A program made the translations under genes and the position numbers. Shown in pieces: positions 1 through 47,287 of a DNA stretch of 47,287 bases; within the stretch, counting starts at the first letter, position 1, and each line of letters opens with the position of its first letter. The stretch spans positions 1 through 47,287 of the forward strand of contig CAIUGE010000025.1 of the NCBI GenBank assembly GCA_903898645.1, in the 5' to 3' direction. The DNA comes from Oligoflexia bacterium (GTDB taxonomy: Bacteria > Bdellovibrionota > UBA1018). The notes under the pieces are model-generated. The model ran no database searches and was not told where the DNA came from. It worked only from the letters and a program-made list of their open reading frames with translations.

Positions 1-117
1 ACTAAATTCGAAAATCCAGATTCTCAAAGCCAATGCAAGAGGATTTAGGAATTTTGAAAATTATCGGATAGCTATTCTTTTTTATTGCGGAAAAATGGAA
101 ATGATGCCTTAGAGGTT

Positions 118-1626
118 ATGCACAGAAAAGCCCGAAGAGCCCACATTTTTGTGATTACATTACTTACAGTCATATCTGTGCATCATGCTTCAGCGACACT
201 GACGCTCAACCAGATCAACGACAAGAATCTAAATAAGCTATGGATAAACACCTTTGTAGCAAACGCTACAAACAACGCTGTCAAGCAGACCTTTTCCTCT
301 TTTCTAGAAAATTCTGAAAACACTATTAATATTCTCGTCCGTGAGGCTACGGACGCTGATTCGAATGCTGCCGGAAAAGCTCATGCTCTTTGTCGTACAA
401 GTCAGAATGCCTGTCAGTATGCTACGCTCACCGCTAAGACTGCTGCCGACACCCCTCAGGGCGACAGCAAGTACGCTCTTAATCACGCCATTGCTGACGC
501 CGCCACCCTTACTGCTGCTGCTGCTCTTGAAAGTGCAGCTACTGATGCTGCCATTAACCTTCCTATGTACACTGCCGACCTGCCTCATGACCAATATGCC
601 CCTATCCAGGCTAGAGCGAACCAGGAAGCTATTATTGCCACCTCCCGCGCTCTGCTTGCTGCTCGCGCTGTTGCCACACGCAATATTGATGCTATTGATT
701 CGACGACTACTGCTGCTATGACTGCCTCTGCCACTTTTCATATCACTCTTGAAAAAAGTATAAAAGCTCGCATGAGCGCCGATGACGCCGAACAGAGACG
801 CAAAGCTGTGAATGATGCCATGTCTTCTCTGGCATTTAATTTTCATGAAATGAATCGCACTCAAAATATTGCCCGCACTGCTCTCGCTCTCGCCAACCGT
901 ACTGGCACTACTGATGACAAGCTGCTAGCAGCTCTCGCCAACCTCGAAAGTGTCTGCACTCGCAGAAAGGCTACTCTTGATCGATCTCGAGATCTTTGTC
1001 TATTTTCCCATCTTAAGGATGCCGATAGCATTCGCGCTGCTGTTACCGAATCTCGTACCGATATTTCGGCCATTGACACGCTAGCTACAAACACTCTGGC
1101 TGATTTCCGGCAACTTGCGCCTGATTACCAAATTTCTGAAACTACCCATCCAGCGAGTGCCGCTTACGAACGCTTCACAAAGCTTGCTGCTCCTGACATG
1201 GCCACACACAATCTTGATGCCAAGGAGGCAGACGCTCGGGCAGCGACCACCAGTGCCGCTGCAAGCGCCTACCGTAACACTCTCCATGCTGCCAGCATTG
1301 CTCGTGCTGCTCGTGCTCAAGCCAATCAAACTGGCACCCTAGCCGATAATTTATCAGCTGCTCTTGCCGAGCTTGAACTTGCCTGCATCCAAAAAAAATA
1401 TACCCACGCTCAATCTCTAGCTCTTCTCCGGATGGCCAACTCTCCGAGTCATGACCATATTCGCTGTGCTATTAGCGCCATGGCCAAGGATTCTTTTACC
1501 GATATTCGCATTGCCGATGATCAAGCCGTAAAGGCACTGGCTTATTTTCGTAGAATTGCTCCTAACACCAAGATTTCTGAAGCTACGTATCCAGAGAGTG
1601 CTGCTTATGAACGTACCAGAAAATAA
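118..1626 (+). CDS. Exported alanine-rich helical protein with an internal duplication
   Basis: I do not recognise this protein (502 residues). The N-terminus is a Sec-type signal: basic residues (HRKARR), a hydrophobic stretch (FVITLLTVISV) and an Ala-x-Ala end near residue 25. I chose ATG 118, just after AGAGG, over an in-frame TTG at 85 that has no ribosome site. The mature chain is very rich in Ala, Thr, Asp and Leu, with no membrane segment, so it is probably helical and periplasmic or secreted. Residues about 246-355 and 389-502 are two copies of one unit: both run from a LANxTGT-like stretch through LA.LE..C..K to a shared ISE.T.P.SAAYER end. The gene converges on nadE, 13 bases away. 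It resembles the Ala-rich exported proteins at 11134-12213 and 37202-38209 in composition, not in clear sequence. Function is unknown; the coding call is fairly sure. Confidence 0.75.
   Translation: MHRKARRAHIFVITLLTVISVHHASATLTLNQINDKNLNKLWINTFVANATNNAVKQTFSSFLENSENTINILVREATDADSNAAGKAHALCRTSQNACQYATLTAKTAADTPQGDSKYALNHAIADAATLTAAAALESAATDAAINLPMYTADLPHDQYAPIQARANQEAIIATSRALLAARAVATRNIDAIDSTTTAAMTASATFHITLEKSIKARMSADDAEQRRKAVNDAMSSLAFNFHEMNRTQNIARTALALANRTGTTDDKLLAALANLESVCTRRKATLDRSRDLCLFSHLKDADSIRAAVTESRTDISAIDTLATNTLADFRQLAPDYQISETTHPASAAYERFTKLAAPDMATHNLDAKEADARAATTSAAASAYRNTLHAASIARAARAQANQTGTLADNLSAALAELELACIQKKYTHAQSLALLRMANSPSHDHIRCAISAMAKDSFTDIRIADDQAVKALAYFRRIAPNTKISEATYPESAAYERTRK
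850..1623 (+). repeat. Two ~110-residue protein-level tandem repeats
   Basis: Unit 1 spans about 850-1185 and unit 2 about 1280-1623 inside the Ala-rich gene. Both contain A.A.AN.TGT, then a LAALA.LE/LSAALAELE block, a C..(R/K)KAT/YT segment, and end with ISE.T(H/Y)P.SAAYER. The two copies are clearly diverged at DNA level, so this is an old duplication rather than a recent slippage product. Confidence 0.7.
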
Positions 1627-1639
1627 CGCCTATTGCCCT

Positions 1640-3301
1640 TTATGACTGCCACCAGCATGCTTTTTTTACAATCGGCATCATTCTTCCTCTCCCGATCGCC
1701 GTCGACGATACACGCAAAACAGGCGCCGCTTGGTTCAGCTTAAACTCACAGGCGTCCATACGTCTCAAAACATCCATAGTCCATCCGGGCCTGGAAAGCA
1801 GCGGCTCATATCTTTCTGAGAGACTTTGAAAAGATTCTTTTCCAGCCAAAACATCAGCTAAAAAAGCATCCAAGAGCTCATAAGGCGGCAAAGAATCCTC
1901 ATCTTTTTGCCCATGAGCAAGCTCAGCCGTTGGAGCCTTTTTCATAATCGCCTCACCTATAGCAGGATAGCTAGCGGCAAGCGCATAGACCTCTGTCTTA
2001 TAAAGGTCCCCAATGGGAGCCAACGCGCCCGCCATATCTCCATAAAGTGTACAATACCCAAGTAAAAGTTCAGATTTATTCCCGGTTGTAAGTACCAAAG
2101 CCCGCTCACTGGCCGATACCGCCATCAGGTACAGCGCCCGTACGCGGGCCTGCATATTTTCTCTCGCAAGCTGTGAAAGCCGAGTAATCTCACTCAGCAA
2201 CGCACAGCTGTCTGTATAGATCCTATCAATCGGGATAGCATGCACCTTAATCCCTAGACGATCAGCTAAATCACGAGCATCCTGAAGACTTGCAGGTGAT
2301 GAAAACTGACTTGGCATCATAAGGGCCGATACATGCTCCTTGCCCAGAGCCTCGACAGCAAGTACTGCCACAAGCGCGGAATCAATACCCCCACTCAAGC
2401 CAAGAATAACATCTGAAAAACCAGATTGCTTCACATACGAGGCAATGCCAAGGACCAATGCATCAGCCAAACTTCCCTCAACGTGCATACTCTCATCCAG
2501 CAAGCGCCCATCACAAAAAACACCCACTGCCTCATGAAAAAAGGGCAAATGGCTTAAAACACCATCTTTCGAGATACCAAATGAACCACCATCAAAAATA
2601 AGTTCATCTGATGCCCCAACAGCATTACAATAGACGAGAGGCACACCCAGGCGCTGCACCACACCCTGATGAACAGTTTTGCGTATCTCCATTTTCCCCT
2701 GCTCGTAAGGGCTGGCAGAGAGAGACACAACAATGTCAGGTGCAAGTACACGAAGCGATGACTCGAGCTTCAGATCACCTGAATTATGATACCCCCAAAG
2801 GTCTTCACAAATAGTAAAAACTACCCGCACCCCATCACAAAGCCAGACATCCGTTTTTTCAGCTGCTTGGAAAAATTTTTGTTCAAAAAAAATACCCCTG
2901 TTGGGTAAAATCGTCTTCGCCTGCCTAAGCACAAGCTTACCATTCTCAAAAACACTGATGCAGTTTTGGGCATGACTCACGTGCCCAACAGCAAGAGCTG
3001 CAGGCTTCCCAACGGTCACTGCACAACAGGCCTGGAGCACACGCTCCGTACACAGAGCCCAATCAGCCGACTGCATGAGCTCATAGGGGAAGTAGCCACC
3101 AATGGCCAATTCAGGCGTCACAATAAGACGCGCACCAAGCTCAACACCAAGCCGGTACGCATCAGTTATCTTCAGGTGATCAAATGCACCGACGGCAGTT
3201 CCAAACTGCGCCACTGCTATTTTAAAATCGGGAGTGTATCTCTGATTTTTCAAAGAAATAGGCCAGTTCACGCTCTGCTGATTGACTACTGTCTGAACCA
3301 T
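1640..3301 (-). CDS. nadE: Glutamine-dependent NAD+ synthetase
   Basis: Makes NAD+ from deamido-NAD+, ATP and glutamine-derived ammonia in the cytosol. The N-terminal half is a nitrilase-type amidohydrolase with its Glu-Lys-Cys triad visible at about E64 ([11 protein letters not shown]), K129 (AKTILPN) and C165 (FTICEDLW). The C-terminal half is the PP-loop synthetase with SGGIDS at about 303-308 and the [17 protein letters not shown] segment. About 553 residues, normal for the fused form. The start is uncertain: the conserved IAVAQF begins near base 3232, inside the end of ndk, and ATG 3310 or 3301, GTG 3271 and TTG 3253 are all in frame with weak ribosome sites. Every likely start overlaps ndk, which suggests translational coupling. 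It is the last gene of the icd operon. Confidence 0.93.
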
Positions 3302-3644
3302 GAACTGCATTTGCTTCAATGCCTTCGCCAAAAAGCTTTCTCACTGTCCCCGCATCAGCCTTTGCAGGATCAGTAGCACCCATGATTTCACGGTTACGTG
3401 CAACTGCACCTTCGCCTTCTAAGCACATCAAAAAAACAGGACCACTTGTCATAAATTGCACAAGGCTAGCAAAAAAAGGTCTATCCTTATGTTCAATATA
3501 AAATCCTTCAGTTTTTTCACGCGACAAATGCACCATTTTTATGGCAGCAACACGTAAGCCTTTTTCTTCAAAACAGCTTATCACCTTACCTACCACATTC
3601 TTGCTCACTGCATTGGGCTTAATAATCGAAAACGTCTTCTCCAT
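3222..3644 (-). CDS. ndk: Nucleoside diphosphate kinase
   Basis: Transfers the gamma phosphate from ATP to other nucleoside diphosphates through a phosphohistidine. At 140 residues it has normal bacterial length. The N-terminal ERTF-like strand is present ([12 protein letters not shown]), as are the nucleotide-contacting [10 protein letters not shown] segment and the active-site NAVHGSDS with catalytic His. The ATG lies one base after the sucD stop, and its ribosome site AAGAGG is inside the sucD tail. The 3' end overlaps the start of nadE. Its place after sucCD fits the GTP/ATP exchange linked to succinyl-CoA synthetase. Confidence 0.97.
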
Positions 3645-3645
3645 A

Positions 3646-4521
3646 TTACCTCTTTCCTAAGGCATCACGTAATGTGACACCAAGATCTGCAGGTGAACGC
3701 GCTATGCGAACACCAGCACTCATTAACGCCTGGAATTTTTCCTCGGCAGTTCCTTTGCCCCCTGAAATAATAGCACCTGCATGCCCCATCCGTTTACCAG
3801 CGGGTGCCGTTGCACCACCAATAAATCCAGCAATAGGCTTTTTAAATGCACGACGGATGTAATCAGCAGCCTCTTCTTCAGCAGTGCCCCCAATTTCGCC
3901 AATCATAATAACGCCGTCTGTATCTGGATCAGCCGCGAAGGCTTCAAGTACATCAATAAAATGCGTCCCATTCACAGGATCTCCACCAATACCAACACAG
4001 GTACTTTGCCCAAACCCTAATTGTGTCAGTTGATAGACTGCCTCATACGTCAACGTCCCGGATCTCGAAACTACACCCAAACGACCAGGGCGATGGATAC
4101 TGCCAGGCATAATGCCTATTTTACAAGCGCCAGGGGTAATAATTCCAGGACAGTTCGGCCCAATAAGCCGGCTTTTTGTAGATTGCAGCATTCTTTTAAC
4201 CTGCACCATATCACGAACCGGAATACCTTCTGTGATACAGACAATAAGCGGAATGCCCGCATCAGCTGCTTCACAAATAGCGTCAGCCGCACCCATGGGA
4301 GGAACAAAAATCATCGTGGCATTAGCATGCGTCTTTGCAACTGCCTCACCTACTGAGTTAAAAACAGGAAATCCATCTACATCCTGCCCACCTCGACCAG
4401 GAGTCACCCCACCTACAACTTCAGTCCCATACTCACGGCACCCCTTGGCATGAAATAAACCCTGAGACCCAGTAATACCCTGCACCAACAGCCGCGTCTG
4501 CTTATTAACCCAAATCGCCAT
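3646..4521 (-). CDS. sucD: Succinyl-CoA synthetase alpha subunit
   Basis: Alpha chain of the TCA enzyme that converts succinyl-CoA to succinate with nucleotide triphosphate formation. At 291 residues it is the usual length. The N-terminal CoA-binding Rossmann domain starts with [14 protein letters not shown]. The phosphorylated active-site His lies in [13 protein letters not shown] near residue 245. IGPNCPGII and [10 protein letters not shown] are family signatures. It follows sucC by 16 bases, with AGAGGA placed 8 bases before ATG, so it is co-transcribed and made in step with its partner. Confidence 0.97.
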
Positions 4522-4537
4522 ACTTTAAATCCTCTTA

Positions 4538-7954
<3,417 letters not shown>

Positions 7955-8140
7955 AGCACTCTCCTGTGAAACTGTTTAACCAGACTTTACGTATCTGGTC
8001 AAAAAAAAAGGATAATGGTCAACCTATCAAGAACAAAACCCTGTTTGCCTACATCGGCAACAATGAACTCGAAGTACACTTCTTATTTTAAACAGAAATA
8101 TTGTCACCTCACGACGTCAACGTCCCCAGCCCTCCAGGAG
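7955..8140 (-). promoter_or_regulatory. Leader region upstream of the icd operon
   Basis: This 186-base gap separates the exported gene 8141-9223 from icd, both on the minus strand. Read on the minus strand it has two TTGACC boxes flanking a run of nine T, and an inverted repeat ACCAGA...TCTGGT (7980-8000). The second TTGACC is 17 bases from a weak TTAAAC. The hairpin is preceded, not followed, by the T-run, so it is not a normal terminator. A promoter for icd here is likely but its exact position is not clear. Confidence 0.35.
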
Positions 8141-8256
8141 TCACCGTGGACGCGCGCACCGGAATCCGAGATTCGCACTCCAAAAGGACGGCCCAGCATT
8201 CAATGCCAGAGCAAACACACCAGCATATACGCCAGTACCATAGTCACCACCACGGA
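8141..8256 (-). other. Candidate DGR variable region (VR)
   Basis: This stretch encodes IRGGDYGTGVYAGVFALALN and then the AGPSFWSANLGFRCARPR end. Positions where known templates usually carry AAY codons here hold D, Y, T, V, Y, A, F, W and A, while the scaffold residues are intact. Seventeen bases after the stop, a short palindrome GACGTCAACGTC (8113-8124) sits where some retroelements have a hairpin needed for retrohoming. This is pattern matching only, without the template in hand. Confidence 0.45.
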
Positions 8257-9223
8257 TAGCAGCAGCAGGAGCTCCATTGACGACTGCGCTAGCTGCTCCA
8301 TTAAATTGCCCTATTGAGGAACCATTAAGGTTCCAAGTATTCCCAGTACCGCTACCTACTGTACCTGGATTCTGAGTAGCTCCTGCAACGAATGAAGTCT
8401 GAGTAGGTCCCGCTTGCATAAGCATATCAGTCCATTCCCACAAATTACCTATCATATCCTGCACACCAAACTGACTGATACAAGATACAGCCGAACCAGA
8501 AACCCATGTAGCCCCTGCCATAGCAGTACTACGTAGTGCACCACCATTAATATTACATGCAGCAGCAGCACCATTGGACGCCGAGCCAACGCTCGAGCCC
8601 GTTGATGCTGGCATCACAGTCCCCATTGCTGACATTTGCCAAACAGCATCTGGGATCAGCTGCTTACCAGAATTTGCACATGCTACAATCGCTTGAAACC
8701 AAGTGATAGTTGTAGCAGGCTGCACATTAGGCTTCGATACAGCATAGCCTGCGTAGCCAGCTCCACTCATGTCATACGATGATGAAACGTACACACTCCC
8801 CGTCCCGCCAGTCACTGACCAAACACTTGCCTGATATTTATCCACACACCAGGATCCTACAGGCACCATCACGTCATTGCTGTTGCCTGTAGCACATGAA
8901 CGCAAAGTTGTTGTTGCATTCCATGATTGACTCGACCACACCGCACCATTATCTACAAGGACGTTACCTGATGTGCCTGCAGCAACTGGACTTACGGCAC
9001 TAGTGCTATTACCTAATAGAACTGCACCTGCCGGAATAGTACTCAGACCTGTTCCCCCACCTGAGACAGTCAGCGTGCTGCTCAGAATGCCGTTAATGGC
9101 AGTTGAGATGCCGGCGAAATTTGCATTCATCTGGGACGCTGATATCGATGAACCAGCAGAAAAAGAATTTGATATAGAAAAAATCGCATGCGCTGCGGTA
9201 ACATAAGACAAGAAGAACAGCAT
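8141..9223 (-). CDS. Exported FGE/C-type-lectin-fold protein with retroelement-type variable C-terminus
   Basis: About 360 residues. A short signal peptide ends at TAAHA. Next comes a low-complexity, tail-fibre-like section (SGGGTGLSTIPAGAVLLGN and following) of the kind found in phage fibres and surface adhesins. From about residue 110 the chain matches the formylglycine-generating-enzyme/sulfatase-modifying-factor family (a C-type lectin fold): VGSWCVDKYQ, DMIGNLWEW, and the end RGGDYG...GFRCAR. The last ~38 residues follow the layout of variable regions in diversity-generating retroelement targets: fixed RGG, AGVFAL, PS and GFRC with scattered unusual residues between. No reverse transcriptase or template repeat was seen in the window. 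I chose ATG 9223; TTG 9229 is the alternative. A catalytic formylglycine role is unlikely; surface binding is the better guess. Confidence 0.78.
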   Translation of the reverse strand: MLFFLSYVTAAHAIFSISNSFSAGSSISASQMNANFAGISTAINGILSSTLTVSGGGTGLSTIPAGAVLLGNSTSAVSPVAAGTSGNVLVDNGAVWSSQSWNATTTLRSCATGNSNDVMVPVGSWCVDKYQASVWSVTGGTGSVYVSSSYDMSGAGYAGYAVSKPNVQPATTITWFQAIVACANSGKQLIPDAVWQMSAMGTVMPASTGSSVGSASNGAAAACNINGGALRSTAMAGATWVSGSAVSCISQFGVQDMIGNLWEWTDMLMQAGPTQTSFVAGATQNPGTVGSGTGNTWNLNGSSIGQFNGAASAVVNGAPAAAIRGGDYGTGVYAGVFALALNAGPSFWSANLGFRCARPR

Positions 9224-9355
9224 ACCCAATCACCCCCACGCACTCCTTTCGGTACCTCCATTTCTTTGCTAGAGCGCCTGTTTCGCCAGGATTTAAGAGC
9301 GTGATTAAAAAAAGATAGCGATATGCGTTATTGAAGCATATACCAAGATGACATT

Positions 9356-10687
9356 ATGAAAAGACTACTACTCTCCATAGGAGCAATGTGCATACATACT
9401 ACATACGCATCCCCACACCTCACCTCAGAACAAGCAATGACCTCAAGACAAGCTATCTACAATAAAATCCTCAATCGCCTAGAATTGGAACAGCCCCGTG
9501 AGAACGCCCGATGGTTCTTTATACATTTGTATGCAGCATGTCAAGCTGAAGGAATAGTATCGCCCGCAGCAGACCTCGATAAGATAAAGGAACTTATCAC
9601 AGAAAGATTAGCTCGAGCCCCACATATGATGCACGCCCCTAGCTCCCAAGAACAACAGGCTCTTGAAGAGCGCAAAAAAAGCTACCAATCTCTCGCTATA
9701 ATAAATAGCGGATGGGATGGAGACACGCATGAAACAAGCATGAGTAGCACTAAAATCAGATCACTCCTGCATGACCTCAACACTTTTGAAAGTCTCTACC
9801 CGAATGCAGTTGCCAATACAGATGTCCTGATTGAGCAATTTTTTAGGTATGTAGATACACTCTATCTGCACACTATTGAGCATACGCTTACAGGCACAGC
9901 ACTGTCCGAGAATGAAACGAGATTTTTACCAAAAGCGCGAGCCTCCTTCCTTCTTCTCAATAACCTCAATCCAATTTTTGCAAATAGATCAGCCAAACAG
10001 AGCATCGATCTGATAGCACCCCCATGGATCAGCCTATTCACAAGATTCTTCAATACTCCTTCGAACAGACAAGGCCCCATTGACTGGTGGGATGCACCAG
10101 CGCTCATCAACCACCCTGAAATGAGCATAAAAAAAATCCTAGCGATTGTATGGGCAGCATCAAGCGATACAGCACATTTCACGGTCAATCAGGTAGACGA
10201 CAATTTCTTCCACCTCATGGAAACTATCTATGATATCGCAACTAGTCATAATAGTCGTGAGCAACATGAGTTTGATGCCAAAAACGGTTTCCTCCCTCAG
10301 TTTCTTCTGTCTACCATTGACCCAATGTTTCCTGAAACACCTCGAGACATAAGAGCATGCCACATCGGTGCAGCAACACGCATGTTCCTCTCACTCTATG
10401 CAGTTCACCCTCTCCACACCCCACTCATGCTTCAAACTTCAGCTGAACGCAGTATCTCTATTCGAAACTTTTTTCTCCAAATAAAGCGAAAGTATAGGGC
10501 CAAGATTTACTTCATGCGATCTCTACTTGATAAAAATCATGACGCGACGCTCTCAGATCTTCCATGGCTCCTCGACAACATTCAAAAAGAATATAACGCT
10601 GTTTACGCAGAACCACTCAACATCCAGGATCAAGAAGTCATTATGAGCGTCAAAAATGCACTTTTGTACGCCACAGATAGTGAATAA
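9356..10687 (+). CDS. Exported protein of unknown function
   Basis: I do not recognise this 443-residue protein. It starts with a signal peptide (MKRLLLSIGAMCIHTTYAS) with likely cleavage near residue 19. The mature part is predicted mostly helical, rich in Asn, His and aromatic residues, with no membrane segment, no obvious repeat and no clear catalytic motif. Only one Cys pair-like set is visible, early (AACQAEG) and late (RACHIG). It is a single gene, divergent from the FGE-fold gene across a 130-base spacer. A weak hairpin AGTC-ATAC-GACT followed by T (10733-10746) may end its transcript. The frame is fully open and there is no competing real gene on the other strand. Confidence 0.7.
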   Translation: MKRLLLSIGAMCIHTTYASPHLTSEQAMTSRQAIYNKILNRLELEQPRENARWFFIHLYAACQAEGIVSPAADLDKIKELITERLARAPHMMHAPSSQEQQALEERKKSYQSLAIINSGWDGDTHETSMSSTKIRSLLHDLNTFESLYPNAVANTDVLIEQFFRYVDTLYLHTIEHTLTGTALSENETRFLPKARASFLLLNNLNPIFANRSAKQSIDLIAPPWISLFTRFFNTPSNRQGPIDWWDAPALINHPEMSIKKILAIVWAASSDTAHFTVNQVDDNFFHLMETIYDIATSHNSREQHEFDAKNGFLPQFLLSTIDPMFPETPRDIRACHIGAATRMFLSLYAVHPLHTPLMLQTSAERSISIRNFFLQIKRKYRAKIYFMRSLLDKNHDATLSDLPWLLDNIQKEYNAVYAEPLNIQDQEVIMSVKNALLYATDSE

Positions 10688-10765
10688 AATGACTCGGTTA
10701 TTAAAAATAGTCCCCTGGATAAAAAAAGCATAGTCATACGACTTTTGATTGTTTACCATATTTCT

Positions 10766-11011
10766 ATGGACACTCATGACAATGACCTTCGTGCTGAAAT
10801 AGAAAAACTGAAAGCTGAAAATGAGGCTTTGAAAAAGCCAGGTACCCGTGCCCTTTCCATGAAGGTGAGTGAAAAAGGCGCTCTTTCCGTCTATGGCCTT
10901 GGCCGCTTTCCAGTCACGCTCTACAAAGAACAATGGCTCAAGCTCCTTGACCTGACAAATGAGCTCCATAGCTTCATCAAGGACCATGAACACGAACTCA
11001 AAACAAAATAA
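10766..11011 (+). CDS. Small coiled-coil protein with a conserved 'VYGLGRFPVTLY' core
   Basis: 81 residues, no signal peptide. The first ~25 residues (DLRAEIEKLKAENEALKK) form a heptad-like coiled coil. The rest (VSEKGALSVYGLGRFPVTLY, then KEQWLKLLD) is compact and looks strongly conserved. I recall similar small proteins in myxobacterial and Bdellovibrio-like genomes, with no known function; that is memory, not a search. I chose ATG 10766 because the coiled coil follows directly; an upstream in-frame TTG at 10745 is less likely. It may dimerise through the N-terminal helix. Confidence 0.75.
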   Translation: MDTHDNDLRAEIEKLKAENEALKKPGTRALSMKVSEKGALSVYGLGRFPVTLYKEQWLKLLDLTNELHSFIKDHEHELKTK

Positions 11012-11133
11012 GCTGGTATGCATCGGTACCTGGATTTTTCCTAGCCAGCAAGGAACTATGGCTCGCATCTCATAAAGAGCAAGAGCATTCCCCCTCTCCA
11101 CAGGTCTCTACCATGTGCCCATAGACAAAATTT

Positions 11134-12213
11134 TTAGTCAGGTGATACAAACGGACAAGATGTGTATCGTAATCTAAGCCCTCGAATAAGATCCATGACG
11201 ATTTTATTAATAGCAGCCTGCTCCCCAAGGTTCAAAATACCGGCTGCTCTCACAGCCTCAAGCCTCGTGGGATCCACTTTCTTAAGAGCTTCAACGACAG
11301 CCTTATCAGCCTCTTCAAGACGCTTTTGAGCATCTGCAATAACCTCAGGCAGATGACTCCCAATCAAGGTCCGATGATACTTATAAGCAACGGCCGCGGA
11401 CCGAGCTAACGCAACAGCACGAACTTCCGCAACATCAGAAGGACTGGGAACAGCGATCTTAGCTTGCTCATTTTGCACGGAAGAAGGAAACTTAAGAGCA
11501 GCAGGAACCCCTCTGGCTGATAGAATGGCAGAGTGAGCTCTACTTGACCTACCCCCTGACTTTCCTTGATCACCAAAAGGTCCACTCTTCGAAGCCTTAG
11601 GTCGTCCCCTCGATACGTCAAGCAAAGGGTCGACATCTCCTTCTAAAAAACCAGCGAAGGCATCTGTGGCCTTTCGCAAAGACTCTTTATTCTTCTTAGG
11701 GTCCAGAATATACTCAAAAAGAGTCTTAAAAAATTCACTAGCAGCGACATGACCCCTCAAACTATCAGCAGCACTTTTTTTCTCCGCAAGATCCGCTACT
11801 CCTGCACGGGCATCATCAGCCCGCTGTACAAGCCTTCCATGATACGAAGAAACCGTCTTCTGAACTTTCTCCACCGAATAGCCATAATAAGAAAACTTCA
11901 AACGATTCGGAACAGCCGGATTAGCAATAACGCGCTCAAACTCCTCACATGCAGTTCGAGCCTCAGCATACGCCTTCTCATCAGGATTCTTCCAAGCACG
12001 AGCAGCAGCAACGGCCGCATGCCGAGCAGCACCAATACTCTCAACAGCATATTCATCATGATCAGCTCTGTAGTGATCTGTAGCAAGTGCTTGAAATACA
12101 ACAAAATTAAGAAAGTTTTGACGATAATCATCCGTACAAACTTTTTCCACCTGAGCAAAAACAGACTCTCCAAATAGAGAAGCCCACAAAAAAATGATAA
12201 AGAGAGCCTTCAT
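11134..12213 (-). CDS. Exported alanine-rich helical protein
   Basis: 359 residues, function not recognised. A clear signal peptide (MKALFIIFLWASLFGESVFA) ends near residue 20. The mature chain is Ala/Lys/Glu-rich and probably all-helical. A disordered Gly/Ser/Lys/Pro patch sits near the middle (RGRPKASKSGPFGDQGKSGG), and a Cys lies near each end (VEKVCTDDY, YTSCPFVSP), which could form a disulfide. The segment KRLEEADKAVVEALKKVDPTRLEAV is typical coiled coil. It is monocistronic, with a sigma-70-like promoter 26-54 bases upstream of ATG. It resembles the proteins at 118-1626 and 37202-38209 in style. Confidence 0.75.
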   Translation of the reverse strand: MKALFIIFLWASLFGESVFAQVEKVCTDDYRQNFLNFVVFQALATDHYRADHDEYAVESIGAARHAAVAAARAWKNPDEKAYAEARTACEEFERVIANPAVPNRLKFSYYGYSVEKVQKTVSSYHGRLVQRADDARAGVADLAEKKSAADSLRGHVAASEFFKTLFEYILDPKKNKESLRKATDAFAGFLEGDVDPLLDVSRGRPKASKSGPFGDQGKSGGRSSRAHSAILSARGVPAALKFPSSVQNEQAKIAVPSPSDVAEVRAVALARSAAVAYKYHRTLIGSHLPEVIADAQKRLEEADKAVVEALKKVDPTRLEAVRAAGILNLGEQAAINKIVMDLIRGLRLRYTSCPFVSPD

Positions 12214-12238
12214 TCCCCCATTATTCTCTTGCTTAATG

Positions 12239-12267
12239 ATTTTGTAAACTATCTTAATTTAAGTCAA
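12239..12267 (-). promoter_or_regulatory. Sigma-70-type promoter for the gene at 11134-12213
   Basis: On the minus strand TTGACT (12262-12267) is followed by exactly 17 bases and then CAAAAT (12239-12244). The boxes match the consensus at five and four of six positions, and the -10 lies 26 bases before the ATG. The surrounding DNA is A+T-rich. Confidence 0.5.
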
Positions 12268-12302
12268 AGCCGTCCCATGCATCCTATGTGCCACACGGAA
12301 TT

Positions 12303-12932
12303 TTAGGGCCGCACTATTGCCAGAGCATGCTGTTCAAGTTGGCGCACAAGATCACGCACAGCTAAGGCTCTGTGAGAAATCACATGCTTTTCAACGCCCA
12401 TTTCAGCCAAAGTCTTTTGGGACCCATTAGGCATAAAAATCGGGTCGTAACCAAAACCATCACGTCCACGTCTTTCTTCTGTAATAGAACCCTCGAGAAC
12501 GCCACGTGCAAGCACCTCGACACCCTCAACCATAAAAACAAGCGCACAGACAAAACGCGCAAAGCGATCGGTTTTGTCAGCCATCGCAGCTAAAAGCTTG
12601 GCACAGTTTGCATCAGACTGCGACTGCCCAGGCTGAGCAACAGCATAGCGATTCGACTTCACACCAGGACGCATATCTAGAGCCCGCACTTCTAATCCTG
12701 AATCATCAGAGAGAACAGGGTAATGTGCACACATACTCACAAGACGTGCTTTAGCTAAGGCATTTTCTTCATAGGTCTGGAAAACTTCAACATGCTGAAT
12801 CTTATCCGCATTACGGACAAAGTCAGAGGCCATCGAAAGCTCTCCAAAACCAGTACCCGAAAAAAGATACGTAAACTCTTCAAATTTTGCACGATTTTGT
12901 GATGCTAGCAAAATCTGACGGGTTGCTCGCAT
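12303..12932 (-). CDS. rdgB: Non-canonical purine NTP pyrophosphatase (RdgB/HAM1)
   Basis: Hydrolyses dITP, dITP-like and XTP nucleotides to monophosphates, keeping deaminated purines out of DNA. 209 residues, normal length. Motifs in order: LLASQNRAKFEEF at the N-terminus (substrate loop), EENALAKARLV, the metal-binding DDSGLEVRALDMRPGVKS, GFGYDPIF and the C-terminal SHRALA. It starts two bases after the rpmB stop, so the two are probably one transcript. The ribosome site is weak, which fits re-initiation after rpmB. Confidence 0.95.
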   Translation of the reverse strand: MRATRQILLASQNRAKFEEFTYLFSGTGFGELSMASDFVRNADKIQHVEVFQTYEENALAKARLVSMCAHYPVLSDDSGLEVRALDMRPGVKSNRYAVAQPGQSQSDANCAKLLAAMADKTDRFARFVCALVFMVEGVEVLARGVLEGSITEERRGRDGFGYDPIFMPNGSQKTLAEMGVEKHVISHRALAVRDLVRQLEQHALAIVRP

Positions 12933-12934
12933 CG

Positions 12935-13150
12935 TTAGGACACCGCGCTATACTGACGCTTAATAGGCCGCACGATTTTGCCTGACCGAATGCAACGTGT
13001 ACAAACACGCACAGTCTGTGTCACGCCGGCAACGACTGCCTTCATGCGCTTGAGATTAGGCAGCCATCTCGTCCGAGTCTTAATATTTGAGTGAGATACC
13101 AGGTTACCTGTTGTTGGACCCTTTTTGCACATTTCACATACGCGCGCCAT
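12935..13150 (-). CDS. rpmB: 50S ribosomal protein L28
   Basis: 71 residues, the short form of L28. It starts MARVCEMCKKGPTTGN and contains VSHSNIKTRTRWLPNLKR, the family core. Two CxxC pairs (CEMC and CTRC) are present, so this is a zinc-binding (C+) version. A strong ribosome site AAGGAG lies 7 bases before ATG, and a promoter overlaps the end of the upstream gene. Confidence 0.97.
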   Translation of the reverse strand: MARVCEMCKKGPTTGNLVSHSNIKTRTRWLPNLKRMKAVVAGVTQTVRVCTRCIRSGKIVRPIKRQYSAVS

Positions 13151-13179
13151 GACGGAACTCCTTTATAACGTAAAAATCC

Positions 13180-13208
13180 CTTATATGTCTTTTTTCTCCA
13201 ATGATCAA
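13180..13208 (-). promoter_or_regulatory. Sigma-70-type promoter for rpmB-rdgB
   Basis: On the minus strand TTGATC (13203-13208) and TATAAG (13180-13185) are 17 bases apart. The -35 box overlaps the stop codon of the upstream gene, so rpmB can be expressed apart from the maeB operon. The -10 lies about 30 bases before the rpmB ATG. Confidence 0.5.
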
Positions 13209-13933
13209 CGATTTTTCCACTTTTCCAGCATTTCACAAAATCCAGCCAACCATTTTCTCGAAGCAGCCTTCTTAACCTTAGGAGTATCACTCTGCCCTAC
13301 GCACCCTTCCATCATTTTTTCAAATTCAGCCACCCTGCCCTGAAGGTACTCAGGATTTTCTCGCTGAATTTTTTGAAGATAAGGAACAAAACTACCTACA
13401 GTCTTCCGAAGAGCTCCTGCCGCTTGACGCACAAAGAATCGCGAACCGGGCCTACCAGGCTTCACAGCGCTCTTATACACGAGAATCGACTCCCCCTCCC
13501 CTGCAGAGTAGAATGTCGCACTTCCTTGAGAGGCCTTGATTGTATCGGCTCGCACAAGCCTCCAAGAAACCCTACAACTTGCATCATCACACGCAACCCG
13601 ATCTTCCATAGTGTAGTTTTCTTCCCCAAGCGTCAAAGGCAATCGTAATCGATAGTCCACTTGGCGTGTTTGACTGTCTACCACTTGTGAGACACAAGCC
13701 ATCTCTACATCAGGAAAACACCGGGGGTGCGCCTCATAATCAGTAAACAAAGCAGCTGCATGACGAAAATCCTCAGGGACTTTGCAAATGATTGTCTCCT
13801 CCGGCCAGACAGATCCAGGATTCGGCACAGACCTTGTCACTTGGCCTGTAGCTAAGAACTTAGCCTTCTCCTCAGGAGTCATCTCATCAATAATACCAGC
13901 AAAGGCAGATAGACACAGTAGCACTCCAACCAT
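13205..13933 (-). CDS. Exported START/SRPBCC-like lipid-binding-fold protein
   Basis: 242 residues. A short signal peptide (MVGVLLCLSAFAG) precedes a region that looks like the SRPBCC/polyketide-cyclase fold: VPEDFRHAAALFTDYEAHPRCFPDVEMA is the usual first helix-strand, followed by alternating strands (YRLRLPLTLG, YTMEDRVAC, CRVSWRLVRAD) and a long C-terminal helix (FFVRQAAGALRKTVGSFV). Such folds bind lipids or other hydrophobic ligands. Four Cys in the mature part may form disulfides. I chose ATG 13933, which follows a run of nine G by four bases; TTG 13951 is in frame but would put the run inside the coding sequence. It lies 25 bases after maeB. Fold call is from sequence layout only. Confidence 0.65.
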   Translation of the reverse strand: MVGVLLCLSAFAGIIDEMTPEEKAKFLATGQVTRSVPNPGSVWPEETIICKVPEDFRHAAALFTDYEAHPRCFPDVEMACVSQVVDSQTRQVDYRLRLPLTLGEENYTMEDRVACDDASCRVSWRLVRADTIKASQGSATFYSAGEGESILVYKSAVKPGRPGSRFFVRQAAGALRKTVGSFVPYLQKIQRENPEYLQGRVAEFEKMMEGCVGQSDTPKVKKAASRKWLAGFCEMLEKWKNR

Positions 13934-13937
13934 CACA

Positions 13938-13946
13938 CCCCCCCCC
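13938..13946 (-). repeat. Nine-G homopolymer at the ribosome binding site
   Basis: Nine C on the plus strand, nine G on the coding strand, placed four bases before the chosen ATG. The tract itself serves as the purine-rich ribosome site, so changes in its length would alter spacing and translation. If the true start is TTG 13951, length changes would instead shift the reading frame. Confidence 0.6.
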
Positions 13947-13958
13947 TTCAAAGCCGCA

Positions 13959-16244
13959 CTAACTTTTCAACCTATGCTGCACTTCCATAGCTGTGATAAC
14001 AGCCATATTAACCACATCATTCACATCGGAGTTTTGCTGTAAAACCGCTACCGGCCGATTCATCCCAACAAGGATTGGCCCTATAGCTTCTGCACCCCCA
14101 AGTCTCGATAAGAGCTTGTAGGCGATATTCCCTGACTGCAAGTCAGGGAATATCAAAATATTTGCATCCCCGGGTACTGCATTGAACGGGAAGCTCTCCA
14201 ACGAATTCTCAGGCATCACCGCTGTATCAGCCTGCATCTCCCCATCAATAATCAACGATGGCTTCAATTCTTTTACTATCCGCGTTGCCTCTTTCATCTT
14301 CAGTGCAGCAGGATGTGAACTTGAACCAAAGTTCGAGAACGAAAGCATTGCCACACGTGGCTCTTCATGCATAAAACTCCGTGCCAAATCTGCCGTCTCA
14401 AGCGCAATCTGCGCAAGCTCCGCTGCCTGAGGATCAATATTGACCGTCGTATCTGCAAACCACAGCACACGTTTTTTAAAGACCAACATATAAATCCCAG
14501 CTAAGCGCATCCCAGGCTTTGCCCCAATAACCTGAATGGCAGGACGCAATGTGTCAGGATAACTTTGAGTCAAGCCGTTAATAAGGCCATCTGCATGGTG
14601 AGACGCTACCATCATAGAACCAAAATAATTGGTCTGCCGCATCAACTGCCGAGCACCCGCAGCCGTGAGCCCCTTACGTTCACGCGCTGCAAAAAATCGA
14701 TGCGCATAGTCTTGAAAAAACTCATTCCGAGAAGGACGAATGACTTTGACCCCGCGGAGTGCCTCAGTCAACCCAAGCTTTTCGATACGTTCAGCAATAA
14801 GGACGTCGTTACCCAATAAAATAGGCTCAGCAATACCCTCCTCACGTATGATCTGTGCTGCTCGCAAAATCTTTACATTATCCCCTTCAGGAAACACCAA
14901 AGTAATCTTCTCATTCCGAGTCTTCACGCCATCTTTGATCTTATTTTTAATGCCACGCATCACAGTATACGTTGAGCCCAAAAGTCTCTCTAACTGCTCA
15001 CGGTACTGCACCATTTCTACATTGCGGCGAGCCACACCTGAATCCATTGCAGCCTGCGCCACAGCTGGCGCTACCCACAAAAGAACCCGACTATCAAAAG
15101 GCTTCGGAATCAAATACTCACGGCCAAAACGAAAGCGCTGACCACCATAGGCTCGAGAGACACTTTCTGGCACATCTTCCTTTGCAAGCGATGCAAGCGC
15201 CTTGACTGCCGCCATCTTCATTGCTTCATTGATGCTCGTCGCCTGCGTATCAAGCGCCCCACGGAAAATAAAAGGAAACCCAAGGACATTATTGACCTGA
15301 TTTGGATAATCAGAACGCCCCGTTGCCATAATCGCATCTGGTCGCACTTCTAAAACTTCTTCCGGCGTTACTTCAGGATCAGGATTCGCCATTGCAAAAA
15401 TAATAGGGTCTTTGGCCATACGCTTGACCATTGCACCTGTAATCCCACCTTTGACCGACACCCCAACAAATGCATCCGCATCTACCAAAGCTTCTGCAAT
15501 CGTCCTCGCCTCTGTATCACGCGCAAATCGCTCTTTATAGGGGTTCATACCTTCAGTACGCCCCTTATAGATCACGCCCTTAGAATCACACATAAAAAGA
15601 TTCTTGAGCTGCACACCCAAGTTCACATAGAGGTTTGCACACGCAATAGCTGCCGCACCGCCTCCACAAAAAACGACACGCACCTGCGCAATATCCTTCC
15701 CCACAACCTCAATAGCACTCAAAAAAGCTGCAGCACTGATAACAGCCGTCCCATGCTGATCATCATGGAATACAGGTATCTTCAGCTTCTTCTTGAGCTC
15801 TTCTTCAATATAAAAACACTCAGGCGCCTTGATATCCTCAAGGTTGATACCCCCAAAAGTTGGCTCCAACATCTCACAAGCCGCTATCACCTGATCAGGC
15901 GTCTTGGCCGCAAGCTCGATATCAAAAACATCGATATCCGCAAACTTTTTAAATAAGACACCCTTGCCCTCCATCACAGGCTTGGCTGCAAGTGGCCCAA
16001 TGTTACCCAGACCCAAAACAGCGGTCCCATTGGTCACAACAGCAATCAGGTTGCCCTTCGCCGTATACTCGTAGACAGACTCAGGCCTTTCAACGATCTC
16101 CCGACATGGCTCAGCCACGCCTGGCGAATACGCCAACGAGAGATCATGTTGCGTTGTAACATTTTTTGATGCAACGACCTCTATCTTACCTTTACGTCCA
16201 CGAGAATGGTAGTCGAGCGCTTCTTGTACCTGTGTGTCTTTCAT
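13959..16244 (-). CDS. maeB: NADP-dependent malic enzyme with phosphotransacetylase-like C-terminus
   Basis: Decarboxylates malate to pyruvate with NADP+. About 761 residues, the large MaeB type. The malic domain shows [42 protein letters not shown] and [12 protein letters not shown] (metal and substrate contacts), then the NADP Rossmann motif [10 protein letters not shown]. The C-terminal ~330 residues ([19 protein letters not shown] onward) are homologous to phosphotransacetylase and usually regulate through acetyl-CoA rather than catalyse. I chose ATG 16244 ([19 protein letters not shown]), which matches the usual family start; ATG 16301 and 16313 would add 19-23 residues. It heads a minus-strand unit with the START-like gene. 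Confidence 0.95.
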
Positions 16245-16371
16245 AGGCCCAAGGCTATCTTGATACTTCAAGATTCGCAAGTGGAGTCTCGAGACGATCA
16301 TGATGCGTTGCATTACTCTCTCTTAGTCCAGTTGCAGAATAACGAACTCCAAGCTCTCTTTTGAACACACA

Positions 16372-19300
16372 ATGTCCGAGAAGACATCAATGTCTTTGAA
16401 AATGCTTTTCATCATTTTTCAACTCTCTTGCCTCAGCCTTCCAGCTTATGCGGCTCCAGAATGTCAGAAGCATACATTCAAACTGTCTGCTATCATCGCA
16501 ACTTTTAAGGACACCCCGCCACAACTCAAAGATCTATCTAGTTACATGAAACATATAACAGAAAAAGAACATCACCCTGAGCGCATCGTTCACACACAAC
16601 AACAGATCCTGCGATTAAGTAGTTACCAATTCGATAAACAACACCGACCGCGAGAACTCATTGTGAACGCCATCGACGCCTACGCTCGAGCAAATGATCC
16701 GAAAAAGGACAACATAGTTTCCATTACATCAGCAAAAGAAACACTCACCATCAAAGATACCGGACCAGGCATGACATTAGCAAATATCTTTAATGATCTC
16801 TTGGTACCCAATCGCTCTCAAAATATCGGACTACTTGATCCAGAAAACGCCACAAAGGGCGTGACAGGAAAATTTGGTCAAGGATTTTTCTCCATCTTGT
16901 CCTATCTTCAAGAACAAGACGACTCCATAACTCTTGAGACACAAAATAAGGAATCGAAAATAAAGCTCCATTTTTACAAAAAAGACAATGAGATCCACAT
17001 AGGCATAGAAGAAATAGAGAATCGTGATTCAACAGGAACAACAATAACTATACACTCCTCAGATCTCGAAGAATCCGAAGTTCAAGAAACCATCCGGGAT
17101 ACATTCAAATTTAACAATAACGCAAAAATACTACTCAATGACAAAAACATTCACGCAAAAGACGACATAACGACACTGACGATCGGAGAACATAACCATA
17201 CTGGCTTCATTCGGATCATCGACAAAGACAAGCCTTCACAAGGGTCTGGCACACTCTACCTCCTTGTCAATGGAGTGCAAATCCAAAAAATGCATCATCA
17301 AGGCATCAATATATACAAAAATATGGTCATTGACCTCCCTGCCACAGTAGCGCTTACCCCAGACCGCGGCACATTCAACTCAAAAGATCCAGAAATTAAT
17401 GCATTCCTAGAAAATGCCCTTCATTCCATCGCAAACAGAAAAGACGGCACAACAATCATGAACACTCTTTATCCTTTTATTAAAAATACCAAGATACAAA
17501 TAGCACCCGACAAGTATCAATTGTCACAAAAAGTCGCGCCAGCAATACCCTTATTCAAAGACAGTGAGTACATCAATGGAGAAAAGATTCAATTACTACA
17601 CCCTGAATTATTTTACTCCAGCTCACGACTGTCAACAGTTCGTAGCCTCACGGACGATTATATCGAAATCTTCAAAGCTCCACTGATAACTACGATAAAA
17701 ATATTTGAAGAAAAAGAACGCAGACCTATCCTTCTTGTACCAGACTCAACAGATGTAAATTCTGCATTATTTCGAAGAATACTAAACAACATTCAAACAG
17801 AAAGGGCTCTACTTGACCCAAAGGATCGGGAGCCATGGGTAACGCCACACTTACATAGTTATTCCAAAAAAACAGCAGCAACAGTGGCGACAGCAGTGCC
17901 AAAAAAAGATACATTTTTTACACCTTTGAACAAAATTTCTTTTTATCTCGAATGGGCCAAATGTGGTTCAATTATTTTTAACGACCAATTCCCTATGGCT
18001 CAAAAAATATACAAAAAAGCCAAGGAAATAGCTCCAGAATCTCAAGATCTAGAAGCATCCATTGAATACATAATACTTAGAATAAGAAAAAAAGAAAAAT
18101 CATTCTCATGTGTACCATTACCTCACCTAAGTGTAACTAAGACCATCACAGGCACCCCTCACCACACCTCACCAACCATCGGCAATCCAATAGTGCTAGC
18201 ACAGGATGTCGCTTCAGCATCTTTAAACGCACTTCATACTCTCGAATACCCAGAAGAAGAATTGCAATTGCTGCACTTTATGTGCAATATGAAAAAATTC
18301 TTTTCCGTCAATACGCGTATCTACGACTCGATGTTAGAAGAGTTTATAGATATAGAAGAAAAATCACTTTTAAATAAAAGAATGCATCAGTTGCAAGAAC
18401 TCATTAGCTTCATAGGCACACCTAGTGCAATTACTTCTCGATCACACCTCCAGCAACATTATTATTCGTCACTCATCAACATACAGCGCAACAAATTGTC
18501 GTTAGACTATAGCCCTGACTCTATAAAGAATTTCTTTGATTGTATAGACTCATCGACATCTCCTATTACCCATCAAGCATGGAAGAACATTAAGATGTTG
18601 GAACTTGATTGCAGCATCACAAAAACGCCTCCATTTATAAAAGCAGAAATTATTTCAACAAAAAAAGAATTTGATGCTGAATCTGCAGAAAAATTAAAAA
18701 AAATAATTAAATTTTTTGTTAATTCAAGATTTCGCGGTATAGATACCTATGCTCAAAAATACTTCTATTTTATTTTTGAAAAAATAATAAAAAAAACCCT
18801 ATCAGATACAGATGTCGCACTGATAGAGAAACTAGGATCTGAGTTTTATAAAACTATCAGAATAGAATGCCATTCTGCACCAGAGTGCTACAATAAGTAC
18901 ATTTCTCAAAACGTCTTTTCACCAGAAACGATACCCTACGTAGCACAACTATTCTTTGGAAAAATAAAACCTCTTCCTGGTAACGAATTCATCAAACAAG
19001 ACGGTACGTTTACACGCATAGTAGACAACCCACGTGTACAAGAAATATTAGGCAATGACAAAAAATTAATAGCAAGTCAATTTGTTATTTCAATAAATCA
19101 AAATAACGATCAAAAATGGTTAGAAGAATGCATTAAAAATGCACTCGAGGCAAATGCATCAAAAATCGACTTCCGCGTTTTTCTCAGAGAAAGAAAAATG
19201 TCTGTAGAAATAGAAGACAATGGCGACGGTCTGCCTGCATCAGAAATGCACACATTTTACATACCAACCCTCAGTACGAAAGAAAAAAAAGAAGGAAACA

Positions 19301-20766
19301 TTAATTTCGGACATGGATTTTTTCAACTTTTTCAATATTTTGACAACGTTGTAGTCGACAGTACACACAACAATAAGACACACCGCATCCATCTTCGATT
19401 AACGAACAATCCATCAAATCCTATAGATTTTTACGAAGAAGAAATTGTGCCGGCATTTCCTCATAGTGGAATTAAAATATCAGCGCAACGATCACAAGAC
19501 TTCGACCCCTACGATGTGGCATTTATGTATGGAAAATTTTTCGCATCCACAGGAGGCCTCTCATCCATAGAGGCAAATTTTAATAATGAAAAAATAGACA
19601 CGAACCTACTGAGCCCTTTCAAAGAAGAGCTTTTAATTCATAAAGACAAAGATTGCAGCACCTACCTCAGTACCTCTCCTGGCGTGTATTTTCACTCTAT
19701 AAAACATAGCGATCAGCTGCCAACAGAGCTCTTCTCAGCTGCGGTCAAAAAGACTTTAACTGACTGTAATCAAACATTGGCCATTAACATTACAGATCCA
19801 AGCATCACGCAAAACGCAGGTCGCACCAACCTGCCAATCACGAAGTACTATGGAAAAATCCAAGAAGGAGCCATAGCTGCTATTATGAGAGATTTCATAA
19901 TAAAAATAAAAGATAATACTTTAGGTAAGTATGACTTTTTTTATGAAATGAAAAGTTTACAAACCGAAAAAAAAGAACCCCTAAATATAAGAAACATAAA
20001 AACAATAGAAGAGAAAGACTTTACATATGCCCTCATTAATACACCTCTATACAAGTCGACCCACTCTTTAATTGACATTAAAGAGCTTATTAAAAATATC
20101 CTTACAGAAAAAGGAATGATCGATACATATGGAAGATACACCCTCAAAAAAGTCGATGAAGACACGTGGAAGACCATAAAGCACACTTTACAATCAAAAA
20201 CCAACTTAAAAGAAGAAATTCTGCAGATTGTGCAGAGATTCGAGAGTGAAATAAATAGACATATTGAATCAATGCTGCAACAAAAAAATACTGACATTGC
20301 CCCGTTGACTGGTAGCAAGCACTATTTGTCTGATATCGAAATAGATAACGAGCAAAAAGCAACTCATTTGCACAAGCTGAGAAACTGGATGACATCAGCA
20401 GCTGTACATTTTTACAACAAAACAATTAACATGAATTTCTATAAAGCAGCCGACAGCTCGCAGGCACATGCTTATAAGGGGGGCAACATTATTGGCATCA
20501 ATTTACTCAATGGCCCTCTCGAAATATTTGAAACACTCGAAAAAGCCTGCCACAGTAAAGACCTTCAGGCACAAGAAAAAATAAACATCGCTCTCCACGT
20601 CCTCCTGACGCATGAGCTCGTCCATCTTGATGAACATCCCGATCAAGCAACTCATGATAAAGAATTTTTCGATAAGCAAGCAGATAAACTCATGCATATT
20701 GTATACAATGCCAAACTTTTTCAGAGCACACTGTGCACACAGTTCCTGCCATCTCCGCAGCCATAA
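16372..20766 (+). CDS. Exported tandem GHKL-ATPase protein with C-terminal HExxH metallopeptidase-like domain
   Basis: 1464 residues; I know no named family with this layout. A signal peptide (KMLFIIFQLSCLSLPAYA) ends near residue 27; ATG 16390 is an alternative start. GHKL module 1, about 75-390: N-box E95-x3-N99-x2-D102, DTGPG at 129-133, GKFGQGF at 166-172, a TGTTITI strand, then a transducer-like part ending LTPDRGT. A helical linker follows, about 400-890. GHKL module 2, about 900-1200: E919-x3-N923 with Glu at 926, DNGDG at 949-953, NFGHGF at 978-983, and an equivalent QNAGRTN element. Near the C-terminus is HELVHLDEH (1414-1422), a zincin signature with a possible third His ligand. Both ATP sites look intact, odd for a protein leaving the cytosol, where ATP is absent. 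The 18.6-20.3 kb part is clearly A+T-rich. It is a lone gene, divergent from maeB. A secreted effector or a chaperone-protease are possibilities, both unproven. Confidence 0.85.
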   Translation: MSEKTSMSLKMLFIIFQLSCLSLPAYAAPECQKHTFKLSAIIATFKDTPPQLKDLSSYMKHITEKEHHPERIVHTQQQILRLSSYQFDKQHRPRELIVNAIDAYARANDPKKDNIVSITSAKETLTIKDTGPGMTLANIFNDLLVPNRSQNIGLLDPENATKGVTGKFGQGFFSILSYLQEQDDSITLETQNKESKIKLHFYKKDNEIHIGIEEIENRDSTGTTITIHSSDLEESEVQETIRDTFKFNNNAKILLNDKNIHAKDDITTLTIGEHNHTGFIRIIDKDKPSQGSGTLYLLVNGVQIQKMHHQGINIYKNMVIDLPATVALTPDRGTFNSKDPEINAFLENALHSIANRKDGTTIMNTLYPFIKNTKIQIAPDKYQLSQKVAPAIPLFKDSEYINGEKIQLLHPELFYSSSRLSTVRSLTDDYIEIFKAPLITTIKIFEEKERRPILLVPDSTDVNSALFRRILNNIQTERALLDPKDREPWVTPHLHSYSKKTAATVATAVPKKDTFFTPLNKISFYLEWAKCGSIIFNDQFPMAQKIYKKAKEIAPESQDLEASIEYIILRIRKKEKSFSCVPLPHLSVTKTITGTPHHTSPTIGNPIVLAQDVASASLNALHTLEYPEEELQLLHFMCNMKKFFSVNTRIYDSMLEEFIDIEEKSLLNKRMHQLQELISFIGTPSAITSRSHLQQHYYSSLINIQRNKLSLDYSPDSIKNFFDCIDSSTSPITHQAWKNIKMLELDCSITKTPPFIKAEIISTKKEFDAESAEKLKKIIKFFVNSRFRGIDTYAQKYFYFIFEKIIKKTLSDTDVALIEKLGSEFYKTIRIECHSAPECYNKYISQNVFSPETIPYVAQLFFGKIKPLPGNEFIKQDGTFTRIVDNPRVQEILGNDKKLIASQFVISINQNNDQKWLEECIKNALEANASKIDFRVFLRERKMSVEIEDNGDGLPASEMHTFYIPTLSTKEKKEGNINFGHGFFQLFQYFDNVVVDSTHNNKTHRIHLRLTNNPSNPIDFYEEEIVPAFPHSGIKISAQRSQDFDPYDVAFMYGKFFASTGGLSSIEANFNNEKIDTNLLSPFKEELLIHKDKDCSTYLSTSPGVYFHSIKHSDQLPTELFSAAVKKTLTDCNQTLAINITDPSITQNAGRTNLPITKYYGKIQEGAIAAIMRDFIIKIKDNTLGKYDFFYEMKSLQTEKKEPLNIRNIKTIEEKDFTYALINTPLYKSTHSLIDIKELIKNILTEKGMIDTYGRYTLKKVDEDTWKTIKHTLQSKTNLKEEILQIVQRFESEINRHIESMLQQKNTDIAPLTGSKHYLSDIEIDNEQKATHLHKLRNWMTSAAVHFYNKTINMNFYKAADSSQAHAYKGGNIIGINLLNGPLEIFETLEKACHSKDLQAQEKINIALHVLLTHELVHLDEHPDQATHDKEFFDKQADKLMHIVYNAKLFQSTLCTQFLPSPQP

Positions 20767-20784
20767 AAAAAGCGCTGCGCTTTT
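20765..20784. terminator. Bidirectional rho-independent terminator
   Basis: A perfect hairpin AAAAGCG-CTG-CGCTTTT begins at the stop of the GHKL gene. It is followed by four T on the plus strand and by a run of seven T on the minus strand. It lies between two converging genes and can end transcription from both sides; it looks stronger for the minus strand. Confidence 0.7.
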
Positions 20785-20841
20785 CAGCATCTTCAACTCA
20801 ATGCTTGGATTTTTACACTAACACAACCAAGTCCATTGTAC

Positions 20842-21504
20842 CTACTGACGCTCTTCAAGCTCCGGCTTAGGCTCTGGAGGCCTTTCTTCTTCAGGCGGAG
20901 GCGGCACTTCTGCAGGCGGCGGTTCAACAATGGATGGCGGAGGTGGCGTTTCCGCCGCAGGCCTCCGTGTTATGATTTTCTCTGGGTGGTAGACTATCAT
21001 CTTTGCCTCAGCGGGTGGCGGCAATGATGGCTGGCTTACTCGAACAGGAGATCCTATGCTCGGCTCACGACAAGCGAGCGTTTCTTTCAATTCATGTTTT
21101 ATGGGCATCCAGAGTTTAATACTCCAGGCCACACAAAGAATACTCACACCACTAGCAAAAATCACCCAAGCTTGATTCGGAATTTCTAATCTTACTGATT
21201 GTACCGGCGGAATGTACACTTCTAGAGCTTGAGGGCGAAACGTGTCACTCTTCGATCGCTCTAAAGAATCAAGCAGGCTCTGTGCACCACCAAGCGCAAG
21301 CTGGAGCACATCCATAACACTCATAAAAGGATGTTCATCACTGACTTCAGGAACGCTCTGCCCTTTTTTTAAACTCTCTGATGGCAGGGCGCGCCATGTC
21401 GGGCGAACCACCTTGTCATGGAGCGCTTGAACAAGGGCATCATGTGCGTAGGGCCCATAGAGACGACCCCGCGCAACAATTATCCACTCCTTCGTATCTC
21501 CCAT
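20842..21504 (-). CDS. GYF-like domain, single membrane helix and Pro-rich tail
   Basis: 220 residues. Residues ~6-55 (EWIIVARGRLYGPYAHDALV and on) have the GYF_2 pattern: a Trp strand, the GPY turn, a helix and a return strand. Such domains bind proline-rich peptides or other partners in the cytosol. One membrane helix follows (AWVIFASGVSILCVAWSIKLW, about 118-138). The last ~45 residues are nearly all Pro, Glu and Ala (TPPPPSIVEPPPAEVPPPPE). With no signal peptide, the N-domain is likely cytosolic and the tail periplasmic, a TonB-like layout without a TonB domain. It is 42 bases after pnp. Function unknown; GYF assignment is moderate. Confidence 0.7.
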   Translation of the reverse strand: MGDTKEWIIVARGRLYGPYAHDALVQALHDKVVRPTWRALPSESLKKGQSVPEVSDEHPFMSVMDVLQLALGGAQSLLDSLERSKSDTFRPQALEVYIPPVQSVRLEIPNQAWVIFASGVSILCVAWSIKLWMPIKHELKETLACREPSIGSPVRVSQPSLPPPAEAKMIVYHPEKIITRRPAAETPPPPSIVEPPPAEVPPPPEEERPPEPKPELEERQ

Positions 21505-21546
21505 AGTACTAGGATAACGAAGGATTGAATAAGTTCAATGTATTAT

Positions 21547-23643
21547 TTAGATTTTCTTCTCAGATAGAGGTAAAATCGCTTTTCTGGAGAGCCGGATCTT
21601 GCCATGCTTATCGACTTCTATCACCTTGACGTCAATTTCTTGACCTTCCTTAAGATAGTCGGCAACAAATTGCACACGCTCATGCGCAATTTCAGAAACA
21701 TGCAAAAGCCCTTCTTGTGTCCCAATCACTGAAACAAAAGCACCAAAATCAACGACTTTTTTTACAATGCCACGGTAGGTTGTACCTACTTCTACCTTCG
21801 CGACCAGCCCACGAATAATATCCATGGCTTTTTGCGCAGCTTCAGCATCAGCAGAACAAATATTCACCTTGCCATCATCGTTAATATCAATCTTACATCC
21901 AGTTTGCGCAATAATATCCTTGATAACTTTGCCGCCGCTGCCAATAACATCCCGAATCTTATCAATAGGCACCATGATACTTGTGATCTGAGGCGCAAAT
22001 GCAGAAAGCGCTTTCCGAGGCTCCGTAATCGCATGAGCCATCTGACCTAAAATATGAAGCCGACCATCACGCGCTTGAGCCAGTGCCCGGCGCATAATCG
22101 TCTCATCCACACCCTCAATCTTAATGTCCATCTGAATGCCGGTAATACCTTTTGCAGTTCCAGCTACCTTAAAATCCATATCCCCTAAATGATCTTCATC
22201 ACCTAAGATATCGGTCAAAATAGCAACCTTTTCCTGCTCCTTAATCAGCCCCATAGCAATCCCTGCTACAGGCTTGGTAAAAGGAACACCTGCATGCATC
22301 AATGCCATTGAAGCGCTACAGACAGAGCCCATCGAACTTGAGCCATTACTTTCCAACGTTTCACACACAATGCGTACGGTATAAGGAAAGGACTCATAGC
22401 TTGGCATCAATGCCTTAACCGAACGCTCGGCCAATGCCCCATGACCAATCTCACGACGAGACTGCCCACCCATACGACCTGTTTCCCCAACGCTAAAAGG
22501 TGGGAAATTATAGTGCAACATGAACTTGCGCATTGCTGATTGAAACATAGTATCGACAATCTGCTCATCGTCCGATGTCCCAAGCGTGACTGCTGCCAAA
22601 ACCTGTGTCTCACCACGCGTAAAAAGAGCACTCCCATGAGGGCGCGGAAGTATCCCGGCCTCAACCGTAATAGGTCGCACACTCACCATATCACGACCAT
22701 CAATACGCTTTTTATCATCTAAAATCATCGAACGCATGAGTTTGTACTGCAAACGATCACATGATGCATCCAGCTGGGAACCATCCATATCGGAAAGAGC
22801 TAACCGTACTTGCGCTATTGCATCAGCAATCCGCTCATGACGCACAATCTTGTCTTTTACATTGAGTGCATCACGTATAAGGCTCTCAGCATGCTGCGCA
22901 ACCTGAGCATCAAGTGCCGAGGTATCGCTCACTGACACTTCACGCTTCTTCTTGCCACAAAGAGCACGAAGCTGCTCAATACACGCAGTCACATTTTTAA
23001 TCTCTGCATGGGCACGCACAATAGCTTCTAAAGCATCAGCTTCCGAAATCTCACGCGCTCCACCTTCAACCATCATGACGGCATGTGCTGTACCTGCAAC
23101 GAAAATCTCAAGATCTGTTTCACCTGACTCAATTTGCTTCCAAGTAGGGTTGATCACCCACGCACCACCGACACGCCCCATGCGGCATGCAGCTGTTGGC
23201 CCCGCAAATGGAACATCTGAAATCGAAAGCGCTGCCGATGCACCAGCTGCTGCTGCAACATCCACATCCGCTTCAGGATCAACAGAAAGAACTGTCACAA
23301 CCAATTGTGTCTCGTAATAATATCCCTCTGGAAACAAAGGGCGAATTGGTCGATCAATTTGTCGCGCCGAAAGTGTTGCTTCCTGCGTTGGTCTGCCTTC
23401 TCGCTTATGAAAGCTACCAGGAATTTTGCCTGCCGCATAAAAGCGTTCAGCAAACTCAACAGTCAAAGGGAAAAAATCAATCCCAGCCTTGGGCGTTTGA
23501 CTGGAGCACACTGTCACGAGAACGCGTGTGTCGCCATAACTCACCATCACTGAGCCATGAGCCTGCTTCGCAAGCTTGCCAGTCTCAATAGTGAGCGATT
23601 TTCCGCCAATTTCACACGAGACACTATGCATTGTTTTTTGCAT
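21547..23643 (-). CDS. pnp: Polyribonucleotide nucleotidyltransferase (PNPase)
   Basis: Degrades RNA 3' to 5' using phosphate; a trimeric core of the RNA degradosome. About 698 residues. Domains in order: RNase PH-like 1 (VMVSYGDTRVLVTV), a helical linker, catalytic RNase PH-like 2 (FTRGETQVLAAVTLG, FPPFSVGETGRMGGQSRREI, DILGDEDHLGDMDFKVAGT), KH (IRDVIGSGGKVIKDI) and C-terminal S1 (GAFVSVIGTQEGLLHVSE). All expected parts are complete. ATG 23643 follows AAAGG and lies just after the rpsO stop; GTG 23649 and ATG 23631 are alternatives. rpsO-pnp linkage is widespread and usually autoregulated. Confidence 0.97.
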   Translation of the reverse strand: MQKTMHSVSCEIGGKSLTIETGKLAKQAHGSVMVSYGDTRVLVTVCSSQTPKAGIDFFPLTVEFAERFYAAGKIPGSFHKREGRPTQEATLSARQIDRPIRPLFPEGYYYETQLVVTVLSVDPEADVDVAAAAGASAALSISDVPFAGPTAACRMGRVGGAWVINPTWKQIESGETDLEIFVAGTAHAVMMVEGGAREISEADALEAIVRAHAEIKNVTACIEQLRALCGKKKREVSVSDTSALDAQVAQHAESLIRDALNVKDKIVRHERIADAIAQVRLALSDMDGSQLDASCDRLQYKLMRSMILDDKKRIDGRDMVSVRPITVEAGILPRPHGSALFTRGETQVLAAVTLGTSDDEQIVDTMFQSAMRKFMLHYNFPPFSVGETGRMGGQSRREIGHGALAERSVKALMPSYESFPYTVRIVCETLESNGSSSMGSVCSASMALMHAGVPFTKPVAGIAMGLIKEQEKVAILTDILGDEDHLGDMDFKVAGTAKGITGIQMDIKIEGVDETIMRRALAQARDGRLHILGQMAHAITEPRKALSAFAPQITSIMVPIDKIRDVIGSGGKVIKDIIAQTGCKIDINDDGKVNICSADAEAAQKAMDIIRGLVAKVEVGTTYRGIVKKVVDFGAFVSVIGTQEGLLHVSEIAHERVQFVADYLKEGQEIDVKVIEVDKHGKIRLSRKAILPLSEKKI

Positions 23644-23651
23644 ATTCACCT

Positions 23652-23927
23652 TTACTTGCGGAGCTCAAGTGCTTGAAGCACATTCTGATAACGACCTAGA
23701 CTCGAACGCTTTAAGTACGTCAATAACCGACGACGTTGACCTACCATCTTCAAAAGACCACGACGCGACTGATGGTCCTTGGCGTTTGTCTGAAAATGGA
23801 CATTGAGTGCATTAATGTGCGCTGTCAAAAGCGCGATCTGTGCCTCAGATGAACCTGTATCTTTTGCTGATCCAAATTTTTCAATAATGGAAGCTTTTTC
23901 TTCCCGAATGCGCGTCTGTACTGCCAT
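23652..23927 (-). CDS. rpsO: 30S ribosomal protein S15
   Basis: 91 residues with the S15 core: [20 protein letters not shown] (contacts with 16S helix 22) and [21 protein letters not shown] ribosome site GAAGGAAGAG lies before ATG. The 69-base spacer from rpoH contains an AGCCC...GGGCT stem followed after a gap by seven T, possibly a partial terminator or leader structure. It precedes pnp by a few bases. Confidence 0.97.
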
Positions 23928-23996
23928 ATACTCTTCCTTCTTTAAATCGTAAAAAAACTATACCTACCATGCAGCCCCATCGCTGTAAAGGGCTTT

Positions 23997-24941
23997 CTAT
24001 TCCAACGATCGCCCGAGAAACTGCCGCAACTTACTGATCACCTTTGCCTCAATCTGACGTACACGTTCACGTGTCATACCATAAAAATCAGCAACTTCTT
24101 GGAGTGTTTTTGGTTCTTCAGCCAAAAGCCTTTGAGACAGAACTTTTTGCTCCTTTTCATTAAGACTCACTTCAAATCTTGGTAACTCAGATTTGACCAA
24201 ACTGAGCAATTCTTGGCGTGCCAGCTGATCATCAATGCGCTCATGCGGGTCTTCTAAAAACTCACTATAGCTCGTTTGACGACCACCCTGATCACCAAGC
24301 CCCGATACAGGCGCATCTAAGGACATTTCAGCACCTTTTGCTGAAAGTCGCTGCTCCATCTCAATAACATCCCGTTCACGGACATTCAGCTTTTCAGCAA
24401 GCAGCTTGGGACCAACAACAAGACCTTGGGCCTCAAGCTTTTGCTTCTCACGCATGAGGTGATAAAAGAGCTTCTTTTGAGCTTGCGTTGTCCCCACCTT
24501 GATAAGACGAAAATTATCAAGCAGGTACTTGAGGATATAGGAACGAATCCACCACGATGCATAGTACCCAAGCCGCGCACCACGCGTTGGATCAAATTTT
24601 GACACGGCCTTCATCAGACCAACATTGCCTTCTTGAATCAGATCAAGCACGTTAGTATAGACGTGCCTGTACTCAAAGGCCACTTTCACAACAAGTCTAA
24701 GATTAGAAGACACGAGCTTCTTAGCGACATCCAGATCACCTGTATCACGAAGCAAGATAGCAAGCCGTGTCTCCTCTTCGGCGCTCAGCAATGGGTAGCA
24801 AGCAACCTCTTTCATGTAGCGCCGCAACGGATCGTAAGTAGAGACCTCCCCAGGAAGCTCAACTAATACTACTTCAGGTGGCTCTACCAGATCCTCCTCG
24901 AGGAGTTCCTGAAGCTCTGGATCCTGTTCATCTATCGTCAC
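23997..24941 (-). CDS. rpoH: RpoH-like sigma-70 family factor (sigma-32 type)
   Basis: 314 residues. Region 1.2 (YDPLRRYMKEVACYPLLSAE), region 2 (NLRLVVKVAFEYR, LDLIQEGNVGLMKAVSKFDP, ASWWIRSYILKYLLDN) and region 4 (LQEVADFYGMTRERVRQIEA) are intact. The RLIKVGTTQAQKKLFYHL stretch after region 2.4 is the RpoH box region. It lacks the long region 1.1 of primary sigma factors and has a short acidic N-terminus instead. The start is GTG 24941 after CAGG. Sequence style is closest to delta-type RpoH proteins as I recall them. It follows two envelope-protein genes and precedes rpsO, so it may govern an envelope or heat response. Calling it rpoH is likely but not certain among alternative sigmas. Confidence 0.85.
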   Translation of the reverse strand: MTIDEQDPELQELLEEDLVEPPEVVLVELPGEVSTYDPLRRYMKEVACYPLLSAEEETRLAILLRDTGDLDVAKKLVSSNLRLVVKVAFEYRHVYTNVLDLIQEGNVGLMKAVSKFDPTRGARLGYYASWWIRSYILKYLLDNFRLIKVGTTQAQKKLFYHLMREKQKLEAQGLVVGPKLLAEKLNVRERDVIEMEQRLSAKGAEMSLDAPVSGLGDQGGRQTSYSEFLEDPHERIDDQLARQELLSLVKSELPRFEVSLNEKEQKVLSQRLLAEEPKTLQEVADFYGMTRERVRQIEAKVISKLRQFLGRSLE

Positions 24942-24979
24942 ATCTACCTGCTAGCTCACTTTGAACAGGAGTGCAACTT

Positions 24980-25681
24980 TTATGATTTTCGTCTTTTTTG
25001 CCAAATCACAAACGCAAGAACAGCACCGCCCGCAATAAGATACAGCACTGTATCATCATCTTTTTTCTTAGGCGCCGCCTTTGCCACTTCTGTTTCTGGG
25101 ATCTGCGGACCACCAAAGACTGCCTCCGAGGTAATAGATGCTGGGATCTGCGTATTTTGAAACAAGGTACCTTGCGCAGGCGCTACGTTAATACCGCCTG
25201 TTTTACGAAAAACACGCAAGGTCTTGACCATATTCTCAAAATCTTCCAAATAAGCTTGGTACTTGGCCTTATTGATTGAATAGGTAATAAGTACCCCAAT
25301 ATCTTGCTTCACTGTCGCCAAGTACCGCGTATAAAATCCTGGAAGCTCTGATTCAAGATGCAGCGAGTCAACCCACGACTGACCATTAAGCATAACTGAT
25401 TTTGCATATTTTGGATCTGACTTCACTGGCTTACCCTGAACACTTTGATAGATCTTAGCGCTCTTCAAATAAGAAAGGTACTGATCCAAACTATCCTGCT
25501 CACCTTTAATCTTTGCTGCAAGGACAATGATGGCATCCTTTTTCTTTGCGTCCTCTGAGCTCTGACACACCCACTCAGCACCCTCAAGCCGGCACTGCCA
25601 CTGAGGAGGAAGCTCAAATTCTGTAAATTGATTCGCAAATTTCGCACCGTAACAAATGCTAAGTGTCAACACATACCACAT
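24980..25681 (-). CDS. Exported protein with C-terminal membrane anchor
   Basis: 233 residues, unrecognised. The first ~14 residues (MWYVLTLSICYGA) act as a short signal peptide. The soluble part begins FELPPQWQCRLEGAEWVCQS, with two Cys close together that could pair, and continues as a mixed fold (DSLDQYLSYLKSAKIYQS; LPGFYTRYLATVKQDIGVLI). A charged linker (KKKDDD) leads to one membrane helix (VLYLIAGGAVLAFVIWQ) and a basic tail KRRKS, which puts the main body outside the cytosol, anchored in the inner membrane. A run of five G gives the ribosome site. It is 8 bases after the barrel gene, so they probably work together. Confidence 0.72.
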   Translation of the reverse strand: MWYVLTLSICYGAKFANQFTEFELPPQWQCRLEGAEWVCQSSEDAKKKDAIIVLAAKIKGEQDSLDQYLSYLKSAKIYQSVQGKPVKSDPKYAKSVMLNGQSWVDSLHLESELPGFYTRYLATVKQDIGVLITYSINKAKYQAYLEDFENMVKTLRVFRKTGGINVAPAQGTLFQNTQIPASITSEAVFGGPQIPETEVAKAAPKKKDDDTVLYLIAGGAVLAFVIWQKRRKS

Positions 25682-25689
25682 ACATCCCC

Positions 25690-26838
25690 CTACTGCTTAG
25701 ACTGCTTCCGGCGCGCCACAAAACCCTCTTCTATGGCAACTTCACGGTAATACTCGATGATCTCCAAGGCACTTTCATCGCCATGTACCCAGCTCACCTT
25801 CGCCTCAGCGATAGATTCACTCGTACCTGGTACAAAAAAATCAAAAACCTGCCCTACCTCAATTCCATTCTGACTGCCCTTATCGATTTTGACAAGATTC
25901 AAGCGATCATGAGCCGATACAACAAGCGCTTGAAAAAAAGGTGCCTCAAATTCTTGCATACCTGACCAAACAGATACGTCTTTTTGCCTTACGCCTAATG
26001 TCCACTGCAGAGTAAGAAGCGCAGATGCGAGCGCTGGCGCACGTATCCCAAAGACACTCAGCTGAAAATCTGCTCGCAGCATAAGGGCAGACGACAGCAC
26101 ATGCCCAAGCTGTCCACCAACGAGCAAAATCGATGGCGAATATGATTGAGTTAGCGCACTCACGCCATCTATCTGCACAGAGGACGCCATAGCGTTACTC
26201 CCCCGCAAGACAACATTCCCAAAAATCCCAAATTTCTTGGGATACATACCTAATTTGAATAACCAAGGCATTAGGGGAGTATAGCCCGCTGTACGGTAGG
26301 TACTCGCAAATCCAAGTTGCATCTGGAGGCTATACTCTTCCAGCTGCGACAGTTCAAAATCTGCAAACATACCAACACTTGTATCTATACTCTGGGAACC
26401 AAGCGCAGGCAAACTATGAGACACATAGCTACGATTATCATAGCAAGGCACATCTACCTGAAGTTGCGCATAGAGTGCACGCATAGGCCCATAGTCCTTC
26501 ATAAGAACAAAGGTGGTACCACCGCTTTGATCCCCTAAACCATAGGACAAACCACTGGGCACTACAGCTCGCTGCTCCAGGATCCGCCAGTTGCCACGGA
26601 GGAAAAAACTCGCTCGATCTGCAATGCCATGCATAAATGTCAATTGACCGTCTGCCTGCATTGCATCAACATTGGCATGGACCGTCGTATCTGCTGCATA
26701 CTGTGCACGCACATCGACCAGACTGCCCGAAAAGCCAAACACTGTCTCATGTGGGCGTGCGTACAAAAGGTCCCATGGCTGAACAATGGGATTCGCAAAA
26801 GCAACAAGATAGCCAAAAAAGATCCACCACATTCGCAT
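25690..26838 (-). CDS. Predicted outer-membrane beta-barrel protein with C-terminal SH3-like domain
   Basis: About 382 residues. Signal peptide: MRMWWIFFGYLVAFA. The body (residues ~20-290) is a series of amphipathic strands rich in Gly and aromatics (VFGFSGSLVDVRAQYA, ASFFLRGNWRIL, YSLQMQLGFASTYRTAGY, MLRADFQLSVFGI), the look of an outer-membrane barrel. The C-terminal ~90 residues (VKIDKGSQNGIEVGQVFDFF ... AKVSWVHGDESALEII) resemble the SH3-like domain at the end of FlgT and related envelope proteins. The start is one of two close ATGs (26838, 26832); ATG 26862 would add 8 residues. First gene of the unit containing the anchored protein and rpoH. Function unknown. Confidence 0.68.
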   Translation of the reverse strand: MRMWWIFFGYLVAFANPIVQPWDLLYARPHETVFGFSGSLVDVRAQYAADTTVHANVDAMQADGQLTFMHGIADRASFFLRGNWRILEQRAVVPSGLSYGLGDQSGGTTFVLMKDYGPMRALYAQLQVDVPCYDNRSYVSHSLPALGSQSIDTSVGMFADFELSQLEEYSLQMQLGFASTYRTAGYTPLMPWLFKLGMYPKKFGIFGNVVLRGSNAMASSVQIDGVSALTQSYSPSILLVGGQLGHVLSSALMLRADFQLSVFGIRAPALASALLTLQWTLGVRQKDVSVWSGMQEFEAPFFQALVVSAHDRLNLVKIDKGSQNGIEVGQVFDFFVPGTSESIAEAKVSWVHGDESALEIIEYYREVAIEEGFVARRKQSKQ

Positions 26839-26898
26839 CAGCTTGACACATATTGGTAGCATTTGCCAAAAAGATCCAAGCAGCCTAAGATGTGGCCA

Positions 26899-27468
26899 AT
26901 GCGTTTTATTGTTTTCGAAGGCTGTGAAGGAGCAGGGAAGTCAACACTGATAGAGGCTCTCGCCAAAATCTTGCCAAATGCTCTAAAAACCCGTGAACCA
27001 GGCGGATCCCCGGTCAGCGAACAGCTCCGGGCGATCCTTATCGAGCAGCACCTATCGCCCATAACCGAACTCTTCTTAATGCAAGCTGCACGCGCCGAAC
27101 ATATGGCGCACACCATCCTGCCTGCCCTTGCAGCTGGACGCATAGTCCTTTGTGATCGGTTTACTGAATCCACTATTGCCTACCAAGGTCACGCCAGAGG
27201 CATTGATCTTGAGCTCATTACCCTCACCAATAGAGCAGCGTCAGAGAATCGCTCTCCAGATCTGACTATCTACCTCGCAATTGACCCAGCTCAGGGACTA
27301 GCGCGCGCCCGCAACCCAAACCGTTTTGAACAAGAAGGGATCCTTTTTGCGAAAAAAGTCCATGATGGCTATATGCATGCCCATGCTTGTGCCGATCACC
27401 CCTGGCTCATCCTTGATGGCACAGCACCGATTGAGATCAATCAAAAACGAGTGTTGGATCTTTTGTGA
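26899..27468 (+). CDS. tmk: Thymidylate kinase
   Basis: Phosphorylates dTMP to dTDP. About 189 residues, slightly short. P-loop FEGCEGAGKST is at the N-terminus. TREPGGSPVSEQLR is the dTMP-binding DRX-like region, and DRFTESTIAYQGHARGI holds the DR(Y/F)xxSxxAYQ motif. The C-terminal lid is short. I chose ATG 26899 (MRFIVFEGCEGAGKS); ATG 26890 and TTG 26863 are in frame. It is the first gene of the long plus-strand operon, with holB starting inside its stop codon. Confidence 0.95.
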   Translation: MRFIVFEGCEGAGKSTLIEALAKILPNALKTREPGGSPVSEQLRAILIEQHLSPITELFLMQAARAEHMAHTILPALAAGRIVLCDRFTESTIAYQGHARGIDLELITLTNRAASENRSPDLTIYLAIDPAQGLARARNPNRFEQEGILFAKKVHDGYMHAHACADHPWLILDGTAPIEINQKRVLDLL

Positions 27469-28274
27469 AAGAACGCCTACTTACTCATCACATACACACT
27501 TTGCAACCCTATCGCACAAGCTGGCGCTCCCAACCACCGGGTGCACTCCTCATACTAGGTAGCGAGGCATTAGGATCACATCTTGTTATGGCGCTCCTAA
27601 CGCAAGATTTTCTCTGTGATACAAAAGATTCCTGCAACCAATGCCCATCATGCATGGCCTTGAAAGAAAATAGACACTTTTCAGCAACATGGATGTATGA
27701 CGTCAAAATAGACGCCATTCGAGAACTTTTAGCATCTCGCAGCATCTCCCGTGTCCAGCATCGATGCGTTATCCTACCTGATATTGACACTATGAGCCTT
27801 GGCGCAGCCAATGCCCTTCTTAAAATTCTTGAAGAACCCCCCCCTGCATGGACATTCATCCTGTCCTCTATGCATGGCGATAAAATTCCAGCCACGATTC
27901 GCTCCCGGTGCCAGAAGCTGCATCTCAAACCCTTGTGTCTACCAGGAGAGACTTTTCTTGCGCCTCTGGCCTCAAGTCATCCATTGACGTATAAAAAGCT
28001 GACACAAACTGATGCAAGCCGTATACTGGTAGACGCACTCTTAGGAAAAGAAAAAATAGCTGCACTCACAGACTGGGCAACCAAGGAGTTTGAAGACTTT
28101 ATGATCCTACTTGAACACCTCACGCATGCAGGTCTTTTAGGCACTGCACCCATTACGCGTTCCCAGCATTTTTGGCTCCATATGACTGATATTTTGCATG
28201 ATGCTCGAAGTGACTCCAATTGCAATCGGAAGATCCTTATCCAACACCTTTTTTGGGAGCTCATGCGTGCTTAA
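27465..28274 (+). CDS. holB: DNA polymerase III delta-prime subunit
   Basis: Clamp-loader wrench subunit, 269 residues. The usual Walker A is absent (GALLILGSEALGSHL), as in other delta-prime proteins that do not bind ATP. The zinc module reads CDTKDSCNQCPSC. IDTMSLGAANALLKILEEPP and SS...IPATIRSRCQ (sensor 1 and SRC motif) are typical. It starts GTG 27465, with GTGA overlapping the tmk stop. The tmk-holB pair is common in bacteria. The C-terminal third is poorly conserved. The end overlaps the first MCE ATPase by 8 bases. Confidence 0.93.
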   Translation: MKERLLTHHIHTLQPYRTSWRSQPPGALLILGSEALGSHLVMALLTQDFLCDTKDSCNQCPSCMALKENRHFSATWMYDVKIDAIRELLASRSISRVQHRCVILPDIDTMSLGAANALLKILEEPPPAWTFILSSMHGDKIPATIRSRCQKLHLKPLCLPGETFLAPLASSHPLTYKKLTQTDASRILVDALLGKEKIAALTDWATKEFEDFMILLEHLTHAGLLGTAPITRSQHFWLHMTDILHDARSDSNCNRKILIQHLFWELMRA

Positions 28275-28926
28275 AGTAGATGGATTGTCCTATAAAAAAC
28301 TTTTTCAAAACATATCATTCAACTTACCTCAAGGTACCCATGCAAGCCTCATCGGGCCATCAGGCTCAGGCAAAAGTACTCTTTTACGCATTATTGCAGG
28401 ACTCCTCCCGCCAACACAGGGATCAATGATTCATGCGTCAAACAACATTGGGATGCTCTTTCAAAGAAATGCTCTTTTTGATTCGCTGACAGTTGAAGAA
28501 AACCTCCTCTTCCCCCTACGAGAAAGATGTAGGATGGTTGGACAAAAAGCGCGCGCCAAGGCATCAGCGGCTCTAGAGGCGGTCGATCTTGCTGGCACAG
28601 AAGAAAACTACCCTTATGAGCTGTCAGGCGGTATGCAAAAAAGACTCAGCATCGCAAGAGCCCTCATCGTGCATCCCGACCTCTTACTCGCCGATGAGCC
28701 AACAGCTGGCCTTGACCCCATTACCTCAGACACCATTGGCTGCCTCCTTGATAGACTTGTCTCCGAACACGGCACAACCCTCCTCACTGTTTCAAGTGAT
28801 ATGCAGCAAGCGCTCCGAGGCTCCTCTATCTTTTTCCTCGATCAAGGAACCTTTTTAAAAACAAACACGACAGAAATCTGCTCGCACCATGCACTCAAAT
28901 GCTTTTTTTATGGGCTTTCTTTATGA
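28267..28926 (+). CDS. MCE/Mla-type ABC transporter ATPase, subunit 1
   Basis: About 219 residues, MlaF family. Walker A GPSGSGKST, Q-loop MLFQRNALFD, signature LSGGMQKR, Walker B LLLADEPTAGLDP. The switch-His position reads TVSSD: His is replaced by Ser, so its own ATP site is likely weak. The ABC signature is canonical. I start it at GTG 28267 (VLKVDGLSYKKLFQ), 8 bases inside the end of holB; an upstream ATG at 28198 would add a non-ABC stretch. It ends in ATGA shared with subunit 2. It drives lipid transport between the two membranes together with the permeases below. Confidence 0.92.
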   Translation: MLKVDGLSYKKLFQNISFNLPQGTHASLIGPSGSGKSTLLRIIAGLLPPTQGSMIHASNNIGMLFQRNALFDSLTVEENLLFPLRERCRMVGQKARAKASAALEAVDLAGTEENYPYELSGGMQKRLSIARALIVHPDLLLADEPTAGLDPITSDTIGCLLDRLVSEHGTTLLTVSSDMQQALRGSSIFFLDQGTFLKTNTTEICSHHALKCFFYGLSL

Positions 28927-29633
28927 GTATTATTTTTTCTGGGATCTCAACAGCTTTTGGCACAAAACAGGTTTTAAAAGATATCAATTTTGAAGTTTCG
29001 ACGATGACATTTCTGCTCGGAAAAAGCGGCGCAGGCAAATCTGTCACCCTCAAACATATCATGGGTCAAATTCCTATCCAACAAGGCTCAATTACACTCG
29101 ACGGTTCAATTCTTTCACCGCAATCACGCAGCCTTTGCGGCATGGTCTTTCAGCAGCCAGCACTTTTCGACTCCATGAATATTTTTGACAACATCGCCTT
29201 TGGGCTCAAAACTGGCAATAAAAAGGAGCGTGTTTTAGAACTCCTCCATCATGTCGACCTTGATCCCAGCATCGTCACCAAGATGCCTCATGATCTCTCC
29301 TATGGCATGCAAAAACGTGTTTCTATTGCGCGTACCTTAGCACCAAATCCACGCTACCTCCTATTTGATGAACCGACGACAGGATTAGACCCGCTTGCAA
29401 CGCGTCTCATTTCAGACCTCATTATGCATGTCGCAAATACCTGCCATGTCACATGCCTTGTGGTCTCACACGATATTGGAAGTGCTCTTCGCATAGCAAA
29501 CCATATTCTCTTCTTGGATGACTGCCGTATCGTTGCCTCAGGTGATCCGAAAACAATTCAACTATCCACGAACCCACTTGTTCAGGCATTTCTTGGGAGG
29601 CACGCAGTATGCTCAGATTCATTCGTGAACTAG
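28923..29633 (+). CDS. MCE/Mla-type ABC transporter ATPase, subunit 2
   Basis: About 236 residues, MlaF family. Walker A GKSGAGKS, Q-loop MVFQQPALFD, Walker B YLLFDEPTTGLDP and an intact switch His (VVSHD). The signature reads LSYGMQKR, with Gly replaced by Tyr. This is the mirror of subunit 1: paired as a heterodimer, one composite site would be fully consensus (Walker A, B and His of subunit 2 with the signature of subunit 1) and the other degenerate. The start is ATG 28923, overlapping subunit 1 by four bases. The C-terminal ~25 residues (ASGDPKTIQLSTNPLVQAFL) are typical of MlaF-type ATPases. Confidence 0.93.
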   Translation: MSIIFSGISTAFGTKQVLKDINFEVSTMTFLLGKSGAGKSVTLKHIMGQIPIQQGSITLDGSILSPQSRSLCGMVFQQPALFDSMNIFDNIAFGLKTGNKKERVLELLHHVDLDPSIVTKMPHDLSYGMQKRVSIARTLAPNPRYLLFDEPTTGLDPLATRLISDLIMHVANTCHVTCLVVSHDIGSALRIANHILFLDDCRIVASGDPKTIQLSTNPLVQAFLGRHAVCSDSFVN

Positions 29634-30373
29634 GTGCTATCGTTTTATTTACAAAATCCATTTTGTACGCCCTCTGGATAGGCCCTGCAAGCATGTGGCA
29701 TGAAATTTTACATGAAACATCTCGCATTTTCTGGCGATCACTGCAAACGATTAGTTTTGCCGGTTTTTTTGTAGGCGCAATCCTCATACTGCAGTTTGAT
29801 ACTATCCTGGCACGCTATGATGCCCGCCTCTACTTAGGTGGCGTCTGCATGTCAACTATAATCCGCGATGTCGGTCCCTTAATCATTGCATTTCTCCTTG
29901 TAGGTAAGGTAGGGGCCTATACAGCAGCCGAACTGGGCACCATGCGCGTCACTGAACAGATTGATGCCCGCGAATGCCTAGGCGCCGAATCTTTCGTGAC
30001 CCTTCTGGCACCTCGCTGGATGAGCATCGTGCTTGCAAGTCTGACGTTACTTATAGCAGGACTCAGCATCAGTATTGGAGGTGCCTTTTTTCTTGCACTC
30101 ATCCATTCTAGCATTAACATGCATGAATTTCTCTTCTTAGTGCCTCGTTTTAATGGCTTCAGCACTTTAGGAAGTGGCCTTCTTAAGTCATTTATCTACG
30201 GCCTACTTGTTGCAACACTTGCATGTTTTTATGGTTTTTATGCAAAAAACGGAGCAGCAGGCGTTGGCCGCGCCGTCACGAAGGCGACAGTCGGAACACA
30301 TTTTTCGATTATTGTAGCCAATTACCTCACAGGCACACTTCTCACTGCCCTCGAACATCTTGGAGGCCCCTAA
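29609..30373 (+). CDS. MlaE-type permease, subunit 1
   Basis: 254 residues, MlaE/YrbE family. About five membrane segments. Family signatures seen: DVGPLIIAFLLVGKVGAYTAAELGTMRVTEQIDA (coupling region) and FYGFYAKNGAAGVGRAVT near the C-terminus. It starts inside ATPase 2 (25-base overlap) with GGGAGG as ribosome site. The paired second permease follows directly, so the membrane core is probably a heterodimer. Confidence 0.92.
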   Translation: MLRFIRELGAIVLFTKSILYALWIGPASMWHEILHETSRIFWRSLQTISFAGFFVGAILILQFDTILARYDARLYLGGVCMSTIIRDVGPLIIAFLLVGKVGAYTAAELGTMRVTEQIDARECLGAESFVTLLAPRWMSIVLASLTLLIAGLSISIGGAFFLALIHSSINMHEFLFLVPRFNGFSTLGSGLLKSFIYGLLVATLACFYGFYAKNGAAGVGRAVTKATVGTHFSIIVANYLTGTLLTALEHLGGP

Positions 30374-31101
30374 TGTGGCGCATGCTTGCATCCATTCTTA
30401 TCGATATACCTCACTTTCTCATACATCCAAGACGCTTTAGGTGGCGAGAAACACTAGAGGCCTTAAGTACCCTTGGCGCAGGAAGCTTTCAGGTCATTAC
30501 GCTTGCAACAGCTTTTGCAGGCATTGTCATCACACATGAAATGGCCTGGCATATGCAAAAGGCGCTCCACTCTGTTGCCATGGTACCTGGCATGAGTGCA
30601 CAATTTATTGTTCGGGAACTTGCTGTTGCCGTTCCCGCTCTCCTCCTTGTCTCCAAAGTAGGTGCATCATTAACAGCTGAAATTGCAACTATGAAGATCA
30701 CCGACCAAATAGACGCCCTTCGTCTCCTTGGTATTAACCCGCTTGATTATCTTCTTTACCCACGCTTAATTGCATGTACCGTTGCGGGAGGAGCTTTAAC
30801 CCTCATCTCCATTCTTGTCACTCTTCTGTGCTCTGTTGCTACAGCTCGCGCCTACCATTTTTCACCACCAGAATACCTCGCACTTGCTGGACATTTCATG
30901 AAATTGACTGATGTTATCCAGGCCGTTATCAAAGGCTCAACCTATGGCGCAATCATTCCGATTATGAGCTGTGCCTACGGGTTTTGTTGCCGCGGAGGCG
31001 CGGAAGGCGTCGGCCATACAACGACGCAGTCAGTAGTTGCTTCGACATTGTGCGTCATAGTGCTTGATTTTATCCTGACTATGCTTTTTTCTCTCATATA
31101 A
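30373..31101 (+). CDS. MlaE-type permease, subunit 2
   Basis: 242 residues, MlaE/YrbE family. KVGASLTAEIATMKITDQIDALRLLG and CAYGFCCRGGAEGVGHTTTQSVV are the two family signatures. It has about five membrane segments. It diverges strongly from permease 1, so this is not a recent duplication. The start ATG 30373 shares one base with the stop of permease 1 (TAATG). Confidence 0.92.
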   Translation: MWRMLASILIDIPHFLIHPRRFRWRETLEALSTLGAGSFQVITLATAFAGIVITHEMAWHMQKALHSVAMVPGMSAQFIVRELAVAVPALLLVSKVGASLTAEIATMKITDQIDALRLLGINPLDYLLYPRLIACTVAGGALTLISILVTLLCSVATARAYHFSPPEYLALAGHFMKLTDVIQAVIKGSTYGAIIPIMSCAYGFCCRGGAEGVGHTTTQSVVASTLCVIVLDFILTMLFSLI

Positions 31102-31146
31102 TGCAGAAAGGTGTGCGAGCATGCAAACGAAAGGAATCACTTTGAA

Positions 31147-31971
31147 ATGAAGCAACACGAACTTAAGGCAGGAGCCTTACTCCTTCTGGCTTTCGCCTCC
31201 ATTCTTGCTTTTGCATGGATCGTAGGTGTCAATAATCCGCTTTCTCACAGACTTCACCTCTATGTAACGTACCATTTTGCAGGTGGCATTGAGATTGGCT
31301 CTCCTGTCAGAGTTTCTGGCATTAAAGTAGGCCAAGTTGATACTATTGAATTTTACGCTATGCAAAAAAGCGAGGTCATCTCCAACAAAGAGCCCGGCAG
31401 CATGCAAGATGACAAAAATACCGCACAGGCACCAGTCCGTCTGAGGCTTTCTATTGACCCAAAAGCTGCAATCAGCATACGTCAAGACAGTAAATTTTAT
31501 ATCAATCTTGCCGGCGTTATCGGCGAGCGCTACATTGAGATCACACCAGGCCATAGAAACAAGGGGGAGATCCACGAAGGTGACCAACTCATTGGTACCG
31601 ACCCTCCACGCATCGACCAACTCCTTTCACAAAGTTTTGACCTTGCAGGTAAGATTGCCAGTCTCATTGAAGATAACAAAGACGACATCACCCACACTGT
31701 TGAACTCATGGTAAAACTCAGCACGAACCTGAATAAAACTCTCACCTGGGTGGAGCGAAGCGAATTATTTAAATCAGACCTTGGCAAACTCGTCACAAGC
31801 CTGCTTGCACTGAGCCAGGATCTGCACAAAATGACACAGAAAATTCATGGACCTGAAGGTGAACGTATGATGCAATTACTCAGCAAACTGATCCAACGAT
31901 TAGAACCGCTTGAGCAAAAAGCTATCCTTGATTTCTTTCAAAAAGAAGGCATTCGAGTGCACCTTTTTTAA
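31147..31971 (+). CDS. MCE-domain (MlaD-like) periplasmic lipid-transport protein
   Basis: About 274 residues. One N-terminal membrane helix (LKAGALLLLAFASILAFAWIVG) anchors it in the inner membrane. The MCE domain (about 35-155) starts YHFAGGIEIGSPVRVSGIKVG and holds LSIDPKAAISIRQDSKFYI and GVIGERYIEI. A charged insertion (residues ~78-100) sits inside it. The C-terminus is a helical tail (VELMVKLSTNLNKTLTWVER onward), suited to forming a tunnel in a hexamer. ATG 31147 was chosen (MKQHELKAG); GTG 31111 is in frame but lacks spacing. No MlaB or MlaC gene is near, so the shuttle partners are missing or elsewhere. Confidence 0.92.
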   Translation: MKQHELKAGALLLLAFASILAFAWIVGVNNPLSHRLHLYVTYHFAGGIEIGSPVRVSGIKVGQVDTIEFYAMQKSEVISNKEPGSMQDDKNTAQAPVRLRLSIDPKAAISIRQDSKFYINLAGVIGERYIEITPGHRNKGEIHEGDQLIGTDPPRIDQLLSQSFDLAGKIASLIEDNKDDITHTVELMVKLSTNLNKTLTWVERSELFKSDLGKLVTSLLALSQDLHKMTQKIHGPEGERMMQLLSKLIQRLEPLEQKAILDFFQKEGIRVHLF

Positions 31972-31974
31972 TCT

Positions 31975-33606
31975 ATGACAGGAATGTGGCTATTTTTTCT
32001 TAACATAGTGACTGTACAAGCAACCTTCAAGCGTCACACAGAATGCCTCAACCGAGAACACCCACCTTGCCACGGCGCAGCAGGGAGCTGCATTTTTAAC
32101 GATGACGGTCAACCCGGTGGATTTGTCGCAGATACTGCGACAGTCAGCTCCCGACGAGGGCGACACGCCTATATTCATCTCGATGCCGAGGTCTGTGACC
32201 ATGCCTCTGTCTCACCTTATGCTCGCATTGATAACTCTGCCAGTATTCGTGACTCAGCCCATATTGAAGGAAACGCTACTGTCCAAGATAAAGCCTCCGT
32301 CATACAAGAAGCTATGGTCTTAGGCCCCGTTCTGATTTCAGATAATGCTATTATCTCAGGCTCAGCCGTCATCACATCCTATGCTCATGTGCGGCAGAAC
32401 GCCCATATTACTGAACATGCCACGATTACTGGGCACGCTCAAATAGCAGGCAACGCCAAGATCCTTGGCTATGCTCAGATTTCTCAATATGCAGAAGTGC
32501 GCGACTATGCGCATGTATCAGGCCACGCTATGATCACCAACCATGCTAGAATTGGTGGCACCAGCCTTATATCCGGTCATACCCTCCTTCGGCATAGCTG
32601 TATTCTTTTTGACGCCCCCACCGTCCTTGATCATGCCACAATAGAAGGACGGGCCGTCTTAAGCGGAAACTCCATTGTCGCAAACCGTGCCCGTATATCA
32701 GGCACTAGCTTTATCCAAGGCAATGCCGCAATTTTTGAAAATGCTACTATCGTCAGTGACTCATCCCTCTCTGATGCATCCTGGATTGCAGGTGAAGAAA
32801 AAATACAACGAAAAATCTACCTACATAGTGCTCATACAGTAAGAAACAACCGTATTATTGACGAACAACGCCCCACTTACCAAGAAGCCAGCGTACTCTT
32901 TCATGCTTTCGCTCAGCGTAAAACACATAGCGACGAAGAAACATGGCTGGATGAAGTCATACTCAACGACCAGACTCTTTCTATTGACGAACTACCATCA
33001 TCTCTCATCGACTCTTGGATCCTCAAAAAAGCGCATGAACCCGCACTCTTTCAGAGCATCATCAGTCAAGCCGAGGATATTGTACTGAGATCCCCCACAG
33101 AACTTCAAATCTTTGAAGACACTATGAAATCACTCCCAGAAGACTTGAAACAAAAAATAAGCTGTGCATTTGGCGAGACTCTCCATAAGAGCAAAGAGAC
33201 AAAGAACAATCCTCTTTTCCAACTCCGAAAAACAAGTCCTGTTGAACAGCTGCGTATTCGCGTCCTTCGCCTTCGTATCGAACAAGGTCTGCGTCAATCG
33301 CACTGGACCCAAAATCCAGCACATAGGGATGCGGCAGAAACAACTGACTATAATATTTGGCTCTATGATAACACCTACGATTACATCACGCTCTTAAGTG
33401 TCCTAGAAGCGATTGAATCTCAAACTATTGATCATTTCATTCACCAGATGGTATCTTTTATCTCAAGCTTTCCAGAAAACGAGTATGCCGCAAGGCAAGG
33501 ATTCCTTGAGAGTTTCACTCACCTCTATGTCACAGGGCTCTTTCCCTCGGAAGGAATTCGCCAGACATACTACCATTTTATTCTTCGTTGCGGCCATCTG
33601 TATTAA
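31975..33606 (+). CDS. Exported left-handed beta-helix (hexapeptide-repeat) protein
   Basis: 543 residues. A short signal peptide (MWLFFLNIVTVQA) precedes a Cys-containing stretch (ECLNREHPPCHGAAGSC). Residues ~73-269 are hexapeptide repeats of the type A.I.(G/D).A.(I/V), e.g. NAHITEHATITGHAQIAGNA, giving about 33 hexapeptides or 11 helix turns. The last ~270 residues are helical, without repeats. Many such sugar or acyl transferases are cytosolic enzymes with a trimeric helix, but the signal peptide and lack of catalytic His context suggest a structural or binding role here. It starts 3 bases after the MCE gene, so it is likely part of that operon; ATG 31984 is an alternative start. Function unknown. 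Confidence 0.82.
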   Translation: MTGMWLFFLNIVTVQATFKRHTECLNREHPPCHGAAGSCIFNDDGQPGGFVADTATVSSRRGRHAYIHLDAEVCDHASVSPYARIDNSASIRDSAHIEGNATVQDKASVIQEAMVLGPVLISDNAIISGSAVITSYAHVRQNAHITEHATITGHAQIAGNAKILGYAQISQYAEVRDYAHVSGHAMITNHARIGGTSLISGHTLLRHSCILFDAPTVLDHATIEGRAVLSGNSIVANRARISGTSFIQGNAAIFENATIVSDSSLSDASWIAGEEKIQRKIYLHSAHTVRNNRIIDEQRPTYQEASVLFHAFAQRKTHSDEETWLDEVILNDQTLSIDELPSSLIDSWILKKAHEPALFQSIISQAEDIVLRSPTELQIFEDTMKSLPEDLKQKISCAFGETLHKSKETKNNPLFQLRKTSPVEQLRIRVLRLRIEQGLRQSHWTQNPAHRDAAETTDYNIWLYDNTYDYITLLSVLEAIESQTIDHFIHQMVSFISSFPENEYAARQGFLESFTHLYVTGLFPSEGIRQTYYHFILRCGHLY

Positions 33607-33619
33607 TCACATAGAAAAG

Positions 33620-33695
33620 TGGTGGAGCTGACCCGAGTCGAACGGGCGACCCCCTGCTTGCAAAGCAGGTGCTCTACCAATTGAGCTACAGCCCC
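33620..33695 (-). tRNA. tRNA-Ala(UGC)
   Basis: Minus-strand cloverleaf starting GGGGCTGTAGCTCAATTGGT. The acceptor stem GGGGCTG pairs with CAGCTCC, with one G-U. The D-loop has GG; the anticodon loop reads TTTGCAA with anticodon TGC; the T-arm has GTTCGAC. The discriminator is A and CCA is encoded in the gene. It is read by the alanine GCN codons. It lies alone between the beta-helix gene and a small ORF, which is unlike its usual place in rRNA operons. Confidence 0.96.
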
Positions 33696-33787
33696 ACTAA
33701 CAACGTGACTTGATTGGTATTACCTAAACAAAGACCTCAAGGCAAGGCCTATTTGTGAAAAAAAAAGAGTTCTGCTAGCTTGAATAC

Positions 33788-34078
33788 ATGCTGACCGAAT
33801 CAAACTACATGAGCGGTTTTCTTACTGACGAAAAACAGCTCGCAGGCATTGCCAAGCTTTCAGAAACACTCTTCTCTGCATTCATCATAGAAGACGCGCA
33901 GCTCCTCTACTCAGCTGAGTTCTCGTCTCTGACCGAGGCGCTCAGCAATCTTAATCAAAGAGCGCCCCATCTCCCCTATGCTCCTATCAGTGGCTGTGGA
34001 AACTGCTCAAAAGAGGCTTGTGACCAGCAGTGCCCACTGCACACCAAAAACCCCGAAGTGCTGGAGGCAAGTACATAG
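33788..34078 (+). CDS. Small protein with a C-terminal Cys cluster
   Basis: 96 residues, not recognised. The first two thirds are helical (KQLAGIAKLSETLFSAFI, FSSLTEALSNLNQ). The C-terminal part has four Cys, CGNCSKEACDQQC, a spacing that could bind zinc or an iron-sulfur cluster. No signal peptide. The last 92 bases overlap tail-to-tail with the phosphopantetheinyl transferase gene on the other strand. The ribosome site is weak. Real gene status is moderate: the Cys spacing argues for it, the overlap and short length against it. Confidence 0.5.
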   Translation: MLTESNYMSGFLTDEKQLAGIAKLSETLFSAFIIEDAQLLYSAEFSSLTEALSNLNQRAPHLPYAPISGCGNCSKEACDQQCPLHTKNPEVLEAST

Positions 34079-34469
34079 CTAGTGATAGCACCTGACATGG
34101 AGGGTAGCTCACAGGATAGGATCGTAATTTAAAACCAAAAGCTTTTGTCATGGCCTCCTTACGGGTAAAAGCATCAAAGAAATCCTCAATTGCAGAAAAC
34201 TCTGTACCAAAAAGTCTCTGAGACATCTTTTTTTGATGGCGAATGGGCCGCATGACCTCAATATCTATACCCACCTGTACCGACGAAACAACAATAGCCA
34301 GCCAGGACCCACTATGACTTAGGCTAAAATAGGGCCCCCCGCGACAAAAAGGCTTCCCATTAACAGATCGCGTTATTTCTACTTTTGTACCTACAAACTC
34401 TCGCAACACAGCACGAAGATGCCGCTGTCTATCCTGCAAGTCTCCCTGTTTGATCACAATTTGGTACAT
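33987..34469 (-). CDS. Short Sfp-type 4'-phosphopantetheinyl transferase
   Basis: Attaches the phosphopantetheine arm to carrier proteins. About 160 residues from ATG 34469; Sfp-type proteins are usually 210-240, so the N-terminal lobe is short. The catalytic motifs are present: NGKPFC..GPYFSLSHSGSWLAI, the Mg-binding VGIDIEVMRP, and FTRKEAMTKAFG with the WxxKE-type Lys-Glu. The C-terminus beyond it is divergent. The nearest in-frame start would otherwise run under gpx on the other strand, so the ATG is likely correct. It is divergent from gpx, with start sites 57 bases apart. No acpP or synthase genes are nearby, so the target carrier is unknown. Confidence 0.78.
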   Translation of the reverse strand: MYQIVIKQGDLQDRQRHLRAVLREFVGTKVEITRSVNGKPFCRGGPYFSLSHSGSWLAIVVSSVQVGIDIEVMRPIRHQKKMSQRLFGTEFSAIEDFFDAFTRKEAMTKAFGFKLRSYPVSYPPCQVLSLAMYLPPALRGFWCAVGTAGHKPLLSSFHSH

Positions 34470-34526
34470 GCCAAAAACATAGTCTAAAGGTATGTCAAAT
34501 GCTACACTCGCGAGGGAGGTGTATGT

Positions 34527-35003
34527 ATGCGAGCTACCGATTTCAGTGTAAAAGACGCCCTTGGTCACGATATTGCCCTCTCACAGTACGCGGGCAAGGT
34601 GCTGCTGATGGTCAATGTAGCCAGTCATTGCGGCTTTACAGGCCAATATGCAGGACTGGAAGAACTCCAAAAGAAGTTCCCAAAAGACTTCTCCGTGCTT
34701 GCCTTCCCCTGTAATCAATTTGGTAATCAAGAACCAGAAGATAACCAGGAAATCCAAAAATTCTGCCAAATGAAATTTCATGTCTCATTTCCAGTTTTTG
34801 CTAAAATCGATGTCAACGGCAAAGACCGCCACCCACTCTATTCATTTCTCGTCGAACAGAAAAAAGGCTTTTTGGGCACAGAAGGAATCAAATGGAATTT
34901 CACCAAATTTCTCATTGCCAAAGATGGCTCCGTCCTGGAAAGGTTTTCACCCCAAACAGAACCTGTAGCAATTCAATCACGCATTCAAGAAGCGCTTAAA
35001 TGA
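34527..35003 (+). CDS. Glutathione peroxidase-family protein
   Basis: Reduces peroxides, usually with thioredoxin in bacteria. 158 residues. Active-site Cys in [12 protein letters not shown] (Cys rather than selenocysteine), with Gln in [11 protein letters not shown] and Trp-Asn in [10 protein letters not shown] completing the tetrad. A second Cys (KFCQM) sits where a resolving Cys is found in thioredoxin-linked forms. GGGAGG lies 7 bases before ATG. It shares ATGA with thyA, so the two are coupled. Confidence 0.95.
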
Positions 35004-35833
35004 GACAGTACTTAGATCTTTTAGACGACGTCCTCAAAAATGGCACCCCCAAGGGGGATCGTACAGGCACAGGCACCCTGTCTATGTTTGGCAAGCAGGT
35101 ACGCTATAACCTCCGGGACGGATTTCCTCTTCTGACAACAAAGAAGCTGCATATAAAATCCATCCTGCACGAGCTACTCTGGTTCCTCCAGGGCAGCACC
35201 AATGTCCAATACTTGCAACAAAACGGCGTCAAGATATGGGACGAATGGGCCACTCCCACTGGCGAACTTGGACCTGTTTATGGCTCCCAGTGGCGCCATT
35301 GGCCAGACGGTCAAGGTGGACACATTGATCAGATCGCTCAATTGATTGATGGACTCAAAAAACGCCCAGATAGTAGACGCCATCTTTTTCATGCTTGGAA
35401 TGTCGCAGCTCTTCCCGATGAAACAAAATCGCCCCAAGAAAATGCACTTGCAGGCAAGATGGCCCTCCCTCCCTGCCATCTCCTTTACCAATTTTACGTA
35501 TCCAACAAGCAGCTTTCATGCCTGCTTTTCATGAGGTCGAACGACCTTTATCTTGGCAATCCTTACAATACGGCAAGCGTAGCATTTTTAACTCATATGA
35601 TCGCGCAACAGTGCGACTTAGATGTAGGTGAGATCATCCTCTCTATTGGCGATCTCCACCTCTATAGCAACCATACCGAGCAAGCAAAACTACAACTCGC
35701 GCGCACCCCCCGCGCTCTTCCAAAATTACACATCAAACGCCTACCTCAATCACTTTTTGAGTACCAATTTGATGATTTTGAGATCCAAGACTATGACCCT
35801 CACCCACACATCCCTGCTCCTATTGCTGTTTAG
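35000..35833 (+). CDS. thyA: Thymidylate synthase
   Basis: Makes dTMP from dUMP with methylenetetrahydrofolate. 277 residues. Motifs: [12 protein letters not shown] (R of the dUMP site), [22 protein letters not shown], catalytic Cys in [28 protein letters not shown] (the usual QRSxDxFLGxPFN with Gln to Met and Phe to Tyr changes, Arg-Ser-Asp kept), and GDLHLYSNH. Classical ThyA rather than ThyX. The start overlaps the gpx stop by four bases, and the 3' end overlaps the lipoprotein gene by 41 bases. Confidence 0.96.
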
Positions 35834-37124
35834 CGCTTGCTCTAGCCCGATCACTTTCTCTCTTCCCGAGATAAACGAATGGCATCGTGGATTCAAAGTT
35901 GTCCGCACCCTCACACATCTCCACTCGCCCTACTCCTATGACGCCTGCGATACCAAAGGCCTGAATAACGGCATACCCGATGCCGAATGCCTCAGACATC
36001 TCAGAAGCGGCATTTGCGCTAATCATGTTCATGTTGCTTTTATTACCGACCACCCATCCCATATGGCAGAATACCCCTTTGAGAAGCTCCTTTTATCCCA
36101 ACAAGGCGACACCTCAGTTGAAGGCTTTGGCACCCAAATAGGGAATTGCCCAGATGGATTCCAGCCACGTCTCGCCGCAGGCTACGAAGGCCCCGTGCTC
36201 GCGCTTGGCATGCATAAGCATTTAACAAGCGACAATCTTACTGCCCTGTATGAAAGCAAAGACATAAGCATAGCTGCATCTCTTCGTGCCGTTGGGGCTG
36301 TCGTGGGTGTCCCCCACACAGAAGACAAGGACCCAGCATGGCTTGCAGCACTCGCCCCTGACCTGATTGAGATTTACAATATCCACGCTAATGTAGATCC
36401 AAAAATTCGCGCCCTCTCACTTGGACAAGCACCCTTTATACCCACAACACAACTCGCAAGCTACCTTCTCGACCCCTACTCAACGCTCGTCCCAGAAATG
36501 AGTTTCTTAGGTTTTCTCGAGATTGCACCTATCTACTATACGCAGTGGCGAAAACTGCTTCTTGCAGGCATAAAAGTTGGCATTATAAGTGGAACAGATT
36601 CGCATGAGAATATTTTTAAGCAGATCATGAATGATGGAGAGCGCCTTGATTCCCACCGCCGCATGATGCGCCTGACAACAAGCCACGTCCTTGCTCCTGA
36701 TATAAGCATTACCTCCGTCCAAGCAGCCCTCACTGCTCACCGTTCCTATGTGGTTTTTGAAGGCCTTGGGACGCCAATTGGATTCGACTTTTTTGCATCC
36801 ACCAATCAAAACACCTTCTCAGCAGGCACCTCCCTCAGCTATGCACCAAACATCATCATAACGATGGTAGCGCCCACCCTCCATAGCGCCTCCCCAAAAG
36901 GCCCCCCTCCCTCCATCTCCCTCAAACTCTACCGCATTGATGCTACTGAAGACACTCTTGTCGCATCAGGCAGCTCTATTGTTTGGAGCGTCTCCTCAGC
37001 TGGCATCTATCGCGGCGAAGTGACAATTATACCATCCCACCTTGCTCCATGGCTGACGGATTTTGCATACCTAGCAAAACAGACATTTACATGGATACTC
37101 ACAAACCCAATATTTATTCAATAA
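35793..37124 (+). CDS. PHP-domain metallohydrolase (CehA/McbA-like) lipoprotein
   Basis: 443 residues. The start ([18 protein letters not shown]) looks like a lipoprotein signal, with Cys at residue 16; Phe at -3 of the lipobox is unusual. The body shows PHP-type metal motifs in order: [10 protein letters not shown] (HxH), [15 protein letters not shown], and the late GTDSHENI. A typical PHP protein is a phosphoesterase with a trinuclear metal centre; the substrate here is unknown. The C-terminal ~120 residues are a strand-rich add-on. ATG 35793 overlaps the end of thyA by 41 bases, and no good ribosome site is visible; the ORF is open further upstream but only in thyA sequence. Third gene of the gpx-thyA unit. 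Confidence 0.82.
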
Positions 37125-37201
37125 GAGCACGTCTCACATGACCTTCGATCAAAAGAGACATTGGCTTTTATGGAAACTATAAAAAACCGATACCAGATAC
37201 T

Positions 37202-38209
37202 ATGAGGATAGCGTTTTTATGCATAGTTTATTTGTCATCGTTTGCTTCGCAAGCCATTGCCACCCCCATAGAATACGCCAAAGAAAATGTCATTATTGCT
37301 GCCCTTCATGCCGCGCAGGCTCGCATAAGACACGCTCAAGCTAGCAAAATCGACAAAACTACAACTCAAGTTGCTCTCACAGAAGCTGACATAGACGCTG
37401 CGAAAGCAGCTGTGCGTCTCGCTGCCCTCAGCGCAATAGACACTCTTCCGTCAATTCGCAGAGAAATATTAGACATTCATGCGGATAGCTCCGAAAAAAT
37501 ATATGCTGCCGCCATCTCTCTAGACGTCCTCAATAATAGCAACCTCAATGTCTGGAAAGCAGTGCGTGCTGCCTCCAGTGCCATGAATACTGCCATTGCA
37601 GCAGCCATAAAAGAAAGCGCTCAAAAAAATACCAGTATTATCGCGATTCATAAAGCGACTCAAACTGCCTGGGACATCGCCTTTGCACCCGCCTCCAATC
37701 CCGACATAAATGTGAGAGAAAAAATCGATGCCGCTATTAAAACTGCAAATGAAAGCGCTCAAAGAGAATCACGTCAAGCTACCAGCACGAGGCGCGCGTA
37801 TACAGGTACAGCTATCGAAAAACTCATTGCTACTCGTATAGCTGCACAGACCGTCAGGGATGCCGACGGCTACCTCTATCCTACTATAGATAAACACAGG
37901 GATGCTGACTATAGGGTGCGCGCCCAAACTATCGCGAGTGCTATTGAGGCTACTGCGTGGAACTTTACTGACCCCACTGTTCGACACGACATCTTAAAAG
38001 CATCCAAAGCAGCCGCTGCCAGCCTAAACGCTAACCTCGCTATAGAAAACGCAATAGACATCGTGCACCACAACGAAACAGCACACGCAGCAGTTCAAGC
38101 TGCTATTGCACATTACCAGAGTATGTTTGATGCTGTTATCAGAGCCCACACCAATAAAAAGAAAGCTGCCGATTATCTTCTGGCTGCTGCCACTGCTCAG
38201 CAGCCTTAG
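37202..38209 (+). CDS. Exported alanine-rich helical protein
   Basis: 335 residues, unrecognised. Signal peptide: MRIAFLCIVYLSSFASQAIA. The mature chain is about one quarter Ala with Ile, Thr, Asp and Lys, and is likely one long helical bundle (LTEADIDAAKAAVRLAALSA; KASKAAAASLNANLAIENAI). It has no Cys after the signal and no membrane helix. It sits alone after the PHP gene, with a possible TATAAA box at 37178-37183 and no clear -35. It resembles the Ala-rich exported proteins at 118-1626 and 11134-12213, and the three may share a role or only a style. Confidence 0.72.
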   Translation: MRIAFLCIVYLSSFASQAIATPIEYAKENVIIAALHAAQARIRHAQASKIDKTTTQVALTEADIDAAKAAVRLAALSAIDTLPSIRREILDIHADSSEKIYAAAISLDVLNNSNLNVWKAVRAASSAMNTAIAAAIKESAQKNTSIIAIHKATQTAWDIAFAPASNPDINVREKIDAAIKTANESAQRESRQATSTRRAYTGTAIEKLIATRIAAQTVRDADGYLYPTIDKHRDADYRVRAQTIASAIEATAWNFTDPTVRHDILKASKAAAASLNANLAIENAIDIVHHNETAHAAVQAAIAHYQSMFDAVIRAHTNKKKAADYLLAAATAQQP

Positions 38210-38258
38210 ATAATGATGTCACTGAAACATCTATACTTATATCTCGCTCAAAGAATAC

Positions 38259-38660
38259 CTAGAGTATCTGCACACAAATACTACGCACTATTTCATACAT
38301 CACAACAAATATTAAAAAATATAAAGGCAAATAGATAAAAATATGTTTTATTTTTAATGTATCTGTCAATTTAAGATTAAAAACAGCCAAAAAAATCAAA
38401 ATAAAACACAAAAACCAGTTCATAAGGAAATAAATACCTGATTCTTTTTTGCTCATCAGTCGAAAAAGCAGCACCACCTGAAACGGGAATTTTTCCAAGA
38501 AAAGCACAATGTGACCAAAAGTCGGATTTACGCCCAACGTAGAATAAAACGTTAAAAAAATCAAAAAAAAGTAGAGCAAAACAGAACAGAAAAAAGATAT
38601 CGTGATAGCCTTAATTATTTCTTTGAGACTCATCATTTTAGGCAAAAAATCAACATTCAT
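38259..38660 (-). CDS. Small membrane protein with about four transmembrane helices
   Basis: 133 residues, unrecognised. Four hydrophobic stretches: ISFFCSVLLYFFLIFLTFY, a shorter HIVLFLEKFPFQVVLLF, FLMNWFLCFILIFLAVF, and IFIYLPLYFLIFVVMY. Basic residues lie mainly near the ends (KMMSLKEIIKA, LKIKH). An AAAGG box precedes ATG at good spacing. The gene is markedly A+T-rich compared with its neighbours, which hints at foreign origin. Helix calls are by eye; function unknown. Confidence 0.65.
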   Translation of the reverse strand: MNVDFLPKMMSLKEIIKAITISFFCSVLLYFFLIFLTFYSTLGVNPTFGHIVLFLEKFPFQVVLLFRLMSKKESGIYFLMNWFLCFILIFLAVFNLKLTDTLKIKHIFIYLPLYFLIFVVMYEIVRSICVQIL

Positions 38661-38986
38661 AACACACCTTTAAAAGGTCACGTCCGGTCACCTAAACTCC
38701 TAGTACACCGTTGTGATATTTAATGGCAATAGAACACAGATCATCACTCCAAGGAAGAGAAATTTTCATTCTTGTCTTTTTCTCTAAAAAATCGTTTCCA
38801 TAAAACCGAAAAAACTTACGCTCCAGCCCAAAGTTCTGCGACTCATCACACCGAGGCTACTCACACCCTGCATTCGATTATGACGGCACAAACAAGGTGA
38901 TCATCTCCATCCGATTTTAACTCGTGCGCAGCTGGCTTTACGAGCACTTTCTTTTCCACGATCGCAGCAGAAGAGCACGTTGCTTT
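38661..38986 (-). pseudogene. Intergenic region with possible decayed coding sequence
   Basis: This 326-base gap between the small membrane gene and trpS has no ORF of normal length. On the minus strand two open stretches read like protein. One (38692-38856) encodes about 54 residues from just after a stop, with ERKFFRFYGNDFLEKK and MKISLPWSDDLCSIAIKYHN. The other, in another frame nearer trpS, encodes VEKKVLVKPAAHELKSDGDD and continues for a few residues. Neither has a good start. They may be frameshifted remains of one gene, or chance. A short plus-strand hairpin with T-run lies near 38970-38985. Confidence 0.25.
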
Positions 38987-39979
38987 TTAAACAGATGACC
39001 CATAGTTCAGACACATAGCCTCTTTGACGGCCAAGAGCGTTGCATCAGCCACTTTTCTCGCTACCATGGAACCTGTTAAAACACGCTCTAAAACATCACG
39101 ATCAACTAGTGATTCTCTTTTTTCTCGAATAGGACCCAAAAAATGCTGCAAGGTCTCAGTCAAAAGCGCCTTCAGCACACCATCACTGAAGCCACCGCGA
39201 CGGTAACGCTCTTTCATAGATGCAAGCTCTACTTTGTCTGCAAAGAACACATCGAGGTAGGCAAAGACAACATTACCTTCAACGCATCCTGGATCCTCGA
39301 CATGCACATGACCTGGATCAGTATACATGCGCTGCACCTTCTGCTTGATCTCTTTTGCTGAATCAGCCAGAAATATTGCATTGCCGAGCGACTTACTCGC
39401 TTTCGCTTTCCCGTCAATACCGACGAGCCGGCCTGTTTCTGACAGCATAGCAGAGCATTCTTTCAAAGCACCTACCCCATAGAGTCTCTGAAATTTTCGC
39501 ACAATCTCATTGGTCTGCTCAATCATAGGCAGCTGATCTTCACCAACTGGCACAAGCTCTGCCTGAAAAGCTGTAATGTCAGCAGCCTGACTCACTGGGT
39601 AGCAAAAAAACCCCGCCGGGACAGAATCGCCAAACGCTTTCTGCTTCAGCTCAGCTTTCACTGTCGGGTTACGCTCTAAACGCCCCATCGTCACCAAATT
39701 CATATAGAACATGGTGAGCTCAGAAAGAGCAGGGATTTGTGACTGCAAAAAAACAGTTGATTCAAGACCAATGGCAATATAATCCTTAGCAACTTCCAAA
39801 ACACTGTCTCGGACAAGAGCCGGCTGTTCAAAATGATCCGTAAGTGCCTGTAGATCTGCAATCATAATAAATTGCTCACACGTAGCTTGTACTTTGAGGC
39901 GATTTTGCAGGGAACCCGCATAATGTCCAAGATGCAATTTGCCCGTTGGACGATCCCCAGTTAAAACACGTTTTTTCAT
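38987..39979 (-). CDS. trpS: Tryptophanyl-tRNA synthetase
   Basis: Charges tRNA-Trp. 330 residues, normal for bacteria. The HIGH motif appears as TGKLHLGHY, and KMSKS as [48 protein letters not shown] and the YGVGALKE region are family features. The start overlaps the ABC-F gene by four bases (ATGA), so translation is coupled. Third gene of the HNH-abcF-trpS unit. Confidence 0.97.
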
Positions 39980-41595
39980 TGCCCACTCCGCGATAGGTAC
40001 TCGCTATAGGTACCGTCATAGACATGCATCTCATGCGCTCTAATATCAAAGACCCGCGTTGCAAGGGACCTAAGAAAATGGCGATCATGACTGACAAAAA
40101 CAATACTTCCTTCAAACTTTTGAAGAGCTTCAAGCAACAACTCACGCGAGATCATATCTAAATGATTAGTAGGCTCATCTAAAACAAGCAGATTCACAGG
40201 CTGAGCTAAAATACATGCAAGCACAAGGCGACTTTTTTCACCTCCTGAAAGATGAGCAATTTTCTTAAAAACATCATCTCCAGAAAATAAAAAGGAACCT
40301 AAAAGATTTCTAACAAAACCAATCGTAGATTGAGGTATCCTATTATGGACCTCATCTATAAGCGTATTATTAGGATTCAAAACCTCAAGTGCATGCTGAC
40401 TAAAATAACCGACAGAAATACCAGCACCTAGACTCGTGCTCCCAACTGTTAACTCAAGTTCATGAATAATGCATTTCAAAAAGGTCGATTTTCCTGCCCC
40501 ATTGACTCCGGTCACCGCAACTTTATCCCCACGCTTAATAGTCGAAGTCACATTCTTAAAAAGAAATCGTCCTTTTCCATCGGGCGCAAAAGTTTTGCCT
40601 GCACTTTCAATTTTTACGACATCATTCCCCCCTCGCGGAGTAACAGGGAAACAAAACGCAATCTCCTTTTCGTCAGATGGTATTTCGATACGTTCTATTT
40701 TCTCGAGCTTTTTTACACGAGATTGCACCTGAGCTGCATGCGATGCACGAGCACCAAAACGCGCAATAAACTCCTCCTCACGTGCAAGCATATCGGATTG
40801 CTTTCTGTGAGCGGCCAAAAGCTGAGTCTGCCGAATCGTCCTTTCAGTCAGGTAAAAGTCATAGTTTCCACTGTAATGATGGATACCTTGATGGGAGACT
40901 TCCAAAACTTTTGTCACAATACGATTCATAAATTCACGATCATGGCTGGTCATCACAAGTGCACCAGGAAACTCCATAAGCCATTTTTCCATCCAAAGGA
41001 TCGATTCAATATCCAAATGATTGGTAGGCTCATCCATCAAAAGGACATCAGGTGCACGGAGCAGATTCTGAGCAAGAGCAACACGCATCTTCCAACCACC
41101 ACTCAGAGAACCGACATCACGGTCTCGATCTTTCAACCCCAAACCCTCACAGATCTCTTCAGCCCGAGCTTGAAGACTGTAGCCGTCCGCTTGCTCATAG
41201 GCGTGCTGCGCATCGCCATACGCTTCTAAAAGTTTCGTCATCGCAGCATCTTCTAAAGGCTCAATAGCAGAACGCTCCAGCGCCTCCTCACATGCCTTCA
41301 GTTGTTCAGCAATAGTCGCTACTTTACCCGCTCCTGCAAGCACCTCTTGCAAAATACTTCTACCTTGCATCTCACCGACATCTTGAGAAAAATGACCCAA
41401 AGTGAGGCGATCAGACATGGCCACTGTCCCCTCATCAATTGCTTCTTCACCTAAAATGATCTTAAAAAGCGTTGTCTTGCCTGCCCCATTAGGGCCGACT
41501 AAGCCAATTTTTGATCCAGGAGAGATCTGAATACTCGCGCCCCGGTACAAAACCTTAGGCCCAAACTGTTTACTGATATTTGTTAGATGAATCAC
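39976..41595 (-). CDS. ABC-F family ATPase
   Basis: 539 residues, two fused ABC domains with no membrane part. Domain 1: Walker [10 protein letters not shown], signature LSGGWKMR, Walker [12 protein letters not shown]. Domain 2: [29 protein letters not shown]. The inter-domain linker (~60 residues, charged, helical) matches the P-site tRNA-interacting motif of ribosome-acting ABC-F proteins (Ettalike, Uup and YheS kinds). Which subgroup it belongs to is not settled by eye, and a general translation-factor role is inferred. It overlaps HNH and trpS by four bases each. Confidence 0.93.
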
Positions 41596-41888
41596 AACTG
41601 TCCTAAAAGAAGATCAACAGGTGTATGGAGACCCTTGGATGCATTACAGGGCTTACATGCCACCGCCAAATTCCCCAAGGTGCTCGTGCCACCCCTCGCC
41701 AAAGGAATGATATGGTCCATCGTCAACTCCTGGGGCTTGTAGTGTTTGTGGCAGTACTCACATCGCCCTGTGTTGATCCTCTGTACCCAGGCATGCGTCT
41801 TTCTGATCTGCTTTGCGCGAAGGCGCTCCTGACGTATACGAGCTGTGTGAATTGACTCAAGTTCGTAGTACATATCAGCGGTTGACAC
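41592..41888 (-). CDS. HNH endonuclease-domain protein
   Basis: 98 residues. The HNH nuclease motif is in the C-terminal half: CEYCHKHYKP, then LTMDHIIPLARGGTSTLGNLAVACKPCNASKG, with two CxxC zinc pairs and the DH..P...GG..N core. The N-terminus is a helical, basic stretch (RIRQERLRAKQIRKTHAW). The start is GTG 41888; ATG 41873 is in frame and no ribosome site is clear for either. Close homologues often sit alone, with unknown DNA or RNA targets. It is the first gene of the unit with abcF and trpS. Confidence 0.88.
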   Translation of the reverse strand: MSTADMYYELESIHTARIRQERLRAKQIRKTHAWVQRINTGRCEYCHKHYKPQELTMDHIIPLARGGTSTLGNLAVACKPCNASKGLHTPVDLLLGQL

Positions 41889-41917
41889 TACACGGTTTTT
41901 TCCCTATTGTCGAGCCG

Positions 41918-42901
41918 GTGAATGGAGTATGGTTTTTTCTTTTTATCACCGGAGCTCAGGCTGACGTCTACTCATCACTCCCAGAATTCCTTCCTTGTGA
42001 CCCAGAACCCATCACTGTCCGCCCCCTCCTCCTCGAAGACCTCCACATTGGACATGATCCAACACCTGAATTTTGCTCCCAACTCAATCCTGACTTCATC
42101 CCAAATGGCCGCAGATGCTGCGGACCATTCGCTGTACTCGGACGGCACAAACGAAAGAGATCCTACTGCTCAAAGAAAATCTACCGCCAACGATGCACAG
42201 AAGTTTCTGATGCCCAGTGGGACTATATACGCCGCGTTCAAGAAGACGCCCTTGATCCACTCAGATACCTCGAAGACCAGCTCCGCCAACCGCACCACCA
42301 GCAGGCTTACTGCTCAGTTGGGAATGGATTCTTAGTTGGCGGCAGACCTCTTGTCCCAACCCCAAGCAATGGTATCATTATCCAAGTCCCCAGCAAATGC
42401 ACCTACTTTGGTACCGACGGCATGGTCGCCATGCTCGAATGGCTGGGTCGCAATGTCCACGCAGCTCTCCACAAAAAACTCATCCTTGGCGATATTGCAG
42501 CACCACGCGGGGGATGCCTGTGTGGCCCCTCCGGACGCCGAGGCCATGCGTCACACACTTCAGGTCAGGACGCTGATATTGGGTTTTTATCCCATTCAGA
42601 AGGCATCCACTTCCAAAGAAAATTTGACCCCAAATTAAACTGGATCCTCATGCAGCACATTTTTCATAATCCGTATGCCTGCATCAAAGTGATCTTCTTG
42701 GACAGAAGACACATTAAAACACTTGCAAACTACCTAAAACATGATCCACAATGGCAACAGCTGCGACGCTTTGTACGTCATATGCCTGGCCACAAAAATC
42801 ATCTTCATGTGCGCGTGGGCGATCAAGATGGCAAAGGCGCTGGAACCTGCAAAGATGCGCATCCAGAAAATGAGACGGATACCGAAGGAGAAGACCTATG
42901 A
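41918..42901 (+). CDS. mepA: MepA-like penicillin-insensitive murein endopeptidase (M74)
   Basis: Cleaves D-alanyl-diaminopimelyl cross-bridges in peptidoglycan. About 327 residues. The M74 zinc motifs are visible: GRRGHASHTSGQDADIGF (His and Asp ligands) and, near the C-terminus, HMPGHKNHLHVRV (His ligands). FLVGGRPLVPTPSNGI matches the family entry. The N-terminal ~120 residues (EPITVRPLLLEDLHIGHD ... RRCCGPF ... RQRC) are Cys-rich and not part of the core I know. The start is uncertain: GTG 41918 gives a signal-like VWFFLFITGAQA, while TTG 41882 would overlap the HNH start. It shares ATGA with aspS. Confidence 0.85.
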   Translation: MNGVWFFLFITGAQADVYSSLPEFLPCDPEPITVRPLLLEDLHIGHDPTPEFCSQLNPDFIPNGRRCCGPFAVLGRHKRKRSYCSKKIYRQRCTEVSDAQWDYIRRVQEDALDPLRYLEDQLRQPHHQQAYCSVGNGFLVGGRPLVPTPSNGIIIQVPSKCTYFGTDGMVAMLEWLGRNVHAALHKKLILGDIAAPRGGCLCGPSGRRGHASHTSGQDADIGFLSHSEGIHFQRKFDPKLNWILMQHIFHNPYACIKVIFLDRRHIKTLANYLKHDPQWQQLRRFVRHMPGHKNHLHVRVGDQDGKGAGTCKDAHPENETDTEGEDL

Positions 42902-44625
42902 GCACAACCTGGCAAAGGACGCATACCTGCGGTGAACTCACAAGTGCCCATAATGAGCAGAAGATTGCACTGTGCGGATGGGTATCACGGCGACGCAACT
43001 TGGGGGGCCTGATTTTTATTGATCTGCGTGATCGTTATGGCATGACCCAGATTGTCTTTGATCCAGCAATTGCACCTGAAGCGCATGCGCTCGCTGAAAC
43101 AGTGCGCTCAGAGTTCGTCCTTTGGTGCCAAGGCATTGTACGCCTTCGTCCTGAAGGCATGCACAATACAAAACTGCCAACAGGTGCAATTGAGCTCACC
43201 ATACACTCTCTTCATATCTTTTCATCCGCACAAACACCCCCTTTCTCACTGGACGATGAGCCATCTGAATCACTTCGTTTGCAGTACCGCTATCTTGATT
43301 TGCGCCGCCCAGCACTCCAAAGAAATCTTCTCATTCGCCACCAAATGCTCTCCTGCGTACGACGTGTTTTAGAAAGACACCAGTTTGTCGAAATTGAGAC
43401 ACCCATTTTGTACAAATCAACACCCGAAGGTGCACGCGATTTCCTTGTCCCATCACGTATGCACCCAGGATCCATGTATGCATTGCCTCAATCTCCCCAA
43501 ACGCTCAAGCAGCTCCTCATGATTGCGGGCTTTGACCGCTACTTTCAGATCGCTCGCTGCTTCCGGGATGAAGATTTAAGGGCCGATCGCCAGCCAGAAT
43601 TCTCCCAAATCGATATTGAGCAGTCTTTTCTTGATCAAGAAAGTTTCTTTGCCATTATCGAGAATATGATCACAACCCTTTGGGAGCAAGTACGGGGCGA
43701 AAAAATCATCACTCCGTTTCGACGCATGACCTATAATGATGCAATGAATCGCTTTGGAAGCGATAAACCAGACCTCCGATTTGAGATGGAACTGCAGGAT
43801 ATTACGAGCATTTTTCATAAAAGTCAATTTCAAGCATTTGCTGGCAAACATATCCATGCCCTTATTGTTCAGCAAGAAAACTTTTCTCGCCAACGCCTCG
43901 ATCAACTCACAGAGTTTGTCAAAGGCCACCGCGCACAAGGATTGATTTGGATCAAAGTAACTGACACGCTCCAATCACCGGCAGCAAAATTCTTCTCGCA
44001 GGAAGAAACAGACGCACTACGTACGCAACTTAACCTGCATACAGGAGATGTTGTCTTTATTGTTGCTGACATAAAGAAAAAAATTGCACTTGAGGCCCTT
44101 GGCGCTCTTCGCTTACAGCTTGGCAAGCCAAGAAAAGAGTGGGCATTTGCATGGATCATCGATTTTCCACTTTTAGAAAGTGATGGTACACGCTATTTTG
44201 CCTGCCACCACCCTTTTACAGCGCCAGCTCCTCACGCCGAAGAAGATTTCTTTGCCGGACGCAATTTAGAAAATTTAACGGCTGCAGCTTACGATCTAGC
44301 ACTGAATGGTGTTGAAATTGGAGGTGGCAGCCTCCGTATCTACCGCCCAGAAATGCAGCAACGTATGTTTGAAATTCTCGGGCTTTCAGCTGAAGAAGCA
44401 AAACACCAATTTGGCTTTTTCTTAGAAGCACTCAGTTACGGTACACCTCCCCACGGTGGCATGGCTTTTGGCGTTGAACGCCTCGCAGCTTTTCTCTGCG
44501 ATGCAGGCCCTATACGTGATGTCATGGCCTTTCCAAAAACACAAACTGGACACTGCTTAATGTCAGGATCTCCGTCAGCGGTCAACGATCAGCAACTTAC
44601 TGAACTAGGCATAAGGAGACACTGA
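42898..44625 (+). CDS. aspS: Aspartyl-tRNA synthetase, bacterial type
   Basis: Charges tRNA-Asp. 575 residues. N-terminal OB-fold (WVSRRRNLGGLIFIDLRDRYG), class II core with motif 2 (RCFRDEDLRADRQPEF), the bacterial GAD insertion (DLRFEMELQDI onward) and motif 3 (GMAFGVERLAAF). The OB-fold residue after Asn in RRRNLG is Leu, as in discriminating enzymes; non-discriminating forms usually have His there. That predicts a separate AsnRS in the cell. It is coupled to mepA by ATGA and to glpD by TGATG. Confidence 0.97.
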   Translation: MSTTWQRTHTCGELTSAHNEQKIALCGWVSRRRNLGGLIFIDLRDRYGMTQIVFDPAIAPEAHALAETVRSEFVLWCQGIVRLRPEGMHNTKLPTGAIELTIHSLHIFSSAQTPPFSLDDEPSESLRLQYRYLDLRRPALQRNLLIRHQMLSCVRRVLERHQFVEIETPILYKSTPEGARDFLVPSRMHPGSMYALPQSPQTLKQLLMIAGFDRYFQIARCFRDEDLRADRQPEFSQIDIEQSFLDQESFFAIIENMITTLWEQVRGEKIITPFRRMTYNDAMNRFGSDKPDLRFEMELQDITSIFHKSQFQAFAGKHIHALIVQQENFSRQRLDQLTEFVKGHRAQGLIWIKVTDTLQSPAAKFFSQEETDALRTQLNLHTGDVVFIVADIKKKIALEALGALRLQLGKPRKEWAFAWIIDFPLLESDGTRYFACHHPFTAPAPHAEEDFFAGRNLENLTAAAYDLALNGVEIGGGSLRIYRPEMQQRMFEILGLSAEEAKHQFGFFLEALSYGTPPHGGMAFGVERLAAFLCDAGPIRDVMAFPKTQTGHCLMSGSPSAVNDQQLTELGIRRH

Positions 44626-46181
44626 TGCATTTTTCCTGGAAGCAACGACAGGAAGTGCGATTTGATCAAAATTGGGACATCGTTATCATCGGGGGAGGCA
44701 TTACCGGCGCAGCTGTTGCCCGGGACGCGACAAGCCGCGGTCTCAAAGTCCTACTGCTTGAAAAAAAAGACTTCGCCTATGGCACCTCCTCCCGCAGTTC
44801 AAAGCTGATGCACGGTGGCCTGCGCTATTTAGAAAATTTCGAATTTCGACTCGTTTTTGAGGCACTCTCCGAACGCGCACGCTACTTGCATAATGCACCC
44901 CATCTCGTCAAACCACTTCCTTTTTATATGCCCATGTATAACAATAGTCCCCATAGCATGGCTTTTGTCGATGCTGGACTTTGGCTCTATGACATACTCA
45001 GCATGTTTCACGCGCCCGGTCTCCATGCGAGACTTTCAAAAAAACAAATGCTCAAGGCTATTCCCTTTATTGCCTCATCAGAACTCAAAGGCGGCTTTCG
45101 CTATTTTGATGCCTCCATGCTCGATGATATCCTTGTACTAGAAACATTACGCTCAGCCTACTCTCTAGGAGCGACAACCTGCCATTATGCTGAGGTGACA
45201 CAGCTCTCAGATGGACTCTGCACCTTATATGATCACCTGACACAAAAAACTCATCAGGTAAAAACTCGTAGCACCGTCCTCTGTCTTGGCCCATGGCTCG
45301 ACACCTTCATGCACGGACTCAATACTGCCTGGAAACCCTGTCTGAAACCGAGTCAAGGCGTACACCTCATCATTCCCTTTGACCGTTTGCCAGTCATAGG
45401 TGCGGTCGTCATGGCACACCCCACAGACGGCAGGATCTCTTTTGTTATTCCTCGCGGAAACATAGTTATTGTTGGCACAACGGATTCACCCATCACAAAT
45501 CCTGATCAAGCTCAAGCTCAAGAATCGGACATCACCTACCTGCTCGGCCTCCTCCATACAACATTTCCAGAATGCACCATAACAAATAGAGATATTATCA
45601 GCACCTATGTAGGCGTCAGACCTCTTATGCAAAGTCAGGCCGACTCCCTCCAAAAAGTAAGCCGGGAGCATACCATACAGCAAGGGCCTTGGAATACAGT
45701 GCTAGTTACAGGTGGCAAGTATACAACCAATCGAAGTATGGCAGAAGAGATTGTCGATTTTACAATAAGCACCCACAATTTGCCATCAAACCCATCTCGC
45801 ACCAAGGAGATGCTCCTACAGCCAGGCCTCAATCCCGAAACCCTCGCCTCACTGAAAAGGACCCACGCAGCTATCCCTGAACACTACTTTGATCGTTTCG
45901 GACTCCATGCCATCGAGTGCTTTGAGGTCTACCAGCAGCTCTTGAAACGCACCGACAGTATCCATGCCGAGTATGGCGCTATGCTCACGACCAGCATTCG
46001 CTACGAAATGACACTCCACCTCACTGATTTTTATCTCAGACGCTCAACCCTCTACCTCTCCCACCGCGACCATGGACTCAGCTTTGCCCCTTTCCTTGCT
46101 GACATCCTTGTCCAAGAGCGCCAGCTAGACCCATCTCACAAAGAGCGCGAATGTACTGCACTCAAAAAGCATCTATCTTGA
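44625..46181 (+). CDS. glpD: FAD-dependent glycerol-3-phosphate dehydrogenase
   Basis: Oxidises glycerol-3-phosphate to dihydroxyacetone phosphate at the membrane and passes electrons to quinone. 518 residues, usual length. The FAD-binding DIVIIGGGITGAAVARDAT is followed by the substrate-loop TSSRSSKLMHGGLRYLENF. IPRGNIVIVGTTDSPI and the C-terminal helical cap are also typical. The start shares one base with the aspS stop (TGATG). No glpF, glpK or glpR gene lies in the window. Confidence 0.95.
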   Translation: MHFSWKQRQEVRFDQNWDIVIIGGGITGAAVARDATSRGLKVLLLEKKDFAYGTSSRSSKLMHGGLRYLENFEFRLVFEALSERARYLHNAPHLVKPLPFYMPMYNNSPHSMAFVDAGLWLYDILSMFHAPGLHARLSKKQMLKAIPFIASSELKGGFRYFDASMLDDILVLETLRSAYSLGATTCHYAEVTQLSDGLCTLYDHLTQKTHQVKTRSTVLCLGPWLDTFMHGLNTAWKPCLKPSQGVHLIIPFDRLPVIGAVVMAHPTDGRISFVIPRGNIVIVGTTDSPITNPDQAQAQESDITYLLGLLHTTFPECTITNRDIISTYVGVRPLMQSQADSLQKVSREHTIQQGPWNTVLVTGGKYTTNRSMAEEIVDFTISTHNLPSNPSRTKEMLLQPGLNPETLASLKRTHAAIPEHYFDRFGLHAIECFEVYQQLLKRTDSIHAEYGAMLTTSIRYEMTLHLTDFYLRRSTLYLSHRDHGLSFAPFLADILVQERQLDPSHKERECTALKKHLS

Positions 46182-46271
46182 CATAGTGTCCCTTGAACGT
46201 CATTGCCAGAGTATGGCGCACCTCATGCAAGCACTAGATTAAAGCAAACTTTATTCTACGAGAGGCAAAAA

Positions 46272-47123
46272 ATGGAAAAGCTCGTTATTTTTATATTCCT
46301 GTATTTTAATGCATACGCTGCGAACGCATATGCACACAAATTTATCCCAAAAATAACAAACATACAAGGAACGCATAACTGTACTCACTCTTCAACAGAT
46401 GAGGGCGACGATGGATACGCATGCTTTGAAGATAAAACAGAAAACCCTGTATTTTTCGTACTCAAAAAAGACAAACTCTACAAGAGCCAAGAAGACACAT
46501 GGATTCTTGTCCCAGACAATGTCTATAAAAAAAATTATCGATCAGTAGACGGACGAAAGCAGCGCATAGCAAGCAATGGCACCTTCCTGTATTGGGCAGA
46601 TACACCATCCCAACAAGAACCCCATAAGAAATACTTGCGTCAAGCAATAGCCGCACTTCGCCGTGCTTATGAAGAAACAGAAAATAGCAAACAAATAAGA
46701 TCCGCCGCCATACAAGAAGCTCGAGACAGTCATCCACTATCAGAAAAAAACCAAGCCAAATATTTGCAACATACTTCTCATAACGTTCATCCTGCATCAG
46801 CCTTTCGCCCTTCTCACAGCCGCACTGTAGCAGTAGACGGCATACTAAAAATTCACAGACAAGCGACCATGCATCGACCTCACCAACAAGCACAGTGGGG
46901 AACAAGATTGACACAAACAATGGCCACTCCTGCATGGAACCAAGCACCAACCACCGCGGCCGCTTTACCTAGATCCCGCAGTTCCAAAATAAATGATTCT
47001 GCATACGCAACACCTACCACGAGTCATTCAAGAGAAGAAAATACCTTCCCCAAGGATGGCTGGATTAACCTATTTGACGATCCACGGTACGCGCCTGAGC
47101 CTCAAGTCACTCCCGCCACATAA
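46272..47123 (+). CDS. Exported His/Arg/Ala-rich protein of unknown function
   Basis: About 283 residues, unrecognised. Signal peptide: MEKLVIFIFLYFNAYAANAYA. A short N-terminal part has two Cys (GTHNCTHSSTDEGDDGYAC) and a strand-rich piece (VFFVLKKDKLYKSQ, TWILVPDNVYKKNY, GTFLYWAD). From about residue 125 it is low-complexity, rich in His, Arg, Ala and Gln (FRPSHSRT; HRPHQQAQWG; ALPRSRSS), and likely disordered. I chose ATG 46272, since AGAGG lies 6 bases upstream and the signal peptide follows; the ORF is open from 46203. Confidence 0.68.
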   Translation: MEKLVIFIFLYFNAYAANAYAHKFIPKITNIQGTHNCTHSSTDEGDDGYACFEDKTENPVFFVLKKDKLYKSQEDTWILVPDNVYKKNYRSVDGRKQRIASNGTFLYWADTPSQQEPHKKYLRQAIAALRRAYEETENSKQIRSAAIQEARDSHPLSEKNQAKYLQHTSHNVHPASAFRPSHSRTVAVDGILKIHRQATMHRPHQQAQWGTRLTQTMATPAWNQAPTTAAALPRSRSSKINDSAYATPTTSHSREENTFPKDGWINLFDDPRYAPEPQVTPAT

Positions 47124-47251
47124 TAATAACGAGCGCTAGCCTTACCACCCACATTCCCCCCTGAAGTTTTTAGAAAATTTTTAATTTAGGCCTTGGGGTT
47201 GCAATCCTTGCTCGCCTGGCCCAGATTCACCTAAACGGAGGGTTCTGTGCC

Positions 47252-47287
47252 ATGGAATTAGGCAAAAATGAAGAACTTAATGCATCA
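47252..47287 (+). CDS. Start of a truncated gene at the window edge
   Basis: Only the first 12 codons (MELGKNEELNAS) are in the window. CGGAGGG lies 9 bases before ATG, a good ribosome site. The 128-base spacer before it has an A+T-rich stretch (TTTTTAGAAAATTTTTAATTT) that could be part of a promoter. The product cannot be identified. Confidence 0.45.
   Translation, partial: MELGKNEELNAS

Follow-up and report, generated by a model that had tools for sequence, protein, structure and literature searches.

The window analysed here is a stretch of 47,287 nucleotides from an Oligoflexia bacterium (GenBank assembly GCA_903898645.1, contig CAIUGE010000025.1, forward strand), and the gene under study lies on its minus strand. 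Its features are listed below, where DGR stands for diversity-generating retroelement, VR for variable region, and TR1 and TR2 for two template repeats found on another contig of the same genome.

8141..9223, minus strand: paralog of a DGR target protein, 360 aa from the ATG at 9223 (the program's ORF starts at the TTG at 9229)
9185..9223, minus strand: probable signal peptide MLFFLSYVTAAHA, read from the sequence, with the same leader in paralogs
9062..9184, minus strand: N-terminal fibre-like module (SFSAGSSISASQMNANF...), common to a large family in the same genome
8150..8737, minus strand: FGE-sulfatase / C-type-lectin-like domain, a profile match (Pfam E = 3e-9)
8141..8281, minus strand: VR-homologous stretch of 141 bases, colinear with TR1 and TR2
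8141..8254, minus strand: variable-region core, 38 codons including the stop, with the template-A codons
8141..8167, minus strand: conserved 3' end and possible IMH, GGATTCCGGTGCGCGCGTCCACGGTGA, with three mismatches to the templates in 27 bases

The ORF ends at the stop at 8141 and encodes 360 or 362 aa; the ATG at 9223 is the likelier start and lines up with the start of the DGR target gene on contig C50, described below. The leader that follows is hydrophobic and terminates in AHA. Just 5' of this ATG, at 9225-9240 on the minus strand, CGTGGGGGTGATTGGG matches TR1 at 14 of 16 positions, and may be a remnant of an older VR or a coincidence.

Directly downstream of the gene, and on the same strand, is an icd-mdh-sucC-sucD run (assigned from ORF translations). 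Further neighbours include genes for Ham1, malic enzyme, and PNPase, which places the gene in ordinary chromosome with no recognisable phage around it. Searches of the genome contigs set, viral contigs, and phages returned no relatives of the window protein, and plasmids yielded no relative of the C50 target; nothing therefore speaks for an origin from a phage or plasmid. Elsewhere in the window, positions 16372-20766 of the plus strand hold a 1464-aa ORF with two HATPase_c_3 stretches.

The protein ends in APAAAIRGGDYGTGVYAGVFALALNAGPSFWSANLGFRCARPR*, encoded by 8141-8256 on the minus strand (116 bases, translating to RGGDYGTGVYAGVFALALNAGPSFWSANLGFRCARPR). The translation confirms the RGG...GFRC terminus that the initial annotation had described for these positions, in full RGG...AGVFAL...PS...GFRCARPR, and places it at the C-terminus of the FGE-sulfatase domain. 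The Pfam match to that domain lies above the curated cut-off and covers the C-terminal half of the protein. Taken with weak EgtB/SenA matches, it could suggest a working enzyme of the formylglycine-generating or sulfoxide-synthase type, unrelated to any DGR. We regard this as very improbable: the protein is 67% identical to the target in a DGR cassette of the same genome, NCBIfam enzyme models fall far below cut-off, and there is no cysteine in the stretch preceding GFRC, which is where the catalytic cysteine pair of FGE enzymes sits. On these grounds a functional FGE enzyme was rejected. The AlphaFold models of the full protein and of the domain were too weak to use (pLDDT 29 and 45, pTM 0.27 and 0.50), and their best PDB matches, to Mtd, FGE, and TaqVP, all had E > 0.1. 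When a family profile was used instead, built to include other DGR targets, the best solved relative was 2y3c, Treponema denticola variable protein 1.

The same terminus had been taken as specific to DGR targets. However, RGG...GFRC is the usual ending of FGE-type domains, and by itself it is a weak sign of a DGR. A genome of the same family (G006) makes the point: it encodes an FGE protein 46-49% identical to the window protein (L023:1501-2604, contig C210), a long fibre-like ORF with an FGE domain that ends GFRCARPR, and a search of that genome for a close DGR reverse transcriptase (RT) returned nothing but a weak RT match that is interrupted by a stop codon. The motif alone therefore does not show a DGR. 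In a class-level sample of 58 genomes, G006 was the only one, besides the genome studied, with a close relative of the target.

Evidence for a DGR must thus come from elsewhere in the genome. The initial annotation had noted that the RT was outside the window, leaving "remote target or frozen relic" as the options, and this pairing proved correct. The only RVT_1 gene in the genome lies on contig C50 (locus L013), together with Avd and the templates, all on the minus strand and in the order target, HTH-like ORF, Avd, RT, TR1, TR2:

3831-5015, minus strand: DGR target, 394 aa, 67% identical to the window protein
2904-3788, minus strand: 294-aa ORF between target and Avd that matches HTH_17 weakly (E = 0.021, below cut-off)
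2543-2911, minus strand: Avd (PHROG 3206 "Avd protein of DGR", 2e-14; Pfam bAvd, 3e-8, below the curated cut-off)
1596-2546, minus strand: DGR reverse transcriptase (PHROG 1423, 8e-62), with LGNLTSQ at 179 and YMDDF at 210
1424-1564, minus strand: TR1
970-1110, minus strand: TR2

The RT has both DGR-clade motifs sought, [ILV]GxxxSQ and YxDD. Between TR2 and the VR of the C50 target (the local VR), 7 of the 141 bases differ; five of these are at template adenines (Fisher p = 0.001 for adenine bias), and the other two form a TC-to-GG change in codon 9, which precedes the core. Over the last 114 bases there are five differences, all at template adenines, and none of the 29 fourfold silent sites has changed. 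Among the nine nearest RT relatives in public genomes, six adjoin TR/VR pairs in which 93-100% of mismatches are at template A. On sequence grounds the C50 locus is a genuine DGR, and its target is now rewritten with TR2 as the template. An automatic TR/VR scan raised no flag on C50, probably because the best 90-base window fell below the minimum of four mismatches; the TR2/local VR pair was shown by direct alignment. No homologue of the 294-aa HTH_17-like ORF was present in the other DGR loci compared.

The initial annotation had also suggested searching the genome for a template beside an RT and Avd, with differences at adenines only. Both templates, a YMDD RT, and Avd were indeed there, on C50; the differences from the window gene are not confined to adenines. 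The two repeats match the window stretch at 74% and 72% identity (E = 1e-18 and 9e-14), so that its resemblance to a DGR VR exceeds chance, and an ungapped alignment of the last 141 bases of the gene gives 74% to TR1 and 70-72% to TR2. Such template homology, together with the 67% identity over the protein to the cassette target, bears out the proposed membership of a DGR target family: the window gene has both the homologous C-terminal FGE/C-type-lectin domain and a VR at its 3' end.

The pattern of differences is a separate matter. Against TR1, the window VR differs at 37 of 141 bases, 11 at A and 26 elsewhere (16 of the latter at third codon positions); against TR2 the corresponding figures are 14 and 28. 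At fourfold sites, 10/25 differ from TR1, 10/23 from TR2, and 10/23 from the local VR (40-43%). An active remote target is expected to differ almost only at template adenines, which the window VR does not, and its silent-site drift relative to the template is likewise unlike that of a live target. Because retrohoming swaps the VR for a template copy, erasing silent differences each time, the window VR must have gone a long time without rewriting from the present templates, perhaps ever since the genes duplicated. The suggestion that the protein is hypervariable now is not supported, on the same counts, namely 26-28 non-adenine differences and the 40-43% fourfold divergence from both templates. 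In general, a silent-site comparison with the template tells live from frozen targets.

These counts also weigh against the gene being a live but rarely used remote target, whether served by the C50 DGR or by a template that the assembly lacks; we consider this unlikely. In its favour, the ORF and scaffold are intact, the VR is recognisable, and the last 27 bases, which may function as an IMH, are conserved but for the three mismatches; moreover, remote targets far from their RT are known (PMC7517822, PMC3521204). A genome search with the template adenines masked recovered TR1, TR2, and the local VR only, with no further template or fresh VR, in an assembly of 118 contigs that is 97.6% complete and from which a further template could be missing. 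Hairpins following the VRs were sought at four sites, and none was better than shuffles.

If the gene is not rewritten now, was it ever? One answer is that it was never diversified. It would then be a stable paralog or ancestor of the recruited target family, an ordinary surface protein of the FGE fold, and normal evolution would account for the variation of its pocket residues. The protein in G006, with its 46-49% identity, same ending, and no close DGR RT, is what this would lead one to expect, and DGR targets usually have stable paralogs (PMC3521204). Outside the VR, 74 of 121 fourfold sites differ between the window gene and the C50 target; divergence in the VR is only slightly lower, and not significantly so (p = 0.17), so it is statistically equal to that of the rest of the gene, and rewriting of the window VR after gene duplication is not proved by the fourfold data. 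Two observations fit past template copying better, although neither is decisive. The first is that raised dN/dS between the window gene and the C50 target is restricted to the VR core (0.61, from few codons, against ~0.17 in the scaffold), where recent rewriting on the C50 side must account for part of the excess. The second is a block of codons (13, 15, and 16, reading GAC, GGT, and ACT) that the window VR has in common with TR1 and that TR2 lacks. On this evidence we consider a gene that was never diversified rather unlikely. Codon variation speaks to the family as a whole and not just to the window gene. In the homologous VRs of four proteins (C50, window, C95, and G006), variation is seen at every one of the 14 codons whose first or second position is a template A, compared with 12 of the 32 remaining codons (p = 4e-5).

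The codon block belongs to a larger difference between the templates. TR1 and TR2 (L013:970-1564, minus strand of C50) lie within a tandem duplication that starts at the 3' end of the RT gene and is 92% identical over 445 alignment columns. Nine of the 141 template bases differ between them, and six of the nine form an unbroken run in codons 15-16, which looks like the replacement of a small patch. At these distinguishing sites, the local VR agrees with TR2 at all nine, while the window VR agrees with TR1 at seven, including a run of six adjacent ones. This is consistent with descent of the window VR from a TR1-like template, but the block is small and may reflect one event, which counts against reading the gene as a former target. 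It is conceivable, but doubtful, that the tandem templates serve separate targets, TR2 the C50 target, while TR1 either wrote the window target or took the block from it. In the latter case, selected targets would feed changes back into the templates. One template is found in 79.9% of multi-VR DGRs, and about a fifth have more (PMC6642488).

On balance, we think it reasonably probable that the window gene is a former DGR target, once diversified from a template, later no longer rewritten, and now frozen. The evidence for this past is suggestive, and its status as a once-live target is one that we infer from the sequence comparisons above. In the established DGR scheme, adenine-mutagenised cDNA replaces the VR (summarised in PMC12875486). 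This scheme applies to the C50 target, where the RT and Avd reverse-transcribe the TR RNA, making errors at its adenines, and the cDNA takes the place of the VR. The ancestor of the window gene would have been diversified in the same manner, by mutagenised template cDNA copied into its 3' end. The target gene would then have been duplicated and the window copy would have dropped out of the rewriting cycle, with the three mismatches in its 3' initiation stretch as either cause or consequence. Its VR would now be fixed and subject to ordinary substitution, with the scaffold under purifying selection, while the DGR today would rewrite the C50 cassette target from TR2.

On contig C95, a frameshift that may be an assembly artefact divides a third paralog in two (L014 1473-2147 and 1972-2577); ~1.7 kb downstream of this paralog there is a VR-like fragment (L014 ~4226-4348). 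An uncharacterised lineage would thus hold a DGR with duplicated templates and targets at three stages, namely rewritten (C50), intact but quiet (window), and frameshifted (C95). Such a family fits the idea that DGR variants can be retired and then kept as ordinary genes.

A retired target away from its DGR is already known from other bacteria, and the window gene, as a probable former target, would be another case. Among cyanobacteria, 76 remote targets have been described, and in Nostoc PCC 7120 the paralog all3226 has remnant TR-VR homology with no RT nearby (PMC7517822). It is a C-type-lectin-fold paralog distant from the RT, as the window gene, by its predicted fold, would also be, and paralogs of this type are proposed to have been freed from diversification once a good variant was fixed (PMC7517822). 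The N-terminal partners of the cyanobacterial proteins are mostly kinases, whereas the window protein has a probable signal peptide and a fibre-like module, and the host lineages differ.

Treponema denticola offers a second comparison, with TvpA (2y3c) and a remote SP32 target (PMC4891356). The fold there is FGE-like, as is predicted for the window protein, and the remote gene, like the window gene, matches another template type better than its core TR; however, it keeps 19/21 changes at template A, whereas the window VR has many non-A changes. The DiGReF survey (PMC3521204) reported stable paralogs beside multi-VR DGRs, as well as remote targets >370 kb away. In those families, as in this one, rewriting affects some of the paralogs and spares the rest; unlike them, the present family also has a frameshifted paralog and a tandemly duplicated template. 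Lastly, a DGR in MAG bacterium BP6.bin83 (locus L045, JAJXYJ010000022.1) resembles the C50 system in having an FGE-type target, ending LRGG...AGVETLGLNSAPGNSGSSIGFRCAR, and a nearby TR with 10/10 mismatches at A; its RT is 34% identical to that of C50. Unlike the window gene, its target has a prepilin-like N-terminus, a single template, and a place within the cassette, and it is freshly rewritten.

As for function, the leader peptide and fold family would suit a surface ligand binder. The N-terminal module (leader plus SFTAGSPISASQM..NF) is also present in many other secreted, fibre-like proteins of the same genome, which make up a large family with members on contigs C72, C94, C79, C13, C53, C100, C86, C16, C4, C14, C61, and C104, and at L015:10452-11255 and L015:12479-13378. 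Many of these lie at contig ends, and several terminate in Peptidase_S74 chaperone domains.

What the first reader, a model, noticed from the sequence alone, without database searches (positions are those of the whole stretch)
16372..20766. Exported protein with two complete GHKL ATPase modules and a zincin site
The 1464-residue product has a signal peptide, two GHKL (Hsp90/gyrase/MutL-type) nucleotide-binding modules, each with N-box, DxGxG and Gly-rich lid motifs, and an HExxH near the C-terminus. Both modules carry a matching downstream element (LTPDRGT and QNAGRTN), so they arose by duplication. ATP-dependent enzymes normally stay in the cytosol, because the periplasm has no ATP. An exported version makes sense if the protein enters another cell, or if nucleotide is bound for another purpose. 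I know of no named family with this order of domains.
Basis: partly seen in the sequence, partly recalled or inferred. Interest (0 to 1): 0.88.

Follow-up and report, generated by a model that had tools for sequence, protein, structure and literature searches.

The report
Exported double Hsp90-like ATPase with protease
A poorly known bacterium encodes a large, apparently exported protein that joins two Hsp90-like ATP-using modules to a predicted zinc protease; the same unusual combination turns up rarely in four distant bacterial groups, some with known or suspected host- or prey-dependent members, and what it does is untested.

Summary
ORF 16372-20766 (+) encodes 1464 aa with a signal-peptide-like start, two GHKL (Bergerat) ATPase modules and a C-terminal HExxH zincin. 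Template-free models of both modules match Hsp90 best (Z about 18 and 16); module 1 also matches the Hsp90 middle domain. The zincin resembles WLM/Wss1/SprT proteases weakly and keeps HExxH plus a third His in 11 of 11 aligned copies.

It is a real but rare family: two copies in this genome, three in one Oligoflexia MAG, one (contig-broken) in another, and copies in single Caenarcanales and Patescibacteria genomes and five Omnitrophota genomes, there in long ORFs. First and second modules group separately, so the two-module design seems older than its spread. Starts look signal-like in six Bdellovibrionota and two Omnitrophota proteins, not in the Caenarcanales and Patescibacteria ones.

Best reading: a Sec-exported, ATP-driven remodelling protease acting where ATP exists, in or beside a prey or host cell. 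Anatomy is well supported; destination, ATP use and substrate are inferred. I found no description of this architecture in the papers searched.

The parts
16372..20766 (+). CDS, 1464 aa, GHKL-GHKL-zincin protein; the genes on both sides are on the minus strand
16372..16452 (+). Signal-peptide-like segment, residues 1-27 (hydrophobic 12-23, AYA before A28)
   Evidence: crude rule; no ATG/GTG/TTG between codons 11 and 59
16549..17121 (+). GHKL module 1, ATPase domain (about residues 60-250): E95, N99, D102; D129, G131, G133; G166-F172
   Evidence: the lid region (residues 150-169) had pLDDT under 50
17122..17610 (+). Middle/transducer region of module 1 (about residues 251-413), with R332 in LTPDRGT
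   Evidence: model 46..386 aligns to Hsp90 ATPase plus middle domain; R332 invariant in 11 of 11
17365..17367 (+). Arg332 codon, proposed equivalent of the Hsp90 catalytic-loop arginine
   Evidence: equivalence to Hsp90 is inferred, no residue-level superposition was seen
17611..19062 (+). Variable region between the modules (about residues 414-897); no convincing family match; only residues up to 560 were modelled, with low confidence
19063..19626 (+). GHKL module 2, ATPase domain (about residues 898-1085): E919, N923; D949, G951, G953; F979-F984
19822..19824 (+). Arg1151 codon in QNAGRTN, counterpart of Arg332
   Evidence: present in the 5 exported copies compared, G in 2 Omnitrophota copies; its place in the model has pLDDT under 50
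20374..20721 (+). C-terminal WLM/SprT-like zincin domain (residues 1335-1450)
20611..20625 (+). HELVH (residues 1414-1418), zinc-binding motif
20653..20655 (+). His1428, proposed third zinc ligand (THxxxFF)
   Evidence: invariant in 11 of 11

Best explanation
The protein is a Sec-exported ATP-driven remodelling protease. Two Hsp90-like units, each a Bergerat ATP-binding domain plus a middle-domain-like region with an arginine that completes the ATPase site, clamp and remodel a client protein, and the C-terminal WLM/Wss1-type zinc protease cuts it. Shown here by computation: the domains, their order, the conserved active-site residues, the signal-like start and the family's shared architecture. 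Inferred: that it hydrolyses ATP, that the modules act on the protease's substrate, and that it works where ATP is available, that is in or beside a prey or host cell after Sec export and a further step (possibly the type II system, whose secretin gene the genome carries).
For: Both modules match Hsp90 best. Exported copies are divergent (26-33% identity to the window copy over module 1), yet 14 of 14 listed ATPase sites are invariant in module 1 (6 copies; background 41 of 392 columns) and 11 of 12 in module 2 (5 copies; background 38 of 485 columns) (the sites were partly picked knowing they were conserved). So nucleotide binding appears to be under selection although the proteins look exported. 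Zincin ligands are invariant in 11 of 11, and a twelfth copy (G748) has THELGH and a later TH. WLM matches 4 of 11 zincin domains (best E 1e-4), SprT-like 1 of 11 (E 0.088); the only PDB sequence hit is Wss1p (E 0.096). Signal-like starts by eye in 6 of 6 Bdellovibrionota copies and in the two Omnitrophota proteins whose upstream end is held. Two copies in the window genome and three in nKLKbin12. GspD family match over cut-off in the window genome, E 4.6e-141.
Against: The periplasm is taken to lack ATP (recalled), and no route into another cell was identified. The Caenarcanales and Patescibacteria copies have no signal-like start, so the ancestral function may be cytosolic. P0009 and P0010 have a possible later start (ATG at codons 31 and 29) that would skip the hydrophobic stretch, and in P0003 the signal-like start is an internal ATG, codon 25. 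The crude signal rule missed several starts. The window genome has no ATP/ADP translocase match and its lifestyle is unknown. Few genomes of this partly predatory phylum carry the family (3 of 290). WLM and SprT-like matches are below Pfam's cut-offs, and the window's own zincin alone hit neither, only two unrelated families at E 0.02 and 0.12. The zincin was not searched as a separate fold.
Confidence: 0.38

Rival explanations
1. Envelope or extracellular quality-control chaperone-protease that does not use ATP hydrolysis, or uses nucleotide only as a structural ligand, or uses nucleotide released outside the cell.
For: Signal-like start; a type II secretin gene is present; Hsp90-like fold. 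No signal for delivery into another cell is known here, though none was searched for beyond the start.
Against: The listed ATPase residues, including the N-box Glu and the Arg, are kept in the exported copies of both modules, more than a mere ligand pocket needs.
Confidence: 0.25
2. Cytosolic protein in origin and function (for example protein quality control, or removal of DNA-protein crosslinks as recalled for WLM/SprT proteases), with the N-terminal hydrophobic stretch being something other than an export signal.
For: Caenarcanales and Patescibacteria copies lack a signal-like start; the protease is Wss1/SprT-like.
Against: Hydrophobic starts in 6 of 6 Bdellovibrionota copies and in the two Omnitrophota proteins whose upstream end is held; in the window gene no start codon would skip it and keep the conserved N-terminal segment.
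Confidence: 0.15
3. Cell-surface adhesin or coat component in which the ATPase and zincin folds are structural, in the way proposed for giant ORFs of Omnitrophota.
For: In Omnitrophota the cassette sits inside long ORFs; giant ORFs there were proposed to serve attachment or a coat (PMC10066038, passages).
Against: Active-site residues of all three enzymatic domains are conserved; the Bdellovibrionota copies are stand-alone proteins.
Confidence: 0.1

Closest known systems
Hsp90 family (HtpG, TRAP1, Grp94)
   Same: Bergerat ATPase plus middle-domain-like region with a conserved Arg; best fold matches
   Different: Two units in one chain, signal-like start, fused protease; no Hsp90 C-terminal domain was made out; separate HtpG genes of 638 and 656 aa were read in the related genomes G016 and G034
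Sacsin-type ATPase repeats (NCBIfam NF047352; animal sacsin)
   Same: Several Hsp90-like units in one long chain; best NCBIfam hit for 4 of 5 proteins scanned, 3 of 5 over the cut-off; sacsin has a proposed Arg474 like Hsp90 Arg380 (PMC9880540, passages)
   Different: Window protein is below the cut-off (40.3 against 50 bits); sacsin has J and HEPN domains (PMC9880540 and PMC3710099, passages); here a zincin ends the chain and the start looks like an export signal
WLM / Wss1 / SprT-like metalloproteases
   Same: HExxH plus a later His before an aromatic; weak WLM match in 4 of 11, SprT-like in 1 of 11; Wss1p is the only PDB sequence hit
   Different: Below Pfam cut-offs; fused to ATPase modules; apparently exported
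Omnitrophota giant ORFs
   Same: Five of 285 Omnitrophota genomes searched carry the cassette, in frames of 1638 to 9878 aa
   Different: The window protein stands alone (1464 aa); the passages seen of the published account do not mention this cassette

Membership tests
Hsp90 (HtpG/TRAP1) | Bergerat ATPase domain with N-box Glu/Asn, DxGxG, Gly-rich lid | tested here: met
Hsp90 (HtpG/TRAP1) | Middle domain following the ATPase domain | tested here: met
   module 1 model 46..386 aligns to TRAP1 92..451, Z 18.1; the same region of module 2 had low confidence
Hsp90 (HtpG/TRAP1) | Sequence match to the HSP90 family model NF010683 (cut-off 455 bits) | tested here: not met
   P0002 42.7 bits; P0001 not listed at E 0.1; no HSP90 family among the 5 Pfam hits of P0001
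Hsp90 (HtpG/TRAP1) | C-terminal dimerisation domain | tested here: inconclusive
   no compact match after the middle region; alignments at rmsd over 20 were not used
Sacsin N-terminal ATP-binding-like domain (NF047352) | Score over the curated cut-off of 50 bits | tested here: not met
   P0001 40.3, P0002 35.3; homologues P0005 51.7, P0006 55.7, P0008 53.9 meet it
WLM (PF08325) | Score over gathering cut-off (26 bits) | tested here: not met
   P0005 17.8 bits; the window zincin had no WLM hit at E 1, 4 of 11 members did
WLM / SprT-like zincins | HExxH plus third His ligand in a following motif | tested here: met
   11 of 11; that this His is the ligand is inferred
WLM / SprT-like zincins | Zinc-dependent proteolysis | not testable with these tools
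   needs purified protein
Sec-exported proteins | N-terminal signal peptide | tested here: inconclusive
   by eye, by a crude rule and by the positions of start codons; no trained predictor available
Known anti-phage defence proteins (PADLOC) | Profile match | tested here: not met
   0 families for P0001, P0002 and P0008; one weak hit in the ATPase region each for P0005 and P0006

The most novel reading that the evidence does not exclude
A secreted ATP-powered machine: a horizontally spread cassette in which two Hsp90-like motors drive a Wss1-like protease, sent by predatory or host-dependent bacteria into other cells and fuelled by the ATP found there. It would be, to my knowledge, the first exported GHKL ATPase that works in a target cell.
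Probability: 0.28. Interest if true: 0.87.

Novelty: new variant of a known kind. Interest (0 to 1): 0.63.

Why it matters
Hsp90-like ATPases are known as cytosolic or organellar machines that need ATP (recalled). A family with export-type starts that keeps its ATPase residues in both modules, with a protease attached, makes a direct question testable: does it bind and use ATP, and if so where? Its thin, scattered presence in Bdellovibrionota, Omnitrophota, Caenarcanales and Patescibacteria suggests exchange between lineages that include predators and symbionts.

Tried and rejected
HtpG confusion: in the phylum sample 80 of 290 genomes matched at E 1e-12 or better. I count 3 as carriers (G000, G034, and G260, whose contig numbers and coordinates equal those of G290, nKLKbin12). 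The other 77 have one match each, confined to the first ATPase region, nearly all in frames of about 620-700 aa. Of these 77 I read one (G016, an HtpG gene), and also the HtpG gene of carrier G034; the rest are judged by length and range. Weak hits in G032, G018 and G027 and G011 were treated as other GHKL proteins; of these only G032 was read (a sensor kinase). L035 (Limnohabitans) is a false hit.

Distribution counts, with their limits: same family as the window 2 of 35, class 2 of 58, phylum sample 3 of 290, class of nKLKbin12 1 of 129, class of the Caenarcanales genome 1 of 240, Omnitrophota 5 of 285, class of the Patescibacteria genome 1 of 380. Searches scored at most 2 candidates a genome, at most 4, and 44, 46, 47 and 113 used strict limits (1e-25 or 1e-22), so absences are not proof. 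Larger groups were sampled, not exhausted.

Mobile element: no match in phages or plasmids and no relative in viral contigs (a pattern scan with A2). Defence system: no PADLOC match for P0001. Energy parasite: no TLC match in G000; 1 of 5 genomes searched, G290, had two matches over the cut-off. Signals around the gene: promoter-like sites are no more than in shuffles (9 against 11.4), terminator-like sites are more (9 against 3.3), not followed up. A first scan of genome contigs with P0001 alone found nothing. Papers: eight searches listed none whose title or abstract start describes this architecture; the library holds no preprints and few subscription papers. No compact match specific to the zincin was listed, where Hsp90 fills the rows shown.

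The P values are descriptive, because the sites were chosen partly with knowledge of the alignment. Fragments: P0003, P0004 and P0007 are incomplete; they are rows of A3 but were left out of A2, A4 and A9. P0012 lacks the start of module 1; no module 2 is held for P0003. The tree has no second module of P0003 and P0007 and no first module of P0012, and carries the tool's warning of long branches. One search stopped with an error after printing its motif table; its unfinished part was run again.
Full report
Observation. The window holds a 1464-aa ORF at 16372-20766 on the + strand. It lies alone between minus-strand genes (a malic-enzyme-like gene at 13959-16313, and 20842-21504 followed by a PNPase-like gene; names are read from sequence and recalled). 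Pfam finds HATPase_c_3 in two stretches (E 9.1e-15) and HATPase_c (1.6e-9). A PDB sequence search gives Hsp90-type proteins in all 60 rows shown of 128, best E 3.7e-5.

Export signal. The start reads MSEKTSMSLKMLFIIFQLSCLSLPAYA|APEC. The ATG/GTG/TTG codons before codon 59 are 1, 7, 9 and 11, all ahead of the hydrophobic stretch. A start at codon 59 would remove a segment shared with relatives (FKLSAIIA here; FPLANLEA, FSLGQLIA, FALEDLIA in P0002, P0003 and P0005). All six Bdellovibrionota copies have hydrophobic starts by eye, but P0009 and P0010 have a possible later ATG (codons 31 and 29), and for P0003 the signal-like start is the ATG at codon 25. A crude rule called four of the six (P0001, P0003, P0009, P0010), found a core but no cleavage site in P0005, missed P0002, called neither the Caenarcanales nor the Patescibacteria start, missed the G748 giant, and called 1 of 18 cytosolic controls. 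No trained predictor was available.

ATPase modules. Template-free models were made from alignments of 11 and 12 sequences (mean pLDDT 67.5 and 68.8, mostly 80-95 in the ATPase domains, low in the lid of module 1, in linkers and in the middle region of module 2). Module 1 (residues 28-560) matches Hsp90: TRAP1 4z1i_C at Z 18.1, 270 residues, rmsd 4.1, covering the ATPase and middle domains. Module 2 matches the ATPase domains of TRAP1 and Grp94 at Z about 15-16, rmsd about 3, about 165-175 residues; rows with rmsd over 20 were not used. Profile comparison aligns module 1 with module 2 over 252 columns, probability 99.5, with R332 opposite R1151. Against a two-sequence HtpG profile, module 1 aligns over 163 columns (98.9) and module 2 over 152 (96.2), in the ATPase domain only. 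A residue-level superposition on Hsp90 was not available, and R1151 lies in a low-confidence part of its model, so this equivalence is inferred.

Zincin. Eleven C-terminal domains share H1414, E1415, H1418, H1428 and F1432 without exception; a twelfth, in the G748 giant, has THELGH and a later TH. The one other copy, ZLKRG04 (L033), ends within module 2 near its contig end. The model shows helix, three strands, helix, active-site helix, helix. WLM matches 4 of 11 members (best E 1e-4), SprT-like 1 of 11 (E 0.088); the window's own domain alone hit neither. The only PDB sequence hit is Wss1p at E 0.096. All are below family cut-offs, so I say WLM/Wss1/SprT-like, not a member.

Distribution. The window genome has a second copy. 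Named relatives: Oligoflexia bacterium VK_bin-2343 (its contig has the number and length of G034:C114, and G034 is in the window's family; the gene is split between contigs), Oligoflexia bacterium nKLKbin12 with three copies, Candidatus Caenarcanales DT_14, Omnitrophota ZLKRG04 and a Patescibacteria MAG. Sampling: 2 of 35 genomes in the family, 2 of 58 in the class, 3 of 290 in the phylum, 1 of 129 in the class of nKLKbin12, 1 of 240 in the class of the Caenarcanales genome, 5 of 285 Omnitrophota, 1 of 380 in the class of the Patescibacteria genome. No match in phages or plasmids, no relative in a pattern scan of viral contigs. NCBI places Oligoflexia in Bdellovibrionota and Caenarcanales in Vampirovibriophyceae.

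Evolution. In a tree of 11 first modules, 10 second modules and 2 HtpG, first modules form one group (80/93, in 78% of bootstrap trees) and second modules one group (96/98, in 96%). Several branches are long and the tool warns of false joins. The two-module design thus seems older than its spread across phyla; duplication versus fusion stays open. The patchy spread suggests horizontal transfer, which is inferred.

Export across the family. Besides the Bdellovibrionota copies, the two Omnitrophota proteins whose upstream end is held have signal-like starts by eye (G748; ZLKRG04, where an in-frame stop separates that start from the rest). The other three Omnitrophota frames are cut at the contig edge. 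The Caenarcanales and Patescibacteria copies have no such start. Export is thus a feature of some lineages.

Mechanism. Conservation of the ATPase residues in exported copies (14 of 14 listed sites in 6 copies of module 1, 11 of 12 in 5 copies of module 2; background 41 of 392 and 38 of 485 columns) argues that nucleotide matters where the protein acts. With a zincin at the end, the simplest machine is an Hsp90-like clamp that remodels a client for cleavage. Where it finds ATP is unknown. The genome has a GspD match and no ATP/ADP translocase match. Omnitrophota are described as having host-dependent traits and giant ORFs linked to predation or attachment (PMC10066038, passages), which fits but does not prove a role in cell-cell attack.

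Verdict. Plain HtpG, a histidine kinase or a chance HExxH do not explain the protein. It is a new variant that combines known domain kinds; no description was found in eight paper searches, which cover open-licence papers only.

Noticed in passing
L076 and L079 (G748:C44:1-36000): A 9878-aa open frame in an Omnitrophota genome starts with a signal-like stretch and holds the GHKL-GHKL-zincin cassette near its held 3' end (it runs off the contig); two membrane-like segments lie between module 2 and the zincin.
   Followed up: partly
L033:1-1100: Upstream of the 1638-aa Omnitrophota frame, the same frame holds a signal-like start followed by an in-frame stop.
   Followed up: partly
L065:15949-17370: An exported astacin-like peptidase (HEIGHTVGLWHEH) lies near one nKLKbin12 copy, with a PLD-like gene at 1662-4037 (resemblances recalled).
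   Followed up: no
L032:3681-5984: A patatin-like phospholipase gene (GGGTRS motif, recalled) sits next to the Caenarcanales copy.
   Followed up: no
L009:6143-6835: A pseudopilin-like gene lies close to the second copy in the window genome (resemblance recalled).
   Followed up: no
L032, L034, L075, L077, L078 (module 2): Second modules outside Bdellovibrionota have lost the first Gly of DxGxG, while the Bdellovibrionota ones keep it.
   Followed up: partly
28198-31971: Mla/Mce-like lipid transport cluster: two ABC ATPases, two permeases and an MlaD-like protein (recalled).
   Followed up: no
31975-33606: Exported-looking protein with many short repeats (pattern like NATVxDxAxV), perhaps a left-handed beta-helix.
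   Followed up: no
41813-42901: Gene resembling a penicillin-insensitive murein endopeptidase (HTSGQDADIGF), recalled motif.
   Followed up: no
8141-9229: Exported-looking protein with a formylglycine-generating-enzyme-like C-terminal part, recalled resemblance.
   Followed up: no

Follow-up and report, generated by a model that had tools for sequence, protein, structure and literature searches.

An MCE-type transporter operon of Bdellovibrionota encoding two ATPases predicted to form a motor with one active site

An operon at positions 28267-31971 of the window, by which we mean the whole 47,287-nucleotide stretch of Oligoflexia bacterium DNA analyzed here, very probably (about 0.83 in our estimate) encodes an MCE-type lipid ABC transporter with a lopsided motor. 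Two different ATPases, A1 and A2, would form an obligate heterodimer on a heterodimeric permease, P1:P2, beneath an MCE ring of the protein M. One composite ATP site of the motor (site I) would hydrolyze ATP, and the other (site II) would be slow or inactive. The data show the sequences, their conservation, the inheritance of the genes as a set and a constraint that tracks the composite sites. From these we infer the physical A1:A2 heterodimer, the unequal hydrolysis and the hexameric ring; membership of the family points to lipid as the likely substrate.

The genes, all on the + strand, follow each other in the order A1-A2-P1-P2-M and overlap or nearly so. A1 (28267..28926, start GTG at 28267) and A2 (28923..29633, start most likely ATG at 28923, with 28899 possible) are MlaF-like ABC ATPases that match Pfam ABC_tran. 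They are followed by two MlaE-family permeases, P1 (29609..30373) and P2 (30373..31101), and by M (31111..31971, start GTG 31111 or ATG 31147), an MlaD/MCE-domain protein. The earlier note on this DNA had described two ATPases and two permeases in overlapping order, and both the coordinates and the Pfam matches agree with that description. Upstream lie tmk and holB (26863..28274, + strand), neighbors that are conserved in the window's taxonomic family and order and fall outside the transporter; holB spans 27465-28274 and its 3' end overlaps the start of A1. The next gene after M (31975-33606) codes for a protein of 543 residues whose beta-solenoid repeats are hexapeptide/YdcK-like. The genome from which the window comes amounts to 2.02 Mb in 118 contigs.

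By three tested features the operon is an MCE transporter. The permeases match the Pfam MlaE family (E = 1.9e-50 for P1 and 1.9e-51 for P2), and the MCE-domain protein encoded with them matches Pfam MlaD (2.4e-15), in each case above the curated cut-off. The ATPases are of the MlaF/MceG type, with MceG and MlaF chains among their best PDB sequence matches and MlaF among their top structural matches. They are not MlaF proper, because their scores against the NCBIfam MlaF equivalog model (130 and 133 bits) are far under its cut-off of 441. In AlphaFold2 models (pLDDT 91.5 for A1 and 93.7 for A2), A1 matched solved MlaF with Z 27.5 and rmsd 1.5 over 219 residues, and A2 matched MlaF 6xbd with Z 29.2 and rmsd 1.8 over 228 residues; several other importer ATPases tie with MlaF as structural matches of both. 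As modeled, A1 and A2 each have an intact MlaF-like fold.

Walker A, the Q-loop and Walker B are intact in both ATPases of the window. A1 combines Walker A GPSGSGKST, the Q-loop Gln, signature LSGGMQKR and Walker B LLLADEPTAGLD with an H-loop, TVSSD, in which Ser takes the position of the switch-His. A2 combines Walker A GKSGAGKSV, signature LSYGMQKR and Walker B YLLFDEPTTGLD, catalytic Glu included, with an H-loop, VVSHD, that keeps the His. This mirrored arrangement, LSGGM with a lost His in one subunit and an altered LSYGM with the His in the other, had been pointed out before, and every residue was located as claimed.

In a head-to-tail ABC dimer, each ATP site draws its Walker A/B, Q-loop and H-loop from one subunit and its signature from the partner (PMC7756269), and the sites of the MlaF dimer close with Walker A facing the signature (PMC7784689). 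In an A1:A2 pair, site I would unite the Walker B Glu and the His of A2 with the LSGGM of A1; this is a full consensus and the expected site of hydrolysis. Site II would unite the Walker B of A1, with Ser, Asn or Thr for His and often Asp for Glu, with LS[Y/F/H]GM of A2, and it would bind ATP with slow or no hydrolysis. The hallmarks of degenerate sites are replacement of Glu by Asp, a changed H-loop and a changed signature in the partner (PMC7756269). Because site II bears changes typical of known degenerate sites, hydrolysis is expected at site I and would be slow or absent at site II. With the catalytic Glu kept in the window's A1, site II may retain some activity in this particular transporter.

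The ATPase motifs of A1 and A2 were surveyed across 110 distinct loci, all in the phylum Bdellovibrionota. The A1 signature SGGM was present in all of them (110/110). At the switch position of A1 we found Asn in 91 loci, Ser in 14, Thr in 2, Gly in 1 and His in 2; the switch-His is lost in 108 of the 110, and both loci that keep it have Asp for the catalytic Glu of Walker B. That Glu is kept in the window and in 36/110 loci and replaced by Asp in 74/110, so the degeneracy of A1 in most relatives goes beyond what the earlier note described. In A2 the catalytic Glu was found in 110/110 loci and the switch-His in 109/109 readable ones. The third residue of the A2 signature was Tyr in 94 loci, Phe in 13 and His in 2, and Gly in 0/109 readable (1 of 110 was unreadable). 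Neither a consensus A2 signature nor a fully consensus A1 Walker B/His occurred among the readable loci of the 110. Across these distinct loci, site II was complete in no readable case and site I was damaged in none. Independent variation of the altered residues among relatives had been named as an outcome that would speak against a heterodimer; it was not seen over the 110 distinct loci, and the idea survives the comparison.

The single-ATPase MCE system encoded in the same genomes provided a control. Its neighboring ATPase carried LSGGM, DEP and THD in 28/28 readable loci, and the window's own genome is among the 28. The motif pattern of A1 and A2 is not a matter of chance, because the same residues recur in 110 distinct loci, nearly all with the same gene order, as against the canonical single-ATPase systems of the same genomes. 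A third MlaE and MCE pair, with an MCE protein of 448 aa, was seen at locus L096 (genome G000, contig C84, 5500-13000), where no MlaF-like ATPase was seen beside it within that stretch. Close to this pair lie a TolC-like protein and an HlyD-like adaptor, along with a fragment of an ABC exporter; the fragment has signature LSHGQ, a Walker B (MLLDAF) that lacks the catalytic Glu, and no clear switch-His.

Substitution counts were then mapped on the tree of P1, which does not depend on the ATPases. For site I (A1 signature residues 3, 4 and 5, the A2 Glu and the A2 His) the count was 0 changes. At site II we counted 8 changes for A1 Glu/Asp, 8 for the A1 His position, and 7, 4 and 11 for A2 signature residues 3, 4 and 5. 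Constraint follows the composite sites of an A1:A2 heterodimer and not the single subunits, because the site I positions are fixed and the site II positions are variable. These counts, 0 at site I and 4 to 11 at each position of site II, bear out the proposal of one full and one degenerate site by head-to-tail composition. Together with the conservation over 110 loci they also support, as a reading of sequence, the stronger proposal of an obligate heterodimer with only one active site.

The same numbers bear on whether both sites of the heterodimer could hydrolyze ATP, with Ser/Asn/Thr and the Tyr signature as working substitutes and the asymmetry merely cosmetic. With Walker A and the signature Ser preserved on each side, both sites can bind ATP, and the A1 Glu survives in about a third of the loci (the 36 noted above) as well as in the window. 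However, a site II that drifts by 4-11 changes beside a site I that never changes fits a relaxed demand on site II, and Asp in place of Glu together with an altered H-loop is a recognized mark of degenerate sites (PMC7756269). We consider two working sites unlikely.

A1, A2 and canonical MlaF each form a clade of their own (SH-aLRT 96, 99 and 99), as do P1 and P2 (SH-aLRT 100 each), so the duplications predate the split of the sampled families. That each ATPase and each permease has held its own lineage is also what two homodimeric transporters sharing one operon would produce, each ATPase homodimer (A1:A1 or A2:A2) serving a permease of its own. Such an arrangement is highly improbable, however, as both sites would be impaired in each homodimer (A1:A1 without His, A2:A2 without a consensus signature), there would be no reason for constraint to track trans-composite sites, and the operon has a single MCE gene. 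Each protein contains both conserved and drifting residues, and these sort into whole sites only in the A1:A2 pairing, a pattern that a homodimer of either protein would not produce. Compared with their relatives, the window's four ABC genes sit on long end branches (P1 2.03, P2 1.31, A1 1.47 and A2 1.41 changes per column), which suggests fast evolution in a small-genome lineage.

At least 115 of the 140 loci have the order A1-A2-P1-P2-M, and the remaining loci are mostly broken by contig ends or have no recognized M within the stretch. A1 was not adjacent in three loci uncut at A1 and was found elsewhere in the genome in two of these three; the relocated genes keep the degenerate motifs DDP and TND. 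Locus L197, from a metagenome assembly, has A2, and A1 was not found in that genome. Natural A1-A2 fusions, which were sought as evidence of pairing, were not seen among the 140 loci. In several Bdellovibrio-type loci (L075-L080, L084, L190 and others) A1 and A2 are separated by insertions of about 0.2 to 3.7 kb, compared with the tight overlap in the window. Genome G143 (locus L214) contains a second A1-like ATPase whose motifs, LSGGM, YDDP and ATHSM, retain the switch-His but have Asp for the catalytic Glu; it perhaps belongs to a second heteromeric system. Long branches of some A1 sequences, the window's included, could be read as a decaying or purely regulatory subunit heading for loss, but this is scarcely credible when the whole phylum preserves Walker A, the Q-loop and most notably SGGM, when A1 persists in the two genomes that carry it apart from the operon, and when the AlphaFold2 model is that of a well-folded NBD.

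E. coli MlaFEDB has the composition MlaF2-MlaE2-MlaD6-MlaB2, in which a single kind of MlaF and a single kind of MlaE are each present twice (PMC7790496, PMC7784689). The window's operon likewise has MlaF-, MlaE- and MlaD-family subunits, but where E. coli uses homodimers of MlaF and MlaE with two active sites it has paralogous pairs of both. MlaA was found in 0/77 genomes, the window's genome included, and MlaC in 15/77, with no match in the window's genome, which also gave no match for MlaB (STAS_2). With no match to MlaA, MlaC or STAS_2 in this genome, the system is not an E. coli-type Mla pathway (MlaFEDB with MlaC and MlaA). Mycobacterial Mce1 (YrbE1A/YrbE1B-MceG2-Mce1A-F) combines a heterodimeric permease, YrbE1A/YrbE1B, with an MceG homodimer as ATPase (PMC9882608). 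The window's system resembles it in the paired permeases, and among PDB sequences A2 matches MceG best. Unlike Mce1, in which MceG is encoded away from the operon and six different MCE subunits form the ring, the window has a pair of different ATPase subunits and one MCE gene. In its logic the predicted motor resembles TAP, TM287/288, ABCC/CFTR, Pdr5 and ABCG5/G8, where Glu to Asp and an H-loop change on one side and a signature change in the partner fall in the same composite site (PMC7756269). In the survey and the change counts, the substitutions of A1 and A2 likewise fall in one composite site, and the other is consensus. Those transporters belong to other transmembrane families, whereas the motor here is part of a lipid transporter of the MCE/MlaE type, and the resemblance reflects convergence in mechanism, not kinship.

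The spread of the system was followed through P1-type permeases, defined by E < 1e-43, where a clear gap separates them from weaker MlaE matches. They were present in 79/143 genomes searched. A scan of 84,980 genomes (species) returned 131 P1 relatives, and the best 80 of these 131 are mostly named Bdellovibrionota; the oddly named loci checked among these 80 (L204, L158, L132, L136 and L131) coincide with places already found in Bdellovibrionota. As far as seen from these best 80 relatives, the predicted heteromeric MCE pump is specific to this phylum of predatory bacteria.

Known MCE structures use ATPase homodimers, including Mce1 with its heterodimeric permease (PMC7790496, PMC7784689, PMC9882608). 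In the open-access papers searched for MCE with heterodimeric ATPases or Bdellovibrio, no MCE transporter with a heteromeric ATPase was described, and within that literature this is the first lopsided two-ATPase motor for MCE/Mla-like lipid pumps that we could find. Degenerate ATP sites have been studied mainly in exporters and CFTR, and what keeps them in place is a standing question. If our reading is true, an MCE-family lipid transporter reached the degenerate-site design independently. The symmetric MCE system of the same genomes would serve as an internal control, and one-site and two-site motors could be compared within one family and often within one cell. The operon would also mark a cell-envelope lipid pump of a predatory-bacterium phylum, specific to it as far as seen. 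More tentatively, and at somewhat less than even odds, the class may be phylum-wide, probably including Bdellovibrio bacteriovorus, and may have arrived on its own at the one-active-site motor of TAP/CFTR/Pdr5-type exporters; ATP at the degenerate site would then hold the dimer partly closed and, with the unlike permeases, would produce an asymmetric stroke that moves lipid in one direction through the MCE ring.
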